64,000 bases of DNA, from contig JAOPYQ010000008.1 in assembly GCA_025964555.1 (NCBI GenBank), positions 40,953 to 104,952 of the forward strand, in the 5' to 3' direction. The DNA is from Thermoleophilia bacterium (GTDB lineage: Bacteria > Actinomycetota > Thermoleophilia > Gaiellales > SKUG01). Position numbers and translations under genes: made by a program. Under the pieces are notes generated by a model. That model did not search any database. It saw only the letters and a list, made by a program, of their open reading frames with translations, and had not been told where the DNA came from. Below are positions 1 through 64,000 of the stretch, piece by piece. Each line of letters begins with the position of its first letter. Position 1 is the first letter of the stretch.

Positions 1-1252
<1,252 letters not shown>

Positions 1253-1369
1253 GGGAGTCCGTTGATCCTACCGGGTGGGGGCCGCAACGAGCGCCCCCCT
1301 CGCCTCGATACACGGGCGCGACGACTCGGGACGGTCGTCTGGGACGGACAACGGGACACGGGACACCGA

Positions 1370-2557
1370 ATGACGATCGCCGCATCAGGGCGTTCCGTCG
1401 GCATCATCGACCTTGGTCGAGTCGCGCGCGGAATGGAAGAACTCGCCGACATCGTCGGCCACGGGCTGCTCAAGGAAGCACACGGCAGCTCGGTGCTCGG
1501 CGCTGCCGAGCGCGCCGACCATGCACTCGGGCGGGTCGTCGAATCACTTGCGCAGCACCAGCCCGCGGCAGTCGGCGTGGAGCACCTGCGGTCGGCGACC
1601 ACCCACCTGCACGACGCGATGTCGGTCGTGACGGCCACCGAGCCCGAGCCGAGCAAGCTGGGCGTGATCGGCCCGTTCCTGTCGCGCAACTGGGACGCGA
1701 AGGCTGCGGTCGACGAGTTCCGCGCGACTGCTGCATCGCTTCGCTCGGCCCAGGCCGAGCTCGCCTCCACCTCCGGCGTGCACCTCATCAGCGACGCCAA
1801 CGCCAGCGTGCTGCTGCACGGCGCGGAGCGTGAGGCTGCGCTTGCTGCAGCCGCGGCGCGGGTGCCGGTGCGACCCGACGGTCCGCTGAGCGGCTCGATC
1901 GCCCGTTTCGTCGACGCCCAGGGCATCGGTGATCGCCAGGCCACGTTCCGGCGCCGCCTTGACGCGACGAGCTGGCTGCACCACACGTCCTGGACCGGCT
2001 CGGAGAAGATCCCTGCGACCGGCAGCGCGATCGTGCTCGGCACGCACGGCAGCTACGCCGACCCGGTGCTCGTCGGAGCCGGCATCCCGCGCGAGACACA
2101 CGTGATGATGGACAAGCAGGTGTTCAGGATGCTCGGCCAGACGGGCGAGCACTACGGCGCCTATCCGGTCGATCGAGCGGGCGGCGCGGCAGCGGCGGAG
2201 GCGAAGCAGGTCACCAACCAGCTGCTCGCGGACGGCAAGCTCGTGCACATCTATCCCGACGGGGGCGTCGTGCGGCTGCGCGCCACCATTCCCGAGCCCA
2301 AGAGCGGCGCTGCGATCTTCGGGCTGACGACCGGCACGCCGATCGTTCCCTCCGCATCCGCGGGGCTGCAGCCGAAGTTCGCGCGCTGGGACCTCGAGGG
2401 TGCGGGCCGGCACATCATCTATGGCGACCCGCTCGTGTTCCGCCACACCCCCACGCCCACCGCCGAGCAGATCGCGGAGGCGCGCGAGCTCATCGCCCAG
2501 CACACCGACCGGCTCATGCAGCAGGCCGTCGCGACGTACCGGGCCGCGGCGCACTGA
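1370..2557 (+). CDS. PlsC-like 1-acylglycerol-3-phosphate acyltransferase with long N-terminal domain
   Basis: Likely a membrane-associated acyltransferase transferring a fatty acyl chain to a lysophospholipid or other alcohol. The C-terminal half carries an HX4D motif (THGSYAD, His226 and Asp231), YPDGG near residue 295 in place of the usual EGTRS block, and a proline motif GTPIVPSA. The first ~185 residues are an alanine-rich, probably helical region with no recognised family, so at 395 residues it is longer than a usual PlsC (~240). The frame stays open upstream to 998, but that stretch is antisense to lepA, so the ATG at 1370 was chosen; it has no strong Shine-Dalgarno site. A lipase-like gene follows 49 bases downstream on the same strand, suggesting a lipid role. 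The acyl acceptor is unknown. Confidence 0.72.
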   Translation: MTIAASGRSVGIIDLGRVARGMEELADIVGHGLLKEAHGSSVLGAAERADHALGRVVESLAQHQPAAVGVEHLRSATTHLHDAMSVVTATEPEPSKLGVIGPFLSRNWDAKAAVDEFRATAASLRSAQAELASTSGVHLISDANASVLLHGAEREAALAAAAARVPVRPDGPLSGSIARFVDAQGIGDRQATFRRRLDATSWLHHTSWTGSEKIPATGSAIVLGTHGSYADPVLVGAGIPRETHVMMDKQVFRMLGQTGEHYGAYPVDRAGGAAAAEAKQVTNQLLADGKLVHIYPDGGVVRLRATIPEPKSGAAIFGLTTGTPIVPSASAGLQPKFARWDLEGAGRHIIYGDPLVFRHTPTPTAEQIAEARELIAQHTDRLMQQAVATYRAAAH

Positions 2558-2591
2558 CGAGGCGCGGAGGCGTCGTTCCCGGAGCGGTGGG

Positions 2592-2597
2592 TAGCAT
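2592..2597 (+). promoter_or_regulatory. Candidate -10 box (TAGCAT) of the lipase-like gene
   Basis: TAGCAT ends nine bases before the ATG at 2607, which would start transcription almost at the start codon. There is no convincing -35 and no Shine-Dalgarno site between them. It belongs to a pattern seen before many genes in this window. Confidence 0.4.
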
Positions 2598-2606
2598 CCA
2601 GCGCAT

Positions 2607-3425
2607 ATGTGGGATTCGTTCGTCAGGAGCATCTACGCGGTCGGTCATCGACTGCTCGTGGGCTCCATCGAGCGGATGCTCTTCCCTGCCTCGCTCATCG
2701 GCGACGGGCTGCCCCCGATCCGGGACGAGCTCAAGCGCCGACGCCACCCGATCATCCTGCTGCACGGCTACGGCGACCAGCCCTACGGCAGCCAGGACAT
2801 GGCGCGCTCGCTGCGCCGGGACGGCTGGACCGTGTACGTGTTCGAGACCCCGCAGATGGGCCTCGCGGGCATCGACGCGGCGGTCGCCTCCCTGCACGAG
2901 CTCGTCAGCCAGGTCAAGCGTGAGACCGGCGCGACGAAGGTCGACCTGGTCGGCCACAGCCAGGGCGGCGTGATCGCCCGCGCCTTCGTGAAGTTCGGCA
3001 ACGACGCCGCGTCCGTCGGGCGCGTCGTGTCACTCGCCTCACCGCACCACGGGCTCAAGGCATGGTTCAACGGGCCGATCGACGCGATGCTCGGCTCGCA
3101 GCTGCTCAACCCGCTCATCTCCCACGGTCTCGACGAGCTGCTCATGGGGCGCGCGTTCTGGGACCGGCTCAACGCGGGCGACCCGACCCCGGACGGCGTT
3201 CGCTTCACGTCGATCTTCGCCGCGACGTTCGACGGCATGGTCATCCCGCAGTCCGCGTGGCTCGAGGGCGCGACGAACGTCGTCCTCCGTCGTGATCGCG
3301 ACGGGCGTGGACCGCACCACTTCATGATCAATCACCAGAGCCTGGAAGCGTACGTGCAGCTGCGCCTCGCGCTGCTCGACCTGCCGCCGCTCGACGGGAC
3401 GCACGCGCCCGCGCCCCTAGCCTGA
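2607..3425 (+). CDS. Alpha/beta-hydrolase, lipase/esterase family
   Basis: Predicted serine hydrolase of the triacylglycerol lipase / PGAP1-like group. The oxyanion-hole segment IILLHGYGDQ lies at residues 49-58, and the nucleophile elbow GHSQGG places Ser118. A C-terminal GPHHFMINHQSL supplies the probable catalytic His. A weakly hydrophobic N-terminus (SIYAVGHRLLVGSI) is not a clear signal peptide, so the protein may be cytoplasmic or loosely membrane bound. At 272 residues it has the usual length for the family. It lies just downstream of the PlsC-like gene in the same orientation. Its stop codon overlaps the 3' end of the convergent ctaG gene by nine bases. The substrate cannot be told from sequence. 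Confidence 0.8.
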   Translation: MWDSFVRSIYAVGHRLLVGSIERMLFPASLIGDGLPPIRDELKRRRHPIILLHGYGDQPYGSQDMARSLRRDGWTVYVFETPQMGLAGIDAAVASLHELVSQVKRETGATKVDLVGHSQGGVIARAFVKFGNDAASVGRVVSLASPHHGLKAWFNGPIDAMLGSQLLNPLISHGLDELLMGRAFWDRLNAGDPTPDGVRFTSIFAATFDGMVIPQSAWLEGATNVVLRRDRDGRGPHHFMINHQSLEAYVQLRLALLDLPPLDGTHAPAPLA

Positions 3426-4313
3426 CGCGCCGGCAGCCTCGCGCTCGGCTGCCGCACGCTCGATCGCCTCGCGCACCACCGGGTTGTCGAGGTCGTTGTC
3501 GTACTCCGAGCCGCGGTCGATGGTCATGAGGAAGTACGTCGTGGCGAGGATGATGATCGCCGAGTCCACGAGCATCATCATCCCGCCCGCGATCTGCTGG
3601 TCGGTGCGGATCGACATGCCGTAGGCGCGCGCCGCGTCGCCGTAGGTCGCGTAGAGCTGGTCGGGCCAGGCGATGAGGATGATCCCGAGCACCCCACCGA
3701 CCATCCGTGCCGCGACGACGTACGCCGCCTTCCACACGCGGCCCTCCACGCGCTGGTGGGTCGGATCGAGCAGCGGCCACCAGGCGAGCACCCCGGTCAG
3801 TGCGAACGAGATGTGTTCGAGGTCGTGGACGAGGCGGTGCTGGAGCGCGGCTTCGTACAGCGGCGGCAGGTGCCACGCGTAGAGCGTGAGCAGCCACGTG
3901 GCGAGCGCGACGTGCGGGCGGCGCAGCCATGCCCACAGCGCGCGCAGCGGGCGCATGCGGGCGACGGTCACGAGCACGGGGCGCGGCCAGAAGAAGTAGA
4001 GCACCGGTGCGCGGATGCCGTAGAGCAGCAGCGGCGCGGGCAGGTCCGCGATAAGCAGGTGCTGGAGCATGTGCAGGCTCAGCAGCGAGTGCTCGCCGAC
4101 GGGGTCGATGAAGGTCTGCGTCGCGATGAGGATGAGCGACAGGCCGGCGTAGTAGCTCGCGCGCTGGGTGCCGGGGACGTGGCGGTTGCGAGTGGCGAGG
4201 ATGGAGACGGCCCGCGCGTAGAGCAGGCCGGCGGCCACGATCCCGACGAGCGGGACGGCCGCGAACGACATCAGCGCCGTGTCGACGCCGAGCAGGGAGA
4301 CGTTCGGGCCCAT
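3417..4313 (-). CDS. ctaG: Cytochrome c oxidase assembly factor, CtaG/caa3 family
   Basis: Polytopic membrane protein of the Bacillus-type CtaG (caa3_CtaG) family, needed for assembly of the copper centre of aa3/caa3 cytochrome oxidases. Of 298 residues most fall in about seven hydrophobic segments. The family hallmark LLSLHMLQHLLIADLPAPLL with its paired histidines is clear, followed by HDLEHISFALTGVLAWWPLL. It is the last gene of a three-gene minus-strand unit (murJ, small membrane protein, ctaG) with gaps of only three bases, so it is probably cotranscribed with them. The ATG at 4313 lies right after the upstream stop, favouring translational coupling. Oxidase subunit genes are not in this window. 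Confidence 0.88.
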   Translation of the reverse strand: MGPNVSLLGVDTALMSFAAVPLVGIVAAGLLYARAVSILATRNRHVPGTQRASYYAGLSLILIATQTFIDPVGEHSLLSLHMLQHLLIADLPAPLLLYGIRAPVLYFFWPRPVLVTVARMRPLRALWAWLRRPHVALATWLLTLYAWHLPPLYEAALQHRLVHDLEHISFALTGVLAWWPLLDPTHQRVEGRVWKAAYVVAARMVGGVLGIILIAWPDQLYATYGDAARAYGMSIRTDQQIAGGMMMLVDSAIIILATTYFLMTIDRGSEYDNDLDNPVVREAIERAAAEREAAGASG

Positions 4314-4316
4314 GGG

Positions 4317-4814
4317 TCAGGCCCCGCGCTCGTGCTCGATCTGTCGGCGCAGCGCGGCCTGCTTGCGCGCGACGCGAGCGCCGGCGTAGGCGGCGGGCAC
4401 CGCGAGCACGAGCTGGATCGGTACGACCGGCCACAGCCCGGGCGCCACGAGCGCGACGAGGATGAGGAGCACCAGGCGCACGACGCCCCAGGCGACGGCG
4501 ACCTGCACGGCGCGCACCTTGGTGAGCGTGGCGACGAGACCGCCGCCCCAGAACTCGGTGACGAGCACGCCCGCCATGCCGACGACGATGCTCGTGTCCT
4601 GTGCGGCGCCGCCTGACAGGTCGAGGACCTTGACGCCGAGCGCGGCGAGGAATCCGCCGACGGGCAGCATGAACAGCGCGACGAGGCCGGCGGCGAGCAG
4701 CAGCCGCGGATGCAGTCGCAGCAGCTCACGCAGGTCGAGCGGAGCGGCGTCGACCAGCAGGTCGTCGTCGAGCGAGTCGTCGTCCAACAGGTGTTCTTCG
4801 AGCGTGTGGGGCAT
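4317..4814 (-). CDS. Small integral membrane protein of unknown function
   Basis: A 165-residue protein that I do not recognise. It has an acidic N-terminus (EEHLLDDDSLDDDLLVD) and about four hydrophobic segments: LLLAAGLVALFMLPVGGFLAAL, TSIVVGMAGVLVTEFWGGGLVA, QVAVAWGVVRLVLLILVALVA and LWPVVPIQLVLAVPAAYAGA. A short basic tail (RVARKQAALRRQ) follows. It sits between murJ and ctaG with three-base gaps on both sides, so it is very likely cotranscribed and coupled to both. The arrangement hints at a role in envelope or respiratory-complex assembly, but nothing in the sequence proves it. Confidence 0.8.
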   Translation of the reverse strand: MPHTLEEHLLDDDSLDDDLLVDAAPLDLRELLRLHPRLLLAAGLVALFMLPVGGFLAALGVKVLDLSGGAAQDTSIVVGMAGVLVTEFWGGGLVATLTKVRAVQVAVAWGVVRLVLLILVALVAPGLWPVVPIQLVLAVPAAYAGARVARKQAALRRQIEHERGA

Positions 4815-4817
4815 GTC

Positions 4818-6461
4818 TCAGGTTCCTCCGCGCCGGCGCAGCTCGCGCAGCAGGCCGGGGCGCACGACGCGCATGCGCACGCCGAGTGCAAGGTATATCG
4901 GAGCGGCGACGGCCAGTGCGGCAGCGACGCCGACAAGGTCGACGATGGTGCCGGTGCCGACGAGCGGCTCCCAGGCGAGGAAGTAGCCAGCGGCCGCGAT
5001 GCCGACCGCGACGAGGGCGGCGACGATCGTGCCGGCGGCGACGGTGATCGTGCGGCCGGTGCCGAGCTGGTCGGTGCGGCGCGACAGCAGCAGGTACAGC
5101 AGCAGCACGCCGACGACGTTGGCGATGCTCGTCGCCAGGGCGATGCCGACGACGCCGAAGTGGCGGTACGTGGTGAGGCCCACGACGAGGTTCACCGCGA
5201 GGGTGGCGATGCTGACGATCGTCGGCAGCCACGTCAGGCGCAGCGAGAAGAGCGAGCGGATGAGCAGGAGCGTGAGGCCGTTGAACGTGAGGCCGATCGC
5301 GAACGCGGCGAGTGCGATGGCGACCGCGTCGGTCTGGGCGGCGTCGAACTCGCCGCGCTCGTACAGCAGGCGCGTGACGGGCACGCAGAACACGCCGAGG
5401 AAGATGCTCGATGGCACGAGCAGCATGAGGATCTGGCGCAGTCCCAGGTCGACGGCGTCGGCGAACCCGCGACGATCGCCGCGCGTGGCCATGCGCGCGA
5501 GCGTGGGGAAGATGACCGTGCTGACCGCGACCGAGAAGATGCCCTGCGGGAGCATGTACACGCGGAAGGCCTTGTCGAGGATCGCGGGGCCGGCGCCCGC
5601 GTCGAGGCCGGAGAACCACGCGCCGGTGTTGGCGTCGACGCTGGCGGCGAGCAGCGCGGAGATGAGCAGCTGCACGTTGATGAGGCCGAGCCCGAGGGTG
5701 ACGGGCAGCATGAGCACGAACACCTCGCGCACCTTTGGGTCGCGCCACGCGAAGCTCAGGCGCAGGCGGCCGCCGAGGCCGCGCAGCCACGGCACGGGCA
5801 TGACGGCCTGCACGACGGTGCCGACCAGTGTGCCGGCGGCGTAGATCCAGATGCGGGTGTCGTCGCTGTCGAACGCGAACGCGGCGATCGCGAGCGAGAT
5901 GAGGATCACGGCGTTCCATGCGACGGGTGCGAGCGCGGCGGCGCCGAAGCGGCCGTAGGTGTTGAGGATGCCGACGACCACGCCCGACAGCGCGAGGATG
6001 AGCACGATCGGCATGAGCAGCCGGGCGAGGCTCACGGTGAGCTCGACGTCCTGGGCGCTGAAGGTGTTGTCCAGGAACGGCCCGACGATCCATGGCGCCG
6101 CGACCATTGCCAGCACGGTGATCGGTCCCAGCACCGCGACGATCACGCCGCAGACGGAGCTCGCGACGCGCCATGCGCGGTCGCGCTCGCCGTGCTCGTC
6201 GAGCTCGGTGAACACCGGTACGAACGCTGCGCTCAGAGCGGAGTCGGCGACGAGCGAGCGCAGCAGGTTGGGAATCTGGTTGGCGACGACGAACGCCGAG
6301 TACGTCGTCGATGCGCCGAAGATCGCGGCGGTCACGATCTCGCGCAGCAGCCCGGCGACGCGCGAGAGGGCGGTCGCGGCGGCGAACACGAGGGTCGCGG
6401 CATGGATGCGGCGGCGCTCGCCGGCGGCATCGTCTGGTTCTGGTGTCGCGTCCTGCTCCAC
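4818..6461 (-). CDS. murJ: Lipid II flippase MurJ (MviN)
   Basis: Translocates the peptidoglycan precursor lipid II across the cytoplasmic membrane. The 547-residue protein shows the MurJ signature near its N-terminus (TALSRVAGLLREIVTAAIFG, then NQIPNLLRSLVADSALSAAF and FVPVFTEL), followed by about 14 hydrophobic segments with charged loops such as ARMATRGDRRGFADAV. Length fits the family core. No extra C-terminal kinase-like domain of the mycobacterial type is present. The start is GTG at 6461, just after a GATACT sequence. It heads the murJ / membrane protein / ctaG unit and is divergent from rpsT. It lies about 57 kb from ftsZ and ftsQ within this window, so it is not part of the division cluster. 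Confidence 0.95.
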   Translation of the reverse strand: MEQDATPEPDDAAGERRRIHAATLVFAAATALSRVAGLLREIVTAAIFGASTTYSAFVVANQIPNLLRSLVADSALSAAFVPVFTELDEHGERDRAWRVASSVCGVIVAVLGPITVLAMVAAPWIVGPFLDNTFSAQDVELTVSLARLLMPIVLILALSGVVVGILNTYGRFGAAALAPVAWNAVILISLAIAAFAFDSDDTRIWIYAAGTLVGTVVQAVMPVPWLRGLGGRLRLSFAWRDPKVREVFVLMLPVTLGLGLINVQLLISALLAASVDANTGAWFSGLDAGAGPAILDKAFRVYMLPQGIFSVAVSTVIFPTLARMATRGDRRGFADAVDLGLRQILMLLVPSSIFLGVFCVPVTRLLYERGEFDAAQTDAVAIALAAFAIGLTFNGLTLLLIRSLFSLRLTWLPTIVSIATLAVNLVVGLTTYRHFGVVGIALATSIANVVGVLLLYLLLSRRTDQLGTGRTITVAAGTIVAALVAVGIAAAGYFLAWEPLVGTGTIVDLVGVAAALAVAAPIYLALGVRMRVVRPGLLRELRRRGGT

Positions 6462-6516
6462 GGGGACGCCAGTATCTCAGGCAGGGTCGCCGGATCGACC
6501 ACGACGGCCGGTGACC

Positions 6517-6547
6517 GTGACGTGTGGATGCGGATCTCTGCTACGAT
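6517..6547 (+). promoter_or_regulatory. Candidate rpsT promoter
   Basis: A TACGAT -10 at 6542-6547 is preceded by GTGACG at 6517-6522, a 19-base spacing that is long but workable. Transcription from it would give a leader of roughly 75 bases before rpsT, containing the hairpin at 6578. Confidence 0.4.
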
Positions 6548-6577
6548 CTGCCGGTTCGCCCCCGCGAGCGTGCCTGT

Positions 6578-6599
6578 GTGCGCGCCGGCGCACCCTTTT
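6578..6599 (+). terminator. Terminator-like hairpin in the rpsT leader (possible attenuator)
   Basis: A perfect six-base stem (GTGCGC / GCGCAC, loop GCCG) is followed by CC and four T residues (6596-6599). It lies within the leader between the candidate rpsT promoter and the gene, where a terminator-type structure could cause attenuation or S20 feedback control. Immediately after it, 6600-6605 reads ATGTAA, a start codon followed directly by a stop. Its function is inferred from shape only. Confidence 0.4.
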
Positions 6600-6630
6600 A
6601 TGTAACCCCCACGAGAGGCCCCAGCCGAAC

Positions 6631-7230
6631 ATGGCCAACATCAAGCAGCAGAAGAAGCGCATCGGGACCGCCCAGCGCCAGCGCATGGAGAACCTGCGCT
6701 ACCGCTCCACGATCAAGACTCTCTTCAACAAGCTCCAGCTGAACGTCGACACCGGCGACAAGGAAGCTGGCGCGAAGACGCACAAGGAGCTCGTGTCGCT
6801 GCTCGACCGCGCGATCACGCGTGGCGCGCTGCATCGCAATACGGCCGCGCGCAAGAAGGCCCGTGCCTCGCGCATGCTGCTGCAGGAGGCCAAGCAGGAC
6901 GCGACGACGCTCCGCAAGGCGAAGAAGAAGACGACGCCCGTGCGCAAGCCGAAGGCGGAAGCTGCCAAGAAGCCGGCTGCCAAGAAGGCGCCTGCCAAGG
7001 CCGAAGCGCCGGTTGCCGAGGAGGCACCTGCCGAGGTCGAGGCACCCGAGGCCGAGGCCACCGAGGCGCCCGCCGCCGAGGAGACCGCTGCTCCCGAGGC
7101 AGCTGCCGACGAGACCGCTGCTCCCGAGGCCGAGGCTGCTGATGCGCCCGCCGAGGAAGCTGCTGCCGACGAGGCTCCGGCCGAGGCCGCACCCGCCGAG
7201 GACGCCGAGGCGAAGGACGACGAGGCCTGA
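6631..7230 (+). CDS. rpsT: 30S ribosomal protein S20 with long Ala/Glu/Pro-rich C-terminal extension
   Basis: S20 binds 16S rRNA in the body of the small subunit early in assembly. The first ~90 residues (MANIKQQKKRIGTAQRQRM onward, including SRMLLQEAKQDATT) are a normal S20. The protein then continues for about 110 residues: first a lysine-rich stretch (KKPAAKKAPAKAEAP), then an acidic low-complexity tail made of repeated EAPA/AAEE/TAAPEA units ending DAEAKDDEA. Usual S20 length is about 85-90 residues, so the tail more than doubles it. The ATG at 6631 was chosen because S20 begins there and a GAGAGG Shine-Dalgarno-like site lies about 12 bases upstream; the open frame upstream is antisense to murJ. 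A strong hairpin follows at 7256. Confidence 0.95.
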   Translation: MANIKQQKKRIGTAQRQRMENLRYRSTIKTLFNKLQLNVDTGDKEAGAKTHKELVSLLDRAITRGALHRNTAARKKARASRMLLQEAKQDATTLRKAKKKTTPVRKPKAEAAKKPAAKKAPAKAEAPVAEEAPAEVEAPEAEATEAPAAEETAAPEAAADETAAPEAEAADAPAEEAAADEAPAEAAPAEDAEAKDDEA

Positions 7231-7255
7231 TCCGCTTCGACATCCAGTGAGTTCC

Positions 7256-7287
7256 CGTGGGGCGTGACCGACAGGTCGCGCCCCACG
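7256..7287. terminator. Bidirectional terminator hairpin between rpsT and the pilin-like gene
   Basis: Fourteen base pairs (one T-G wobble) with a GACA loop: 7256-7269 pairs with 7274-7287. It lies between the 3' ends of convergent genes, 25 bases after the rpsT stop and 28 bases before the pilin-like stop. The T-tract is weak, as is usual at this GC content. Confidence 0.75.
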
Positions 7288-7315
7288 TGTCTTCAGCGGT
7301 GGCGCGTGCGGACTG

Positions 7316-7789
7316 TCACCACGTGCCGGCGGAGCAGCCCTGCCCGTCGATGGTGCCGCCGGATCGATCCGTCGCACTGAGCGGCCTGGTGTCGCAGAGC
7401 TTGAGGATCTGGCCGTCGGTCAGGTGCAGCTCCGCGAACCAGATCGTGGGTGACGCCTCGCTCGCGGCCTGGATCATGTAGCCGGTGCCGTCGGAGCCGA
7501 CCGGCGCGACCTGGTATCCCCCGTCCGCCGCGGGCGCGGTGCCGAGATGCAGCGGCCCGAGCGCGGGCTCGTTGTCGAGGAGCACCGCGGGGTCGAGACA
7601 GTCGGGTCCGATGCTCGAATCCGAGCCGGTGTAGGTGCCGTCGACACGCACGGCCGCGCAGGACTCGACGGCGTACACCACCTGCTTGACGTTCGCCTTC
7701 ACCTGCGTTGCCTGCGCATTCGATTTCTGCGCCGAGAACGTCGGTACCGCGATGGCCAGGAGGAGCGAGAAGATCGCGAGGATGCCCAT
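7316..7789 (-). CDS. Type IV pilin-like protein lacking a prepilin leader
   Basis: A 157-residue protein whose N-terminus (MGILAIFSLLLAIAVPTF, then SAQKSNAQATQVKANVKQVV) matches the second half of a type IV pilin hydrophobic helix and the start of the pilin headgroup helix. The usual leader and cleavage block (G|FTLIEL) is absent: the frame has a TAG four codons upstream of the ATG and only 29 bases separate it from holA. The mature-like part has four cysteines (in VESCAAV, GPDCLDP, LKLCDTR, GQGCSAG) that could form two disulphides. It could be a membrane-anchored pseudopilin or a 5'-truncated gene. A TAGCAC -10-like box six bases upstream of the ATG argues that it is expressed. It follows comEC-holA on the same strand, which fits a DNA-uptake or pilus role. 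Confidence 0.65.
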   Translation of the reverse strand: MGILAIFSLLLAIAVPTFSAQKSNAQATQVKANVKQVVYAVESCAAVRVDGTYTGSDSSIGPDCLDPAVLLDNEPALGPLHLGTAPAADGGYQVAPVGSDGTGYMIQAASEASPTIWFAELHLTDGQILKLCDTRPLSATDRSGGTIDGQGCSAGTW

Positions 7790-7795
7790 GGCGCG

Positions 7796-7801
7796 GTGCT
7801 A
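7796..7801 (-). promoter_or_regulatory. Candidate -10 box (TAGCAC) of the pilin-like gene
   Basis: TAGCAC ends exactly six bases before the ATG at 7789, the same spacing as at holA, leuS, proA, proB and the UPF0182 gene. It would give a leaderless transcript. Confidence 0.4.
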
Positions 7802-7818
7802 CCCGAGCGGGCGTGGTC

Positions 7819-8838
7819 TCAGACGAGTTCGAGCAGGCCGCGCTCGAGGATGATGCGGTCGCCTGCGCCGGTGTCCTCGCCGACGCGACCGAAGAGGGCG
7901 GAGCCGCCCTTGAGTTCCGCGTCGAGCTGGGCGATGCGGCTGAGCGCGGCGTCGACCTTGGCGGTCTTCACGCGCTGGGCCTGCTGGACGACCTTCTTCG
8001 CGGCCCACTGGTTCACGCCGCTGGACACGAGCTCCGACAACGCGCGATCGGGACCCATCGTCTGGAGCAGGTGGTGCGCGTCGTTGACCTGGCGCAGGTG
8101 CCGGCCGAGCGCGCCGCACAGGCGGACCGGGTGCTCACGCTGCGCGAGCAGCTGCTCGACCAGGTCCAGGAATGCTGCCTTGTCGCCGCGTGCCCAGGCC
8201 TCGCCGATGCCCCAGACCTTCTCGTCGGTGACGCGCGTGGCGAGCTCCTCCACCATCGCGACGGTGACGGCGTCCTCGGCGGCATAGGTCGCGATGCGCT
8301 CGATGTCGGTCCGCAGGCGAGCCAGGTCGCCGCCGTCGAGCTCCTTCACTGCGCGCGCGTCGTTGGGGTCGACGCCGCAGCACAGTTCGATGAGCCGCTT
8401 GACGGCCACGCGGTCTCCCGTGGCGCCCGTTGCGGCGAACACCCCTTCGGCCCACGCGCGCAGCGTGGCGGGGGTGTCGGGTCCGGGGCACTCGATGAGG
8501 CGCGGTTTCTGGAACGCCTTGCGCAGGCGGCTGTTGCTCGCGAGCTTGTCGGCGACGAGCAGCAGCACGACGTCCGGTGACGGATCCTCGAGGTAGCCGA
8601 GCACCCGGGAGACATCGTCAGCCGGCCAGTCCTGACACCCGGAGACGACTACGAGCCGCTGTTCGGCGAGCAGCCCGAGCGTCTGGAAGCCCTCGACGAG
8701 CGGGCGGGCGCTGTCCTTCGCTGCGGGATGGTTCTCCACCGCGTGGTCGGGAAAGTGCGCCTTGAGCCGCTGCAGGACGGTCGCGACCTTCGCGATGTCG
8801 GTGCCGAGGACGAGGTAGACGGGTTCGAGGGCAGCCAC
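7819..8838 (-). CDS. holA: DNA polymerase III delta subunit
   Basis: The clamp-loader subunit that opens the beta sliding clamp. The 339-residue protein has the HolA layout: an N-terminal Rossmann-like domain (PVYLVLGTDIAKVATVLQRL), the acidic-hydrophobic patch PSPDVVLLLVADKL, an AAA lid with ELDGGDLARLRTDIERIATY, and a C-terminal collar helix domain (VWGIGEAWARGDKAAFLDLV). It lacks a functional P-loop, as expected for delta. The start is GTG at 8838; a TAGGAT box ends six bases upstream, so the mRNA is probably leaderless. It follows comEC with a 28-base gap, the conserved comEC-holA order. The usual rpsT neighbour is nearby but on the opposite strand, with a pilin-like gene inserted between. 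Confidence 0.92.
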   Translation of the reverse strand: MAALEPVYLVLGTDIAKVATVLQRLKAHFPDHAVENHPAAKDSARPLVEGFQTLGLLAEQRLVVVSGCQDWPADDVSRVLGYLEDPSPDVVLLLVADKLASNSRLRKAFQKPRLIECPGPDTPATLRAWAEGVFAATGATGDRVAVKRLIELCCGVDPNDARAVKELDGGDLARLRTDIERIATYAAEDAVTVAMVEELATRVTDEKVWGIGEAWARGDKAAFLDLVEQLLAQREHPVRLCGALGRHLRQVNDAHHLLQTMGPDRALSELVSSGVNQWAAKKVVQQAQRVKTAKVDAALSRIAQLDAELKGGSALFGRVGEDTGAGDRIILERGLLELV

Positions 8839-8844
8839 GACGTG

Positions 8845-8850
8845 ATCCTA
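8845..8850 (-). promoter_or_regulatory. Candidate -10 box (TAGGAT) of holA
   Basis: TAGGAT is followed by six bases and then the holA GTG. Typical -10 to start-site spacing puts the first transcribed base at the start codon. No clear -35 is visible. Confidence 0.5.
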
Positions 8851-8866
8851 TCGCGCGCACCGAGCG

Positions 8867-10792
8867 TCACCCGACGCGCATGAGCCGCCGACCGTCACTG
8901 TCGAGCACGACCGATCCGTCCTGATCGGTCCTGAAGGTGCGTACGCCTGCCGAGGCGAGCGCGTCGAGCACCTGTCGGCGTGGATGCCCGTAGTCGTTCC
9001 CCTCCCCCGCGCTGATCGCCGCGACTTGTGGCTGCGTTCGCGCGAGCAGCGCCGGCAGCGCGGGATCCTCGCTGCCGTGGTGCGACACCCGCAGCAGGTC
9101 GAGCCGCGGCAGGCCGAGCCCGACGAGCACGGGCGCCTCGGCATCCGCGGGCAGCAGCGCGCGGACGTCGCCGTGTGAGACGAGGAGCACCATCGCCCCG
9201 TCGTTGTGCAGGTCGCCGGTGCGGGGCACGATCACGCCGCTGCACTGCGGATGCAGCACGTCGACGTGCGCTCGTCCCACCGTGAACGCGCCGCCGGCGC
9301 ACAGTTCCACCAGTCGCGGCGCGGCCTCGCGCACGCGTCGCCATGGTCCGGGCGCGCTGCGCGGCATCGCGACCCAGGCGGGGTCCAGCGCGGCGAGTGC
9401 GTGCTCGAACCCACCGCGGTGGTCGAGGCTGTCGTGTGTCAGCACGATCCCGTCGAGGTGCTCGACTCCCGCTTCGCGCACGCGTCGCACCACGTTGCCA
9501 TCGGGCGGTCCGGTGTCCACGAGGATCGCGTGCCCGTCGCTTGCAAGCAGTGTCGCGTCTCCCTGGCCGATGTCGAGCACGGCGATCCGAAGCACGTCAC
9601 TCGATGGCGCTGCCGCGGCACCGGCACCCGGCCGGTGCGCCCCGAGTGACATCGCGGACAGCAGGCAGGCCACGACCAGTCCCACTGCCACCAGGCGTCG
9701 CCGGAGTCTGCGCCGATGCGACAGCGGCCCACGAAGTGCCACGACGGCGAGTGCGATTGCCGGCATGGAGAGCGCGAGGGTGATGGACGTGGTCTGGGCA
9801 GCAGGCAGGTTCGCGGCTCGTTCCGCGATGCGCACGAGCGTGCTCGACAGCAGTGACGCGGGCCACATCGCGAGGTCCGCCACCGTGCCCCAACCGAGCG
9901 CCGTTGCGCCGAGTGCGATGAACGCGCCTGCGAGCCCGAGCACGAGCAGGCATGCGGCGATCGGGACGGCGACGATGTTCGCGACGATGCCCGTCAGTGG
10001 AGCGCCACCGGTGCTGAGCACGAGCAGTGGCGCGGTGGCGAGGCTGCACAGCAGCGTCGCTGACAGTCCGCCGGCGAGCCATGTCGGCACGCCGCGATCG
10101 CGCAGAGCCGCGGTCGCGGGCGATGCCCACGCGATGAGGACGGCGACACACGCGAAGGACAGTTGCATCCCGAGCCCACGGTGTGCGCCGGGCCAGATCC
10201 AGCAGATGGTCGCCGCGGCGACGACGAGCATGTGGCGAACGTCGGCCATGCGACCTGCGAGCCACGCCACGAGCATGAGTTCGCCCATGAATCCGGCGCG
10301 CACGATCGAGGCGCCGCCGCCGACGACGAGGACGTACAGCGGGATGGCCGCGAGCGCCAGTACCGCGCCCGTCGTACGGCCGGCGCCCACAGCACGCGCG
10401 AGCAGCACGCAGCACGCGGCGACGAGCGCGATGTTCTGGCCGGAGGCTGCCAGTAGGTGCCACAGGCCCGAGTCCAGGAACGCCTGTTCGTCCACCGGCG
10501 ACACGTGGTCGGTGCGCCCGAACACCACGCCGCTTGCAACCGCCGCTGCGCGCGGGTCGCCGATCCGCACGAGCGGCACCGATCGGAGCCGCTCGATCGG
10601 CTCACGCAACACCCCGGGCGTCGGCACTGCGACGAGCATGCCCGGGCCCGGATCTCGCCAGCCGAGTTCCACGACCAGGATCGCGACCACGAGTGCGACG
10701 ACGGCCACGAGGGTCGGAGGACGCCAGCCCGCGCGCCGAACTGCCGCACGCCACACGCGCTCGAGTCTGTGGAGATGCATGCGCATCGCCAC
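8867..10792 (-). CDS. comEC: Competence protein ComEC/Rec2, DNA uptake channel
   Basis: Predicted inner-membrane channel for single-stranded transforming DNA. After hydrophobic helices at the N-terminus (VVALVVAILVVELG), the competence domain has the hallmark HLLAASGQNIALVAACCVLL and many membrane segments. The C-terminal ~240 residues form a metallo-beta-lactamase-like domain (AVLDIGQGDATLLASDGHA, DTGPPDGN, THDSLDHRGG, VSHHGSED). At 641 residues it is somewhat short, with little of the N-terminal OB-fold found in larger ComEC. GTG at 10792 and ATGs at 10786 and 10780 are possible starts, all lying inside a strong inverted repeat (10762-10799); a GTG at 10756 just beyond the hairpin is an alternative. 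It is followed by holA, and comEA lies upstream with an RTX gene between. Confidence 0.93.
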   Translation of the reverse strand: MAMRMHLHRLERVWRAAVRRAGWRPPTLVAVVALVVAILVVELGWRDPGPGMLVAVPTPGVLREPIERLRSVPLVRIGDPRAAAVASGVVFGRTDHVSPVDEQAFLDSGLWHLLAASGQNIALVAACCVLLARAVGAGRTTGAVLALAAIPLYVLVVGGGASIVRAGFMGELMLVAWLAGRMADVRHMLVVAAATICWIWPGAHRGLGMQLSFACVAVLIAWASPATAALRDRGVPTWLAGGLSATLLCSLATAPLLVLSTGGAPLTGIVANIVAVPIAACLLVLGLAGAFIALGATALGWGTVADLAMWPASLLSSTLVRIAERAANLPAAQTTSITLALSMPAIALAVVALRGPLSHRRRLRRRLVAVGLVVACLLSAMSLGAHRPGAGAAAAPSSDVLRIAVLDIGQGDATLLASDGHAILVDTGPPDGNVVRRVREAGVEHLDGIVLTHDSLDHRGGFEHALAALDPAWVAMPRSAPGPWRRVREAAPRLVELCAGGAFTVGRAHVDVLHPQCSGVIVPRTGDLHNDGAMVLLVSHGDVRALLPADAEAPVLVGLGLPRLDLLRVSHHGSEDPALPALLARTQPQVAAISAGEGNDYGHPRRQVLDALASAGVRTFRTDQDGSVVLDSDGRRLMRVG

Positions 10793-10799
10793 AGACTCG
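10762..10799 (-). promoter_or_regulatory. Long inverted repeat over the comEC start codons
   Basis: The arms CGAGTCTGTGG (10762-10772) and CCACAGACTCG (10789-10799) pair perfectly. Inside them GATGC (10774-10778) and GCATC (10783-10787) pair around ATGC, with a single A/G mismatch between the two stems. In the comEC mRNA this is a ~16-base-pair hairpin that contains the GTG (10792) and both following in-frame ATGs (10786, 10780). It could mask initiation, act as a transcription stop after the RTX gene, or be a protein-binding palindrome. No T-run follows, which weakens the simple terminator reading. Confidence 0.7.
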
Positions 10800-10875
10800 G
10801 GCGCCGCATGTCACGAGATGTGCGCGCTTCGTGCCGACTTCGTCAAGCCTGGCATGAGATGGCGTGACGGTCGCG

Positions 10876-11892
10876 CTAGAAGGTGCGCTCGATGCTGGCG
10901 ACCGCGTCGATCCCGCGGTCCAGGCGAGCGCGATCGATGCCGAACCCGCCCGCGAGCGTGTCCCGGACGCCGTCCCGCGAGGTGAACGTGTCGTTGCCGA
11001 ACCCGCCGACCAGGCGATCGGCTCCCAGACCACCGACGAGCCGGTCGTTGCCGGTGTCGCCGAACAGCGAATCGGCGCCGTTCTCGCCACGCAGCAGGTC
11101 GAATCCGATGCCGCCGCGCAGGATGTCCGCGCCCGGACCGCCCTGCAGGTTGTCGATGCCGGCCTCGCCACGGAGCAGGTCGTTGCCGAACCCGCCCCGA
11201 AGCACGTCGTTGCCCAGGCCGCCGACGAGCACGTCGTTGCCGCCGTTGCCGATCAGCGTGTCGTTGCCACCCAGGCCGCACAGGGCGTCACGGCCACCGG
11301 TGCCGCGCAGCGTGTCGGTGCCCGCAGTGCCACGAACCGAGCAGGAATCGACCTTGACCGTGATGCGCGCGACGTCGTTCGCGGCCACCTGGTCGGTGCC
11401 CGATCCGGCGACCGTGAACGCGACGGACTTGGGGCCAGCGATCGTTGCAGCGAACGTCAGCGCGATCGAGGCGTTCACGCCTGCACCGAGGGTTCCGAGC
11501 TTGCAGGTGAGCGACGCACCCGTCGAGCACGTTCCCGTTCGCGCGGGCACCGAGCACGTCGATGCGTCGACGGCGCAGCCCGCGACGGAGAACGTCGCGG
11601 CAGTCACCGTGAGTCCGGTCGGCAGCGCGCCGGAGACGGTCACCGACGACGAGGCGTCAGGTCCGCTGTTGCGCACGGCGAGCGAGGTACGAGCGCTCCT
11701 GAACACGGGCACCGCCACGGTCGCGGCGTTCGCGGTCACGGCGAGGTCCGCGGCCGGCTTGTTCGGTCCACCCGGGTTGCCTCCCGCTGCGCCGTAGGCG
11801 GAGCTGACGACGGCAAGGACGAACGCCGCGGCGATCACCACGCCCGTGAGGAATCGGGGTGCACGGACGGAAACGGGTGAAGCGAGCGGCAT
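10876..11892 (-). CDS. Secreted DUF11-like / RTX calcium-binding repeat protein
   Basis: Predicted exported protein of 338 residues. A Sec-type signal peptide (RFLTGVVIAAAFVLAVVSSAYGA) is followed by a DUF11/CARDB-like beta domain (ADLAVTANAATVAVPVF ... SLAVRNSGPDASSSVTVSG) with several cysteines. The C-terminal third is an array of about a dozen RTX nonapeptides (GGNDTLIGN, GGNDVLVGG, LGNDVLRGG and so on), which normally bind calcium in a parallel beta-roll. The start was set at ATG 11892 because GGAGG lies five bases upstream and the signal peptide begins there; the open frame further upstream overlaps comEA. RTX proteins usually use type I secretion, whereas this one has a Sec signal. Its place between comEA and comEC is unusual. 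Confidence 0.88.
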   Translation of the reverse strand: MPLASPVSVRAPRFLTGVVIAAAFVLAVVSSAYGAAGGNPGGPNKPAADLAVTANAATVAVPVFRSARTSLAVRNSGPDASSSVTVSGALPTGLTVTAATFSVAGCAVDASTCSVPARTGTCSTGASLTCKLGTLGAGVNASIALTFAATIAGPKSVAFTVAGSGTDQVAANDVARITVKVDSCSVRGTAGTDTLRGTGGRDALCGLGGNDTLIGNGGNDVLVGGLGNDVLRGGFGNDLLRGEAGIDNLQGGPGADILRGGIGFDLLRGENGADSLFGDTGNDRLVGGLGADRLVGGFGNDTFTSRDGVRDTLAGGFGIDRARLDRGIDAVASIERTF

Positions 11893-11971
11893 GGAGCCTC
11901 CATAGTGGTGTATCTCGGATGGTGAAGCGCCGTCGACACCACGGAAGTAACGAACATGCCCGGCTCCGCGC

Positions 11972-12676
11972 TCAGGTCGTTGCCACCGCTCGGAGCGATT
12001 CGATGGTCGTCGGTCCGATCCCGGGCACGCGGTCGAGGTCGTCGATCGTTGCGAAGGGGCCTGCCTCCTGGCGACTGGTGATGATGTGCTCGGCCGTGAC
12101 CTGCCCGATCCCCGGCAGCGCGTCGAGGGCGGCAGCATCCGCTGAGTTGAGGTTGACCTTGGCACCGCCCGCCGCGGCGCCGGCGCCGGCTCCTGCACCG
12201 CCTGCAGTCGTACCCGCTCCCACGCCGGCCCCGACGCTCGCATCGGCGTCCCCGACCAGCACCTGCTGCCCGTCGAGGAGCACCGCGGCGCGGTTGAGCG
12301 ATCCCAGCGCCGCGCCGCGTCGCGCACCACCTGCCGCCTGGATCGCCTCGTGCACTCGCGCGCCGGGCGGCATCCGATACACGCCCGGGTGGCGAACCGC
12401 TCCGGCCACGTCGACCACGATGCCCGCCCCGCTCGAGGCCGGACCCGACGCATCTGGATTCGGGGTGGTCACTGCGGCGATCGTCGCATCCGGCGCTGGC
12501 GCATCGGCATCGCTCCCCGTCCCCGAGGCGGTGTCAGCCGGCGCGTTCGGATCAGGGGCTGCACGTGCGACGACCTCCGCATCGCTCGACTGGTCGCCGC
12601 CGCATCCCGCGAACACGAACGCGGCGACGAGGATGACGGCACTGACGCGGAGGATCGGCTTGCGTGAGCGAGACAT
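11972..12676 (-). CDS. comEA: ComEA family DNA-binding protein, predicted lipoprotein
   Basis: DNA receptor for transformation, expected to hand DNA to ComEC. The order is a signal sequence with lipobox VFAGC (Cys25), an Ala/Pro/Asp-rich linker, an SLBB domain (VDVAGAVRHPGVYRMPPG, about residues 87-135), a second Gly/Ala linker, and tandem helix-hairpin-helix motifs (VNLNSADAAALDALPGIG and LDRVPGIGPTTIESL) at the C-terminus. At 234 residues it has the normal length. Well-studied Gram-positive ComEA is held by an uncleaved N-terminal helix, so a lipobox would mean lipid anchoring instead. A weak GATGCT -10-like box ends six bases before the ATG. The comEA-comEC pair is interrupted by the RTX gene. 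Confidence 0.93.
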   Translation of the reverse strand: MSRSRKPILRVSAVILVAAFVFAGCGGDQSSDAEVVARAAPDPNAPADTASGTGSDADAPAPDATIAAVTTPNPDASGPASSGAGIVVDVAGAVRHPGVYRMPPGARVHEAIQAAGGARRGAALGSLNRAAVLLDGQQVLVGDADASVGAGVGAGTTAGGAGAGAGAAAGGAKVNLNSADAAALDALPGIGQVTAEHIITSRQEAGPFATIDDLDRVPGIGPTTIESLRAVATT

Positions 12677-12900
12677 GCGCCAAGCATCGAACGTCGATCG
12701 TCACGAAAGGCACGCGCCGTGTGACATGAGCGTCACGACATCGTCACGAGATTGGTTCGGCGACGCCACCACCGACGGCGCCCGAACCCGGGAACGCAAC
12801 CACGTCACGATATCGTTGGCGAAATGGCTACGATCCCGTGACGCGACAGCGGATCCGCGATCGCGTCCTCATATCGCGTGCCACTCGACCACGCATCGGA

Positions 12901-15900
12901 TCAGCGCTTCCTCTTCGCGCCGGGCGAGGCGCCATCCTCGTCCTCGTCGTCGTCGTCCTTCTTCTTGCGACGACGCATGCGCGGATGTGGATGGTGCCTG
13001 CTGTTCGCCGCGCGGCGGGCCGCCTCGGCCGCGCCCTTGGATCCCGCGGCCCGCTGTGCCGCCTTGATCGGGTCGCCGCGCATGAGCCATGCGCCAGTGC
13101 CCGCCACGACCGTGCCGCCACCCACGATGAGCGCCGCGAGCAGCCAGTTGTCCCGGAACCAGTCGGCGAGCTTCGCCACCGGGCTCCGTCGCTTGGACGA
13201 CGCCAGCTCCTCCGTCGCCGCGACGACCTCGCCGCCGAGGCGTCGACCCGTGCGCACACCCTCGGGGTTGCTCGTGCCACCCGTCGTCACGCCCTCGATG
13301 CCGTCGGGCGTGCGCGTGCTGCCCGCATCGGTGCGCGTGGCGCCGTCGGTCGTGCGGCGCTCGTCGCCGGCGTCCTTGGTCGTCTCGGGCTGCTTGATCG
13401 TCGCCGGAGGCACGCTCGCACGCGGCTTGCGCGTCGAGCTTCCGTCGTCCTCGTCCCCTTCACCGGTGGTGTTGGGGAGCGCCTTGTCGACGTCGTTGTC
13501 GGTCACCGCCACCTTGATCGCCGGTGTCGACGCCTTCTTGTAGCTCGGATCGTCGCTTGTCACCGCGAAGGTGAGCGTGCCCTCGTGGTCGCCCTCGACC
13601 TCCTCGTCGTCGACCGCCGTGACCTTCAGCTCGATGCCGTCCTTCCACTTCGCAGGCGTGAAGACGACCGGCTTGTCGCTCACCGACACCTGCGCGTCGC
13701 CCTTCGCGACGATCGACACCTCGGCGGTCGGCTGGCTCGACAGCGTGAAGCGGATCGTGTCGCCCGCCGCCTTGCCCTCGGTCACGCGCGTGGAATTGGA
13801 GCTCTGCGACGCGATGATGTTCGCGGCGTCGTCGTCCGCGATGCTCACGGCGACACCCGCCAGGCTCGCGCCGGTCCAGCCGGCCGCCGTCGTCGTCGCC
13901 GCGTGCGCGACCTCGCCCGCGTGCGGGTCGGGCTCGTCGATGCTGTCCTGCACCGCGCTCACGGTGACGGTCTGCGGCGTGCTCCAGTTCGCTGCAGTGA
14001 AGGTGACGGTCGCCGGCGCTGCCGTGACCTGCGCGCCGCCGTTCGTGGCGATCGTCACGTCCGCGGTCGGCTCGCCCAGCAGTGCGATCGTGTACGTGTC
14101 GGTGGTGCCCGCTTCCGCGACGATCGTCTTGCCTTCGGTCTCGACGACCTTCACGCCCGCGAGGTCGTCATCGGTGATCGTGACGGCCTGGCTCGCGGGG
14201 GTGGCCGCCGTTCCCGGACCGTACGTCGCGTCGTCGCTCGCGAGCACCATCTTGAGCGTACCGGTGTGCTCGCCCTCCACGACCGTGTCCTGCCTGGCAC
14301 CGATCGTGAGCAGCTGCTGCGAGTTCCAGTTCGCGGGCGTGAACGTCAGGGTCGCCGGGGTCGCGGTGAGCTGCGTGCCGGGGTCGAGCGTCACGATCAC
14401 GTCGTCAGTGGGGCGGGTACCGAGCCGCACGTTGAGCGTGTCGGTGGTGCCCGCCTCCGCGACGGCGTTGCCCGAATCCGTGGGCACGACGACCACGCCG
14501 GGCGTGTCGTTGTCCGTGATCGACACGTCGACCGGTGCCGGCGTGTACGCCAGGTAGCCGGCATCGCCCGCCGTGACCTTGAACGTGACCGCTCCGGGAT
14601 GCGGGTCGGGCTCGTCGACCGGGTCGTCCTTCGCGGCGACGGAGATGTCCTGGGGGACGTTCCAGGACGTGGGCTGGAAGGTGATCGTCGCAGGCGTGGT
14701 GTCCACCTGCGCGCCGCCGTCGATCGCGATCGTCACCGGGGCGATGGGCTGGCTCGCGAGCGCGAGCGAGATCGTCCTGGTGGCGCCACCCTCGGTGACG
14801 GCGACCGGCCCAGCCGGCGTGACGACCGTGCCGACGGCGTCGTTGTCGGTGATGTCGATGTCGACGTCGCCGATGGTCGTCGCGTCGTAGGTCGCGTCGG
14901 TGGACGTCACGTCGAACGTGACCTTCGCGGAGTGGGCACCTTCGGCGATCGCGTCGTCGGTGGCGGTGAACGTGACGAGCCGGTTGGAGCCGGCGCCGTC
15001 AGCGCTCGTGAACGTCACGGTTGCCTGGTCGACCGTCAGCTGGCTCGTCGGGGTGGCCGCGACCGCGATCGTGACGTCCTTGCCGGGCGGCGGCGTCGAT
15101 CCGATCGTGACGTAGCAGCCGATGTCGCTGGTGGCGCTCGCCGGATCCTCGGCCATCTGCGCGCGCCCGCTCGTGTCGTCCCAGTCCGGGCCGTCCTGAC
15201 ACGACACGGTCGCGACGTCCGCGGCGGCATCGGTGATCGAGAACGTGCGCGGCGCCACCGTCAGCGGTGCGTAGCCGGGGTCGGAGGTCGGGGCGATCGT
15301 GAACGACACGACGCCGGGATGCGGGTCGGCTTCGTCGATGCCGTCGGCGACCGGCTGCACCTGCAGGTCGACTCCGGTCGCGTAGTTGGTGGCGTTGAGC
15401 ACGAGCACGGGCGGCGTGAGGAAGCTGACCTGGCCGTCGTTGCTCGCGGTGATCGTCACCGGCGAGGACGGGATCGTGGCGAGACGCACGTTGACCGTGC
15501 GCGCCGAGCCGGTGACGTCGTCCTCGGCCATCGTCATGTCGGCCGGGTCGGTGACGACCACGAGCGGCACGTCGTCGTCGTCGATCGAGACGGTGGTGTC
15601 GGCTGGCGTGAGGCCGCTGAACGCGGCGTCGGCGCTCGTGGTCACGGTGCTGAACGTCGTCGTGTGCGGATCGGCCTCGGTGAGCAGGTCGTCCTTGGCC
15701 TGCACGGTCACCGTCTGCGGCGTCATCCAGTTCACGGAGGTGAACGTGAGCGTCGCGCCGGTCAGGTCCTCGAGCTGCGCCGTGTCGACCCCGAAGTCGA
15801 CGAGCACGTCCTGCGTCGGCTCGGCGGTCAGGCGCACGGCGAACGTGTCGGTCGTGGCGCCGGCCTCGGCGACCGCGATCCCACCCAGGTCGTCGACGAC

Positions 15901-18900
15901 GATCCCGGCCGTGTCGTCGTCGGTGATGTCGACGGTCACGTCGGCGATCGGAGGCGCCACGAGATACGCGGCGTCGCTCGATGCGTTGACCGTGCTCGTG
16001 ACGAGCGCCTGCTCGCCCGGGTCGACGAGGGAGTCGTCGACGGCCGTCACGGTGATCGTCGCGGGCGTCGCTGCATTGGCGGCGTCGAAGGTGTGCGATG
16101 CGGGCGACACCGCGACGTCGGGGCTCGTCTTCGCGAAGTCGACCGTCACGTCGGAGGCCGGGATGCTGTTGATCGCGACCGCGTAGGTCTGCGAGGTCGC
16201 CCCCGCCTCGAGCACCGTGAGCGCCGCCGGTACCGGGGTCAGCGTGAAGCCGGGCTGGTCGTCGTCGCCCACCGCGAACTGCGCGTCAGTGATCGCCAGG
16301 TTCGCGGCGGTCGCGTAGTTCGGGTCCCCGGTCGAACCGGAGGCGTGCGTCACGAGCGCCGCATGCGGGTCGAGCTCGGTGATGAGGTCGTCGACGGCCT
16401 CGACGGTCACGGTCTGCGGCGCGTTCCAGGTGGTGGCGTCGAACGTCAGCACCGTGTCGCCGCCGACGATCGCCACGTCGGCGTCGGGCGTGAGCGTCAC
16501 GTCGACATCCGCGATCGGCTGCGAGGTGAGCACCACGTCGTACGTCGCGTTCGGGACGGACCCGTCCTCCTCCAGGGGCGCGGGCACGATGCCCTGCGTC
16601 ACGGTCACGCCCGCGACGTCGTCGTCGAGCACGTCGATCGTCTCGGGTGCCGGCGTGAGCGCGTCGTAGCGCGCATCCGCGCCGCCCACGTCGATCGCGA
16701 GCAGGCCGGGGTGCGGCGAGCCCTCCACCACCGCGTCCTGCTTCGCGCGCACCTGTACCGGCTGCGCGGTCGCCCAGTCGGTCGGCGTGAACGTGAGCGT
16801 GGCGGCGCCGACCAGTTCGACCTGCGCGTCGGGCACCAGCGTGACGGTGACGTTGCCGCTCGGGCGTGTCGCGAGCACGACGTCGTAGTCGACGGTGGTC
16901 GCCGGGGTCGCCTCGTTCACCTGCGTGCCGCCGGTCACGGCGAGCTGCACGACGCTCGCATCGTCGTCGGCGATATCCACGATGCGGTCCACGGACGCGA
17001 GCGCGTCGTAGGTCGGATCGGCGGGCGCGCCGTTCGATGCGATGTCGAACGTGACGTGTCCGGGGTGCGGATCCGCTTCGTCGTCCTGGTCCTGCAGGGC
17101 GGTGACGGTCACCTGCTTCGTCGTGTTCCAGTCGAGCGGCGTGAAGGTGAGGGTGCCGGTCGCGGCCACCTGCGCGTCGCCCGCCACGGTCACGGTGACG
17201 TCGCCGATCGGCTGGCTCGCGAGCTTGACGTCGACCGTCTGGCTCGTGGTGCCGGCCTCCGCCACCGCGATCGTCGCGGGCGTCACGACGAGCGCGGCTG
17301 TGTCGTCGTCGGCGATCGATGCGTCGGTGTCGGGGATCGTCACCGAACCGAAGTCGGGGTCGCCGCCGCTCATGACCGAGAACTCGATGGTGCCGGTGTG
17401 CGGATCCGCCTCGTCGACGTCGTCGTCGATCACGGTGAGCGTGACGACCTTCGGCGTGCTCCAGTCCGTGTCGTCGAAGGAGATCGTCGCCGGCGCGAAC
17501 GTGAGCTGTCCACCGGGCGCGAGCTCGTTGAGGGCGATGTCCACGCTCTGGCCCACGGCGGGCGACGCGCCGAGCTTGATGCTGAAGGTGTCGGTGGTGC
17601 CCACGGCCGCCTCGTCGAGCGTGAGTCCACCCATGAGGTCGAGGATCGCGGATGCCGCGTCGTTGTCGGACACCTGCGCGGTCGCGTCGGGGATCGCCAC
17701 GGGGTCGTACGGGTCGTCGCTCGCGGAGGCGTCGATCGTGAACGACACGCTCGCGGTGTGCGTGCCCTCGATGAAGCCGTCGTCGACCGCGGTCACGGCG
17801 ACCGTCACGCCCGTGTTCCAGTTCGTCGAGTCGAGCACGACCTGCGTCGGGCTGGCGGCGGACTCCCCGTCCGCGGTGGCGAGGTCGATCGTCACGGGCG
17901 ACGTCGGGTTCGTCGCGAGCGTGACGACGAGCTGGTCGGGCGCGCCACCTTCCGCGATCTCGAACGTGCCGCCTGCGGGCGTGACGATCACGCCGGGCAC
18001 GTCGTCGTCGAGCACGTTCGCGACGACCGGATCGATCGCGGTCGCGGTCGGGTCGTAGTTCGGGTCGCCCGTGGAGGATGCGACGTGCGTGATCGTGCCG
18101 GTGTGCGCGCCCTCGAACACCGCGTCCTGCACGGCGGTGACCGCGACGTTCTGCGCGGTGTTCCAGTCGGAGGGCGTGAACGTGAGCGTTGCGGGCGTGG
18201 CGAGCACCTGGTTGCCGGGCGTCGCCATCGTGATCGTCACGTTCGCGATCGGCCTGGACGTGAGCACGACGTCGTAGTCGTCGGTCGCGCTGCCGTCCTC
18301 GGCAACGTCCGTGGATGCGCCGCTCGGGGTGATCGTGACGCCGGCCGTGTCGTCGTCGACCACGTCGATGGACTGCGATGGACCGGTCTCGCCGTCGAAG
18401 TTCGCGTCGCCGCTCGCCATCACGTGGGAGATCGTCGCCGCGCTCGGGCTCGCCTCGTCGACCGCGTCCTGTACTGCGAGCACGTCGACGAGCACGCCGG
18501 TGTTCCAGGTCGCGCTCGAGAGCGTGACGCTCGTCGGCAGGAACGTGACCTGCGCGGGAGCGGGCGTGGCGAGGTTCACGGTGACGTCGCTGGCGGGCTG
18601 GCTCGTGAGCGTCAGGCGGTACTGGGCTGCGGGGAGCGCGCCGGCCTCGTCGACCGACAGCGTGCCCGCAGGGACCGGCGTGGCGACGAGGTCGGACGTG
18701 TCGTTGTCGGTGATGGCGGCGCTCACGCCCGTGGGCAGCACGGGCTGGTAGCCGGTGTCGGTCGTGGTGACCGAGTGCACCACCGTGCCGGTGTGCGGGC
18801 TCGCCTCGTCGACGCTGTCGTCGATCGCGCGGAGGGTGACGGCCTGCGGCACGTTCCAGTCCGTAGTGGTGAAGACGACGTTCGCGACGGTCCACTCGAG

Positions 18901-21900
18901 CTGGGTCGAGACCGGGGCGATGGTGACGTCCGCGGTCGGCTGGCTGTCGAGCACGATCGTGTAGCTCGACGTCGCGCCGCCTTCGGTGACGGCGTGGGGC
19001 GCGGTCGGGGTGATCGTCACGCCGGGCGTGTCGTTGTCGGTGATCGAGAAGTCGGCGGGATCGATGGTGAGCGCGCCGGTTCCATAGGCCGGGTCGACGC
19101 TGAGCGTGTCGTGCACCACGCTGCCGGTGTGCGGCGAGGCTTCGGCGATCGCGTCGTCGACCGGCGTGACCGTCACCGGCTGGTCGGTGTCCCAGTCGCC
19201 CGGCGTGAAGGTGAGCGTCGTCGTGGCGCTTGCGACCTGTGCGTCGGGGGTGATCGTGACGTCGACCGGCTGGGTCGGCTCGCTCTCGAGGCGCACGGCG
19301 TAGGTGCGTCCGGCGAGCGGCGTGGATTCGGCGAGCGTGTCGGGCGCTGCCGGCGTGACGATCACGCCGGCGGTGTCGTCGTCGGCGATCGCGACGGAGT
19401 GCTGGGTGGCAGCGACGCCGGCGTAGAACGGATCGCCGACGCTGCCGGTGAGCGCATCCACGGTACCGGTGTGCGGTCCTTCGAACACGTCGTCCTGGAT
19501 CGCGTCGACGGTGATGGTCTGCGGAGTGTTCCAGTCGGTGGGCGTGAAGGTGAGCGTCGGGGAGCCGCCGAGCACGAGCTGGGTGGAGCTGAGCGTCACC
19601 GTGACGTTGGCGGTCGGCTTGGTGGCGAGGCGCACTCGGACGGTGTCGCCGAGGCCGCCCTCGGCGACGCTCGTGTCGGGCAGCGTCGCGTCGATGAACA
19701 CGCCCGGGGTGTCGTTGTCGGCGATCCCCAGGTCCATGTCGGCGAGCGAGAGCGCGGCGTACGTGGGGTCGGCGCCGCCTGCCGTGTGGGTGAGCGAATC
19801 GGCGTGGGGACCCTCGGCGACATGGTCGTCGATCGCTGCGACGGTCACCGTCTGCGGGGTCATCCAGTTCACGGAGGTGAACGTGAGCGTCGCGGGCGTC
19901 GGGGTCGCCTGGCCGGCGAGCGAGGCGACGTCGATGGTCACCGCGCCGGTCGGCTCGCTCGTGAGCTGCACGGTGTAGGTGGCGGTCGTGCCGCTCTCGG
20001 AGATCGCGAGCGGGCCGGGCAGCGCGGGCGAGAACACGACGTTCGCCGTGTCGTCGTCGGTGATCGCGATCGACTGCGACGCGACAGTGACGGCCGTGTC
20101 GTAGGTCGGATCGAGCGCGCTCGACACGTCGTGGGTGATCGTGGTGGTGTGCGCGCCCTCGGCGATGGCGTCCTGCACGATGGCGACGCTCACGTTCTGC
20201 ACCGTTGCCCAGTTGCCGGGCGTGAAGGTGAGCGTGCCGGGCGTGGGGGTGCCGTCCGCGTCGCCGCCGAGCGTGACCGTGACCGCGCCGAGCGGCTGGC
20301 TCGTGAGCGAGACGGCGTAGGAGAGCGGCGTGCCACCCTCGGAGCCGGCGAGGCCGGCGTTGGGTGCGACGAGCACGCCCGAGGTGTCGTCGTCGACGAT
20401 GTCGACGTCCACGTCGTCGATGGCGAGCGTGCCGGCGCCGTAGTAGCTGTCGGTGCTCGCCGTGTCGACGGTGATCGCGACGCTCTCCGGTGAGGGCTCG
20501 TCGACGAAGTCGTTGACCGCGTTCACGGTGATCGTCCGCGGTGCGTTCCAGGTTGCCGGGGTGAAGGTCACGGGCGCCATCGCGGCGAGCTCGCCGCTGC
20601 CGTCCGTGAAGTTCACGTCGACGTTCGCGGTGGGCTTGCTCTCGAGCACGACGTCGAACGTGGCCCCTGCGGCGCCCTCGGTGACGGTCAGGCTGGTGGG
20701 AGCGACGGTGACGCCGGGCACGTCATTGTCGGTGATGTCCGCGGTGACGTCGGCGACCGCGACGTTGAAGTCGGGATCGGAGCTCGACATGGCGTGCTGG
20801 ATGACGCCGGGATGCGTGGTCGCTTCAACGACGAGGTCGTCGTTGGCGCTCACGGTCACGGTCTGCGCCGAGTTCCAGTTCAGGGGCGTGAACACGAGCG
20901 CCGGGGTGGAAACCAGCACCTCGGCGTCGGGCGTGAGGGTGATCGTCACATCGGCAGCTGGCTCGGCGTCGAGCACGACGTCGTAGGTGTCGGTGAGGCC
21001 CGGCGTGCCCTCGGCGACGGCGACCAGGGTCGGGCTGATCGTGGCGCCGGCCGCGTCGTCGTCGGTCACGTGTGCGACGACGTCGGCGATTGCCAGCGCC
21101 GGCACGTAGGTCGCGTCGCCTGCGGTGATGACGTGCGTGATCGTCTGGTCGTGCGGTCCCTCGACCACGAAGTCGGGCGTGCCGTTGACGGTGACGGTCT
21201 GGGGCGTGTTCCAGTTGGCGGGCGTGAAGGTCAGCTGCACGGGCGTGGTGGACGCGTCGGGGCCGCCGGTGATGTCGATCGTGACGTTCGCGGTGGGCGC
21301 CGACTGCAGGCGCACCTGGTAGGTGTCGCTGGTGCTGCCTTCGTCGACGTCGGTCGATGATCCGCTCTCGGTGACGATGACGCCGGTGGAGTCGTCGTCG
21401 GAGATCGTGACCGTGACGTCGGCCGGGTCGAACGCGTCGTATGCGGCATCGAGGCCGGATTCCGCGTCGATGACGATGACGCCCGAATGGGTTGCCGCCT
21501 CGTCGAGCGCGTCGTTGACGACCGTGACGGTCACGGTGCGCGCCACGTTCCAGTTGGCCGGGGTGAAGGTGATCGGATCGGGCGCGACGGTCGTCTGCCC
21601 GTCCGAGGTGTCGAACGTGACATCGACGTCGTCCAGTGGTCGCGAGGTGAGCGCCACGCTGAAGCTGGCGGTGGTGCCGACGGCCGCTTCGTCGAGCGTC
21701 AGGCCGCTCGTGGGCGTGACGGTGACGCTGCTCGTGTCGTTGTCGGCGATGTCGACCTGCTGCTGGCCGATGACGAGGCCCGCGTCGTAGTGCGTATCGA
21801 GGCTGCTCGCCGTGTGCAGCACGAAGCCCGAGTGGGTGGCTGGCTCGTCGTCCGGATCGTCGACCGCGGTGACCGTGAAGGCCTGCGGCGTGTTCCAGTT

Positions 21901-24900
21901 GGCGCTGGTGAACACGCGCGAGGCCGGGGCGAACGTGGTCTGGCCGTCGCCCACGGTCGGGGTGACGGTGACGGGCGCGGTCGGAATCGTGTCGAGCACG
22001 ACCGTGTAGGTGGCGCTCGTGGTGCCTGCCTCGGCGACGGTGATCGCTGCGGTGCCGGGCGCGACGGTCACGCCTGCGTCGTCGTTGTCGGTGATGGCGA
22101 CGGGGATGTCGGCGAGGACCCAGCCCGCGTAGACGGGGTCGCCGGTGACGTCGAGCTCGACGCGGCCGGCGTGGGTGTCGGGGTGCTCGTCGACCTGGTC
22201 GTCGATCGCGTCGACGGTCACGGTCTGGGGCAGGTTCCAGTTGGCGGAGGTGAACGTGAGCGGATCGACGTCGACTGCGACCTGCGTCGGGGTGAGGTCG
22301 ACGACGACGTTGGCGGCGGGCTGCGTCTCGAGCACGACCGAGAACGTGTCGTCGGCGCCGCCTTCGGTGGCGTTGAGGGCGGTCTCGGAGACGATGATGC
22401 CCGGGATGTCGTTGTCGGTGACGTCGAAGGCGACGGGCGCGGCGGTCGCTGCACCGTAGTAGGTGTCGCCGGTGGTGATCGCGTGCGTGATCGTGCGGGT
22501 GTGGACGGGTGCCTCGGTGACGAGGTCGTCGATCGCGCCGACGGTGACGGTCTGCGCGGTGTTCCAGTTGGCGGCGGTGAAGGTGAGCGAGCCGGGCGAC
22601 GCCGCGAGGTCGACGGGCACGGTGAGCGCGACGTCGACGTTCGCGGTCGGCTCGGAGTTGAGCCTGACGGTGTAGGTGACCGTGGTGCCGGGAGCGGGGT
22701 TGTCCTCGTCGAGCGCGTACGGGCTCGCTGCGGCGACGGTGACTCCCGCGGCGTCGTTGTCGGTGACGTCGACGGCGACGGGAGCTGCGCTCGTCACGGT
22801 CGCCCAGCGCGGATCGGAGCTCGCGACGGAGTGGGTGATTCCGCCGGGGTGGGTGCCGACGCCTTCGTCGATCGCGTCGTCGACCGCGGTCACGGCGACG
22901 GGCTGCGCGACGTTCCAGTTGGCGGTGGTGAACGTGAGGGTCGACGGCAGTGCGGTGACCTGCGGGTCGGTGGCGATGGTCACGACGACGTCGGCCTGGG
23001 GCTGGCGGTCCAGCACGACGGTGTACTGGTCGGTGCCGGTGCCTTCCGTGACGTCCACGCCGCCGGCCTCGTTGATGGTGACGCCGGGTACGTCGTTGTC
23101 GGCGACCGAGCCGGTCCTGGTGGTCGCGCTGAGCGCGAGGTAGCCGGGATCGCCCGCCGTGGCGTCGATGCCGACCGTGGTGGGATGCGGGTCGTCCTCG
23201 ACCGTGGGGTCGTCCACCGCGGTGATGGTGACGGTCTGGTCGACGTTCCAGTTGGCAGTGGTGAAGGTGAGCGTCGGGGCGCTGGCGGTTGCCTGCGCGT
23301 CGGTGGTGATGGCGACGGTGACGGGCGCGGACGGCTGCGAGCCGAGGTGCACGGTGAGCGTGTCGCTGGCCGGCAGGTCCTCGTCGAGCGCGAGGGTGCC
23401 GGCGGAGACGACGAGCGATGCGGCGTCGTCGTCGGCGACGTCGGCGACGACGGGGCTCGGGGCGAGTGCGTCGTAGCGCGGGTCGCCGGTCACGTCGAGT
23501 GCGATCGAGCCGGGGTGGATGGCGGCCTCGTCGACGGCGTCGTTGACCGCGGTGATGGTGATCACCTTCGGGGTCGACCAGTTCGTGTTCGAGAACGTCA
23601 CCGGGCCGCTCGTGGTGATCTGCGCGTCCGGGTCGGGGGTGATCGTGACGGTGCCGACGGGCTCCGATTCGAGCACGACCGTGAAGGTGTCGGTCGCGGG
23701 CAGGTTCGCCTCGTCGACGTCGACGCCGCCGAGCTCGTCCACCGTGATGGCTGCGACGTCGTCGTCGGTGATCGCGACCGACTGGTTGGCGAGCGACCAG
23801 CCGGCGTAGGTCGTGTCCGGGCTGGTGACGGTGTGCACGATGGATCCCGTGTGCGGGTCCGGCACTTCGTCGATGTCGTCCTGGACCGCGACGATGCTGG
23901 CGGTCTGGTACGTGTTCCAGTTGCTCGGCGTGAACACGAGCGTGGTGATCGGCTGCAGCTGGGGGCCGGTCGCGAAGCTGATGGTGACGTTGCTGGTGGG
24001 CTCGGATGCGAGGCGCAGCTGGTAGGACGATCCAGTGCCGCCCTCGGTGGCGGTCAGGCCGCTCGTGGGCGTGACCTCGATGCCGGGCACGTCGTCGTCG
24101 AGCACGTTCACCACGACGGGAGCGGCGGCGACGGAGTTGTACGCGGCGTCAGCGGGGTTCGGTGCGCCGACGGTGTGCGAGACGGTGCCGGTGTGCGGGC
24201 CCTCGACGATCGGATCCTGGAAAGCGGAGACCGTGACGTTCTTGGCGATGTTCCAGTCGGTGCCGTCGAACGTGAGCGTGGTGGTGGACACGTCGACGTC
24301 CGCGTCGTCGACGATGGTGACGGTCACCGCGCCGACGGGCCTGCTCGTGAGCTTGACGCCGTACTGGACGGTTGCGGGGTTGCCCTCCTCCACGGTGAGC
24401 CCGCTCGTCGGGGTGACGTTCACGCCGGCCGTGTCGTCGTCGGTGACGGCAGCCGTGGTCGCGCCGATGGTGAGCGGGGCGTAGAGCGGGTCGGTACTGG
24501 TGACGGCGTGCGTCACGACGCCGGTGTGCGCGTCGGGCACTTCGTCGTAGGCGTCGTTGACCGCGGTGATGGTGACGGTCTGGTCGATGCTCCAGTTGGA
24601 GGCGGTGAAGGTGAGGGCCGCGGGCGCGTAGCTGACCTGCCCGTCGGAATTGCCGAGGGTGACGACCACGTTCGCGGACGGCTTGGTCTGCAGTCGCACG
24701 GCGTAGGTGTCGCTGGTGGCGCCGGCCTCGAGCACGGCGACGCTCGTCTGGCTCGGCGAGACCACGAACGCGGAGACGTCGTCGTCGGTGACGTTCGCCA
24801 CGACGTTGGCGCCGCTGAGGGCGCTGTAGGCGGCGTCGCTGCTCGCCGCGACGTGGGTGATGGTGCCGGCGTGGGGATCGGGGACTTCATCGACGTCGTC

Positions 24901-27900
24901 GTTGACTGCGGCCACGGTGACGGTCTGCGGGGCGTTCCAGTTCGCCGTGGTGAACGTGAGCGTCGGCGCGCTCGTGGTGACCTGGGCGTTCGCGCCGAGC
25001 GTGAGGACGACGTTCGCCGTCGGGCGGGTCCGGAGCCGGACCGTGTAGGTGTCGGTGACGCCACCCTCGGTGACGTCGGTCGACGGCCCGGCGCCGTTCT
25101 CGACCACGATGATGCCGGCCGGTTCGATCGAGACGGTGTCGTTGGTGGTGTCGGCGACCGTCGTCTCGTTGCCGACGTTGTCGGTCGTGACGATCCGGTA
25201 CCGGTAGCAGCGGTTGAGGGCGGCGGTCCCGTCGGTCCACGGCGACGCGACGGGATCGGTGGATTCGGTGGTCCAGGCGCTCCAGGTCGTGTCGCACGTG
25301 TTGGGCCCGGTGACCCCGGTCTCCTGCCGCTCGATGCGCCACGTGGCGATGCCGGAGCCACCGGTGTCGACGCCAGTGGTGAAGGTGACGGTGGGTGTCG
25401 AGGTGGGGCCGTCGGCGTAGTCGAGCGTGACGCCGGTCGGGTCGGTGATGTCGGCGACGACGTCGAACGCCGCGGTGCTGAAGTTGGCGGCGTTGTCGGC
25501 GACCTGGACGGTGCGGCCGGGTCCGGGGTCTGCGGTCGTGCCGCCTCCGGTCCACGCGTACGTGAGCGTGTAGGGGCCCGGGTTCGGGACGATGCCGCCC
25601 GCCGGGGATCGGGTCCAGTTGGTGCCCAGCGCGGGGTACGCGACGTTCGCGACGCCGCTGAAGCCGTCGCTGGGCGTTGCGGTCGCGACGAAGTCGCCGC
25701 TGGAGCCCGCCTTCGTGTTGATGTAGATGCGCGGCGTGACGCTCGGGACGATGTGCTGCGCGCCGGGGTTGGTGCCCTTGGCGAGCGTGATGCCGACGGA
25801 CGGCAGCTCGTTGTCGACGTAGGTCGGCTGGGTCTGCGAGCTGAGCACGTTGCCTGCGCGATCGGTGACGACGAGCACGAGCGTCGTCGCTCCGTTCGGC
25901 GCTGCGGTCGTGTCCCACGCGCAGGACCAGCTGGCTGCGACCGCAGGCGTGCAGGCGGTCGCGGGACCGGAGCCGAGGCGCACGCTGATGCTCGCGACGC
26001 CGGACCAGTTGTCGCTGCTCGTGCCGGACAGTGCGACCGAGGTGCCGCGCACGTAGGTGGGGACCGGGTTGATCGTGCCGCCGGGCAGCGTGCGGTCGAC
26101 GTGCACCTCGTTGGCGCTCGTCGCGAAGGTGCGGTTGTTGACGTTGTCGAACGCTGCGAGGTGGTACTGGTAGCACGTGTTGTCGGCGGTGGTGCCGTCG
26201 CCGTGGGGTGCGAGGAGTCCGGGCGAGCCGACGGGGACGTACGCCGTCCAGGCGGTACATGCGGGGCCGGGCGCCGAGCGGCGTTCGAGGACGTGTGCGC
26301 CGGTGCGAACGCCCGAGCCGCCGGTGTCGGTGGCGGTGCTCGCGTCGAACACGACGCTCGGCGCGACGGCGTTGCTCCACCAGGCGGGCGATGCGGTGCC
26401 GCCCGGGCCGGTGATGGTGTGACCCGTGGGTCCGACCGTGTCGCGGTTGAGGTTGATCGGCAGGTCGGTAAAGGCGTTCGAGTTGCCGCGCGCGCGCACG
26501 AATTCGGCGCCGGGGCTACCGGCGGCCGTGGTGTACGTGTAGTGCATCTCGTACGGGCTGGGGCCGGTCGTGTCGTCGGCCGGCGCGCCGGCGTCGGGGA
26601 CGATGTTGGCCCCCGTCGTGGCGGTGTCGGGGAAGCGGACGTACGCCAGGCCGCCCGGAGCGTCGGTGGCGTTCGCGCGGATGGTGAAGTCGCTCGCGCC
26701 GCAGCCCACGCCCGCGGTCGAGAACCAGAAGGTCGCGCTCGGCAGGCCGCTCCAGTACTGGCAGTCGACGAGCGTGCCCTTGACGAACGAATCGAGCGTG
26801 ATGAGCGGTGGGCTGTTGTCGATGATCACATCGCGCGTGACGATCGCGGTGACCGTGCGCGTGGCCAGGTCGGTGACGTCCACGAACACGCGGTAGTTGC
26901 CGTCGGGCGTTGTGCCGAGCGTCGTGTTCCAGTTGATCGCCCAGGCCGGCTCCGCACTCGTGTCGGTACCGATCGTGCCGCTCGTCAGGTCGTCGAGGTT
27001 GAGCCAGCGCAGCGTGACGCTGGCGACTCCGGAGTTGGAGCCGTCCGTGATGCCGTCGGTCGACGTGCCCGCGAGCGCCTCGGTGCCCATGTACGGCGAG
27101 GACGGGGCCGCGTTGAACGTCGCGGTCGGGTCGTACAGGTCTGCGATGACGGCCTGGGGCGTGGCGCTCGTGGACGTCGTGTTGCCGACGTTGTCGGTGG
27201 CGACGATCCGGTAGCGGTAGCACATGCCGTGCACGAGGGTCGTGTCGGTGACGGTGGCGGGCAGGACGGCCGCGGGGGTGCCGATGACCGTCGACCATGT
27301 CAGTGGCCAGGTGGCGCCCGAGCAGGAGCCGTACGCGTTGCGTGGGATCTCGTCGCGCTCGATGCGCTGCACGTCGATGCCGGCGCCTGCGTCGGTGTAG
27401 CTGGTGATGTTGAGGACGATGCTCGACGAGGTGTGCCACGACGGCCCCGGGGTCGTCTGGGGCGTGATCGCGCCGCTGACGGGGACCGCGTTGTCGGCGG
27501 TGATCGTGAACGCCGCGTTCGCTGACGTCCTGTTGGAGTTGCTGGTGGCCGTGGCGTTGCGCGTGCCGAAGTTGGTCACGCCCGCGCTCCACGAGTACAG
27601 CTGGGTGTAGGGGCCGGGATCCTGGACGGTGGAGTTGGTGGTCGGCGTCCACGGCGTGCCGCCAGCGGGCGCACCCGGCGTGGTGATGAAGTCGATCCCG
27701 GATTCGGGGTCGTCGGGAAGGAAGTTCGCGGAGATCGACGGGATGGCGGCGCCGATGCCGGTCGTCCTCACCCACGCACGGTGGTTGGCGGCGACCGGGT
27801 CGATGAACTGGTACTCGGGGTTGGTGCCTTCGGTGAAGCCGGTGTGCACCATCGTCGGGACCGTGTTATCGATGAGGATGTCGTGCGTGATCGCGTTGAG

Positions 27901-30267
27901 GACGACGTTGCCGGCGACGTCCGTCACGTCGACGTGCAGGCGGTAGTTGCCATTGAGCGCGGTCGTCACCCACGTGTAGTTGCCCCAGGCGGGCGCGACC
28001 GAGTTGTCGGTGTAGAGCGCGACGGTCGGGCCCGGGTTGGCCAGGTCCTCGAGGCGCACGGCGACGCTCGCGACGCCGCTCCAGTTGTCGGTTGCGGTGC
28101 CGCCGAGCGTGATGTTGCCGCTGCCGGCCGCGGGCACGGTGTTGAGCGTGACGGCGGGATCGGTGTCGTCGACCTGCACCGAGTTGGTGTTGGTGAGGTA
28201 CGAGATGTTCGCGACATTGTCGGTCGCTTCGACGCGGTAGCGGTAACACTTCCCGTCGGCGATGCCGGTCGTGTCGGTCACGGCGGTGATCGGCGGCGGC
28301 GGGTTGCCGAACACGGGGGCGCCGACGTTGGTGTACACGCCGGTGAAGGCGGGGCAGGCGCCGGAGGCCGAGGTGACTTCCTCGCGCTGGAGCTGGTAGG
28401 AGGCGACGCCGGATCCGGTGCCGTCGCCCATCGCTGCAGTCATGTTGAACGCGACCGACGGCGTGCTGCGCCACGTGGTGAGGTTCGGTGGCGTGAATGC
28501 GCCGCCGGTGGGCCCGGTGACGTCGCGGGTGATGGAGTGCGTGATCGGTGCCGCGGTGTTGCCTGCGTAGTCCCACACGTCCATGCGCTCGTTGCCGAGG
28601 TTCGCGGACGTGGCGTCCCACTGGTACGTCCCGGTCCACGGTCCGGGGTCGTACACGTCGACGTTGGCGGAGGGCTGGATCCAGTTGTTGGCGGCCTGGC
28701 CGCGAAAGCGGACCTGGAACGGTCCGGAGAGGGCGTCGGTGGGGTTCGCCGTCACGTCGAACGTGCCGGACTGGTTGCCGTTGTAGAAGACGGCGGTCGG
28801 CGAGGCGACGTACTGGTACTGGGGGTTGGTGCCCTCGGCGATGTTGGTGACGGTGACGGTCGGAGGCGTGTTGTCCCATCCCTTGAAGCCCGAGGCGTAG
28901 AGGTCGAGGGTGTTGCCGACGGCATCGGTGATGCGGTAGCGGAATTCGGAGCAGACACCCGCTCCCGGCACCATGGCGAAGGTGTCGACGACGGTCGTCG
29001 CGGTCGCTCCGGGGGTGCCGATGTCGGTCCAGGATCCCGCGCTCGTGTCGCAGCCGCCGTTGAGCGCCACGCCGTCGCGGCGCTGGAGCATGCGGGTCAT
29101 GCTCGCGTAGTTGGAGGCGGATGCCCCGGCGTCGGTGAGGTTGGTGTCGGCGCGCGGGAAAACGAGCGTGTTGTTGCCGTTCCCGCCCCAGCCGGGCGTC
29201 TGGATGTCGAGGCTGCCCGTGCCGCCGGCGACCGGAGGCTGGTCGTCGGCGACGAACTCGATCGGCGTGTTCGTGCTCGTGTCCTGCGGCGCGTCGTTGT
29301 TGTTGGCCGTGGCATTCGGCACGCCGCCGAGGGCCGCCGCGGTCCAGCTGAAGGTGCGGGTGTAGGCGCCGCCGCCGACCGTGAAGGCGCTGGCAGGCAC
29401 GAGCGGGTACTGGGCCGCGCCGCCGCCGGTCATGCCGGTGGCGTAGTTCTCGCGCACCGTCGAGGTCGCTCCCGAGGCGGTGGTGTCGCACCCGGTCGGC
29501 GTCTGGTACGCGGCGGACTGGCTCGGCAGTCGCCAGCGCAGCTGGACCGTCGCGCTGTTGGTGTTGTTCTCGTAGTACTCGACGACGACGTCCTTCTTGC
29601 CCGCCGTCAGGTTGATGCCACCGGCACACTGGGTCGTGGTCTGCACGCCCGTGGTGTCGGTCCAGTAGCTGAGCACCTCGGTGCCGTTGACCTTGACCTT
29701 CACGCCATCGTTGGAGGACGCCTGGAAGTAGTAGACGCCGTTCTCGGGCAGGTTGATCTTGCCGCTCCACCGCGCACTGAAGGTGTTCGGTCCGATGGCT
29801 GCGTGTGGCGAGCCGGAGCCCCACGAGAAGTTGATGTCCGGATCGATCCGCGACACGCTGGCGCCGGTGAAGTTGTTGCCCGGGTAGTTGTTCGTCTGGG
29901 CGTTGTCCCAGTAGGTGGCGACCAGGCCGGGGGCGTCGGATGCGCTCGTGTCGCTGCTGCCGGCGGGTGACCATCCGGTCGGCGGCGTCGGCCAGTTGAG
30001 GAAGGCGACGCCGGTCTCGGGATCCTTCGCGACGATGGTGGCGCTGGCGCTGCCGGAGAAGAGCGGGTTGAACCAGAGTCGATCGCTGTCAGCGGTGCCG
30101 TCGTAGTGGGCATAGGGCGACGACTCGGTCCACGAGCCGAAGGTGACGACCGGCGCGGTCGCGTCCGCGGCTGCGGCAGGGCCGGCCGAAGCAAGCACGA
30201 CGACGAGCGCCGCCAGCATGGCAGCGATGATCGTCAGTGGTCGAGTGGCGTGCGCATGGCGCAACAT
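12901..30267 (-). CDS. Giant surface protein: PA14, Ig-like modules and about 34 Calx-beta-like repeats
   Basis: A 5,788-residue predicted cell-surface protein. Visible order: signal peptide (residues 1-34, cut near AAAA|DAT); a PA14-like domain (about 113-247, LVATYWDNAQTNNYPGNN ... FQASSNDGVKVKVNGTEVL) embedded in a beta domain; about a dozen Ig/FN3-like modules (recurring CYRYRIVATDNVGN and GTNPEYQ blocks) to about 1,714; then about 34 tandem repeats of 100-115 residues to about 5,593. A Thr/Arg-rich linker (SSTRKPRASVPPATIKQPET) follows, then one membrane helix (WLLAALIVGGGTVVAGTGAWLM, about 5,706-5,728), and a cytoplasmic tail with RRRKKKDDDDEDEDG. There is no LPXTG. The membrane helix with positive residues after it suggests C-terminal anchoring. 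Adhesion or matrix function is an inference; the PA14 domain suggests glycan binding. It lies between the LPXTG gene and comEA. Confidence 0.9.
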   Translation of the reverse strand: MLRHAHATRPLTIIAAMLAALVVVLASAGPAAAADATAPVVTFGSWTESSPYAHYDGTADSDRLWFNPLFSGSASATIVAKDPETGVAFLNWPTPPTGWSPAGSSDTSASDAPGLVATYWDNAQTNNYPGNNFTGASVSRIDPDINFSWGSGSPHAAIGPNTFSARWSGKINLPENGVYYFQASSNDGVKVKVNGTEVLSYWTDTTGVQTTTQCAGGINLTAGKKDVVVEYYENNTNSATVQLRWRLPSQSAAYQTPTGCDTTASGATSTVRENYATGMTGGGAAQYPLVPASAFTVGGGAYTRTFSWTAAALGGVPNATANNNDAPQDTSTNTPIEFVADDQPPVAGGTGSLDIQTPGWGGNGNNTLVFPRADTNLTDAGASASNYASMTRMLQRRDGVALNGGCDTSAGSWTDIGTPGATATTVVDTFAMVPGAGVCSEFRYRITDAVGNTLDLYASGFKGWDNTPPTVTVTNIAEGTNPQYQYVASPTAVFYNGNQSGTFDVTANPTDALSGPFQVRFRGQAANNWIQPSANVDVYDPGPWTGTYQWDATSANLGNERMDVWDYAGNTAAPITHSITRDVTGPTGGAFTPPNLTTWRSTPSVAFNMTAAMGDGTGSGVASYQLQREEVTSASGACPAFTGVYTNVGAPVFGNPPPPITAVTDTTGIADGKCYRYRVEATDNVANISYLTNTNSVQVDDTDPAVTLNTVPAAGSGNITLGGTATDNWSGVASVAVRLEDLANPGPTVALYTDNSVAPAWGNYTWVTTALNGNYRLHVDVTDVAGNVVLNAITHDILIDNTVPTMVHTGFTEGTNPEYQFIDPVAANHRAWVRTTGIGAAIPSISANFLPDDPESGIDFITTPGAPAGGTPWTPTTNSTVQDPGPYTQLYSWSAGVTNFGTRNATATSNSNRTSANAAFTITADNAVPVSGAITPQTTPGPSWHTSSSIVLNITSYTDAGAGIDVQRIERDEIPRNAYGSCSGATWPLTWSTVIGTPAAVLPATVTDTTLVHGMCYRYRIVATDNVGNTTSTSATPQAVIADLYDPTATFNAAPSSPYMGTEALAGTSTDGITDGSNSGVASVTLRWLNLDDLTSGTIGTDTSAEPAWAINWNTTLGTTPDGNYRVFVDVTDLATRTVTAIVTRDVIIDNSPPLITLDSFVKGTLVDCQYWSGLPSATFWFSTAGVGCGASDFTIRANATDAPGGLAYVRFPDTATTGANIVPDAGAPADDTTGPSPYEMHYTYTTAAGSPGAEFVRARGNSNAFTDLPINLNRDTVGPTGHTITGPGGTASPAWWSNAVAPSVVFDASTATDTGGSGVRTGAHVLERRSAPGPACTAWTAYVPVGSPGLLAPHGDGTTADNTCYQYHLAAFDNVNNRTFATSANEVHVDRTLPGGTINPVPTYVRGTSVALSGTSSDNWSGVASISVRLGSGPATACTPAVAASWSCAWDTTAAPNGATTLVLVVTDRAGNVLSSQTQPTYVDNELPSVGITLAKGTNPGAQHIVPSVTPRIYINTKAGSSGDFVATATPSDGFSGVANVAYPALGTNWTRSPAGGIVPNPGPYTLTYAWTGGGTTADPGPGRTVQVADNAANFSTAAFDVVADITDPTGVTLDYADGPTSTPTVTFTTGVDTGGSGIATWRIERQETGVTGPNTCDTTWSAWTTESTDPVASPWTDGTAALNRCYRYRIVTTDNVGNETTVADTTNDTVSIEPAGIIVVENGAGPSTDVTEGGVTDTYTVRLRTRPTANVVLTLGANAQVTTSAPTLTFTTANWNAPQTVTVAAVNDDVDEVPDPHAGTITHVAASSDAAYSALSGANVVANVTDDDVSAFVVSPSQTSVAVLEAGATSDTYAVRLQTKPSANVVVTLGNSDGQVSYAPAALTFTASNWSIDQTVTITAVNDAYDEVPDAHTGVVTHAVTSTDPLYAPLTIGATTAAVTDDDTAGVNVTPTSGLTVEEGNPATVQYGVKLTSRPVGAVTVTIVDDADVDVSTTTLTFDGTDWNIAKNVTVSAFQDPIVEGPHTGTVSHTVGAPNPADAAYNSVAAAPVVVNVLDDDVPGIEVTPTSGLTATEGGTGSSYQLRLASEPTSNVTISFATGPQLQPITTLVFTPSNWNTYQTASIVAVQDDIDEVPDPHTGSIVHTVTSPDTTYAGWSLANQSVAITDDDVAAITVDELGGVDVDEANLPATDTFTVVLESEPVGTVTITPDPDAQITTSGPVTFSNTNWSTPKVITITAVNDAVDEAAIHPGSIALDVTGDPRYDALAPSPVVADVADDDAASLVVSAGTLALDEDLPASDTLTVHLGSQPSAPVTVAITTDAQATASAPTLTFTTANWNVDQTVTITAVDDPTVEDDPHPTTVGIDATAGDPGYLALSATTRTGSVADNDVPGVTINEAGGVDVTEGTGTDQYTVVLDRQPQADVVVTIATDPQVTALPSTLTFTTANWNVAQPVAVTAVDDAIDEGVGTHPGGITHSVASSDPRWATVTSAAPVAVDVTDNDAAGVTVAAASPYALDEDNPAPGTTVTYTVRLNSEPTANVDVALTVPVDLAASPGSLTFTAANWNTAQTVTVGAIDDLVTEAPVHTRTITHAITTGDTYYGAATAAPVAFDVTDNDIPGIIVSETALNATEGGADDTFSVVLETQPAANVVVDLTPTQVAVDVDPLTFTSANWNLPQTVTVDAIDDQVDEHPDTHAGRVELDVTGDPVYAGWVLADIPVAITDNDDAGVTVAPGTAAITVAEAGTTSATYTVVLDTIPTAPVTVTPTVGDGQTTFAPASRVFTSANWNTPQAFTVTAVDDPDDEPATHSGFVLHTASSLDTHYDAGLVIGQQQVDIADNDTSSVTVTPTSGLTLDEAAVGTTASFSVALTSRPLDDVDVTFDTSDGQTTVAPDPITFTPANWNVARTVTVTVVNDALDEAATHSGVIVIDAESGLDAAYDAFDPADVTVTISDDDSTGVIVTESGSSTDVDEGSTSDTYQVRLQSAPTANVTIDITGGPDASTTPVQLTFTPANWNTPQTVTVNGTPDFVVEGPHDQTITHVITAGDATYVPALAIADVVAHVTDDDAAGATISPTLVAVAEGTPGLTDTYDVVLDAEPAADVTITLTPDAEVLVSTPALVFTPLNWNSAQTVTVSANDDLVVEATTHPGVIQHAMSSSDPDFNVAVADVTADITDNDVPGVTVAPTSLTVTEGAAGATFDVVLESKPTANVDVNFTDGSGELAAMAPVTFTPATWNAPRTITVNAVNDFVDEPSPESVAITVDTASTDSYYGAGTLAIDDVDVDIVDDDTSGVLVAPNAGLAGSEGGTPLSYAVSLTSQPLGAVTVTLGGDADGTPTPGTLTFTPGNWATVQNVSVAIVQDAIAEGAHTTTITHDVSSALDPTYDTAVTVASQSIAITDDDTANVVFSPALPGPLAISESGTTATYTVQLTSEPTGAVTIDVASLAGQATPTPATLTFTSVNWMTPQTVTVAAIDDHVAEGPHADSLTHTAGGADPTYAALSLADMDLGIADNDTPGVFIDATLPDTSVAEGGLGDTVRVRLATKPTANVTVTLSSTQLVLGGSPTLTFTPTDWNTPQTITVDAIQDDVFEGPHTGTVDALTGSVGDPFYAGVAATQHSVAIADDDTAGVIVTPAAPDTLAESTPLAGRTYAVRLESEPTQPVDVTITPDAQVASATTTLTFTPGDWDTDQPVTVTPVDDAIAEASPHTGSVVHDTLSVDPAYGTGALTIDPADFSITDNDTPGVTITPTAPHAVTEGGATSSYTIVLDSQPTADVTIAPVSTQLEWTVANVVFTTTDWNVPQAVTLRAIDDSVDEASPHTGTVVHSVTTTDTGYQPVLPTGVSAAITDNDTSDLVATPVPAGTLSVDEAGALPAAQYRLTLTSQPASDVTVNLATPAPAQVTFLPTSVTLSSATWNTGVLVDVLAVQDAVDEASPSAATISHVMASGDANFDGETGPSQSIDVVDDDTAGVTITPSGASTDVAEDGSATDDYDVVLTSRPIANVTITMATPGNQVLATPATLTFTPSDWNTAQNVAVTAVQDAVFEGAHTGTITHVASSTGDPNYDPTATAIDPVVANVLDDDVPGVIVTPAGGTFEIAEGGAPDQLVVTLATNPTSPVTIDLATADGESAASPTQVVLDSTNWNTGVTVAVTAVDDGFIEGTHTASVSFTIDASASDDPYDPVAIPDATAQVSDNDAASAILDLMGGLTLDEAAVGTTDTFSIKLGASPAVGQSVDIALNELAPGGQLTFAPATISFDDTDWSTPKVVTLTVIDDDVDEADPHTGTIEFSVMSGGDPDFGSVTIPDTDASIADDDTAALVVTPATIAVAEAGTTSQTVDVKLASQPIGDVTVTVAGDAQVAATGTLTFTPLDWNTTKQVTVTALQDQDDEADPHPGHVTFDIASNGAPADPTYDALASVDRIVDIADDDASVVQLAVTGGTQVNEATPATTVDYDVVLATRPSGNVTVTLVPDAQVELVGAATLTFTPTDWATAQPVQVRAKQDAVVEGSPHPGLLAIDVGGADARYDALTPAPETIDVLDDDVAGVTVTQGIVPAPLEEDGSVPNATYDVVLTSQPIADVDVTLTPDADVAIVGGDTVLTFDATTWNAPQTVTVEAVDDLITELDPHAALVTHASGSTGDPNYATAANLAITDAQFAVGDDDQPGFTLTPVPAALTVLEAGATSQTYAVAINSIPASDVTVDFAKTSPDVAVSPASHTFDAANAATPATITVTAVDDSLVDPGEQALVTSTVNASSDAAYLVAPPIADVTVDITDDDTAGIVVDDLGGIAVAEAGATTDTFAVRLTAEPTQDVLVDFGVDTAQLEDLTGATLTFTSVNWMTPQTVTVQAKDDLLTEADPHTTTFSTVTTSADAAFSGLTPADTTVSIDDDDVPLVVVTDPADMTMAEDDVTGSARTVNVRLATIPSSPVTITASNDGQVSFLTPPVLVLNATNYATGVDLQVQPVADGIDEADPHPGVVSFTIAPTSDPGYAPLTVAPRTFSITDAAADVATVSCQDGPDWDDTSGRAQMAEDPASATSDIGCYVTIGSTPPPGKDVTIAVAATPTSQLTVDQATVTFTSADGAGSNRLVTFTATDDAIAEGAHSAKVTFDVTSTDATYDATTIGDVDIDITDNDAVGTVVTPAGPVAVTEGGATRTISLALASQPIAPVTIAIDGGAQVDTTPATITFQPTSWNVPQDISVAAKDDPVDEPDPHPGAVTFKVTAGDAGYLAYTPAPVDVSITDNDTPGVVVVPTDSGNAVAEAGTTDTLNVRLGTRPTDDVIVTLDPGTQLTATPATLTFTPANWNSQQLLTIGARQDTVVEGEHTGTLKMVLASDDATYGPGTAATPASQAVTITDDDLAGVKVVETEGKTIVAEAGTTDTYTIALLGEPTADVTIATNGGAQVTAAPATVTFTAANWSTPQTVTVSAVQDSIDEPDPHAGEVAHAATTTAAGWTGASLAGVAVSIADDDAANIIASQSSNSTRVTEGKAAGDTIRFTLSSQPTAEVSIVAKGDAQVSVSDKPVVFTPAKWKDGIELKVTAVDDEEVEGDHEGTLTFAVTSDDPSYKKASTPAIKVAVTDNDVDKALPNTTGEGDEDDGSSTRKPRASVPPATIKQPETTKDAGDERRTTDGATRTDAGSTRTPDGIEGVTTGGTSNPEGVRTGRRLGGEVVAATEELASSKRRSPVAKLADWFRDNWLLAALIVGGGTVVAGTGAWLMRGDPIKAAQRAAGSKGAAEAARRAANSRHHPHPRMRRRKKKDDDDEDEDGASPGAKRKR
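13485..25125 (-). repeat. Array of about 34 tandem Calx-beta-like protein repeats
   Basis: Counting the conserved core LTFTPxNWNTPQTVTVxAVDD gives about 34 units of roughly 340 bases within the giant gene. Each unit starts near DDDxxGVxVxP, has an EGGxxxxYxVxLxSxPTAxVT block, the core, and ends DExxPHTGTIxHxVxSxDxxY. The acidic DDD and DE(x)PH positions are candidate calcium ligands by analogy with Calx-beta folds. Units are diverged at the DNA level apart from short nearly identical patches, so this is not a simple satellite. Confidence 0.85.
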
Positions 30268-30365
30268 CGCTCGGGTCGATCCTCCGTCCCGCCGGCGCTC
30301 CCTCGTGCGTACCGGCCCGTGCGGGAGTCATCGGAGTCGAGAGCAGGCGTTCTTGAGGAACGCTG

Positions 30366-30394
30366 GTGCGTGCTGGACACGTTGCAGCACGCAC
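30366..30394 (-). promoter_or_regulatory. Inverted repeat in the leader of the giant surface-protein gene
   Basis: A perfect ten-base inverted repeat (GTGCGTGCTG, nine-base loop, CAGCACGCAC) lies in the 182-base gap between the LPXTG gene (ends 30450) and the giant gene (starts 30267). It could be a terminator for the first gene, an operator, or an RNA hairpin in the leader of the second. No T-run follows in the minus direction. Confidence 0.55.
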
Positions 30395-30449
30395 GTGGGC
30401 CGTATGGCACGCGCATCCGGTAGTTCGATTGACGAACGCTATCGGGATG

Positions 30450-30893
30450 TCAGGCCATTTCGGTGCGTGCACCGGCCCAGGCGAGCGACACGACGCCCCC
30501 GGCGAGCAGCACCGAACCGACCAGGAACAGCAGCATGAGCTGACCCGAACCGACACCGGTAAAGGGAAGTTGTCCGCTCCCGGAAGCGACCGCATATGCA
30601 GGCGCGGATGCAGGGCCGGGCTCGTTGGCGGCGGCGTTCGCGGACGCGGCGTCGCGATCGGGTTCGGCGGCGGCTCCGTCGGCGATGCCCTCGGCCTGCG
30701 GCACGGCGTCCTGCACGACGACGTCATCGCCTGCGGGCGCGACAGGATCGGCGACGTCGACCTCGGGTTCCATCGCCTCGATCGGATCGACCATCATCTC
30801 CGGCTCCCCCGCGCCCTGCGCCATCGCGGTCGCGGGCAGCGCGAGCAGCAGTGCGACGAGTGCGAACAGGATGGACGTGCGTGCGGGGCGCAT
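30450..30893 (-). CDS. Small LPXTG-anchored surface protein
   Basis: A 147-residue precursor with a Sec signal peptide (SILFALVALLLALPATAMAQ), a low-complexity acidic Ala/Pro/Glu/Asp stalk (MMVDPIEAMEPEVDVADPVA ...), and a textbook sortase signal at the end: LPFTG (109-113), a hydrophobic helix (LMLLFLVGSVLLAGGVVSLAW) and a short tail with one Arg. A housekeeping-type sortase would join it to the cell wall; no sortase gene is in this window. The start was chosen at ATG 30893 because GGAAGG lies eight bases upstream and the signal peptide begins there. It is immediately upstream of the giant gene in the same orientation, so the two may be co-regulated. The stalk has no recognisable binding domain. 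Confidence 0.85.
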   Translation of the reverse strand: MRPARTSILFALVALLLALPATAMAQGAGEPEMMVDPIEAMEPEVDVADPVAPAGDDVVVQDAVPQAEGIADGAAAEPDRDAASANAAANEPGPASAPAYAVASGSGQLPFTGVGSGQLMLLFLVGSVLLAGGVVSLAWAGARTEMA

Positions 30894-31086
30894 GTGCGAT
30901 GCCTTCCGATGGCAGGGTGACGGGCGGCCATCCGTCGGCCGCTCTCCTCCAGCGTACGACGCGATCCCGCATTCGTGAAGGGGTGCTCCACCGTATTCCC
31001 TGTGCGCTGGCCGTGAGGCATGCCGCGCAGCGACGGGCGCACTAGGATGTCGCGAATTCCGCACGCGCGCGAGGGAGGACCGCCAG

Positions 31087-32880
31087 ATGCCGTACACGCC
31101 CACCTGGAACGAGACGAGGCTCGCGGCGGTCGCGCGTGGCGACGAGCCCGCCGACCTGGCGATCGTCGGTGGGCGCGTGCTGTCCGTGCACACGCGAGAG
31201 TGGCTCGATGCCGACCTGCTCGTGGCCGAGGGCCGCGTCGCTGCCGTCGTCGAACGCGCGGCGGGCACGCCGTCCTCCGGCACGCCGGTCGATGCTTCCG
31301 AGGTCGTGGATGCGACCGGGCGCTACGTGGTCCCCGGATACATCGATGCGCACGTGCACATCGAGTCCTCGAAACTCACCGTCGGTGGATTCGCCGAGGC
31401 GATCGTGCCCCGCGGGACCACCACCGTCGTCGCCGAACCGCACGAGGTCGGCAACGTGCTCGGCGTGGAAGGCACGCGCTGGTTCATGGACAGCGCGGAG
31501 GGCTCGCCGCTCGACTGCTGGTTCATGGTGCCCAGCTGCGTCCCCGCGAGCCAGTTCGAGTCGGCCGGCGCGCACATCGACGTCGCGGGCATGGAGCAGC
31601 TCCTCGAGCATCCGCGCGCGCTCGGCATCGGCGAACTCATGAACTTCCCTGCCATCGTGGGCGCCGACCCCGGCGAGATGGACAAGCGTCGCGCGATCGG
31701 TGCGTCGCACGCGGACGGACACGCACCGGGCGTTCGAGGTCGACACCTCGATGCCTACGCCGCCGCGCGCATCAACTCCGACCACGAGAGCACGGAGCTG
31801 GCGGAGGCGCTCGACAAGCGTCGACGCGGCATCTGGGTGCTCATGCGCGAGGCCTCCAATGCGCGCAACCTCGCCGACCTGCTCCCGCTCGTTCGCGAGC
31901 ACGGCCCGTCCTTCACGGCGCTGTGCACTGACGATCGTGAGCCCGACCACCTGGTCGGCGAGGGCCACTTCGACCACCTCCTCCGCGTCTGCATCGCAGG
32001 CGGTGTCGATCCGATCGACGCGCTGCTGCTCGCCACGCTGCACCCCGCGCTCGCGCACGGCCTGCGCGACCACGGCGCGCTCGTCCCCGGCGCGCGTGCG
32101 GACGTGCTCGTGCTGCCCGACCTCGAGACCTTCCTGCCCGACCTCGTCTGGAGCGCGGGTCGCCTCGTCGCGAAGGACGGAAAGCTGCTCGTCGAGGCAC
32201 GCACGCCGTCGCCAGCGTCCGTCATGGACACGGTGCACGTCGCACCGCTCGACGATGCATCGTTCCGCGTCGACGCGACTGACATCACGACCGACACCGT
32301 CAGCGTTCGTGTGGTCGGCGCGCGCGACGGACAGCTCCTGACCGACCATCGCGTCGACGAGCTCCCGGTGGACGGCAGCGGCGCCGTGCTGTGCGACGTG
32401 GACCAGGACATCGCGAAGCTCGCGGTCGTGGAACGCCACCGCGCGAGCGGTCGCATCGGCACCGGCTTCGTGCACGGCTTCGGACTGCGTTCCGGGGCGT
32501 TCGCGTCGACGGTCGCCCACGATGCGCACAACTGCGTGGTCGTCGGCGCCGACGATGCGTCCATGCGCGCGAGCGTGGAGCGACTCGCGGAGATCGGCGG
32601 GGGCATCGTCGTGGCGCGCGAGGGTCAGATCGTCGGGGAGCTGCCGCTGCCGGTGGCGGGCATCATGACGGACGCGCCGCCGCACGAGGTCGCCGCGACG
32701 ATGGACCGCCTCCACTCGCTCCTGCGCGAGCAGGGCGTCACCGTCGATGCGCCGTTCATGGTGCTCTCGTTCCTCGCGCTGAGCGTCATTCCGTCGCTCA
32801 AGCTCACGGACCGCGGCTACGTGGACGTCGACCGCTTCGAGCTCGTCGAGGTCGTCACGAGTGACGCCGTCACTGCGTGA
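31087..32880 (+). CDS. ade: Adenine deaminase
   Basis: Hydrolyses adenine to hypoxanthine and ammonia in purine salvage or catabolism. The 597-residue amidohydrolase shows the AdeC-type metal-binding motif IDAHVHIESS, then VAEPHEVGNVLG, GELMNFPAIV, ADGHAPGVRGRHLDAY, RINSDHEST and ALCTDDREPDHLVGEGHFD. A C-terminal domain follows, with GTGFVHGFGLRSGAFASTVAHDAHN, typical of the family. Length matches AdeC (~580-600). A GGGAGGA Shine-Dalgarno site lies eight bases before the ATG, and a TAGGAT -10-like box is at 31043-31048. Its stop codon abuts, with no intervening base, the stop of the convergent 8-oxoguanine-deaminase-like gene, so the two purine-deaminase genes meet tail to tail. Confidence 0.94.
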   Translation: MPYTPTWNETRLAAVARGDEPADLAIVGGRVLSVHTREWLDADLLVAEGRVAAVVERAAGTPSSGTPVDASEVVDATGRYVVPGYIDAHVHIESSKLTVGGFAEAIVPRGTTTVVAEPHEVGNVLGVEGTRWFMDSAEGSPLDCWFMVPSCVPASQFESAGAHIDVAGMEQLLEHPRALGIGELMNFPAIVGADPGEMDKRRAIGASHADGHAPGVRGRHLDAYAAARINSDHESTELAEALDKRRRGIWVLMREASNARNLADLLPLVREHGPSFTALCTDDREPDHLVGEGHFDHLLRVCIAGGVDPIDALLLATLHPALAHGLRDHGALVPGARADVLVLPDLETFLPDLVWSAGRLVAKDGKLLVEARTPSPASVMDTVHVAPLDDASFRVDATDITTDTVSVRVVGARDGQLLTDHRVDELPVDGSGAVLCDVDQDIAKLAVVERHRASGRIGTGFVHGFGLRSGAFASTVAHDAHNCVVVGADDASMRASVERLAEIGGGIVVAREGQIVGELPLPVAGIMTDAPPHEVAATMDRLHSLLREQGVTVDAPFMVLSFLALSVIPSLKLTDRGYVDVDRFELVEVVTSDAVTA

Positions 32881-34269
32881 CTAGGCGGTGATGCCGGCGC
32901 GCTCCGCTCGTTCGGCGATGCGCTGCGCCTCGCGGACGAGGTCGGCAGTGATCGTCGCCTCGTCCCCCGTGCGCAGCTCAGCGCCTTCGACGACGGCGCG
33001 GCCCTGCACGTACAGCGTGTGGACCTGGCGCGGGGCGGTGAACACGAGCGCGGCGACCGGGTCCGCGATGCCGGCGTGCTCGAGCCCGGTGAGGTCCCAG
33101 AGCGCCACGTCGGCGAGCTTGCCGACCTCGAGCGAGCCGACCTCGTCCTGTCGACCGAGGCAGCGTGCACCGTGGATCGTGCCCATGCGCAGCGCGTCGC
33201 GAGCGCTCATGGCGGTCGGGCCACCGCGCAGCCGCGCGAAGAGCATGGCCTCGCGCACCTCGACGTTGAGGCCCAGGGACTCGTTGGATGCCGACCCGTC
33301 GACGCCGAGGCCGACCGGAGCGCCGGCCGCGAGCAGGTCGGCGGTGCGTGCAATGCCTGCGCCGAGGCGCGCGTTGGAGCTCGGGCAGTGCGCCACGCCG
33401 ACGCCCTCGCGACCGAACTGCGCGACCTCCGCGTCGTTGAGGTGCACGCAGTGAGCGAGCCACACGTCGTCGCCGATCCAGCCGAGGCGCTCGAGGTACT
33501 CGACCGGTCGGCAGCCGTGGTGTTCGAGGCAGTAGTCGTCCTCCTCCACGGTCTCGGCGAGGTGCGTGTGCAGGCGCACGCCGTGTCGACGCGCGAGCGC
33601 CGCCGATTCGCTCATGAGGCGCTCGGTCACGGTGAAGGGCGAGCAGGGCGCGACCGCGATGCGCACCATCGAGTCGAACGATGCGTCATGGAAGCGCGTG
33701 AGCGCGTCCTCGGTCGCGGCGAGGATGGCGTCCGTGTCCTCCACGACGTGGTCGGGCGGTAGTCCGCCGTCGGAGGCGCCCAGGTCCATCGATCCGCGGC
33801 CCGGATGGAAGCGCATGCCCAGGTCGCGTGCCGCCGCGACCTCCACGCCGAGCAGGTCGCCCGCGCCGGCCGGGTGCAGGTAGTGGTGGTCGGTCGTGAG
33901 CGAGCAGCCGGAGCGCAGCAGGCCGGCGATCGCGGCGCGCGAAGCGGCGTCCTCGCCGGCCTCGTCGAAGTGCGCCCACGTCGGATACAGGGTCGTCAGC
34001 CACTCGAACAGGATCGAGTCCTGCGCGAGCCCGCGCGTGAGCGCCTGACACATGTGGTGGTGGCAGTTCACGAGGCCGGGCGTCGCCAGGAACCCAGGTC
34101 GGCTGAGGACCGTCGCGTCGCGGCGCAGCGCCTCGGGCGCGGGGCCGGGACCGACCGCCACGATGCGCGAGCCTTCGAACACCACGTGACCGTCGAGGTG
34201 CTCGCTTCCTGCCGCGTCCATCGTCGCGATGGCGCAGTCTTCGACCACGATCCGAGAGTCGCCTGCCAC
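32881..34269 (-). CDS. 8-oxoguanine deaminase-like amidohydrolase
   Basis: Zinc-dependent aminohydrolase of the cytosine/guanine deaminase-like group. The pattern VNCHHHMCQALTRGLAQDSILFEWLTTLYP with DHHYLHP, LHTHLAE, WLAHCVHL and GLGVDGSASNES is close to enzymes that deaminate 8-oxoguanine to uric acid. Zn ligands are the HxH in the first motif, the His in LHTHLAE, the His in LAHCVH, and Asp of GVDGS. Related s-triazine and S-adenosylhomocysteine deaminases cannot be fully excluded. An ATG at 34314 is possible, but GTG at 34269 is preferred because GGAGGA lies four bases upstream of it and alignment with relatives begins about there (462 residues). Its tail-to-tail placement with adenine deaminase supports a purine substrate. 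Confidence 0.82.
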   Translation of the reverse strand: MAGDSRIVVEDCAIATMDAAGSEHLDGHVVFEGSRIVAVGPGPAPEALRRDATVLSRPGFLATPGLVNCHHHMCQALTRGLAQDSILFEWLTTLYPTWAHFDEAGEDAASRAAIAGLLRSGCSLTTDHHYLHPAGAGDLLGVEVAAARDLGMRFHPGRGSMDLGASDGGLPPDHVVEDTDAILAATEDALTRFHDASFDSMVRIAVAPCSPFTVTERLMSESAALARRHGVRLHTHLAETVEEDDYCLEHHGCRPVEYLERLGWIGDDVWLAHCVHLNDAEVAQFGREGVGVAHCPSSNARLGAGIARTADLLAAGAPVGLGVDGSASNESLGLNVEVREAMLFARLRGGPTAMSARDALRMGTIHGARCLGRQDEVGSLEVGKLADVALWDLTGLEHAGIADPVAALVFTAPRQVHTLYVQGRAVVEGAELRTGDEATITADLVREAQRIAERAERAGITA

Positions 34270-34501
34270 GTCGTCCTCCTCACCCCCGGTCCGCGCTCCC
34301 TGCGCGCGATCCACAGCCGGCGAATACTACCTGCACGTGCGCGGGTTCGGGCGCACGTCGAGGCCTGCAGGCGCATGTGCGACGGATCCCCCTTGCCGCA
34401 CCCGGCAGACAGTGGTTCGCTGGATGAGGCGACCGTTGGGGAACGGGTCGCCCGGGGACCGGACTCCAGCACCGGGCCGCGCGGACAGAGGGGGAACACG
34501 T

Positions 34502-35221
34502 ATGGGAGCAGGAATCGACTGCGGCATCGCGCCGCCAGTCCTGCAGGGTGGCGGACCGACCGGTGCACCATCTGCAGCACCACCGGCGGCAGGACCGCCC
34601 GCGGCACCGCCGATCGCGGCGTCGCCCACCACTGCGCCTCCAGCGACCACTCCGCCCGGCTCCGTTGCCGGCGCGGCAGGCGGCGGCGCAGCGGCACCAA
34701 CGACGGCGCCACCCGTACCGGGTGCGGCGCCGACCACACCGGCTCCTGCGGCAGCTCCGAGCGCGACGACGGCGCCAGGCTCCGTTGCCGGCGCGTCGGC
34801 GGGCGCATCGAACATCACCGGCGGTGGTGGCGCAGCGCCGCTGACCGCCGATCAGCAGGCACGGCTGGCGAAGGTGCTGCAGTCGCTCGTGGAGGTGCTC
34901 AACCAGCTGGTTGCGCTCCTGGGCAAGCAGGCGTCGGGCGGTGGCGGCACGACGCCTCCGGTCCCCGGCACCCCGCCGCCCGTGCCCGGCACGCCGACGA
35001 CGCCGCCGCCCGGTGGCACGACGCCGCCGACGCTTCCGCCCACGGCTCCGCCCGTTCCGGGAGCGGCCGCCGCACCGGTGGCCGCGGCAGCAGCGGGTGC
35101 TCCGGCGGCAGGCGCACAGCCCGCAGCTCCGGCAGCGACCGGCGGCGGCGGATCGAGCGCGATGGGTGCCACGGCGATGGCGGCGACTGCGCCACCTCCG
35201 CCCGGCGTCTCCTCGCCGTAA
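34502..35221 (+). CDS. Pro/Ala/Gly/Thr-rich low-complexity protein
   Basis: A 239-residue protein that I do not recognise. It begins MGAGIDCGIAPPVLQGGG and is mostly Pro/Ala/Thr/Gly repeats (PPGSVAGAAGG, TAPGSVAGASAG, TTPPVPGTPPPVPGTP). One structured patch lies in the middle: LTADQQARLAKVLQSLVEVLNQLVALLGKQ, an amphipathic helix with leucine/valine spacing able to form a coiled coil. There is no signal peptide or membrane helix. A GAGGGGG Shine-Dalgarno site about eight bases before the ATG at 34502 argues that it is a real gene and fixes the start; the frame upstream is open but lacks such a site. Antisense frames are also open, so composition alone is not proof of coding. Confidence 0.6.
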   Translation: MGAGIDCGIAPPVLQGGGPTGAPSAAPPAAGPPAAPPIAASPTTAPPATTPPGSVAGAAGGGAAAPTTAPPVPGAAPTTPAPAAAPSATTAPGSVAGASAGASNITGGGGAAPLTADQQARLAKVLQSLVEVLNQLVALLGKQASGGGGTTPPVPGTPPPVPGTPTTPPPGGTTPPTLPPTAPPVPGAAAAPVAAAAAGAPAAGAQPAAPAATGGGGSSAMGATAMAATAPPPPGVSSP

Positions 35222-35258
35222 CGCGCCGCGTCGGCGCGACGACGACGCACACTTCGGG

Positions 35259-35289
35259 GCCCGGTCGAGCGCACGTCGCGCGGCCGGGC
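35259..35289. terminator. Possible terminator between the Pro/Ala-rich gene and leuS
   Basis: GCCCGG (35259-35264) pairs with CCGGGC (35284-35289), with further partial pairing inside (one mismatch then two pairs). It sits in the 99-base gap between convergent 3' ends and has only a short CTT after it. A weak candidate. Confidence 0.3.
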
Positions 35290-35320
35290 TTCATGCGTTG
35301 TCGCTTCCCCTGTCGCTGAG

Positions 35321-37873
35321 TCAGGCGGGGCGCACCACGAGGTTCACGAGTCGGCCCGGCACGTAGATGTCCTTGACCGACTGCGTACCCTCGAGCAGCG
35401 CCGCGACGTGCTCGTTGGCGCGCGCAGCCTCGAGCGCGCCGGCCTCGTCGATGTCGGCCGCGACCTCCACCTGGCCGCGCAGCTTGCCATTGACCTGCAC
35501 CGCGAGCGTGATCGTCGCCCGCTGGACGTATGCCTCGTGGAACGTCGGCCACGGCTGCGCCCACACGGCGTCGCCGCCGAGCACGCTCCACAGCTCGGAC
35601 GCGATGTGCGGCGCGAACGGCTGGACCAGCCCGACGATCGTCTGCGCGAGGTAGCGGTGGCTGACGTCCACGATCGCCGGCGCATCGTCGGCGCGTGAGC
35701 CGAGCAGCTTCGTGCCGGTGTTGGTCGCCTCCATGAGTGCGGCGATCGCCGTGTTGAAGTGCATGCGCGGACCGATGTCGGCCGTCACCTTCTTGGTCGC
35801 CTCGTGCGCAGCAGCGGCAAGCTCATGGGCGGTCGCGTCCGCGCGCAGCTCGTCGAGGCTCGGCGACCCGACGATCGAGTCGCCTGCGGCCTCCAGGCGC
35901 GCGACGCCGTGCACGTAGCGCCACAGGCGATCCAGGAACCGGCGCGTGCCGCCGATGCCGTTGTCCTGCCACTCGGCGTCCTGGTCGGGCGGTCCGAGGA
36001 ACAGCACGTACAGGCGCAGCGCGTCCGCGCCGTACTGCTCCACCGTGGGCAGCGGCGGCACGACGTTGCCCTTCGACTTGGACATCTTCGCGCCGTCCTT
36101 GTAGATCATCCCCTGCGTGAACAGGCTCGCGAACGGCTCGCGGAATCCGACCATCTCCAGGTCGTAGAGCACCTTGGTGAAGAAGCGTGCGTACAGCAGG
36201 TGCAGGACCGCGTGCTCGACCCCGCCGATGTACTGGTCGACGGGCAGCCAGCGATCGACGACCTCGCGATCGAACGGCGCGTGTCCGTTCTGGGAGTCGG
36301 CGTAACGGAGGAAGTACCACGACGAGTCGACGAACGTGTCCATCGTGTCGGTCTCGCGCTTCGCCCACGACGAGCAGCTGGGGCAGCGGACCTTGACCCA
36401 GTCCTCGGCCGCGGCGAGTGGCGACTGGCCCTTGGGCTGGTAGTCGTCCACCTGCGGCAGCAGCACCGGCAGCGCATCGTCGGGCACCGGCACCACGCCG
36501 CACTCGTCGCAGTGGATGATCGGGATCGGCGTGCCCCAGTAGCGCTGGCGCGAGAGCAGCCAGTCGCGCAGGCGATAGTTGACCGTGAACTCGGCGTCCT
36601 CGAAACGGTCGACGATCGCGCGGGCACCGTCCGTGGTCGACTGGCCCGTCGCGTCGCCGGAATCCACGAGCACGCCCTCCTTGGACGTGTACGGCAGCTC
36701 GTCCTCCGCCCCGGGCGCACTCGCGACGACGCGCGTGATCGGCAGCCCGAACGTCTTCGCGAACGCAAAATCGCGCTCGTCGTGGGCCGGGACCGCCATG
36801 AGCGCACCAGCGCCGTAGTCGGGCAGCACGTAGTCCGCGACCCAGACCGGGATCTCCTCGCCCGTGGCGGGGTTGGTGATCGTGCGGCCGGTATCGACGC
36901 CGGTCTTGTCGCGCTCGGCGTTCGAGCGATCGATGTTCGAGAGCTTGGCGGCGGCCTCGACGTAGTCGGAGACGACCTGCTCGTTGCCCGTGCCGCGCGT
37001 GAGCGCTCCGACGAGCGGGTGCTCGGGCGCGAGCACGAAGAAGGTCGCGCCGTGGAGCGTGTCGGGTCGGGTCGTGAACACCTCGATCGCCTGGTCCAGG
37101 TCGCGCTGGTGGAACGACACGTGCGCGCCTTCGGAGCGACCGATCCAGTTGCGCTGCATGGTCAGCACGCGCTCGGGCCACTGCTCGAGCAGGTCCATGT
37201 CGTCGAGCAGCTGCTGCGCGTAGTCGGTGATCCTGAAGTACCACTGGTTGAGCGAGCGCTTCTCGACGATGGTGCCGCAGCGCTCGCAGGCGCCGTCGAC
37301 GACCTGCTCGTTCGCGAGCACGGTCTGGTCCTTGGGGCACCAGTTGACCGGCGCGTCCTTGCGGTAGGCGAGGCCCTTCTCGAAGAAGCGCAGGAACAGC
37401 CACTGCGTCCAGCGGTAGTAGTCGGGGCGGTGCGTGGCGAGCGTGCGGGTCCAGTCGATCGACCAGCCCATGTGGTCGAACTCCTGCTCGATGCCCTTGA
37501 TGTTGCCCTCGGTGACCTCGAGCGGGTCGCCGCCGGTCTTGATGGCCGCGTTCTCGGCGGGCAGGCCGAAGGAGTCGTAGCCCATCGGGTGCAGCACGGT
37601 CGCACCGTTGCGGCGGCGGAAGTGGGTGATGACGTCACCCATCGTGTAGTTCTTGACGTGCCCCATGTGGAGGGTGCCGGACGGGTACGGCAGCATCTCG
37701 AGCACGTACGTGCCCTCCTCGCCGTCGGCGAGTTCGCTCCCGGAGACGTTCGCCGTCTCCCAGGCTGCGCGCCACCGGGGCTCGATGTCAGCCGGGACGT
37801 AGGCAGGCAGGCGACCCGCGTCCTCGTCGTCGGGTGCGGTGGACGTGCTGGAGTTCGGAATGCCGGCGGTCAT
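35321..37873 (-). CDS. leuS: Leucine-tRNA ligase
   Basis: Class I aminoacyl-tRNA synthetase charging tRNA-Leu. The 850-residue protein has the bacterial LeuS layout: HIGH motif PYPSGTLHMGHVKNY near residue 57, a CP1 editing domain with TTDGAR and a VPAHDERDFAFAK segment, two cysteine pairs (CERC and CDECG), the KMSKS motif as KMSKSKGNVV near residue 596, the catalytic WYFLRYADSQN block, and a C-terminal anticodon-binding and alpha-beta domain ending DIYVPGRLVNLVVRPA. Length is as expected. ATG at 37873 is preceded, six bases away, by TAGTGT, giving a likely leaderless mRNA. No T-box or other leader riboswitch fits in the 71-base gap upstream. Confidence 0.98.
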   Translation of the reverse strand: MTAGIPNSSTSTAPDDEDAGRLPAYVPADIEPRWRAAWETANVSGSELADGEEGTYVLEMLPYPSGTLHMGHVKNYTMGDVITHFRRRNGATVLHPMGYDSFGLPAENAAIKTGGDPLEVTEGNIKGIEQEFDHMGWSIDWTRTLATHRPDYYRWTQWLFLRFFEKGLAYRKDAPVNWCPKDQTVLANEQVVDGACERCGTIVEKRSLNQWYFRITDYAQQLLDDMDLLEQWPERVLTMQRNWIGRSEGAHVSFHQRDLDQAIEVFTTRPDTLHGATFFVLAPEHPLVGALTRGTGNEQVVSDYVEAAAKLSNIDRSNAERDKTGVDTGRTITNPATGEEIPVWVADYVLPDYGAGALMAVPAHDERDFAFAKTFGLPITRVVASAPGAEDELPYTSKEGVLVDSGDATGQSTTDGARAIVDRFEDAEFTVNYRLRDWLLSRQRYWGTPIPIIHCDECGVVPVPDDALPVLLPQVDDYQPKGQSPLAAAEDWVKVRCPSCSSWAKRETDTMDTFVDSSWYFLRYADSQNGHAPFDREVVDRWLPVDQYIGGVEHAVLHLLYARFFTKVLYDLEMVGFREPFASLFTQGMIYKDGAKMSKSKGNVVPPLPTVEQYGADALRLYVLFLGPPDQDAEWQDNGIGGTRRFLDRLWRYVHGVARLEAAGDSIVGSPSLDELRADATAHELAAAAHEATKKVTADIGPRMHFNTAIAALMEATNTGTKLLGSRADDAPAIVDVSHRYLAQTIVGLVQPFAPHIASELWSVLGGDAVWAQPWPTFHEAYVQRATITLAVQVNGKLRGQVEVAADIDEAGALEAARANEHVAALLEGTQSVKDIYVPGRLVNLVVRPA

Positions 37874-37879
37874 GGCCGA

Positions 37880-37885
37880 ACACTA
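37880..37885 (-). promoter_or_regulatory. Candidate -10 box (TAGTGT) of leuS
   Basis: TAGTGT ends six bases before the leuS ATG. A small hairpin (CCCGC-GCAT-GCGGG, 37886-37899) lies directly upstream of it. Confidence 0.4.
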
Positions 37886-37944
37886 CCCGCGCATGCGGGG
37901 GCTCGCACGGCGCGCGCTCGCGAGGCTCCGCGGCGCGATGACCC

Positions 37945-38571
37945 CTAGAACAGGATGCGCGACGCGGCGAGCCCGGCGTTGATGCCGACCTGCGCGCCCA
38001 TCTGGACGTCGCTCGGAAAGTGCACGCCGGCGTGGATGCGGCTCAGGCCTGCCTGGTTCGCCCACCAGCCGAACTCCTGCGCTCGCGCCGGCCACAGGTG
38101 GCTCAGCACGGTCGCTGCGGCGTACGCCGAGCTCGTGTGACCGGACGGGTAGCCCGCGTCCTTGGGGAGCTTGCCGATCGTCTTGATCGAGCCGTCGACC
38201 TGGTAGGGGCGCAGGCGGTCGTAGCCGCGCTTGGCCATCTGGGTCTTGAGCGTCGTGGTGCCGAGCGCGGCGAGCATGAGCCCGGTGCCCATCCAGCCGC
38301 GTACGAAGCCGGCGGTCTTGCGGTACTGCTTCGCGAAGTCCATCCAGATCTCGAAGCCGCCCTTGTCGGCCAGGTACTCGGTGAAGCGCACCGCGTCCGG
38401 GCTCTGGTTGGCGCGGGCGTTGAGCACGCGGACCGTCTGCAGCTCGTTGGCCTCCTGCCACGCGTTGGGGGGGTTCGGAACCCCACCGGGCAGCGGCCGG
38501 TAGCTCGGGAAGCCGAGCCGGTCGATTCCGGTCGGCATGGCGAAGACGGGTGTGAGGCTGTTGATGCTCAT
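37945..38571 (-). CDS. PAP2-superfamily phosphatase
   Basis: Phosphatase of the PAP2 / vanadium haloperoxidase fold. All three active-site blocks are present: KRGYDRLRP (K-x6-RP), YPSGHTSSAYA (PSGH), and SRIHAGVHFPSD (SR-x5-H-x3-D). Together they hold the phosphate and supply the nucleophilic His. Unlike membrane lipid phosphatases it has few hydrophobic segments (GLMLAALGTTTL is the strongest), and at about 208 residues it resembles the soluble bacterial class A acid phosphatase-like group, though no clear signal peptide is seen. Starts at 38571 (MSINSLTPVF), 38598 or 38610 are all possible; 38571 is the conservative choice. Upstream extension of the frame is antisense to the AI-2E family gene. 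The substrate is unknown. Confidence 0.82.
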   Translation of the reverse strand: MSINSLTPVFAMPTGIDRLGFPSYRPLPGGVPNPPNAWQEANELQTVRVLNARANQSPDAVRFTEYLADKGGFEIWMDFAKQYRKTAGFVRGWMGTGLMLAALGTTTLKTQMAKRGYDRLRPYQVDGSIKTIGKLPKDAGYPSGHTSSAYAAATVLSHLWPARAQEFGWWANQAGLSRIHAGVHFPSDVQMGAQVGINAGLAASRILF

Positions 38572-38672
38572 GTCATCCGGCTCGTCGAGGAGCCGCATCG
38601 CCCCGTCCATGGCGAGTCGCCGGGTATCGCCTCGTCCGGCCACGCGGGTGGCCGGGGCGTCCCACCGGTCGC

Positions 38673-38678
38673 GTAGCA
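38673..38678 (+). promoter_or_regulatory. Candidate -10 box (TAGCAT) of the AI-2E family gene
   Basis: TAGCAT ends seven bases before the GTG start at 38686, consistent with a leaderless or near-leaderless transcript. No Shine-Dalgarno site is present. Confidence 0.4.
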
Positions 38679-38685
38679 TCGCCAC

Positions 38686-39879
38686 GTGACCGAAATCACC
38701 TCCACTTCCCCCGCGTACCACCCGCCGGCCGATGTGCTGCACGACTCGCAGCAGCGCGTCGTGCTCGACATCCCGTCCCGCGTGGTGTTCAAGGTGATGC
38801 TCGTCGCGGCGATCTCGCTGTTCGCGATCAACGCGCTGTCGGAGCTGACCGGGCTCATCATCCAGCTCGCGATCGCTGCCTTCCTCGCGGTCGCGGCCGA
38901 CCCCGTGATCCGTCGCATGCAGCGCCGAGGCATCGGACGAGGCAGGGCCGTCGCCATCGTCATGCTGAGCGCGGTGGTCCTGCTCACGCTCGCCATCAGC
39001 GTGTTCGTGCCGCCGCTCGTCGAGCAGGGCGCGAACCTCGTCGACGCGGCACCCGGGATCGTCGACGACGTGCGTACCAGTGGCTGGTACGAGAAGCTCG
39101 ACACGCAGTTCGGCGTGGTGGAGACGGTGAGCGACCAGGCAGAGAAGCTCCCGGGCGCCGTGAGCGACCAGATCGGCACCGTGCTCGCGGTCGTCCTCGC
39201 GGGCGTGTTCGGGACGATCACGATCCTGTTCCTGACCGTGTTCCTGCTGCTCGGCGGCGGCCAGGTCGTCGAGGGGACCGTGCGCGTGTTCCCCAAGCTC
39301 GCCGAGCGCCGCTGGTGGGCGATCGTCCAGGGCGCCTACACGGGCATCGCTGCGTACGTGGGCGGTGCGATCGTGATCGCGCTCATCGGCGGCACGGTGG
39401 TGACGATCAGCGCGCTCATCCTGGGGCTGCCGTACGCGTTGCCGCTCGGGCTGTGGATGATGCTGCTCGAGATCATCCCGATGATCGGTGCGACGATCGG
39501 CGCGATCCCCGTGATCATCGTGGCGTTCGTGTCGGGAGGTGTCTGGCAGGGTTTCCTGATGCTCGGCATCGTGGTCGCCTACCAGCAGGTGGAGAACATC
39601 ATCATCCAGCCGCGGGTACAGGGCAAGGCCGCGTCGCTGTCGCCGCTCATGGTGTTCCTGTCGGTGCTCATCGGCTCGCAGCTGCTCGGCGTGCTCGGTG
39701 CGCTGTTCGCGGTCCCGATCGCGGGCGTGATCCAGATCTTCATGCGCCAGCTCATCCACGACCAGGGCAGCGCCGACATGACGATGCCATCGCTCGCACC
39801 TTCAGACGCGCCGCCGGCGCCTGACGTCGACAACGACGGCGAACCCGGGATCACCGGACCGGGCGGCGAACAGGTCTGA
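38686..39879 (+). CDS. AI-2E family transporter (PerM/YdiK-like membrane protein)
   Basis: Integral membrane permease of the AI-2E (UPF0118) family, whose members export autoinducer-2 or act as ion/proton antiporters. The 397-residue protein shows paired N-terminal helices (AISLFAINALSELTGLIIQL), the ADPVIRRMQRRGIGRGRAVA loop, a helical extracytoplasmic segment, then the family block LPYALPLGLWMMLLEIIPMIGATIGAIPV. QQVENIIIQPRVQGKAASLSPLMVFLSVLIG follows. The C-terminal tail is Pro/Asp-rich and probably cytoplasmic. The start is GTG 38686. The gene is divergent from the PAP2 gene and convergent with the phospholipase D-like gene. The transported substrate cannot be assigned. Confidence 0.92.
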   Translation: MTEITSTSPAYHPPADVLHDSQQRVVLDIPSRVVFKVMLVAAISLFAINALSELTGLIIQLAIAAFLAVAADPVIRRMQRRGIGRGRAVAIVMLSAVVLLTLAISVFVPPLVEQGANLVDAAPGIVDDVRTSGWYEKLDTQFGVVETVSDQAEKLPGAVSDQIGTVLAVVLAGVFGTITILFLTVFLLLGGGQVVEGTVRVFPKLAERRWWAIVQGAYTGIAAYVGGAIVIALIGGTVVTISALILGLPYALPLGLWMMLLEIIPMIGATIGAIPVIIVAFVSGGVWQGFLMLGIVVAYQQVENIIIQPRVQGKAASLSPLMVFLSVLIGSQLLGVLGALFAVPIAGVIQIFMRQLIHDQGSADMTMPSLAPSDAPPAPDVDNDGEPGITGPGGEQV

Positions 39880-39889
39880 CGATCCGCAG

Positions 39890-39913
39890 CCGCGTCGAGG
39901 CGCGGCGACGCGG
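39890..39913. terminator. Terminator-like hairpin between convergent genes
   Basis: An eight-base stem (CCGCGTCG / CGACGCGG, eight-base loop) occupies most of the 42-base gap between the 3' ends of the AI-2E and phospholipase D-like genes. There is no T-tract, so confidence is moderate. Confidence 0.5.
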
Positions 39914-39921
39914 GCCCGCGA

Positions 39922-41190
39922 TCACATCAGTGGCGCGAGGCTCCGCAGCACGCGCTCCGAGGCACGCCAGTGCAGCGGTCGTCGTCGCCACCCATCGAGG
40001 TGGATCTCGTCGCAGTTGGTGAGGTCGAGCTCGAACATCGTGGCGAGCTGGTCGGCGACCCGGGGGCTGCGCACCTCGAGGTTGATCTCGTGGTTGCCGA
40101 GCATGCTCCACCGGTCGAGGTTCGCGGTGCCGACGGTCGACCAGCCGGAATCGATGACCGCGGTCTTGGCGTGGAGCATGAAGTCGCGGTACAGGAACAC
40201 GCGAGCGCCCGATGCGAGCAGCTCCTCGAACATCCCGTGCGCGAGCTGGTCGGTGAGCGGGTGGTTCGATCGGGCGGGCAGCAGCACGCGCACGTCCACG
40301 CCGCGGCGGGCGGCTTCGGCGAGCGCGGTGCGAAACGCGCGGTCGGGCACGAAGTAGGCGGTGGTGATCCACACGCGCTGCTCGGCGCGGTCGATCGCTT
40401 CGAGGTACATCCCGCGGATCGGGAAGATCGCCAGCGAGGGATCGTTTCGGTGCACGACGACGTGCGGATCCCAGGGTCGGTCGGTGACGTTCGGGAGCAT
40501 CGTCGCGGTGGGCGGCGTGTGGTGGTTCCAGAAGTCGCCGAACGCGTTCGCCACCTCGCGAGCCGCGCGGCCTTCGAGGCGCAGGTGCGTGTCGCGCCAC
40601 TGCAGGAACATCATGCCGATGTTGTAGCCACCCACGAAGGCGATGCGCTGGTCCACGACGAGCACCTTGCGGTGGTCGCGCAGCATGTTGGACGGTCGCA
40701 GCACGCCCGGGCCGGCCTTCACGCGCTTGAAGGCGTGCACCTCGACGCCGCGCGGGAAGAACGATTCGTCGATGCTGCGGTCAGACTGCAGCCAGTCCCA
40801 CAGCACGAGCGTGCGGACCCCGCGTTCGACGGCTCGTCCGAGCGCGTCGCGAACGGCGCGTCCGGCGGCATCGTCGATCCAGATGTAGGTCTCGAAGAGC
40901 ACCTCGTGCTCGGCGGCGTCGATCGCGTCGACGATGTCGTGGAGCAGGTCGTCGCCGCGCATGTACAGGCGCACTTCGTCGTCGCTCTGTTCGACCAGGA
41001 CCGGCTCGAACGAGCGGCTCGGATAGGTCGCGGGACGGTTGCTCTCGAGCCTGCGTTCGTTGAAGCGCGCGCGGATCACGACGATCGCGGCGACGATCGA
41101 CTGGATGATGACGAACGCGATCCCCAGCTTGACGAGGCGTCGGCGCAGGGCGAGGTCGATCACGGGGGTGGCAGGAGCGTCGTCGGACAT
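39922..41190 (-). CDS. Phospholipase D-family protein, cardiolipin synthase-like
   Basis: Membrane-anchored PLD-fold enzyme, most like bacterial cardiolipin synthases, which join two phosphatidylglycerols. One N-terminal helix (LGIAFVIIQSIVAAIVVIRA) is followed by two HKD domains: DHRKVLVVDQRIAFVGGYN near residue 170 and LHAKTAVIDSGWSTVGTAN near residue 338. Both have the HxK(x)4D core followed by the glycine/asparagine turn. It is 422 residues, a usual length for this class, though with one membrane helix rather than two. A TACCTC sequence ends six bases before the ATG and lies in the 17-base gap after proB, so it may have its own promoter. A different phosphatidyl transfer reaction is possible. 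Confidence 0.87.
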   Translation of the reverse strand: MSDDAPATPVIDLALRRRLVKLGIAFVIIQSIVAAIVVIRARFNERRLESNRPATYPSRSFEPVLVEQSDDEVRLYMRGDDLLHDIVDAIDAAEHEVLFETYIWIDDAAGRAVRDALGRAVERGVRTLVLWDWLQSDRSIDESFFPRGVEVHAFKRVKAGPGVLRPSNMLRDHRKVLVVDQRIAFVGGYNIGMMFLQWRDTHLRLEGRAAREVANAFGDFWNHHTPPTATMLPNVTDRPWDPHVVVHRNDPSLAIFPIRGMYLEAIDRAEQRVWITTAYFVPDRAFRTALAEAARRGVDVRVLLPARSNHPLTDQLAHGMFEELLASGARVFLYRDFMLHAKTAVIDSGWSTVGTANLDRWSMLGNHEINLEVRSPRVADQLATMFELDLTNCDEIHLDGWRRRPLHWRASERVLRSLAPLM

Positions 41191-41196
41191 GCGCTC

Positions 41197-41202
41197 GAGG
41201 TA
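41197..41202 (-). promoter_or_regulatory. Weak candidate -10 box (TACCTC) of the PLD-like gene
   Basis: TACCTC lies six bases before the ATG at 41190, inside the short gap after proB. It matches TANNNT only at the first two positions, so it is listed mainly for its spacing. Confidence 0.25.
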
Positions 41203-41207
41203 CCCGC

Positions 41208-42320
41208 TCAGGGCAGCGGTGAGACAGCTGCGACGTCCGACTCGACGGCATCGAGGAGCACGAGCTGGTCACGGTGCACTGCCTCGCGAGCGCCGCGCGC
41301 GGTGTCTGTGTCGTCGGCGAGGCGTGCGAGCTCGGCGGCGGCGTACTCGACGATCCCCTTCGCGAACGCGCTGCCGGACTCGTCGACGATGTCGACGGCG
41401 TCACCCGGATGGAAGCCGCCGTCGACGCTCCTGACGCCCACTGGCAGCAGGCTCGCGCCGCGTTCGACGATCGCGGACCGGGCGCCGGAGTCGACCACGA
41501 CCGTACCGGCGGTGCGCTTGGCGTAGCGCAGCCAGAGCTTGAAGGACGATCCGCGGCGCTCGTCGGAGGCGATGCGCGTACCGACGTGCTCGCCGGCGAT
41601 GATCCGCGCGACGATCCCGGGTGTGGTCGCGCGCGCGATGTGGGTGACGACGCCGCCGCTGCCCGCCATCTCGGCAGCGATCACCTTGCTGCGCATGCCG
41701 CCCGAGCCCCAGTGCGACCCGCTCGTGGCGGTGTCGATGCGGCGCAGGAGCGAGTGGTCGTCGACCTGGTGGATGAGCTCGGCGCCTGGGGTGTCGGGGT
41801 GCTCGGTGTAGAGCCCGTCGGTGTCGGTGAGCAGCAGCAGCACGTCGGCGTCGAGCGACACCGCGACCTGCGCGGCGAGCGCGTCGTTGTCGCCGAAGGT
41901 GATCTCGTCGGTCGCGGTCGTGTCGTTCTCGTTCACGATCGGCACCACCCGCCACGCGAGCAGCTGCTCGAGCGTGCCTCGCGCGTTGAGCCAGGAGGTG
42001 CGATGCGCGGCGTCGTGCATCGTGAGCAGCACCTGCCCTGCGCGCACGCCGCGCAGCTGGAAGAGGCTCGACCAGGTGGCGAACAGCTCACCCTGTCCCA
42101 CCGCGCTCGCGGCCTGCAGCGCTGGCAGCTCGGTGGGGCGTCGATCGCGACCGAGGATCCCGAGGCCCGTCGCGATGGCGCCGGACGAGACGAGCACGAC
42201 GTCGTGTCCTGCCGCGATCACCGAAGCGATGTCGTCGACGAGCTGGCCGAGCAGTCCGACCTGGCGCTGGCCGGCGTGGTCGACGAGCGACGAGGATCCG
42301 ATCTTGACGACGATGCGCAC
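41208..42320 (-). CDS. proB: Glutamate 5-kinase
   Basis: First step of proline synthesis: ATP-dependent phosphorylation of glutamate. The 370-residue protein has the amino-acid kinase fold, starting RIVVKIGSSSLVD, with LVSSGAIATGLGILG, QAASAVGQGELF, NENDTTATDEITFGDNDALAA, LLLTDTDGLYT and GSGGMRSKVIAAEMA. A C-terminal PUA domain (TVVVDSGARSAIVERGASLLPVGV) follows, as in full-length ProB. The start is GTG 42320, with TAGTCC ending six bases upstream. ProB is commonly encoded between obgE and proA; here proA and obgE are 13 kb away (55654-58329) and proB stands alone next to a LuxR regulator. Proline pathway genes are thus split. Confidence 0.97.
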   Translation of the reverse strand: MRIVVKIGSSSLVDHAGQRQVGLLGQLVDDIASVIAAGHDVVLVSSGAIATGLGILGRDRRPTELPALQAASAVGQGELFATWSSLFQLRGVRAGQVLLTMHDAAHRTSWLNARGTLEQLLAWRVVPIVNENDTTATDEITFGDNDALAAQVAVSLDADVLLLLTDTDGLYTEHPDTPGAELIHQVDDHSLLRRIDTATSGSHWGSGGMRSKVIAAEMAGSGGVVTHIARATTPGIVARIIAGEHVGTRIASDERRGSSFKLWLRYAKRTAGTVVVDSGARSAIVERGASLLPVGVRSVDGGFHPGDAVDIVDESGSAFAKGIVEYAAAELARLADDTDTARGAREAVHRDQLVLLDAVESDVAAVSPLP

Positions 42321-42326
42321 GAAGCG

Positions 42327-42332
42327 GGACTA
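42327..42332 (-). promoter_or_regulatory. Candidate -10 box (TAGTCC) of proB
   Basis: TAGTCC ends six bases before the proB GTG, in the 29-base gap after the LuxR gene. It matches the spacing rule seen elsewhere here but lacks the final T. Confidence 0.35.
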
Positions 42333-42349
42333 CCCGTCGCGGCGGTCGT

Positions 42350-44227
42350 CTAGACGCGGCCGCGCACGAGTGCGCGACGGCTGGGCAGCTCGAGCTTGCG
42401 CAGGATGCTCGCGACGTGGTGCTCCACGGTGCGCGGGCTCAGGTGCAGCTCGCTCGCGATCTCCGGGTTCGTGAGGCCGCCGGCGACGTAGCGGGCGATC
42501 TCGCGCTCACGCTTGGTGAGCACCTCGAAGGCGTCGGGGTCGGCTGCGGGCTCGGTCGCGCCGGGCGTCGTCGAGCCGACGAGCGAGATGCGCGGGCCGA
42601 GCTCCATCGGCGCCTGCTGGATGAGCACGTCGGTGAGCGGCAGCTCGTCGTGGCACTCGGCCGTGACCCACAGCTGGCGGGCGCGTTCGGCCAGGCGAGC
42701 CGCCTCGGCGCGCCGTCCGTCGATCGCGACGCGCCAGGCGTCGACCTCGGCGTGTGCAGCGCGCAGCGCCCCGCCGTGGCCGTCGGAGTCGAACTCCGCC
42801 ATGCACGCGAGCCATCGCTGGAACGCGACGGGATCGCTGCCGGACGCGCCGAGCACGCGAACGGCTTCGAGCACGAGCCAGAAGTCGGGCGTGTGCGAAT
42901 CACCGAGGTCCGAGGCGAGCGCCTCGATCGGCGCGAGCGCGAGATCGATCGAGCCACCGGCGGAATACGCGCGTGCTGCGATCACGGCAGCGTTGACGAC
43001 GTCCATCCGCGAGACGACAGAGCGCATCACCAGCTCGAGCGTCTCGTCCGCGAGGGTGCACGCGCGTTCGGTGTCGCCGAGCAGGATCGAGGCGCGTGCC
43101 TCGTTGATCGTCACGTTGATGCGGAATCGGTGCAGCCCGAGCCGGGTCGACAGCTCGCGCAGCTCCGAGAAGTAGGCCTGCGCGGAACCGGGACGCCCGG
43201 CAGCCACGTGCAGGTCGGCGAGCACGAGGCGCGCACGCATGGCGAGGGTGAGCGCCTGTTCGCGGTCGTAGATCTGGATGCAGCGGATGGCTGCTCGCTC
43301 GGAGGTCGCGACGTCGCCGAGCACGCCGGCTGCGAACGAGATGCCGTACCAGACGTATGCCTCGACGAGCGGCAGTCCGCCACGCGAGGCGCGGCCCGCG
43401 AGCGCGTGCAGCGACAGCATCGCTGTGGGCTCGCCGCGCAGGGCCCGTGCGGAACTCGCGTGCGACGCTCCGAGGATCCGGATGCGGTCATCGGCCCCGT
43501 CGGTGGCGCTGCATCGCTCGCCGTGCTGGATCGCCGTCTCGAGGTCGCCGTCGATGAGTGCGAGCTCGGCGAGCGTGGACAGCGCGTCCGCGACGTCGTT
43601 CGCGTCGCCATCGCTGGTCGCCATCGATTCGAGGGCCGCGACGAACGCGTCGAGGCCATCGGAATCACCGGAGGTCGTCAGGCGAATGCGCTCGGCGGCG
43701 AGACCGCTCCACGCGCTGCCGTCGAAGCTCGTGTCGCGCTCGCCGATGGAGTCGACGTCGAGGTTCGAGAAGGAGCGGTCGACGAGTTCGCGGGGATTGC
43801 CGGCGGCCGAGGCGAGGATCGACTGGGCCTGGAACGTCCACGGCTGCAGTCCGAGCTCGGTGAGCAGGCTTCGTGCTGCGTCCTCGGTCAGTCGCGGAAT
43901 CTCGATGACGCGACGCTCGCACGTGCGGTCGATGACCTGCAGCACGGCGTTCGCGCTGCCGTCGTGGGCGATGAGCACGCAGGTGCGCGTGTCGGATTCG
44001 ATGCGGTTGCGCAGCGCGGTCACCGCGGCCGCGTCGAGCAGGTGCGCATCGTCGACGACGACGAGGTGATCGGTCCGTCCGGCGGCAAGGACCTCGACCT
44101 GGAGCTGGTCGAGGAACGTGGTCTTGCCGATTCCGGAGGTGCCCGTCACGACGACGGCGCGGGGGCGAACCCCGCGCGTCGAGAGGAACGTGGCTGCGTC
44201 CCGTGTCAGGTGCTGGCGATCGGTCAC
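42350..44227 (-). CDS. Large LuxR-family ATPase regulator (MalT/LAL-like)
   Basis: A 625-residue transcription regulator. The N-terminal third is a P-loop STAND-type NTPase: Walker A GTSGIGKTT, Walker B HLVVVDDAHLLD and a sensor segment LIAHDGSA. The middle ~300 residues are helical, TPR-like repeats rich in alanine (LSTLAELALIDGDLETAIQHGE, YSAGGSIDLALAPIEALA). The final ~60 residues are a LuxR/FixJ helix-turn-helix (LTKREREIARYVAGGLTNPE, then RTVEHHVASILRKLEL). This arrangement is typical of ATP-dependent, ligand-sensing activators; the ligand is unknown. The start is GTG 44227, five bases after the stop of the gene upstream, so the two are probably cotranscribed. It is somewhat shorter than typical LAL regulators (~900). 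Confidence 0.9.
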   Translation of the reverse strand: MTDRQHLTRDAATFLSTRGVRPRAVVVTGTSGIGKTTFLDQLQVEVLAAGRTDHLVVVDDAHLLDAAAVTALRNRIESDTRTCVLIAHDGSANAVLQVIDRTCERRVIEIPRLTEDAARSLLTELGLQPWTFQAQSILASAAGNPRELVDRSFSNLDVDSIGERDTSFDGSAWSGLAAERIRLTTSGDSDGLDAFVAALESMATSDGDANDVADALSTLAELALIDGDLETAIQHGERCSATDGADDRIRILGASHASSARALRGEPTAMLSLHALAGRASRGGLPLVEAYVWYGISFAAGVLGDVATSERAAIRCIQIYDREQALTLAMRARLVLADLHVAAGRPGSAQAYFSELRELSTRLGLHRFRINVTINEARASILLGDTERACTLADETLELVMRSVVSRMDVVNAAVIAARAYSAGGSIDLALAPIEALASDLGDSHTPDFWLVLEAVRVLGASGSDPVAFQRWLACMAEFDSDGHGGALRAAHAEVDAWRVAIDGRRAEAARLAERARQLWVTAECHDELPLTDVLIQQAPMELGPRISLVGSTTPGATEPAADPDAFEVLTKREREIARYVAGGLTNPEIASELHLSPRTVEHHVASILRKLELPSRRALVRGRV

Positions 44228-44232
44228 GGCGG

Positions 44233-44949
44233 TCAGTCCCTCGAGATTCGGGGATCGACGAACACGTCGCCGTCGTGCTCGACGACGCTCGGGATCATCT
44301 TGGTCTCGCCAGTGCCGGTCACGCCCGTGACCTCGACGTAGATGGCCGCGTTCGGGTCAACGTTGAGCAGGTCGCGATCGGCGACCTGGTCGACGGCGCG
44401 GGACGAGATCTTCGTGACGCCGAAGCCGTTCAGCTCGGGCTCGTCGTTCTTGACGTGGTCGAGCGTGCCGCGGGTGACCTTGTCCTGGACCTGCTCGGCA
44501 TTCGAGATGTCGATCTTGGTGGAGTCCTTGAACTTCTTGTAGTAGTCGCCGCGGAACAGGAAGCCGAGCGGTTCGAAGGCGGCAGCTGCACCAGCGCCGG
44601 CAGCCGGCACGGTGCCGGCGGCAGCGGGAGCGGCGGCCGGGGCCGCAGCGGGAACAGCGGCCGAGGTGGCGAGCGGCGCCGAGCCGGGTCCTCCGGTCAG
44701 CGCGCGTCGAACGCCGGTCGCGTCGATGCGGGCAACGGGGACGAGGAGCGATCCATCGTTGAGATGGATGGTCTGCGGCTCGCCGACGGGTGCGGGGAGC
44801 AGGCGCTCGCCCAGCAGTACAGGTTGCGTTGGTGCGGCAATCGGTCCACCACCAGTGGTAGCCGTGCGCGACGATGGTCCGTTCGTCGTGCTGGCTGCGG
44901 TGGCTCCTGTTGCCGCCTGCGTGCTTGCACGCAATGCGGTGGCGTCCAT
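44233..44949 (-). CDS. Unknown protein with Ala/Thr-rich N-terminus and folded C-terminus
   Basis: A 238-residue protein that I do not recognise. It starts MDATALRASTQAATGATAAS, has two Ala/Thr/Pro low-complexity stretches (one of AAVPAAAPAAAPAAAG type), and ends in a charged region of normal composition (GFLFRGDYYKKFKDSTKIDI through SNAEQVQDKVTRGTLDHVKN to VEHDGDVFVDPRISRD). There is no signal peptide or membrane helix. The ATG at 44949 has a G-rich site (GGGGGGAC) a few bases upstream; an upstream start is less likely. It lies five bases before the LuxR gene, so it may be a partner or input of that regulator, or simply share its promoter. A ten-base palindrome lies in its upstream region. 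Confidence 0.7.
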   Translation of the reverse strand: MDATALRASTQAATGATAASTTNGPSSRTATTGGGPIAAPTQPVLLGERLLPAPVGEPQTIHLNDGSLLVPVARIDATGVRRALTGGPGSAPLATSAAVPAAAPAAAPAAAGTVPAAGAGAAAAFEPLGFLFRGDYYKKFKDSTKIDISNAEQVQDKVTRGTLDHVKNDEPELNGFGVTKISSRAVDQVADRDLLNVDPNAAIYVEVTGVTGTGETKMIPSVVEHDGDVFVDPRISRD

Positions 44950-44981
44950 TCGTCCCCCCGAAAGAGCTCGTACTTCCACGT

Positions 44982-44991
44982 GTCCCGGGAC
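44982..44991. promoter_or_regulatory. Palindrome upstream of the unknown gene-LuxR pair
   Basis: GTCCCGGGAC is a perfect ten-base palindrome 33 bases before the ATG at 44949. It sits within the 75-base gap that must hold any local promoter of the unknown-luxR pair. It may be an operator, but a chance GC-rich palindrome is possible. Confidence 0.3.
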
Positions 44992-45024
44992 CACGGTACG
45001 ACGGAATCGGCGATTCGAAAAGGC

Positions 45025-45921
45025 CTACCCGACCCCGATGGTGGCGCGGAGCGACTTGTGGTCGGTGGAGCGCACGTCGCCGATCCCGAACGGCAGCCAG
45101 TGTTCGACGACCGATTCGGCGCGGTCGTCGTGCGCGTCGCGCGCGTGCAGCTCGTCGCTCACGTAGAGGTGGTCGATCTTCGTCCAGCCCAGGTGCGAGT
45201 CGAGTGCGCCGACGTGGGTCAGGCGGTCGCCGAGGCGGCGATCGGCGATGAACCGCATCGTGTTGAAGTCGCCGCCGAGCACGACCGCGCGTGGATAGTC
45301 GCTCGGAACCGCGGCCCGCGACTGCGCGGCGCCGTCACGAACGTCACCCACGACCTCGTCCAGGCGGCGCAGCTGTGCGTCGCGGCCGGGCGACCGGTTC
45401 GCGAGGTGCGTCGTGATCGCGGTGAACACCTCCTGGCCGTCGGGAGCCACGATCGGTGCGACGAGCGCCACGCGCTGCTCCGGGTCGGCCTTGTCGCCCT
45501 GGCCCCTCGGCAGCGGGACGACGTGGGTGTCGTTCATGCCGGGTGCCGCGTCGCGGATGGTGTAGCCGTTGCGCGTGATCATGCCGATCCCGTAGCGACC
45601 CCCGTCGTAGGCCATCGCGGCGCCGAACTGCGCGTCCGAGGCGCCGGTGCGGCGCGCGATCTCGGCGAGCTGGTCCGCGCGCCCCGAGCGTGCGGTGTTG
45701 TCGTCGAGCTCCTGGAGCAGCACGACGTCGGGATCGACCCGCGTGATGTAGCGCTCGAGGGCATCGAACGCGCGCTCGTCCGCGACGCCACCGTCCGAGA
45801 GCTGGAACGCCTTCACGTTGATGGTGAGCACATCGACGTCGCGCACGACCGGAGGCTGCCACGGCTGTGGCTGCCACGAGGGCGCGGGTGCGCTCATCGG
45901 CGCGATGTTCGTCGCTTGCAC
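45025..45921 (-). CDS. Endonuclease/exonuclease/phosphatase-fold protein (first of a tandem pair)
   Basis: Metal-dependent hydrolase of the EEP superfamily (DNase I, exonuclease III, sphingomyelinase, inositol phosphatase fold). Conserved blocks: DVLTINVKAF, VDPDVVLLQELDDN (metal-binding Glu), YGIGMITRNGY, FTAITTHLANRS, VVLGGDFNTMRF (Asp and Asn of the active site), TKIDHLYVSDEL and STDHKSLRATI (catalytic Asp-His pair). No signal peptide or membrane helix is apparent. The start was set at GTG 45921 because GGGAGGG lies six bases upstream; TTG 45936 is possible. It begins 15 bases after the stop of the second EEP gene upstream, so the two are cotranscribed. The substrate (nucleic acid, phospholipid or inositol phosphate) cannot be told. 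Confidence 0.85.
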   Translation of the reverse strand: MQATNIAPMSAPAPSWQPQPWQPPVVRDVDVLTINVKAFQLSDGGVADERAFDALERYITRVDPDVVLLQELDDNTARSGRADQLAEIARRTGASDAQFGAAMAYDGGRYGIGMITRNGYTIRDAAPGMNDTHVVPLPRGQGDKADPEQRVALVAPIVAPDGQEVFTAITTHLANRSPGRDAQLRRLDEVVGDVRDGAAQSRAAVPSDYPRAVVLGGDFNTMRFIADRRLGDRLTHVGALDSHLGWTKIDHLYVSDELHARDAHDDRAESVVEHWLPFGIGDVRSTDHKSLRATIGVG

Positions 45922-45936
45922 GTCACGCCCTCCCAA

Positions 45937-47181
45937 CTACGGCTGCAGTTCGAGCTCGGCGACGACCGGCAGGTGGTCGCTCGCATCGCCCGCTTCGCGA
46001 ACGACGTGCGCACCGAGCACCTTCGCGTGCTCGGAGGCGTAGATGCGATCGATGCCGCCGCCCGCCATCTCGCGCTCGTTCGGGTTGTTGGTGAGCCACG
46101 TCATGCTGACCTGCTCGGCCTGCGGGGTGTCACCGAAGGTGTCCTTGAGACCTGCGGCAGCCATGATCCGCCGCTCGCTCGCGCCCCAGGGCGAGCCGCT
46201 GCGGACGTTGAAGTCGCCGCTCCAGATCGTCGGGCCCTTCCAGGCGTCGAGTGCGCCGGCGACCGCTCCGACCTGGCGCGCCTGGTGGTCCGCTTCCGCG
46301 CTCGGCCACTCGTAGTGCCCGGTGAGCACGCGCACGTCGGTGCCGCCCGGGGTGGTGACGATCGTGTCGACCGTGTTGCGGATCGCGAGCTGCGTGCCTT
46401 GGGACCAGTCCTTGCCCAGCACGTGCCCGACAGCCGTCTTCGCGTCGCGGTAGAACGAGCGTGCCCGCATGTCGAACCCGCCCCCGCGCTCGTCCGGGTG
46501 CACGATGTTGCGCGCATCCGCGATCCGGAACCCGTGGAACGTCATCACGCCGACGTCCTGGTTGCGGCCCGTGACCTGGGTCATGGCGGTCGCGGTCACG
46601 GCGGAGTCGGCGTCGAGCCGCTTGTCGAGTTCGGCGAGCACGTCCTTGTGGCTGGAACGCGTCGCGAACTTGTCGACCTCCTGCAGCAGCAGCACGTCCG
46701 GCTGCTCGCGGCGGATCGCTTCGGCGAGCTCGTCGAGTTCGGTGTCGTTGGACCCGAACTCGCCCGTGCCACCCATGCCGCCGTGGAGGTTGTAGGTCAT
46801 GACCTTGACCTTCTCGCGTGCGGCGACGTTGGTGCTCGCCACGTGCGCATCCTTGGGCGCGGCGGGCGCGCGATGGTCGCCGATGCCCCGCCCGAGCGCC
46901 AGGCCCGAGGTGGTGATCGCAGCTCCGGCGAGCACGCCGGCGATGCCGCCGACGATGCCTCGGAAGATGCCGCCACCGCCCATCCGCAGCAGCTTCGTGC
47001 CGATGATGCCGCCACCGATGGAGCCGGCCGCGATGAGCGGGGCCGATGACTGGACCTGCTCGCCCATGCGGTCGATGAAGCCCGGCTCGTACGACGTCGC
47101 GCCGGGCAGCTCGGGCAGGAGCGTCTCGCGCGACGGGGCCTGCCCCGACACGTTCAACCGATATGAGATCTCCATGCCCAT
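45937..47181 (-). CDS. Endonuclease/exonuclease/phosphatase-fold protein with hydrophobic N-terminal region
   Basis: A 414-residue protein whose last ~300 residues are an EEP domain: KVMTYNLHGGMGGTGEFGSN, QPDVLLLQEVDKF (metal-binding Glu), MTFHGFRIADARN, VRVLTGHYEWPSAEADHQAR, WSGDFNVRSG, GIDRIYASEH and ASDHLPVVAEL. The N-terminal ~100 residues carry two glycine-rich hydrophobic stretches (SSAPLIAAGSIGGGIIGTKLL and GIVGGIAGVLAGAAITTSGLALG) that may insert into or associate with membrane, and there is no normal signal peptide. The start was set at ATG 47181; ATG 47175 is equally possible. It is first of a tandem pair with the EEP gene at 45025, diverged enough to be an old duplication. The hydrophobic front end is not a usual EEP feature. 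Confidence 0.85.
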   Translation of the reverse strand: MGMEISYRLNVSGQAPSRETLLPELPGATSYEPGFIDRMGEQVQSSAPLIAAGSIGGGIIGTKLLRMGGGGIFRGIVGGIAGVLAGAAITTSGLALGRGIGDHRAPAAPKDAHVASTNVAAREKVKVMTYNLHGGMGGTGEFGSNDTELDELAEAIRREQPDVLLLQEVDKFATRSSHKDVLAELDKRLDADSAVTATAMTQVTGRNQDVGVMTFHGFRIADARNIVHPDERGGGFDMRARSFYRDAKTAVGHVLGKDWSQGTQLAIRNTVDTIVTTPGGTDVRVLTGHYEWPSAEADHQARQVGAVAGALDAWKGPTIWSGDFNVRSGSPWGASERRIMAAAGLKDTFGDTPQAEQVSMTWLTNNPNEREMAGGGIDRIYASEHAKVLGAHVVREAGDASDHLPVVAELELQP

Positions 47182-47263
47182 GCGTCCGCGGTCCCCAGCG
47201 TCCAGCGAGCGCGCACAGTGCGTGCGCATCCCTGTCGGACTATCGAGCGCGGAGCCTCAGGCG

Positions 47264-50215
47264 TTACGAATCGGCAGCGGGGCGCGCTTCGGCCAGCAGC
47301 TGTTCGACCTGCTCGAGCTGCTCGGCATAGCAGACCGTGTCGCCCTTGACCTGGCATGCCTCGGCCCGGTCGTAGGCCGCGGAGACCTTGCCGAGCAACG
47401 TCGCGAGCTCGGCCTGGCTCATTCCCTTGAAGTCGCCCGGTGCAGGCGCCGGCACGTCGGGCGTGTCGCCCTCGTTGTCGGTCGCGGGAGCGTCTCCGCC
47501 CTCGGCGCCGTCACTGGCGTCGGAGTCCGTCGACTCGCCCGAGTCACTGCCTGCGTCCTGCACGTCCGCTGCCTGCTCGGCGAGCAGCCGCTCGGCGGCC
47601 TGCGGGAAGTCGTCGCCCCAGGCGATCGTCTGCCCGAGTGCGAGCACGATGCGCCGGAACTCCGGGATCTTCGCCTCGTCGTTGACCAGATATACCGGCT
47701 GTGCGTACAGCAGGCTGTCCTCGACCGGCAGCACGAGCAGGTCGCCGAAGACGACCGTGTTGTTGCCCGTCGTCCACTCGCGCACCTGTCGGGCGACGTC
47801 CGAGTCCTGCTTGATGCGTGCCTGGATCTGGGACGGGCCCTGCGTGGCCTCCTGCGTGGAAAGTCGCAGCGTCTGGACCTCGCCGTAGCGCTCGCCGTCG
47901 CTTCGCGCGACCATGTACGACACCATGTTCTTGCGATCGCGGGGCGTCATCGGACGGATGAGCAGCAGCTCTTCCTCCTTCGCGCCCGGCAGCTTCGCGA
48001 GCACGTAGTAGGCCTGCATCGGCTGGTTGTCGATCGACGGCACGTCCCACTCGTCCTCGCGAGCGTAGAAGTCGTTCACGTCGGCCATGTGGTAACGCTT
48101 CCACCGCTCCGTCTGCATTGCGAAGAGGTCCTCGGGATACCGCACGTGCGCCCGCAGCGCCTTCGGCATCTTCTCGAGCGGCTCGAACAGGTCCGGGAAG
48201 ATGTCCGTCCACGCCTGGAGGATCGGATCTTCCCCGTCCGTGGCGTAGAGCGTGACATCACCGTCGTACGCGTCGACGACGACCTTCACGGAGTTGCGCA
48301 CGTAGTTGATGCTCCTGCGCGCGCCTGGCCCGGCCGCGGTCTCGACGCCGCCCAGCTCGATCGCCTCGCTGTAGGGGAACCGGTCGCTCGTCGTGTACGC
48401 GTCGATGATCCACTTGATGCGACCCTCGTCGATCACCGCGTACGGATCGCGATCCAGCTCGAGGAACGGCGCGAGCTCACGCACGCGCTCGGTGATGCGC
48501 CGTCGCAGCATCACCTTGCTCGAGTTCGTGAACTGGCCGCTGAACAGGATCCGCGGATCGCGGAACGTCGATGCGAACGCGACGCGACGCATGAACCCCT
48601 TCACCGGGATGCCGCCGTCGCCCTCGTAGCCCTTCGTCGAACGCGGCTCGTCGCCCTCGGCCCCGTCCTCGCCCGAGGAGCCCGACACCTCGCGCTGCTT
48701 GGTGCCGACGATCACGAAGTCGGAACCGGCCTCGCCGAAGTAGACCTCCGGGCGCGTGAGCTTGAAGGCATCCGCCTCGTCGGTCGTCTGCAGCGACAGG
48801 TTGCGCAGCAGGTACTCCGGCTTGCCTTCGCGAGTGACTTCGTTCGGCAGCGTCGCGACCGCGCCATAGCCGTGCGTGTAGGCGAGACGTTCGTTCGTCC
48901 AGCCCGGCGCCAGGTCGTTCGCGCCCGGGTCGAGCTCGCGCACCGCGACCATCACCTGGCGGTAGTCGCCACCGATCGTGTAGCGGTCGACGTCCGGATC
49001 GTGGAACGCGTAGTAGCGCTTGATCACCTGGTCCTGGTTGATCACGTCGTTGAGGACGAACGGACTCCACAGGCGCAGGTTGTCGGTCGTGCCGCGGTTG
49101 TCGGAGGTCAGCTGCGTCTCCGTCAGCTGCTGCTTGTCGACGAACGACGTCGTCTCGATCTCGTCGAGGTTGAAGCCCGCGCGCGTGTTCGCGATGTTGC
49201 CTTCGATGAGCTTGGTCTCGCGCTCGAGCTGGTTGGGCTCGACGAGCACCTGCTGCACGACGGTGGGGAGCAGACCGGTGACGACGATGCTGGCCGCGAA
49301 CCAGCCGACGACCGCGCCACCCACGACGCGCCACTTCTCCTTGCGGGCGTACATGACGACGAGGACCGCGAGCACGATGCTCGCCAGGATCATGAGCCAG
49401 TACCCGGGGATGCGCGCATGCGTGTCGGTCCAGCCTGCGCCCGCGACGTAGCCGCGCGTGGAGGTCGCCATGCTCCAGATCGAGAGGCGGTACTGGAACG
49501 CGGACACCAGCAGGAACGCGGCGACGAGCCACGACAGGTGCACGATCGCGGTGCGTGCCACGCGCGGCATCGGGGTGTAGCGAATGACGCCCGTCGCGAC
49601 GTAGGCGAGCACGACGGCGATCGCGGTGACCACGATGAGCACCTGCAGCGAACGCGCGACCAGCTCGAGCAGCGGCATGGTGAAGACGTAGAACGACGCG
49701 TCCTTGCCGAAGTGCGGGTCCTTCACGCCGAAGTCGGTGCGGCCCAGGAAGCGCAGCACGACCTCCCACCTCGAGCTCATGGTGAGGCCCGCGATCACGC
49801 CGCCGAGGGCGGCGACGCCGAGCAGGATCGGGCGCAGCACGAAGTGCGGGATGACCGGCTGTTCCGGTGCTTCGGGATCTGCGCCGACGGCCAGGAACGG
49901 CACGTACAGGTCCTCGCGGGCGACCTTGCGCGCCACGCGGAAGTTCAGGTAGAGCATCGCGAAGGTGAGCAGGCCGAAGCCGATCCCCATCGCCAGTCCC
50001 CACTGCAGGCGCGTGACGAGCACGTCGCGCTGGCCGACTTCCTTGAACCAGAGCAGGTCGACCCAGAAGCGCAGCACGCTGCCGACGAGCAGGATGAGCG
50101 GGACGACGATCCAGAACACGCGCGTTCGCAGCGTGCGCCAGAGACCACCCGAACCTGCGCGCGGACGCTCGGGTCGGCGGCGTGGGAACGGGCGTACGAC
50201 ATCATCTTCGTCCAT
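47264..50215 (-). CDS. UPF0182 family membrane protein
   Basis: A 983-residue member of the UPF0182 (COG1615) family, widespread in Actinobacteria and without firmly established function. About seven membrane helices occupy the first ~320 residues (VFWIVVPLILLVGSVLRFWV, WGLAMGIGFGLLTFAMLYLN, PILLGVAALGGVIAGLTM, and others), with the signature LLWFKEVGQRDVLVTRLQW and TDFGVKDPHFGKDASFYVF. A ~600-residue extracytoplasmic part includes IANTRAGFNLDEIE, RYYAFHDPDVDRYTIGG and YPEDLFAMQTERWKRYHM. The tail is acidic and Pro/Asp/Glu-rich. A TAGGCT box ends six bases before the ATG, suggesting leaderless transcription. Confidence 0.95.
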   Translation of the reverse strand: MDEDDVVRPFPRRRPERPRAGSGGLWRTLRTRVFWIVVPLILLVGSVLRFWVDLLWFKEVGQRDVLVTRLQWGLAMGIGFGLLTFAMLYLNFRVARKVAREDLYVPFLAVGADPEAPEQPVIPHFVLRPILLGVAALGGVIAGLTMSSRWEVVLRFLGRTDFGVKDPHFGKDASFYVFTMPLLELVARSLQVLIVVTAIAVVLAYVATGVIRYTPMPRVARTAIVHLSWLVAAFLLVSAFQYRLSIWSMATSTRGYVAGAGWTDTHARIPGYWLMILASIVLAVLVVMYARKEKWRVVGGAVVGWFAASIVVTGLLPTVVQQVLVEPNQLERETKLIEGNIANTRAGFNLDEIETTSFVDKQQLTETQLTSDNRGTTDNLRLWSPFVLNDVINQDQVIKRYYAFHDPDVDRYTIGGDYRQVMVAVRELDPGANDLAPGWTNERLAYTHGYGAVATLPNEVTREGKPEYLLRNLSLQTTDEADAFKLTRPEVYFGEAGSDFVIVGTKQREVSGSSGEDGAEGDEPRSTKGYEGDGGIPVKGFMRRVAFASTFRDPRILFSGQFTNSSKVMLRRRITERVRELAPFLELDRDPYAVIDEGRIKWIIDAYTTSDRFPYSEAIELGGVETAAGPGARRSINYVRNSVKVVVDAYDGDVTLYATDGEDPILQAWTDIFPDLFEPLEKMPKALRAHVRYPEDLFAMQTERWKRYHMADVNDFYAREDEWDVPSIDNQPMQAYYVLAKLPGAKEEELLLIRPMTPRDRKNMVSYMVARSDGERYGEVQTLRLSTQEATQGPSQIQARIKQDSDVARQVREWTTGNNTVVFGDLLVLPVEDSLLYAQPVYLVNDEAKIPEFRRIVLALGQTIAWGDDFPQAAERLLAEQAADVQDAGSDSGESTDSDASDGAEGGDAPATDNEGDTPDVPAPAPGDFKGMSQAELATLLGKVSAAYDRAEACQVKGDTVCYAEQLEQVEQLLAEARPAADS

Positions 50216-50221
50216 GCGCCC

Positions 50222-50227
50222 GAGCCT
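50222..50227 (-). promoter_or_regulatory. Candidate -10 box (TAGGCT) of the UPF0182 gene
   Basis: TAGGCT ends six bases before the ATG at 50215, which has no Shine-Dalgarno site. Confidence 0.45.
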
Positions 50228-50288
50228 ACCCGACCCTCCCCCCGATCACCGGCGGATCGAGCGCCAGCGCGCGCAGCTCCCGCGCTGA

Positions 50289-51998
50289 TCAGCAGCTGAC
50301 GCGCTGCGTGATCGCCGTCGAGCCCTCGTTGTCGGAGGCGTCGTAGGCGAATGCGGTGATCGTGTGGGCTCCAGCGACGCACGGCACCTGGATCGTCCAG
50401 CCCTCGCCGGCGGACCAGTCGACGCCCTGCACGCGACCGTCGACCTGCACGGCCACGCGGTCGACGCCGCCATCGTCGCTCGCGGTGACTGCGATCGGCA
50501 GGGTCGCCGTCTTCGAGCGCGTGGTCTCACGCACGAGCTTCTGGGTCACCGTGCTGCGGTAGACGACGCCACCGCGGAAGCGGAACGTCTCCACCACGCG
50601 GGTGGTGCCGCGCGTGCGCGTGCGGTTGTAGGAGTGCGAGCCGAGGAAGTCGGAGGTGCCGACGCGCACGAACCCGGTGCGCTTGACGACCTTCCAGCGC
50701 GTCGTGACCTTGCTCGTCGCGCCTCGGGCGGGGGCACCGATCGCGATCGAGGCGACCGTCGGGGCGACGGTGTCGCTGGCGGCACGCGGCGCGCGCGACC
50801 CTGCCTGGACCGCCGCGGCGGCGTCGATGCGTCCTGCGCCGGTCGCGGTGTCGTAGCCTGGCGCGCCGACGTCCTTCGCGGTCGTGGTGAGCGCGTCGAC
50901 GACGGCGTGGCGGCCGAGGCCCTGCGAGACGAGCAGCGCGGCGGTGCCCGCGACGTAGGGCGATGCCATCGACGTGCCGTCCCACGATTCGTGGAGACCG
51001 CCCATGGTCGAGGACATGATCTGTGCGCCCGGCGCGACGAGGTCGAGCCCTGCACCCTGGTTGGAGAACGGTGCGCGTGCGTCGGCGGCATCGGTCGCGC
51101 CGACGGCGGTGCAGGACTCGTAGCGCGCGGGGTAGCCGATCGAGGTGGCGCTCTCGTTGCCGGACGCGCACGTGACGATCGCACCGCGTGACGCCGCGTA
51201 GTCGATCGCCGAGCGCAGCAGCTCGGACTGCTCGGGTCCGCCGAGCGAGAGGTTGATGACCTTCGCGCCCTTCTGTGCGGCGTAGACGATGCCGCTCGCG
51301 ACCTGCGAGTAGTTGCCAGCGCCCTTCGCATCGAGCACTCGCACCGCGAGGATGCGCGAGCCCGGGGCGATGCCTGCGATGCCGAAGCCGTCGTCCGCCG
51401 CGCCGGCAGCGATGCCGGCGACGTGCGTGCCGTGGCCCTGCACGTCCATGGGGTCGTCGTCGCCGTCGACGAAGTCGCGACCGAGGTCGACGTGACCCGC
51501 GAGGTCGGGATGGATGTAGTCGACGCCGGTGTCGACGACCGCGATCGTGACGCCGGTGCCGCGTGACAGCTCCCATGCTTCCTCGGCGCGCAGTGTGGCC
51601 AGTGCCCACTGCTGGCTCAGGAAGGTGTCGTTGGGGTGCCACTGCGCAGCGACTCCCGACGCGGCGGCATCGGCGAGGTCGTAGGCGTGGGCGACGTGGT
51701 CGACTTCGACATATGCCACGCCAGGGCGGGCGAGCAGGCGGGCACGGGTGGCGCGAAGCTGGCCAGGGGCGACGGGGACGATCACCGCGCGCAGCGGGCG
51801 GATGCTCGTGGACTTGGTGCCGTGCAGGCCGGCGCGGCCGAGCGTGTCGGTGCGGGACGCATCGGTCGCCTCGGGGGCGAATCCGACGATCAGTCGCGGC
51901 TGGGCGGCTGCGAGCACCATCGCAGGCACGCAGAGCGCGACGACGACGAGTGCCAGCAGGACACCTGCCGCCGTGTGGGCTCGGCGCAGGGTGGGCAT
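50289..51998 (-). CDS. Secreted subtilisin-like serine protease (S8 family)
   Basis: A 569-residue preproprotease. A signal peptide (AAGVLLALVVVALCVPAMVLA) is followed by an inhibitor-I9-like propeptide (RLIVGFAPEATDASRTDTLG to VAYVEVDHVAHAY). The S8 domain has the full triad: Asp156 in AVVDTGVDYIHPDL, His189 in GHGTHVAGIAAG, Ser342 in DGTSMASPYVAG, with oxyanion Asn280 in CASGN. The last ~180 residues form a separate beta-rich, basic region (KVTTRWKVVKRTGFVRVGTS ... PIAVTASDDGGVDRVAVQVD) resembling an Ig-like domain, perhaps for wall or substrate binding. No LPXTG or membrane anchor is present, so it is expected to be released. It lies next to the tRNA-Ala gene and has no clear operon partner. 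Confidence 0.94.
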   Translation of the reverse strand: MPTLRRAHTAAGVLLALVVVALCVPAMVLAAAQPRLIVGFAPEATDASRTDTLGRAGLHGTKSTSIRPLRAVIVPVAPGQLRATRARLLARPGVAYVEVDHVAHAYDLADAAASGVAAQWHPNDTFLSQQWALATLRAEEAWELSRGTGVTIAVVDTGVDYIHPDLAGHVDLGRDFVDGDDDPMDVQGHGTHVAGIAAGAADDGFGIAGIAPGSRILAVRVLDAKGAGNYSQVASGIVYAAQKGAKVINLSLGGPEQSELLRSAIDYAASRGAIVTCASGNESATSIGYPARYESCTAVGATDAADARAPFSNQGAGLDLVAPGAQIMSSTMGGLHESWDGTSMASPYVAGTAALLVSQGLGRHAVVDALTTTAKDVGAPGYDTATGAGRIDAAAAVQAGSRAPRAASDTVAPTVASIAIGAPARGATSKVTTRWKVVKRTGFVRVGTSDFLGSHSYNRTRTRGTTRVVETFRFRGGVVYRSTVTQKLVRETTRSKTATLPIAVTASDDGGVDRVAVQVDGRVQGVDWSAGEGWTIQVPCVAGAHTITAFAYDASDNEGSTAITQRVSC

Positions 51999-52206
51999 CG
52001 TGCGCCGTGCATCGGTTGCACGTTGTTAGGACTTGAGCAGTTTGTTCGACCTGCTCGGTCCACGCTTGCTACCGTGCAATCGCGCGCCGCTGCACGCGCC
52101 TGGGCCCAACGCACACCGCCCGTGTCACAGGCGTAGCTCCCAGCGCACCGCTGGTGACATCGGCGAATCCGCGCGCGTGCGACCCAGGCTCCCCCATGTA
52201 CGACGA

Positions 52207-52226
52207 AACCCCCGCGAGCGGGGGTT
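52207..52226 (-). terminator. Terminator of the tRNA-Ala gene
   Basis: A nine-base perfect inverted repeat (AACCCCCGC / GCGGGGGTT) lies nine bases after the tRNA 3' end in the minus direction. Only TT follows the arms before TCGTCG, so the T-tract is short. Confidence 0.7.
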
Positions 52227-52234
52227 CCGATGAG

Positions 52235-52307
52235 TGGAGCTAGACGGGATCGAACCGACGACCTCCTCGCTGCCAGCGAGGCGCTCTCCCAGCTGAGCTA
52301 TAGCCCC
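52235..52307 (-). tRNA. tRNA-Ala (anticodon GGC)
   Basis: A 73-base cloverleaf: acceptor GGGGCTA / TAGCTCC including the G3-U70 wobble pair that marks alanine tRNAs, a D arm GCTC/GAGC, an anticodon stem CCTCG/CGAGG with loop CTGGCAG (anticodon GGC at 52272-52274), a T arm with TTCGATC, and discriminator A73. The 3' CCA is not encoded, so it must be added by tRNA nucleotidyltransferase. It reads GCC codons, expected to be very frequent in this GC-rich genome. A promoter lies upstream and a terminator downstream, so it is a single-gene unit. Confidence 0.97.
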
Positions 52308-52320
52308 GGGAATCGAGGGA

Positions 52321-52350
52321 AGTGTAGCGCACGCGCCGAGCGCGTGCCAC
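52321..52350 (-). promoter_or_regulatory. Promoter of tRNA-Ala
   Basis: GTGGCA (-35, 52345-52350) and TACACT (-10, 52321-52326) are separated by 18 bases, with the tRNA beginning 14 bases after the -10. The spacer holds most of an eight-base inverted repeat (GCACGCGC / GCGCGTGC, 52329-52347), which could also serve as the terminator of rsfS upstream. Confidence 0.6.
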
Positions 52351-52386
52351 CGCTCCCGATCACGCGACCAGGACCGCGATGCGTCC

Positions 52387-52833
52387 TCAGGCCTGCGCGG
52401 CGCGCGTGGTGTCGGCAGCCTTGTCGCCAGCGCCGTTGGACGAACCGTTGCTGGCCGGCGCTTCGGCGGCACTGCCGTCGTCGACGATCGTCTCCTGCGG
52501 GACCTGGCCCCACAGCGACTCGAGGCGGTAGAACTCGCGTGCGTCTGGCGTGAACACGTGCAGCACCACGTCGACGTAGTCGAGCAGCAGCCAGTTGCCG
52601 TCCACGTCGGACTCGCGGCGGCGGGGCTTGTGGTACCCGAGTTCGCGCATGCGATCGATCACGTGATCGGAGATCGCCTTCGTCTGTCGGGAGTTGGATC
52701 CGGTGCAGACGACGAAGAAGTCGGTGTAGCTCACGATCTCGCGCAGGTCGACGAGGCGCACGTCCGTAGCGAGCTTCTCGATGGCTGTCTTCGCGAGGTT
52801 CCGCGCCAGCGCGGCGGTGTCCGAGGTCTGCAT
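52387..52833 (-). CDS. rsfS: Ribosomal silencing factor RsfS (Iojap/YbeB family)
   Basis: Binds ribosomal protein L14 and blocks subunit joining, lowering translation in starvation. The family core is complete: ALARNLAKTAIEKLATDVRL, VSYTDFFVVCTGSNSRQTKA, HKPRRRESDVDGNWLLLDYVD and VVLHVFTPDAREFYRLESLW. After residue ~118 there is a non-conserved Ala/Ser/Gly/Thr tail, so 148 residues is longer than the usual ~110-120. ATG 52833 is preceded by TATGAT, eight bases away, which suggests its own near-leaderless promoter. In many bacteria rsfS directly follows nadD; here a catalase gene and a small unknown gene on the other strand separate them by 2 kb. Confidence 0.95.
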   Translation of the reverse strand: MQTSDTAALARNLAKTAIEKLATDVRLVDLREIVSYTDFFVVCTGSNSRQTKAISDHVIDRMRELGYHKPRRRESDVDGNWLLLDYVDVVLHVFTPDAREFYRLESLWGQVPQETIVDDGSAAEAPASNGSSNGAGDKAADTTRAAQA

Positions 52834-52841
52834 ATGCCCCC

Positions 52842-52847
52842 ATCATA
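52842..52847 (-). promoter_or_regulatory. Candidate -10 box (TATGAT) of rsfS
   Basis: TATGAT is a near-consensus -10 and ends eight bases before the rsfS ATG. No -35 is obvious. Confidence 0.5.
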
Positions 52848-52992
52848 CGGGTGGATGCGGCCGGAAGCGTCAGGACGATCCGACGGTACGAGCAGGTTCT
52901 TCCCGGCACGACACAGCCGCGAACCTGGTTTTGGCGAAACGTGCGAACAATCGCTAGCTCACCGAGCTTTCTAGGGATTCGGGATGTAGACC

Positions 52993-53019
52993 CGTTTCCT
53001 CGATCGGCTGCCGGAAACG
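52993..53019 (+). promoter_or_regulatory. Inverted repeat upstream of the manganese catalase gene
   Basis: CGTTTCC and GGAAACG pair perfectly across a 13-base loop, ending 55 bases before the catalase ATG. It is a candidate operator or leader hairpin for oxidative-stress control; the regulator is unknown and the arms are short. Confidence 0.35.
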
Positions 53020-53074
53020 AGCCGGGACATCCTGCACTGCGCCACACATGGCGCCGCACCCTTCCGGAGGCACC

Positions 53075-54418
53075 ATGATCCTGCGCATCGACCGATGGCT
53101 CACCGAGCTCCCCCCGCCCAGCGACCCGGATCCGGAAGGCGCCAGCATCGTCCAGGAGCTGATGGGCGGCAAGTTCGGCGAGATGTCGACCTTCCTCAAC
53201 TACACCTTCCAGTCGTTCAATTTCCGCGACCGGCAGAAGGCACGTCCGTTCTTCGACCTCATCTCGAACATCGCTGCCGAGGAGTTCGGCCACATCGAGC
53301 TGGTCGCGGCCGCCATCAACTCGATGCTCACCGACGATGCGAGCGTGAGCGACAAGGTCGACCCGGCGAACTCACCACTGCTGGCGCTTGCCGGCATGGC
53401 CATGAATCCGCACCACTTCGTCAACGGTGGACGCGGTGCACTCCCCCAGGATTCGCGCGGCCTGCCTTGGACGGGTGATAACGTGGTGTCGACGGGCGAC
53501 CTGCTCTTCGACCTGACCCACAACTACTTCCTCGAGACCGGGGCCAGGTCCGGCAAGCTGCGCGTGTACGAGGCCGTCGATCACCCAGCTGCGCGCGCGC
53601 TGACCGGATACCTGCTCACGCGCGGCGGCGTGCATCAGGTGGCATATGCACGGGCGGTCGAGAACCTCACCGGCACCGACCTGACGAAGCTGTTCCCCGG
53701 ACCGCGCGTCCCGATGATGCAGATCAAGGAATGCCGGCCGTACATCGACAACGGCGACTACCGACGCCTGTACCGCTTCTCGCCGGACGACTACCGTGAG
53801 CTGTCGGCGGTCTTCAACGGCACCCACCCCGAGACCGGCGAGCAGCTCGAGGTGGTCGACGAGGATCCGACCGTGCGACCGCTGCCGGTGGACCTCCCGT
53901 CGCAGAACGACGTCTTCGCGCCGGGCTACTCGACCGAGGAGATCCGGGAGATAGCGGACCAGCTCCGCAAGAAGGCCGGCCTGCCCGACGAGCCGATCGG
54001 CGACGTCACGCCCGTCCCGCGTCGCAAGGGCCCGAAGCGATCACGCTCGACCGTGTCGACTGCCACCAGCCGCTCGGCCGGAAGCCGGAAGACGTCGACC
54101 GCACGAGGCGACAGCATGCCGACCGCCGCAGCACTGCGTCCGGGCCGCGAGGCGACGCGACGCGCCTCGGAACAGTCCGACCAGCCGGCACCTGCTCCGA
54201 CGTCGTCGGAGACCCCGACCAAGGCCGAGGCACGATCACGCGCTGGAGCATCGAAGCCACAGGCATCGGCAACGACGCGAAAGGCGAAGTCGACACCGAA
54301 GACCGCGGCGAAGTCGACACCGAAGACCGCGGCGAAGTCGTCCTCGCAGACCACGAAGAAGACGGCCTCGAAGGGCACGTCGAGGACCAGCTCCACATCG
54401 AAGTCCTCACGCAAGTAG
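53075..54418 (+). CDS. Manganese catalase with Lys/Ser/Thr-rich C-terminal tail
   Basis: Non-haem dimanganese catalase that destroys hydrogen peroxide. The first ~290 residues are the family core: ELMGGKFGEMSTFLNYTFQS, a ligand Glu-x2-His (AAEEFGHIELVAAAIN), MNPHHFVNGG, and the second ligand set (HNYFLETGARSGKLRVYE and LLTRGGVHQVAYARAVENL). The remaining ~120 residues are a basic, Ser/Thr/Lys/Ala low-complexity tail that includes a repeated AKSTPKTA unit and ends TSRTSSTSKSSRK, like histone H1 or the tails of actinobacterial DNA-binding proteins. Typical manganese catalases are ~270-300 residues; this has 447. The start was set at ATG 53075 because GGAGG lies five bases upstream. Confidence 0.92.
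   Translation: MILRIDRWLTELPPPSDPDPEGASIVQELMGGKFGEMSTFLNYTFQSFNFRDRQKARPFFDLISNIAAEEFGHIELVAAAINSMLTDDASVSDKVDPANSPLLALAGMAMNPHHFVNGGRGALPQDSRGLPWTGDNVVSTGDLLFDLTHNYFLETGARSGKLRVYEAVDHPAARALTGYLLTRGGVHQVAYARAVENLTGTDLTKLFPGPRVPMMQIKECRPYIDNGDYRRLYRFSPDDYRELSAVFNGTHPETGEQLEVVDEDPTVRPLPVDLPSQNDVFAPGYSTEEIREIADQLRKKAGLPDEPIGDVTPVPRRKGPKRSRSTVSTATSRSAGSRKTSTARGDSMPTAAALRPGREATRRASEQSDQPAPAPTSSETPTKAEARSRAGASKPQASATTRKAKSTPKTAAKSTPKTAAKSSSQTTKKTASKGTSRTSSTSKSSRK
54284..54340 (+). repeat. Tandem 24-base repeat in the catalase tail
   Basis: Two identical copies of a 24-base unit (54284-54307 and 54308-54331) and the first nine bases of a third encode the repeated AKSTPKTA peptide. Exact identity suggests recent slippage duplication. 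Confidence 0.9.
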
Positions 54419-54556
54419 CGGCTTCGCACCGATCACGGCCGCATCCGGCTGCGGGCGGGGCGCTGCGAGGCCGCGCGGCGGCGCGGGGTGCACCTCCACT
54501 GCGGCGGCGAAGATAGGATCGTTCGACCGTCGTTGCAATCCGGTCGGAGTACACCC

Positions 54557-54910
54557 ATGCGCATTTCCCCTACCCTCGCCTCGGTCCAGTCGGACCTCCA
54601 CGCCGCCGAAGCGCAGGCCGTCGACGCGAGCTACCTCCACGGCGCGGGTCCGGTCGCCGAAGCGCTGCGATCGTCGTCTGACCACGTGCAGGCAGCAGTC
54701 GATGCGCTCGGCACGCTCTGCCCCGCTGAACCGACCGCCTGCGCCGCGCTGCAGTCGATCGAGGGACTGCGCAGCCGCCTCGACAGCGCCCTCCAGATCG
54801 CGAAGACGCTCGATCCCGAGAACGGTCAATTGCCGGTCGGGACCGTCGATCCGGTGTACGACGTCCTCCAGGATGCCACCCGCATCCTCTTCGCCTCGCG
54901 CTGGGGATGA
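54557..54910 (+). CDS. Small unknown protein
   Basis: A 117-residue protein that I do not recognise: MRISPTLASVQSDLHAAEAQ through AVEALRSS-like helical, alanine-rich sequence to DPVYDVLQDATRILFASRWG. It appears mostly alpha-helical, with two cysteines (LCPAEPTACAAL) and no signal peptide or membrane helix. ATG 54557 was chosen because GGAGT lies seven bases upstream; an upstream in-frame start at 54488 lacks such a site. It follows the manganese catalase at a distance of 138 bases on the same strand and ends just before a strong bidirectional terminator shared with nadD. Confidence 0.65.
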   Translation: MRISPTLASVQSDLHAAEAQAVDASYLHGAGPVAEALRSSSDHVQAAVDALGTLCPAEPTACAALQSIEGLRSRLDSALQIAKTLDPENGQLPVGTVDPVYDVLQDATRILFASRWG

Positions 54911-54917
54911 CAGCACG

Positions 54918-54939
54918 AGAGGTTGTGGCCACAACCTCT
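54918..54939. terminator. Perfect 22-base palindrome, bidirectional terminator overlapping the nadD stop
   Basis: AGAGGTTGTGG (54918-54928) and CCACAACCTCT (54929-54939) are exact complements with no spacer. It lies between convergent 3' ends and its right edge covers part of the nadD TAG. A protein-binding palindrome is the alternative reading. Confidence 0.75.
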
Positions 54940-55657
54940 AGGACCGCACGCTCGACGCGACGTCGCCCGGTCCGTACAGGCGCAGCACGTCGTCGACGAT
55001 CGCGCCCGGTACCAGCGCTGCCACCGCAGCACGATCTCCGCCACCAGCGACTGCGCGCACCAGCGTGGACGAGATCGGCACGGCGGACATGTCGACGATC
55101 GTCGGCGCGATCCCCCACGCCTCGCGCAGGTCCGCGAGTGCCGCATCGAGGTCCGCGTCGTCGAGCTGGTCGGGGCGACGCACGATCGCGACCTCCGCGA
55201 GCTCGGTGATCCGGTCGAAGCGATGCCACGTCGGCAGCGTCACTGCCTGGTCTGCGCCCACGACGAGCGTCGTGACGACCTCCAGGTCGTCGTAGCCGAG
55301 CAGGGACGGGAGGTCGCGCAGCTCCTCCAGCGTGTCGACCATGTAGCCCGTCTCGCCGTGCTCCGCGCGATCGACCTCGGTGTCGGACACGACCACGTGG
55401 TCGAGGTCGGCGAATGCGCGCACGGCCATCGTCAGTCGCGCGCGAGCCGATACCTTCGATGCTTCGCGATGGGGCGGCACGCCGCTCGGCACGACGACGA
55501 CTCGATCGAGCCCGCACGCGTCGTGGACCGCGTCGACGATCGCGACGTGTCCCAGGTGCGGCGGGTCCATCATGCTGCCGAACACGCCGAGGCGATACGT
55601 GCCGCGGCGCCGTGGCAGGTCGGCTGGCGCCGAGGCGGTGTCGGGCTCGTCGCTCAG
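54938..55657 (-). CDS. nadD: Nicotinate-mononucleotide adenylyltransferase
   Basis: Adenylates nicotinate mononucleotide in NAD synthesis. Recognised by YRLGVFGSMMDPPHLGHVAI (the HxGH nucleotide-binding motif), VVVVPSGVPPHREASKV, LVVGADQAVTLPTWH, ELAEVAIVRRP and SAVPISSTLVRA (the ISSTxxR motif). The usual GGTFDP is GSMMDP here. The start is uncertain: between the proA stop and the Rossmann core there is no in-frame ATG or TTG, and the only GTG (55585) falls in the first beta strand. The best fit is CTG at 55657, which overlaps the proA TGA as CTGA and would be translationally coupled; the open frame further upstream is antisense-free but runs through proA. With CTG the length is 239. Confidence 0.9.
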   Translation of the reverse strand: MSDEPDTASAPADLPRRRGTYRLGVFGSMMDPPHLGHVAIVDAVHDACGLDRVVVVPSGVPPHREASKVSARARLTMAVRAFADLDHVVVSDTEVDRAEHGETGYMVDTLEELRDLPSLLGYDDLEVVTTLVVGADQAVTLPTWHRFDRITELAEVAIVRRPDQLDDADLDAALADLREAWGIAPTIVDMSAVPISSTLVRAVAGGGDRAAVAALVPGAIVDDVLRLYGPGDVASSVRS

Positions 55658-56862
55658 CGCACGTGCCCGTCGCCGTGCACGACGTACTTCGTGGTCGTCA
55701 GCTCGGTGAGGCCGATCGGTCCACGCGCGTGGAGCTTGTTCGTGGAGATCCCGACCTCGGCTCCCAGCCCGAACACGCCGCCGTCGGTGAAGCGCGTCGA
55801 GGCATTGACGTAGACGGCCGCGGCGTCGACGCCCGCGATGAACTTCTCGGCGTTGGTCTCGTCGTCGGTGACGATCGCCTCGGAGTGCTTGGTGCCGTGG
55901 CGGTTGATGTGCTCGATCGCTTCGTCGACGTCCTTGACGGTGCCGACCGCGATGACCATGTCGAGGAACTCGGTGTCGAACGCCTCCTCGTCGGTCCGCA
56001 CTGTGACGCCGGCGTTCTCGAGGTGCGCGACCAGGTACGGGAGCAGGTCGTGCGCGCGGTTCTCGTGCACGAGCAGGGTCTCGGCGGAGTTGCAGACGCC
56101 CGGGCGCTGCGTCTTGGCGTTGAGGATGATGTCGCGCGCCATGTCGCGCTCGGCCGACTCGTCGATGAACACGTGGCAGTTGCCACCCGCCGCCGCGAGG
56201 ATCGGCACGCGTGCATGCTCGTACAGGAACTTCTTGAGGCCCTCGCCGCCGCGCGGGATCACCAGGTCGACGCTGCCCTCGGTCGCGATCAGCTCGCGGA
56301 ACGCGTCGCGATCCTCGGGCGGGAAATTCCAGACCGCGCGCTGGTCGAGCCCGTGCTCCTCCATCGCCCGACCGAGGTACTCGTGGATGTGCCGGTTCGT
56401 CAGCAGCGCCTGGCGCGACCCCCGCAGCACGATCCCGTTGCCCGTCTTGATGGCGATCGCCGCGGCATCGGCGGTGACGTTGGGCCGCGCCTCGTACACC
56501 ACGCACACGAGCCCGAACGGCACACGCACCTGCTTGAGCCGCAGCCCGTTCTCGAGCGTGCGTTCGGACACGATCTCGCCGACCGGGTCGTCGAGGCCAG
56601 CGACCGCCTCGACCGCGGCGGCCATGTCCTCCACACGTTCCTCGGTCAGCGTCAGCCGGTCGAGCAGCGCCTCGGACACGCCGTCCTCGCGCGTGCGATC
56701 GACGTCCTCGTGGTTGAACGACAGCAGCTCGGCCGCATCGCGACGCAGTGTCGCGGCGAATGTCCGCAGCACGGCATCGCGGGTCTCGCGCGATGCGGTG
56801 GCCAGGGACCGTGCAGCGTCGCGGACGACGTCGACGTGGGCGAGATCGGAGATCGTGGACAT
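55654..56862 (-). CDS. proA: Gamma-glutamyl phosphate reductase
   Basis: Second enzyme of proline synthesis, reducing glutamyl phosphate to glutamate semialdehyde with NADPH. The 402-residue aldehyde dehydrogenase-fold protein shows RVPFGLVCVVYEARPNVTAD, AIKTGNGIVLRGSRQAL, VDLVIPRGGEGLKKF, GNCHVFIDESAE, the catalytic Cys in RPGVCNSAETLLVHE (about residue 255), and RFTDGGVFGLGAEVGISTNK near the C-terminus. ATG 56862 was chosen; TACGCT ends six bases upstream, so despite its place downstream of obgE it may have its own leaderless promoter. Its stop overlaps the proposed nadD start. Its partner proB is 13 kb away. Confidence 0.97.
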   Translation of the reverse strand: MSTISDLAHVDVVRDAARSLATASRETRDAVLRTFAATLRRDAAELLSFNHEDVDRTREDGVSEALLDRLTLTEERVEDMAAAVEAVAGLDDPVGEIVSERTLENGLRLKQVRVPFGLVCVVYEARPNVTADAAAIAIKTGNGIVLRGSRQALLTNRHIHEYLGRAMEEHGLDQRAVWNFPPEDRDAFRELIATEGSVDLVIPRGGEGLKKFLYEHARVPILAAAGGNCHVFIDESAERDMARDIILNAKTQRPGVCNSAETLLVHENRAHDLLPYLVAHLENAGVTVRTDEEAFDTEFLDMVIAVGTVKDVDEAIEHINRHGTKHSEAIVTDDETNAEKFIAGVDAAAVYVNASTRFTDGGVFGLGAEVGISTNKLHARGPIGLTELTTTKYVVHGDGHVR

Positions 56863-56868
56863 GCCCCC

Positions 56869-56874
56869 AGCGTA
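56869..56874 (-). promoter_or_regulatory. Candidate -10 box (TACGCT) of proA
   Basis: TACGCT ends six bases before the proA ATG, in the 69-base gap after obgE. The GGGGGC between them could also act as a weak Shine-Dalgarno site. Confidence 0.4.
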
Positions 56875-56931
56875 CCGCGCCGGGCGATCCTCGAACCTGC
56901 GACCGCCCACGAGCTCAGTTCGCCGCGCCCA

Positions 56932-58329
56932 TCAGTCGCGCTCGGCCCAGTCCTCGTGGTCGGCTTCCTCGGCGAGCTCCTCGGCGCTCGCGCCGGAGTC
57001 GGCACCCCACCACAGCTCCAGGGGAATGCCGAACGCCTCGACCGTCGTGCCGTTGCGTGCGCCAGCTGCCTTGAGCGCGCGCAGCGCACCCGTCTCCTCG
57101 AGGAAGTCCGAGAGCCGTTCGCGAGCCTGGACGTCCTCCTCGGCGCGCTCGGCGAGCGCGCGCATCGATGGGTCGCCGACGATCCTGAACGTCTCGCGTT
57201 CGCGGAAGATGCGCCAGCGCCGCCGACGCGGCCTCGGTCGGTAGACGCGGAACTCCTCGAGCTCGACGTCGGAGCGTCGCGGTTCGGTCGTGACGTGCTC
57301 GCCGTACTCGTCGGTCGCCTTGAACAGGTCCGTCAGGAACGCCGAGATGCCCTGGCTGGTGATCGCGGAGACCTCGTGCACCGCGACGAGCGGACCACGT
57401 TCCCCGGCGAGCTCCTCCATGGTGCGGATGAGCACCGCTCGCGCCGCAGCGGCGGTCTCGTCGTCGACGAGGTCACGCTTGCTGAGCACGACGATCTGCG
57501 GCAGCTGCGCGATGCGCGGGTCGAAGCGCCAGAGCTCGGTCTGGATCACGCGCGCGGCGTCGCCGACCTTCGCGGGATCCTCGAGCGCGTGCTCGAGGCT
57601 GATGAGGTGCACCATGATCCGCGCGCGCTCGAAGTGCGACAGGAACTCGTGCCCCATCCCGATGCCCTCGCTCGCACCCTCGAGCAGGCCCGGCACGTCC
57701 ACGACGACGACCTGCGACCCATCGGGGCGTTCGATCGTGCCGAGCACCGGCGCAAGGGTCGTGAAGGGGTAGTCGCCGACCTTCGGCTTGGCGTTGCTGA
57801 TGCGGCGCAGCAGCGAACTCTTGCCGGCGTTCGGCCAGCCCGCGAGCGCGGCGTCGGCCATGAGCTTGAGGCGCATCTCGGCGCGGAACTCGTCGCCGGG
57901 CAGGCCGATCTCGGCGAAGGTCGGCGCGCGTCGCACGCTGCTCGTGAAGTGGGTGTTGCCCCAGCCGCCCTTGCCGCCCTTGGCGACCACGGCTTCCTGG
58001 CCGGGATACACGAGGTCGCACAGCTTGCGACCATCCTCGCCGAACGCCTGCGTGCCGGCGGGCACGGGGATCACGCGGTCGAGGCCACGCTTGCCGTGCT
58101 GCTTCTTGCGGGTGCCGGAGCCGCCGTCCTCGGCTGCGTAGACGAGCCGGCGGCGCAGGTGCGCGAGGTCGCGTCGCGACGGGTCGACGCGCAGGATGAT
58201 CGACCCGCCGTCGCCACCATCCCCGCCATCCACGCCGCCCCGGGGGACGTGTGCTTCGCGTCGCATGGACGCGGATCCGTCACCGCCGCGACCGGCGCGC
58301 AGGACGATGGTGACTTTGTCGAAGAACAC
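56932..58329 (-). CDS. obgE: GTPase ObgE (CgtA)
   Basis: Essential GTPase in large-subunit assembly and stress signalling. The layout is complete: glycine-rich Obg domain (FFDKVTIVLRAGRGGDGSAS, VDGGDGGDGGSIILRVDPS, GGKGGWGNTHF), a G domain with G1 GWPNAGKSS near residue 163, DYPFTTLAPVLG, G3 DVPG near 213 and G4 LSKRD, and a C-terminal OCT domain (RIVGDPSMRALAERAEEDVQ, LELWWGADS) as in actinobacterial Obg. Length of 465 is within range. The start is GTG 58329. It follows rpmA by 36 bases in the conserved rplU-rpmA-obgE order and is probably transcribed from the promoter ahead of rplU. Confidence 0.98.
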   Translation of the reverse strand: MFFDKVTIVLRAGRGGDGSASMRREAHVPRGGVDGGDGGDGGSIILRVDPSRRDLAHLRRRLVYAAEDGGSGTRKKQHGKRGLDRVIPVPAGTQAFGEDGRKLCDLVYPGQEAVVAKGGKGGWGNTHFTSSVRRAPTFAEIGLPGDEFRAEMRLKLMADAALAGWPNAGKSSLLRRISNAKPKVGDYPFTTLAPVLGTIERPDGSQVVVVDVPGLLEGASEGIGMGHEFLSHFERARIMVHLISLEHALEDPAKVGDAARVIQTELWRFDPRIAQLPQIVVLSKRDLVDDETAAAARAVLIRTMEELAGERGPLVAVHEVSAITSQGISAFLTDLFKATDEYGEHVTTEPRRSDVELEEFRVYRPRPRRRRWRIFRERETFRIVGDPSMRALAERAEEDVQARERLSDFLEETGALRALKAAGARNGTTVEAFGIPLELWWGADSGASAEELAEEADHEDWAERD

Positions 58330-58365
58330 GGAAGGTCAGCTGCCTTCCCAGGCGATGCCCGGGTG

Positions 58366-58623
58366 TCAGCCGGCCTGCTCGATCACGTCGATGTGGCGGC
58401 CTCGGCGACCACGGCGGAACTTCACCAGGCCGTCGACGCATGCGAAGACCGTGTCGTCCTTGCCGATCATCGCGCCGTCACCGGGCTGGAACTTGGTTCC
58501 GCGCTGACGAACGAGGATGGTGCCCGACTGGACCAGCTGGCCGTCGAATCGCTTCACGCCGAGGCGCTGCGCGTTCGAGTCGCGACCGTTTCGGCTGGAA
58601 CCCTGACCCTTCTTATGTGCCAT
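58366..58623 (-). CDS. rpmA: 50S ribosomal protein L27
   Basis: L27 reaches into the peptidyl transferase centre with its N-terminal tail. The 85-residue protein begins [20 protein letters not shown] and has the standard core ([37 protein letters not shown]). There is no Firmicutes-type N-terminal extension requiring processing. An AGGGAG Shine-Dalgarno site lies eight bases before the ATG. It is the second gene of the rplU-rpmA-obgE unit, 32 bases after rplU. Confidence 0.98.
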
Positions 58624-58655
58624 CTGAGTGTCTCCCTAATTCCGTTGGTTGCAGC

Positions 58656-58958
58656 TCAGAGGCTGATCGAGTCGCAGGTGACCTTCACCAGCGTGCGGCG
58701 GTAGCCGAGGATGCGCTTGCTCGAGCGAGCTTCCTTCGGCTTGAACTTCATGGAGCGCTCGCCGCGGATGCGGACGGTGCCGGTCTTGGACAGCTTGACG
58801 GTCGCCTTGGCGGCGTCCTTGCCCAGCGTGACCTTCTTGCCGTCGGCGACGAGCAGCACCTCGGCGGTGAGCTCCTGCCCTTCGGGCTGGTCGACGAGGA
58901 ACCAGCGTCCCTTTTCGACGCGGTGCTGCTTGCCGGCGACCTTGATGACTGCGTACAC
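58656..58958 (-). CDS. rplU: 50S ribosomal protein L21
   Basis: L21 binds 23S rRNA in the large subunit. The protein reads (V)YAVIKVAGKQHRVEKGRWFL, then VLLVADGKKVTLGKDAAKAT, and the basic C-terminal KFKPKEARSSKRILGYRRTL with VKVTCDSISL, 100 residues in all as expected. GTG 58958 is the start because AAGGAG lies seven bases upstream and homology begins there; the longer open frame upstream is not supported. A well-spaced promoter about 110 bases upstream (59066-59094) heads the operon, leaving a ~100-base leader. Confidence 0.96.
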   Translation of the reverse strand: MYAVIKVAGKQHRVEKGRWFLVDQPEGQELTAEVLLVADGKKVTLGKDAAKATVKLSKTGTVRIRGERSMKFKPKEARSSKRILGYRRTLVKVTCDSISL

Positions 58959-59065
58959 GATCTGCTCCTTGGAACCTTCGCGGCAGCCATCGGGCTTGGG
59001 GCGGCGCCGCGTGCGAGTGCTCCCGGGTTCCCATGCGGCTGCACGAGCGGGGGCACGAAGGTGGA

Positions 59066-59094
59066 ATGGTACCGGACGGCGGACCCGGCCGCAA
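59066..59094 (-). promoter_or_regulatory. Promoter of the rplU-rpmA-obgE operon
   Basis: TTGCGG (-35, 59089-59094) and TACCAT (-10, 59066-59071) are exactly 17 bases apart, the best-spaced promoter in the window. It lies 28 bases inside the gap downstream of the 59122 gene and about 108 bases before the rplU start. Confidence 0.6.
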
Positions 59095-59121
59095 ACCGCA
59101 ACCGACCGAGTGGCCTGCGGA

Positions 59122-60489
59122 TCAGGCGTCGGCAGGTGCCGTGCCAGCCTCGTTCGCGGGCTCCACGCGCCCGTGCAGGGCGTCCAGGAGGGCAGGCGGG
59201 ACGTTCCCGAGCTCGACGTACGCCACGTCGCCCGAGGCCCAGCCGTCCACGCGGAACGGTCGCAGCGCCAGCGCGGTGCCCTCGCCACGCACGCGGAACG
59301 CGAACGTCGCGACCTCGCCCGGTGCGGCACGCCGCTCGAGCATCCGCGTCGCGGCGCGGTCGTTGATCCATCCTTCGGCGCCGTGCGGGCGTCCCACTGC
59401 GTCGGCGAGGCCGAGCAGCACACCCTCGTCACCGTCGCGGACCCAGTCCTCGGAGCCGGCGTTGCGCACCTTGACGATGACGTTCCACGCGGGATCCGCA
59501 TCGGGGTTGATGCCGCCGTTGGTCGGCTGCACGTCCACGGCCGGGTCGGTCGCGACGAAGGCCGGCACGGAGAAGCCGACCTCGCGCACGATCTCGGCGC
59601 CGAACGGGCCCGACGGGCCTTCCAGGCGCCACACGGTCGTCGCGCGCCCGTCGCTCGAGCCGGCAGCGGCGAGCTGCACCACGAAGTCCGCGACCTCGTT
59701 GGGTTCGACCGCGGCGGCATTGGCGAGCGCGCCGAACTCGGCGCCGACCACGCGCGGCTCGCCGTCGACGCGACGCAGGCGCACGTCCGTGGTGCGCCAT
59801 GCGACGTAGCCGGTGTTGCGGATGCGCACGACGAGCGGCCGGGGCGTGCCGGCAGCGACCTCCAGCGCGGGCGCATCGGGATCGGCGGAGGCGTCGGCGG
59901 CTGCTTCCTCGGTGAATCCGAAGCTGTCGAGCGACGCGCCGCCGAGCGGGCCGAGCGGCATGGTGCCGGCGATGCCGTCGAGGTCGACGTCGTTGGGATC
60001 GCCGCCCATCTCGATCATGAATCGCGACACGTTGACGGTCCAGTTGTTGTTGAGCCCGGTCGGGTCGTTCTCCGCGCCGACGGGTGCGTACTTCTGGTGG
60101 ATGAGCGCCACGCTCGTGCGCCCCTCCGCCAGGTAGTTGGTGCGCAGGCCCTTCATGACCGTGTCGATGCCGTCGGCCCACGACTGGAACTCGTACGGGC
60201 CGTTCGGACAGCCCCAGCCCCAGCCGTTGAACGGCGCACACGTGATCTGCCCGAAGTTCGATTCCGCGCCGGCGATCGCGACCACCAGTCGCGGGTCGAC
60301 CTGCCACTGTCCGCCGCTCGCGACGAACGCCGCGCCCTGCCCGGTCATGGGCGACCCCTTCGAGGTCAGATAGGCGTCGATCTCACCGGCCGTCGGCGGC
60401 TTGGCGGGCGCAGCCACCGCATGCGTCGGGGCCACCAGCGCGAGTGCGATGGCGACGGGGACGAGCAGGGGTGCGATCAGGCGTGGCAT
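59122..60489 (-). CDS. Secreted lysozyme/glucosaminidase-like protein
   Basis: Predicted exported cell-wall hydrolase. A signal peptide (LIAPLLVPVAIALALVAPTHAVAA) is followed by a ~150-residue lysozyme-like domain: VDPRLVVAIAGAESNFGQITCAPF with a candidate catalytic Glu in AESNFG, then FNGWGWGCPNGPYEFQSWAD, DTVMKGLRTNYLAEG and IHQKYAPVGAENDPTGLNN. This resembles soluble transglycosylases and GH73-like glucosaminidases. The remaining ~270 residues look like two beta-sandwich domains (PLVVRIRNTGYVAWRTTDVR and NVIVKVRNAGSEDWVRDGDE), possibly for wall or glycan binding. ATG 60489 was chosen at the signal peptide with a GAGGTGG site upstream. It is followed by rplU on the same strand but separated by that operon's promoter. 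The bond it cleaves is not proven by sequence. Confidence 0.8.
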   Translation of the reverse strand: MPRLIAPLLVPVAIALALVAPTHAVAAPAKPPTAGEIDAYLTSKGSPMTGQGAAFVASGGQWQVDPRLVVAIAGAESNFGQITCAPFNGWGWGCPNGPYEFQSWADGIDTVMKGLRTNYLAEGRTSVALIHQKYAPVGAENDPTGLNNNWTVNVSRFMIEMGGDPNDVDLDGIAGTMPLGPLGGASLDSFGFTEEAAADASADPDAPALEVAAGTPRPLVVRIRNTGYVAWRTTDVRLRRVDGEPRVVGAEFGALANAAAVEPNEVADFVVQLAAAGSSDGRATTVWRLEGPSGPFGAEIVREVGFSVPAFVATDPAVDVQPTNGGINPDADPAWNVIVKVRNAGSEDWVRDGDEGVLLGLADAVGRPHGAEGWINDRAATRMLERRAAPGEVATFAFRVRGEGTALALRPFRVDGWASGDVAYVELGNVPPALLDALHGRVEPANEAGTAPADA

Positions 60490-60566
60490 GCCACCTCGAG
60501 CATCGGCGCGGACGGGCGATGCATTGAACCGTACGCGCACGCTGGACGCGGCGCAAATGCTCAGGA

Positions 60567-61415
60567 TCAGGAAGCTGAGGTATCGAGCAGGGAGACGACG
60601 TCCGCGTGCACGCTCGGCGCCGCGGCCACGATCCCGGTCGGGCCGATCAAGGGAGCGGGCCAGCCGTGACCGGTCTGGTCGCTCACCACGCCACCCGCCG
60701 CATGGATGAACGGCACGCCCGCAGCCCAGTCCCACGAGTTGAGCGAGCCGAGCTGGACGTACGCGCCGCAGCGCCCCACGCCCACCCAGGCCAGGGCGAG
60801 CGCCGCCGAGGCGAGCTGGCGAACGCCGCGGAACCTGGCGACGAGCTCCGGCACGCGCGCCGCGCTGTTGCCGACGTAGACGAGCGTGTTCGCGGCGCCA
60901 CCGGGGTCGGCGAGCTCCACGCGGCGACCATCGTGCCACGCGCTCTGGTCGTCGGCGCTCGTGCGCTCGAAGGAGAAGACCTCGCCGACCATCGGATCTG
61001 CGATCGCGCCGGCGAACGGCTCACCGCGGCGCCAGCACGCGACCGACACCGCGAAATGCGGGATGCCGTGCGCGAAGTTGATGGTGCCGTCGAGCGGGTC
61101 GACGATCCACAGCTCCTCGACCTCGCGCGGGTCGGCGACCTCCTCGACGACGCCGCCGACGCCGGTCATGCCGCCTTCCTCCGCCAGCACGAACGCCTCG
61201 GGCGCACATTCGTGGATGAGGCCGAGCACGAGCTGCTCGCTCAGGAAGTCGACCTCGGTGACCACGTCGTAGTAGACGGACGGGTCACCCTTGTCGCTCA
61301 CCTCGCCGGGATCGCCGAAGCGGCTCTTGAGCAGGCGCGCCGCCTCGCGCGCGATGCGCTCGCAGTCGGCTCGTCGCTGGGTGGCTGTGGGAGTCGCGCT
61401 GGTCATCGTGGCCAT
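60567..61415 (-). CDS. suhB: Inositol monophosphatase family protein
   Basis: Mg2+-dependent, lithium-sensitive-type phosphatase that hydrolyses inositol-1-phosphate or a similar sugar phosphate. In Actinobacteria related proteins act in inositol or histidinol phosphate metabolism. Motifs: YYDVVTEVDFLSE, LAEEGGMTG (metal-binding EE), ELWIVDPLDGTINFAHGIPH (the DPLDGTxN motif) and SWDWAAGVPFIHAAGGVVSD (WDxAAG). Its 282 residues fit the family. The symbol is by family resemblance only. ATG 61415 is the first in-frame start; another ATG lies three codons on. It lies between the lysozyme-like gene and ftsZ on the same strand, a location without obvious functional link. Confidence 0.9.
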   Translation of the reverse strand: MATMTSATPTATQRRADCERIAREAARLLKSRFGDPGEVSDKGDPSVYYDVVTEVDFLSEQLVLGLIHECAPEAFVLAEEGGMTGVGGVVEEVADPREVEELWIVDPLDGTINFAHGIPHFAVSVACWRRGEPFAGAIADPMVGEVFSFERTSADDQSAWHDGRRVELADPGGAANTLVYVGNSAARVPELVARFRGVRQLASAALALAWVGVGRCGAYVQLGSLNSWDWAAGVPFIHAAGGVVSDQTGHGWPAPLIGPTGIVAAAPSVHADVVSLLDTSAS

Positions 61416-61515
61416 GAGTCGTGATTACCCCTACTCGTCGCCCGATATTTCATATCGGGCGCGAATCCGCTCGCTCGGACATCGGAAAGCACGCTTTCCA
61501 TGTCGCTCGCTCCGC

Positions 61516-62616
<1,101 letters not shown>

Positions 62617-62685
62617 GCTGCCGTCACCCGTTCCGTCTCTGGATCGTTCGCCGCAATCTACAACGTGCGGCGGATTCCACCTGCA

Positions 62686-64000
62686 TCACGCATCGTCTGC
62701 GGCGAGTTCGTCGGCCCCGTTGGTGATCGGTTCCGCGCTCGTTTCTTCCGGCGTCGCGTCGTTCGCGGCATCCGAGCCCGCGGTCGCGCCGGGCTTGGTC
62801 CTCGTGTCGGTCGTGGCCGGCCCACGGCGCATGCCGCACGCCACCACGCTCTTGGCACAGAACGCGGGCTTGCCCGGCACGGTGACGTCGACGTACAGCG
62901 GCTCGAGGTCCTTGCGCGCCGCCTCGTGCAGCATCTTCTCGGCCACGAGCAGCTTCTGGCGCAACGCGGTCGGGCGACCGAAGCGCACCTCGGTGCCGTC
63001 CACGAGCTGGGCCGTGATCGCGTACTCGTCGGCCTTGATCGTCGCGAACTCGAGCGTCGAGCTCGACGGACGGCTCGAGAGCAGGCGCAGCGCGGGCTCG
63101 TCCTCCACGTGGTCGCCCGCCTCGATGTCGCCGTCGCGCAGCGTCACCGTGGGGATACGCCCCGACCACTCCTTGTTGCTCGCCTTCGCCAGCACGCGAC
63201 CGTTGCGCGCCACGAGCCAGAACTGCCCGTCACCGAACCCGAGCGCGAGCGGCCGGTACTCGATCACGTGCAGCTGCAGCCCGCCCGGCAGGTGGCGCTC
63301 CACGCGCACGCTGCGCACGAACGGCAGCTCCTCGATCCGCGACGCGACCTTGTCCTCGTCGACGGTGTAGACGGTTTCGCCCGTGAGCAGCGAGTCGATG
63401 CGCGCGCGCACCTCGAGGTCGCCCACCGCGCTCGCGCCGGTCACCTCCAGGTGCCGGATCCGGAACACGTCGCTCGCAGGCACGACCACCCAGGCGGCCA
63501 CGACCCCGACCAGCAGCCCGACGACGAGCACGAGCCGCACCCGCGCCTTGAGCCGTGCACGTCGCTCCTGCGCGGCTCGCTGCTGCGCCGGCGTGCGCAG
63601 CACCCGTTCGCGCCGTCCGAGGATCGGCGCATCCATCTCGAGCGCATCCACGTGGTGCGGCGCCGCGACCGTCTCGGAGCTGCGCGACCTGCGGGTCGTC
63701 CGCGCCCGGCCGACCACCGTGCGCCCCGCCCCCGCCACACGGTTCGATCCCGGCAGCACCGACAGCAGCACTCGCCCGATCCCGCCGATGACGGCGGCCA
63801 CCTCGAGCGCGAACGAGCGCAGCGCGGCGACCACCAGCGTCGGCAGCGACCCGATCGTGCTCGGCAGCGACACCACGTTGCGCACGATCCAGCCGAACAG
63901 GCCCTCGTGGCGCTCGCGCACCGCGACGTCGCCCCCACCTGCGCGCACCGCTCGCGTCGGCCGCTCCGCCCGCACCGCCCGCACCGCCCGCGCAGGACGC
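62686..64000 (-). CDS. ftsQ: Cell division protein FtsQ (DivIB), 5' end uncertain or outside window
   Basis: Bitopic divisome protein linking FtsB/FtsL and regulating septal peptidoglycan synthesis. A membrane helix (RLVLVVGLLVGVVAAWVVVPA) is followed by a POTRA domain (FRIRHLEVTGASAVGDLEVR to EELPFVRSVRVERHLPGGLQ) and a beta domain (YRPLALGFGDGQFWLVARNGRV to VDVTVPGKPAFCAKSV). A Thr/Ala/Glu tail follows. The cytoplasmic N-terminal part is unusually long (>150 residues), Arg-rich and contains an extra hydrophobic stretch (SLPTLVVAALRSFALEVAAV). GTG 63984 is a possible start, but the frame is open to the window edge and the Arg-rich repeats continue, so the true start may lie beyond. Confidence 0.92.
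   Translation of the reverse strand, partial: RPARAVRAVRAERPTRAVRAGGGDVAVRERHEGLFGWIVRNVVSLPSTIGSLPTLVVAALRSFALEVAAVIGGIGRVLLSVLPGSNRVAGAGRTVVGRARTTRRSRSSETVAAPHHVDALEMDAPILGRRERVLRTPAQQRAAQERRARLKARVRLVLVVGLLVGVVAAWVVVPASDVFRIRHLEVTGASAVGDLEVRARIDSLLTGETVYTVDEDKVASRIEELPFVRSVRVERHLPGGLQLHVIEYRPLALGFGDGQFWLVARNGRVLAKASNKEWSGRIPTVTLRDGDIEAGDHVEDEPALRLLSSRPSSSTLEFATIKADEYAITAQLVDGTEVRFGRPTALRQKLLVAEKMLHEAARKDLEPLYVDVTVPGKPAFCAKSVVACGMRRGPATTDTRTKPGATAGSDAANDATPEETSAEPITNGADELAADDA

What the first reader, a model, noticed from the sequence alone, without database searches (positions are those of the whole stretch)
12901..30267. A 17.4-kb gene for a 5,788-residue PA14 / Ig / repeat surface protein
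One uninterrupted frame encodes a signal peptide, a PA14-like domain inserted in a beta domain, about a dozen Ig/FN3-like modules, about 34 tandem beta-sandwich repeats, and a C-terminal membrane helix with a charged tail. It takes up over a quarter of the window. The size and order suggest a long surface fibre, perhaps an adhesin or predation/contact protein; PA14 domains elsewhere bind glycans. I know of no characterised protein with this exact order, though I could not search.
Basis: partly seen in the sequence, partly recalled or inferred. Interest (0 to 1): 0.75.

Follow-up and report, generated by a model that had tools for sequence, protein, structure and literature searches.

The report
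Giant calcium-stiffened bacterial surface fibre
This bacterial gene encodes a 5,788-residue protein with 34 tandem repeats related to the calcium-sensing Calx-beta domains of the animal sodium-calcium exchanger; it is predicted to form a long, calcium-stiffened fibre on the cell surface that likely holds a sticky (probably sugar-binding) tip about 0.2 micrometres away from the cell.

Summary
One frame (minus strand, 12901..30267) encodes 5,788 residues: a signal-peptide-like start, a PA14 domain inserted in an Ig-like module, 13 Ig-like modules of three kinds, 34 repeats of about 113 residues, one membrane helix and a charged tail. Seven related proteins were found (24 to 55 repeats); in two of them all 34 repeats correspond one to one with ours, and one (P0023) has the host Ig module whole, without PA14. 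The repeats, unnamed by Pfam, are divergent Calx-beta domains: a two-repeat profile finds NCX1 CBD12 (E 3.4e-6), which is also the top Foldseek match of a two-repeat model (pLDDT 97). The three columns invariant in 209 of 209 repeats are NCX1 calcium ligands. I propose a membrane-anchored, calcium-stiffened fibre presenting an N-terminal tip; adhesion is inferred, and the PA14 loop reads ND where the sugar-binding relative has DD. New here: a small LPFTG protein gene just upstream in 4 of 4 genomes of the genus, and a five-repeat duplication period in three relatives. A new variant of a known kind (calcium-dependent fibrillar adhesins), in what I infer is Thermoleophilia.

The parts
12901..30267 (-). 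giant gene, 5,788 aa
   Evidence: relatives
30166..30267 (-). signal peptide region, residues 1-34
   Evidence: hydropathy; predicted
29938..30165 (-). first half of Ig-like module B1, residues 35-110
29506..29937 (-). PA14 domain, residues 111-254, inserted in B1
   Evidence: Pfam PF07691 E 9.2e-21; RsgI3 PA14 E 7.3e-33; absent from the intact B1 of P0023
29236..29505 (-). second half of module B1, residues 255-344
25120..29235 (-). 12 further Ig-like modules C1 B2 C2 A1 B3 C3 A2 B4 C4 A3 B5 C5, residues 345-1716
   Evidence: module kinds by alignment against shuffles
13492..25119 (-). 34 Calx-beta-like repeats, residues 1717-5592
13147..13491 (-). polar linker, residues 5593-5707
   Evidence: alignment
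13084..13146 (-). transmembrane segment, residues 5708-5728
   Evidence: hydropathy; predicted
12904..13083 (-). charged tail with DPIKAAQRA motif, residues 5729-5788
   Evidence: [DN]P[IV]K.AQ in 6 of 6 proteins aligned
30450..30893 (-). 147-aa protein with a signal-peptide-like start, LPFTG, a hydrophobic segment and a short tail (sortase-substrate type), directly upstream and on the same strand
   Evidence: LPFTG protein at the same place in L067, L068, L069
31087..32880 (+). adenine deaminase gene, divergent; marks the conserved locus
   Evidence: Pfam; synteny

Best explanation
The gene encodes a 5,788-residue protein whose 34 tandem repeats are homologous to the paired calcium-binding domains of the sodium-calcium exchanger, and the protein is predicted to be a membrane-anchored surface fibre that calcium would stiffen and that likely presents an adhesive PA14 tip. 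Shown: domain order, repeat homology and fold match, conservation of the calcium-ligand positions, co-linearity with relatives, the conserved locus. Inferred: export by Sec with the N-terminus outside and the tail in the cytoplasm; calcium bound at each repeat end next to the linker (as NCX1 Ca3/Ca4), locking neighbouring domains so the chain becomes a rod; PA14 binding a polysaccharide; use in attachment. By the 190 A per four repeats of MpAFP (PMC4083281, passages), 34 repeats would span about 160 nm, and with the Ig modules about 0.2 micrometres.
Confidence: 0.68

Rival explanations
1. A non-adhesive structural spacer or coat: the fibre keeps other cells, phages or particles at a distance or builds a surface layer, and PA14 is an optional decoration.
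For: PA14 absent in P0023 while repeats and tail stay; PA14 not the most conserved module; its loop is ND rather than DD.
Against: PA14 present in the other six of seven relatives; PA14 is a common adhesive domain of fibrillar adhesin-like proteins (PMC8286594, passages); L067 keeps B1[PA14]-C1 while lacking the other Ig modules.
Confidence: 0.18
2. A contact or tension sensor: calcium-dependent stiffness of the fibre is passed through the membrane helix to the conserved cytoplasmic tail.
For: Tail motif kept in 6 of 6 proteins aligned, including P0008, 42% identical over residues 1-1716.
Against: No known signalling domain found; the tail is short and strongly charged, which also fits a stop-transfer anchor.
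Confidence: 0.08
3. Contact-dependent killing or predation protein.
For: Long surface stalks also occur in such systems (recalled).
Against: The protein ends in a membrane helix and charged tail, not an effector; none of the 20 neighbouring frames scanned with Pfam looks like an immunity gene (not every gene of the window was scanned).
Confidence: 0.02
4. Chance open frame in GC-rich DNA or an assembly artefact.
For: Opposite-strand frames of 2,551 and 2,012 aa are open here.
Against: Two relatives with 34 of 34 repeats in register; third-position GC 0.94 against 0.54 at position two.
Confidence: 0.01

Closest known systems
NCX1/CALX CBD1-CBD2 (Calx-beta domains, PF03160)
   Same: domain fold, five core calcium ligands, DDD end followed by a linker like HAGIFT
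   Different: two regulatory domains inside an exchanger; here 34 copies predicted to be outside the cell, D421 position mostly Gln, different angle between domains, below the Pfam cut-off
BapP of Pseudoalteromonas tunicata (PMC12153261, passages)
   Same: signal peptide, tandem Calx-beta repeats, described as a calcium-dependent adhesin
   Different: 7 Calx-beta repeats, beta-propeller N-terminus, outer-membrane setting; here 34, PA14, membrane helix
RTX adhesins MpAFP, SiiE, LapA (PMC4083281 and PMC7493085 passages; PMC5466336 listing and abstract start; PMC7616799 passages)
   Same: long beta-sandwich stalk; calcium at linkers makes a rod
   Different: type 1 secretion and Gram-negative hosts (partly recalled); other repeat families (LapA is said to have a Calx-beta domain)
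PA14-bearing fibrillar adhesin-like proteins (PMC8286594, passages)
   Same: N-terminal adhesive domain, stalk, C-terminal anchor; PA14 in 355 FA-like proteins
   Different: its main text does not mention Calx; no known anchor for most of them; here a membrane helix with a conserved tail
RsgI3 PA14 dyad (6qe7; PMC4711584 passages)
   Same: closest solved PA14 by sequence, E 7e-33
   Different: sensor of an anti-sigma factor, two PA14 in tandem, DDG in domain 1 instead of NDG

Membership tests
Calx-beta superfamily | sequence homology to solved Calx-beta domains | tested here: met
   A2 profile vs 3us9 E 3.4e-6; single-repeat profile only E 0.03
Calx-beta superfamily | Calx-beta beta-sandwich fold | tested here: met
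Calx-beta superfamily | calcium-ligand residues | tested here: met
   five core ligands in 32 of 34 repeats; D421 position not kept
Pfam PF03160 by its curated cut-off | score at or above cut-off | tested here: not met
   no match; 3 of 34 repeats with any match at E up to 1, best 8e-4; one search found none but its controls were silent. So: divergent relative, not a Pfam member
Calx-beta superfamily | calcium binding | not testable with these tools
   needs protein
PA14 (PF07691) | score above cut-off | tested here: met
   74.6 vs 24 bits
PA14 (PF07691) | acidic DD pair in the ligand loop (recalled as the sugar/calcium motif) | tested here: inconclusive
   ND here; DD in RsgI3 domain 1, P0007, L067, but not in RsgI3 domain 2
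Fibrillar adhesin | adhesive domain distal to a stalk and an anchor | tested here: met
   PA14 at 111-254, stalk to 5592, predicted helix at 5708-5728
Fibrillar adhesin | LPxTG sortase anchor (one common anchor, not required) | tested here: not met
   no LP.TG in the last 250 residues; LPNTT in 2 of 6 proteins, not conserved
Fibrillar adhesin | demonstrated adhesion | not testable with these tools
   none
RTX adhesin | RTX nonapeptides at the C-terminus | tested here: not met
   no HemolysinCabind match; C-terminus is a hydrophobic segment and charged tail

The most novel reading that the evidence does not exclude
A two-gene cell-surface system not described before: a small wall-bound LPFTG protein and a membrane-anchored Calx-beta fibre whose every domain junction is a copy of the exchanger's calcium switch, so that the whole 34-joint rod goes from floppy to rigid with outside calcium; the array is built from five-domain blocks, perhaps one helical turn, and the PA14 tip is a swappable insert.
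Probability: 0.22. Interest if true: 0.72.

Novelty: new variant of a known kind. Interest (0 to 1): 0.52.

Why it matters
The calcium-stiffened giant adhesins that I met in the papers are from Gram-negative bacteria. This would be an actinobacterial counterpart built from a different, NCX-related domain, with a single membrane anchor. The relatives are a natural series (24 to 55 repeats; with and without PA14; with and without the later Ig modules) that makes stalk length, calcium stiffening and tip function separately testable. Calcium addition to soil was reported to enrich Thermoleophilia among other groups (PMC10587086, passage); calcium-dependent surface fibres would be one possible reason (speculation).

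Tried and rejected
Pfam and NCBIfam scans of the repeat region gave no convincing family. The PF03160 search of the genome rang nowhere, controls included, so it says little. AF2 of residues 34-470 with a six-row alignment gave pLDDT 59; no fold search was made with it. 'Array length changes only in fives': 24/34/39/44 fit, but P0023 lacks the first two repeats and has two extra ones, net 34, so I keep only the weaker claim of a five-repeat duplication period: P0006 z 5.9, P0007 z 3.4, weakly P0008 z 2.2 (one of seven periods tested); not in the whole arrays of P0001-P0003 (z 0.3 to 1.1; the first 17 repeats of P0002 alone z 2.7). P0017, examined afterwards: lag 5 z 5.8, but lag 1 also z 3.7 and multiples of five z 1.3; P0023 lag 5 z 1.2; P0022, a protein without this architecture, shows lags 1-3 instead. 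Tandem block duplication explains the period without any structural meaning. The rotation between domains could not be measured, as coordinates are not given. A tail shared with paralogues was not found: the tail query hit its own gene and one E 0.002 match in four genomes, though the relatives' copies break at contig ends. Sortase anchoring of the giant itself was rejected. One search stopped with an error and its ligand labels were off by one; the counts come, except D421, whose column is wrong there and is taken. Ligand numbers were assigned by counting along the NCX1 alignments.

Full report
THE GENE. The 17.4-kb frame lies on the minus strand at 12901..30267: 5,788 residues, third-position GC 0.94. 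The window belongs to a 2.7-Mb draft genome, 64% complete. A genome of the same genus, G249, has a 30,431-base contig, the same length as JAOPYW010000004.1, 'Thermoleophilia bacterium isolate RYN_238', so I infer class Thermoleophilia.

CALCIUM SITES. PMC3386913 (passages) lists the NCX1 ligands; PMC9820601 (passages) says calcium at Ca3-Ca4 ties the two domains together and that G503 of the linker matters. The equivalents of E385, D447 and D498 are the only columns invariant in all 209 repeats of six proteins (columns filled in at least 150 rows); D500 206, E451 203. All five are present in 200 of 209, and 32 of 34 here. The D446 position is D 142, Q 36, N 20; D499 is D 128, N 79. The D421 column, which in NCX1 serves the outer sites, is Q 164, D 29, E 11, N 2. 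I infer that Ca3/Ca4-type sites are kept and Ca1/Ca2 altered. Glycine stands at linker position 3 in 135 of 203 junctions.

RELATIVES. A search with residues 1-1716 returned 16 proteins including itself, of 973 candidates scored; five have the same PA14, repeats and tail: P0002 (74%), P0003 (67%), P0007 (56%), P0006 (48%), P0008 (42%), with 34, 34, 39, 44 and 24 repeats. The other ten share Ig modules, with at most four repeats by a loose pattern. A repeat search gave 414 proteins at E up to 1e-3 among 956 scored, 120 listed, with names from several phyla where given, some 'Calx-beta domain-containing protein'; the repeat itself is widespread. P0017 (55 repeats, PA14) and P0023 (34, no PA14) were added from it. 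In P0002 and P0003 every repeat's best match is the one at the same position (34 of 34; mean 78% and 71% against 39% off the diagonal): the array has not been reshuffled since they split. P0007, P0006 and P0008 differ by blocks of 5, 10 and 10 repeats; Tried and rejected gives the five-repeat period and its counterexample.

DISTRIBUTION. In 299 genomes of the class 23 match residues 1-1716 at E up to 1e-3: the 4 of this genus strongly, the other 19 weakly (best E 1.8e-23), through Ig modules or, in G073 and G260, the PA14 part. All 5 genomes of the family held match at 1e-20, G299 only through its last Ig modules. Repeats at E up to 1e-6 occur in 10 of 349 genomes of the class, 5 of them this family, and in 14 of 296 of the phylum, itself included; both searches score only part of the candidates.

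LOCUS. The adenine deaminase gene stands head to head beside the giant gene in L067, L068 and L069, that is in the 4 genomes of the genus held; the three relatives' copies run off contig ends. Between the two lies, on the giant's strand, a gene for a 147-residue protein with a signal-peptide-like start, LPFTG, a hydrophobic stretch and a short tail; a like LPFTG protein stands there in all 4. The draft genome has one sortase match. The giant itself lacks LPxTG. A working link between the two proteins is inference.

MECHANISM. Sec export, stop-transfer at the C-terminal helix, calcium binding at each domain end, stiffening into a rod, tip out. MpAFP is the worked example: its repeats stiffen with calcium, four span 190 A, and neighbours are rotated by about 90 degrees (PMC4083281, passages). 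PA14 of RsgI3 is reported to bind pectin (PMC4711584, passages), which suggests a polysaccharide target, but the loop here reads ND, not DD. Attachment is thus likely, not shown.

VERDICT. Real, large, conserved, well explained at the level of parts; a new variant of calcium-dependent fibrillar adhesins.

Noticed in passing
window 30450..30893 (-); L067, L068, L069: Small LPFTG (sortase-type) protein directly upstream of the giant gene in the 4 genomes of the genus held; partner role unknown.
   Followed up: partly
P0006, P0007, P0017 (database proteins): Repeat arrays show a five-repeat self-similarity period, in P0017 without register to the others; P0023 and the whole arrays of P0001-P0003 do not.
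   Followed up: partly
L060-L063 (G239:C422, G249:C22): Open frames of 10,130 and 10,124 residues built of the same Ig modules; the G239 frame ends in a different C-terminus, the G249 frame runs off its contig.
   Followed up: partly
G389:C45, G107:C55, G259:C77, G269:C89, G214:C20: Open frames of 13,159 and 11,695, 12,213, 12,217, 9,412 and 8,766 residues in other genomes of the phylum with one or two such repeats.
   Followed up: no
window 10876..11892 (-): 338-residue protein with a hydrophobic start, DUF11 and RTX calcium-binding nonapeptides, lying between comEA-like and comEC genes.
   Followed up: no
window 7316..7789 (-): Pilin-like protein starting MGILAIFSLLLAIAVP a few codons after a stop, without the usual prepilin leader (leader motif recalled; no Pfam match).
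   Followed up: no
P0007, P0017, L067 N-termini: An extra N-terminal domain of about 200 residues ending LPY[VI]IDPD precedes B1 in these relatives and is missing in the window's protein.
   Followed up: no
window 54283..54373: 24-base tandem repeats near the end of a manganese catalase gene (53048..54418 +).
   Followed up: no
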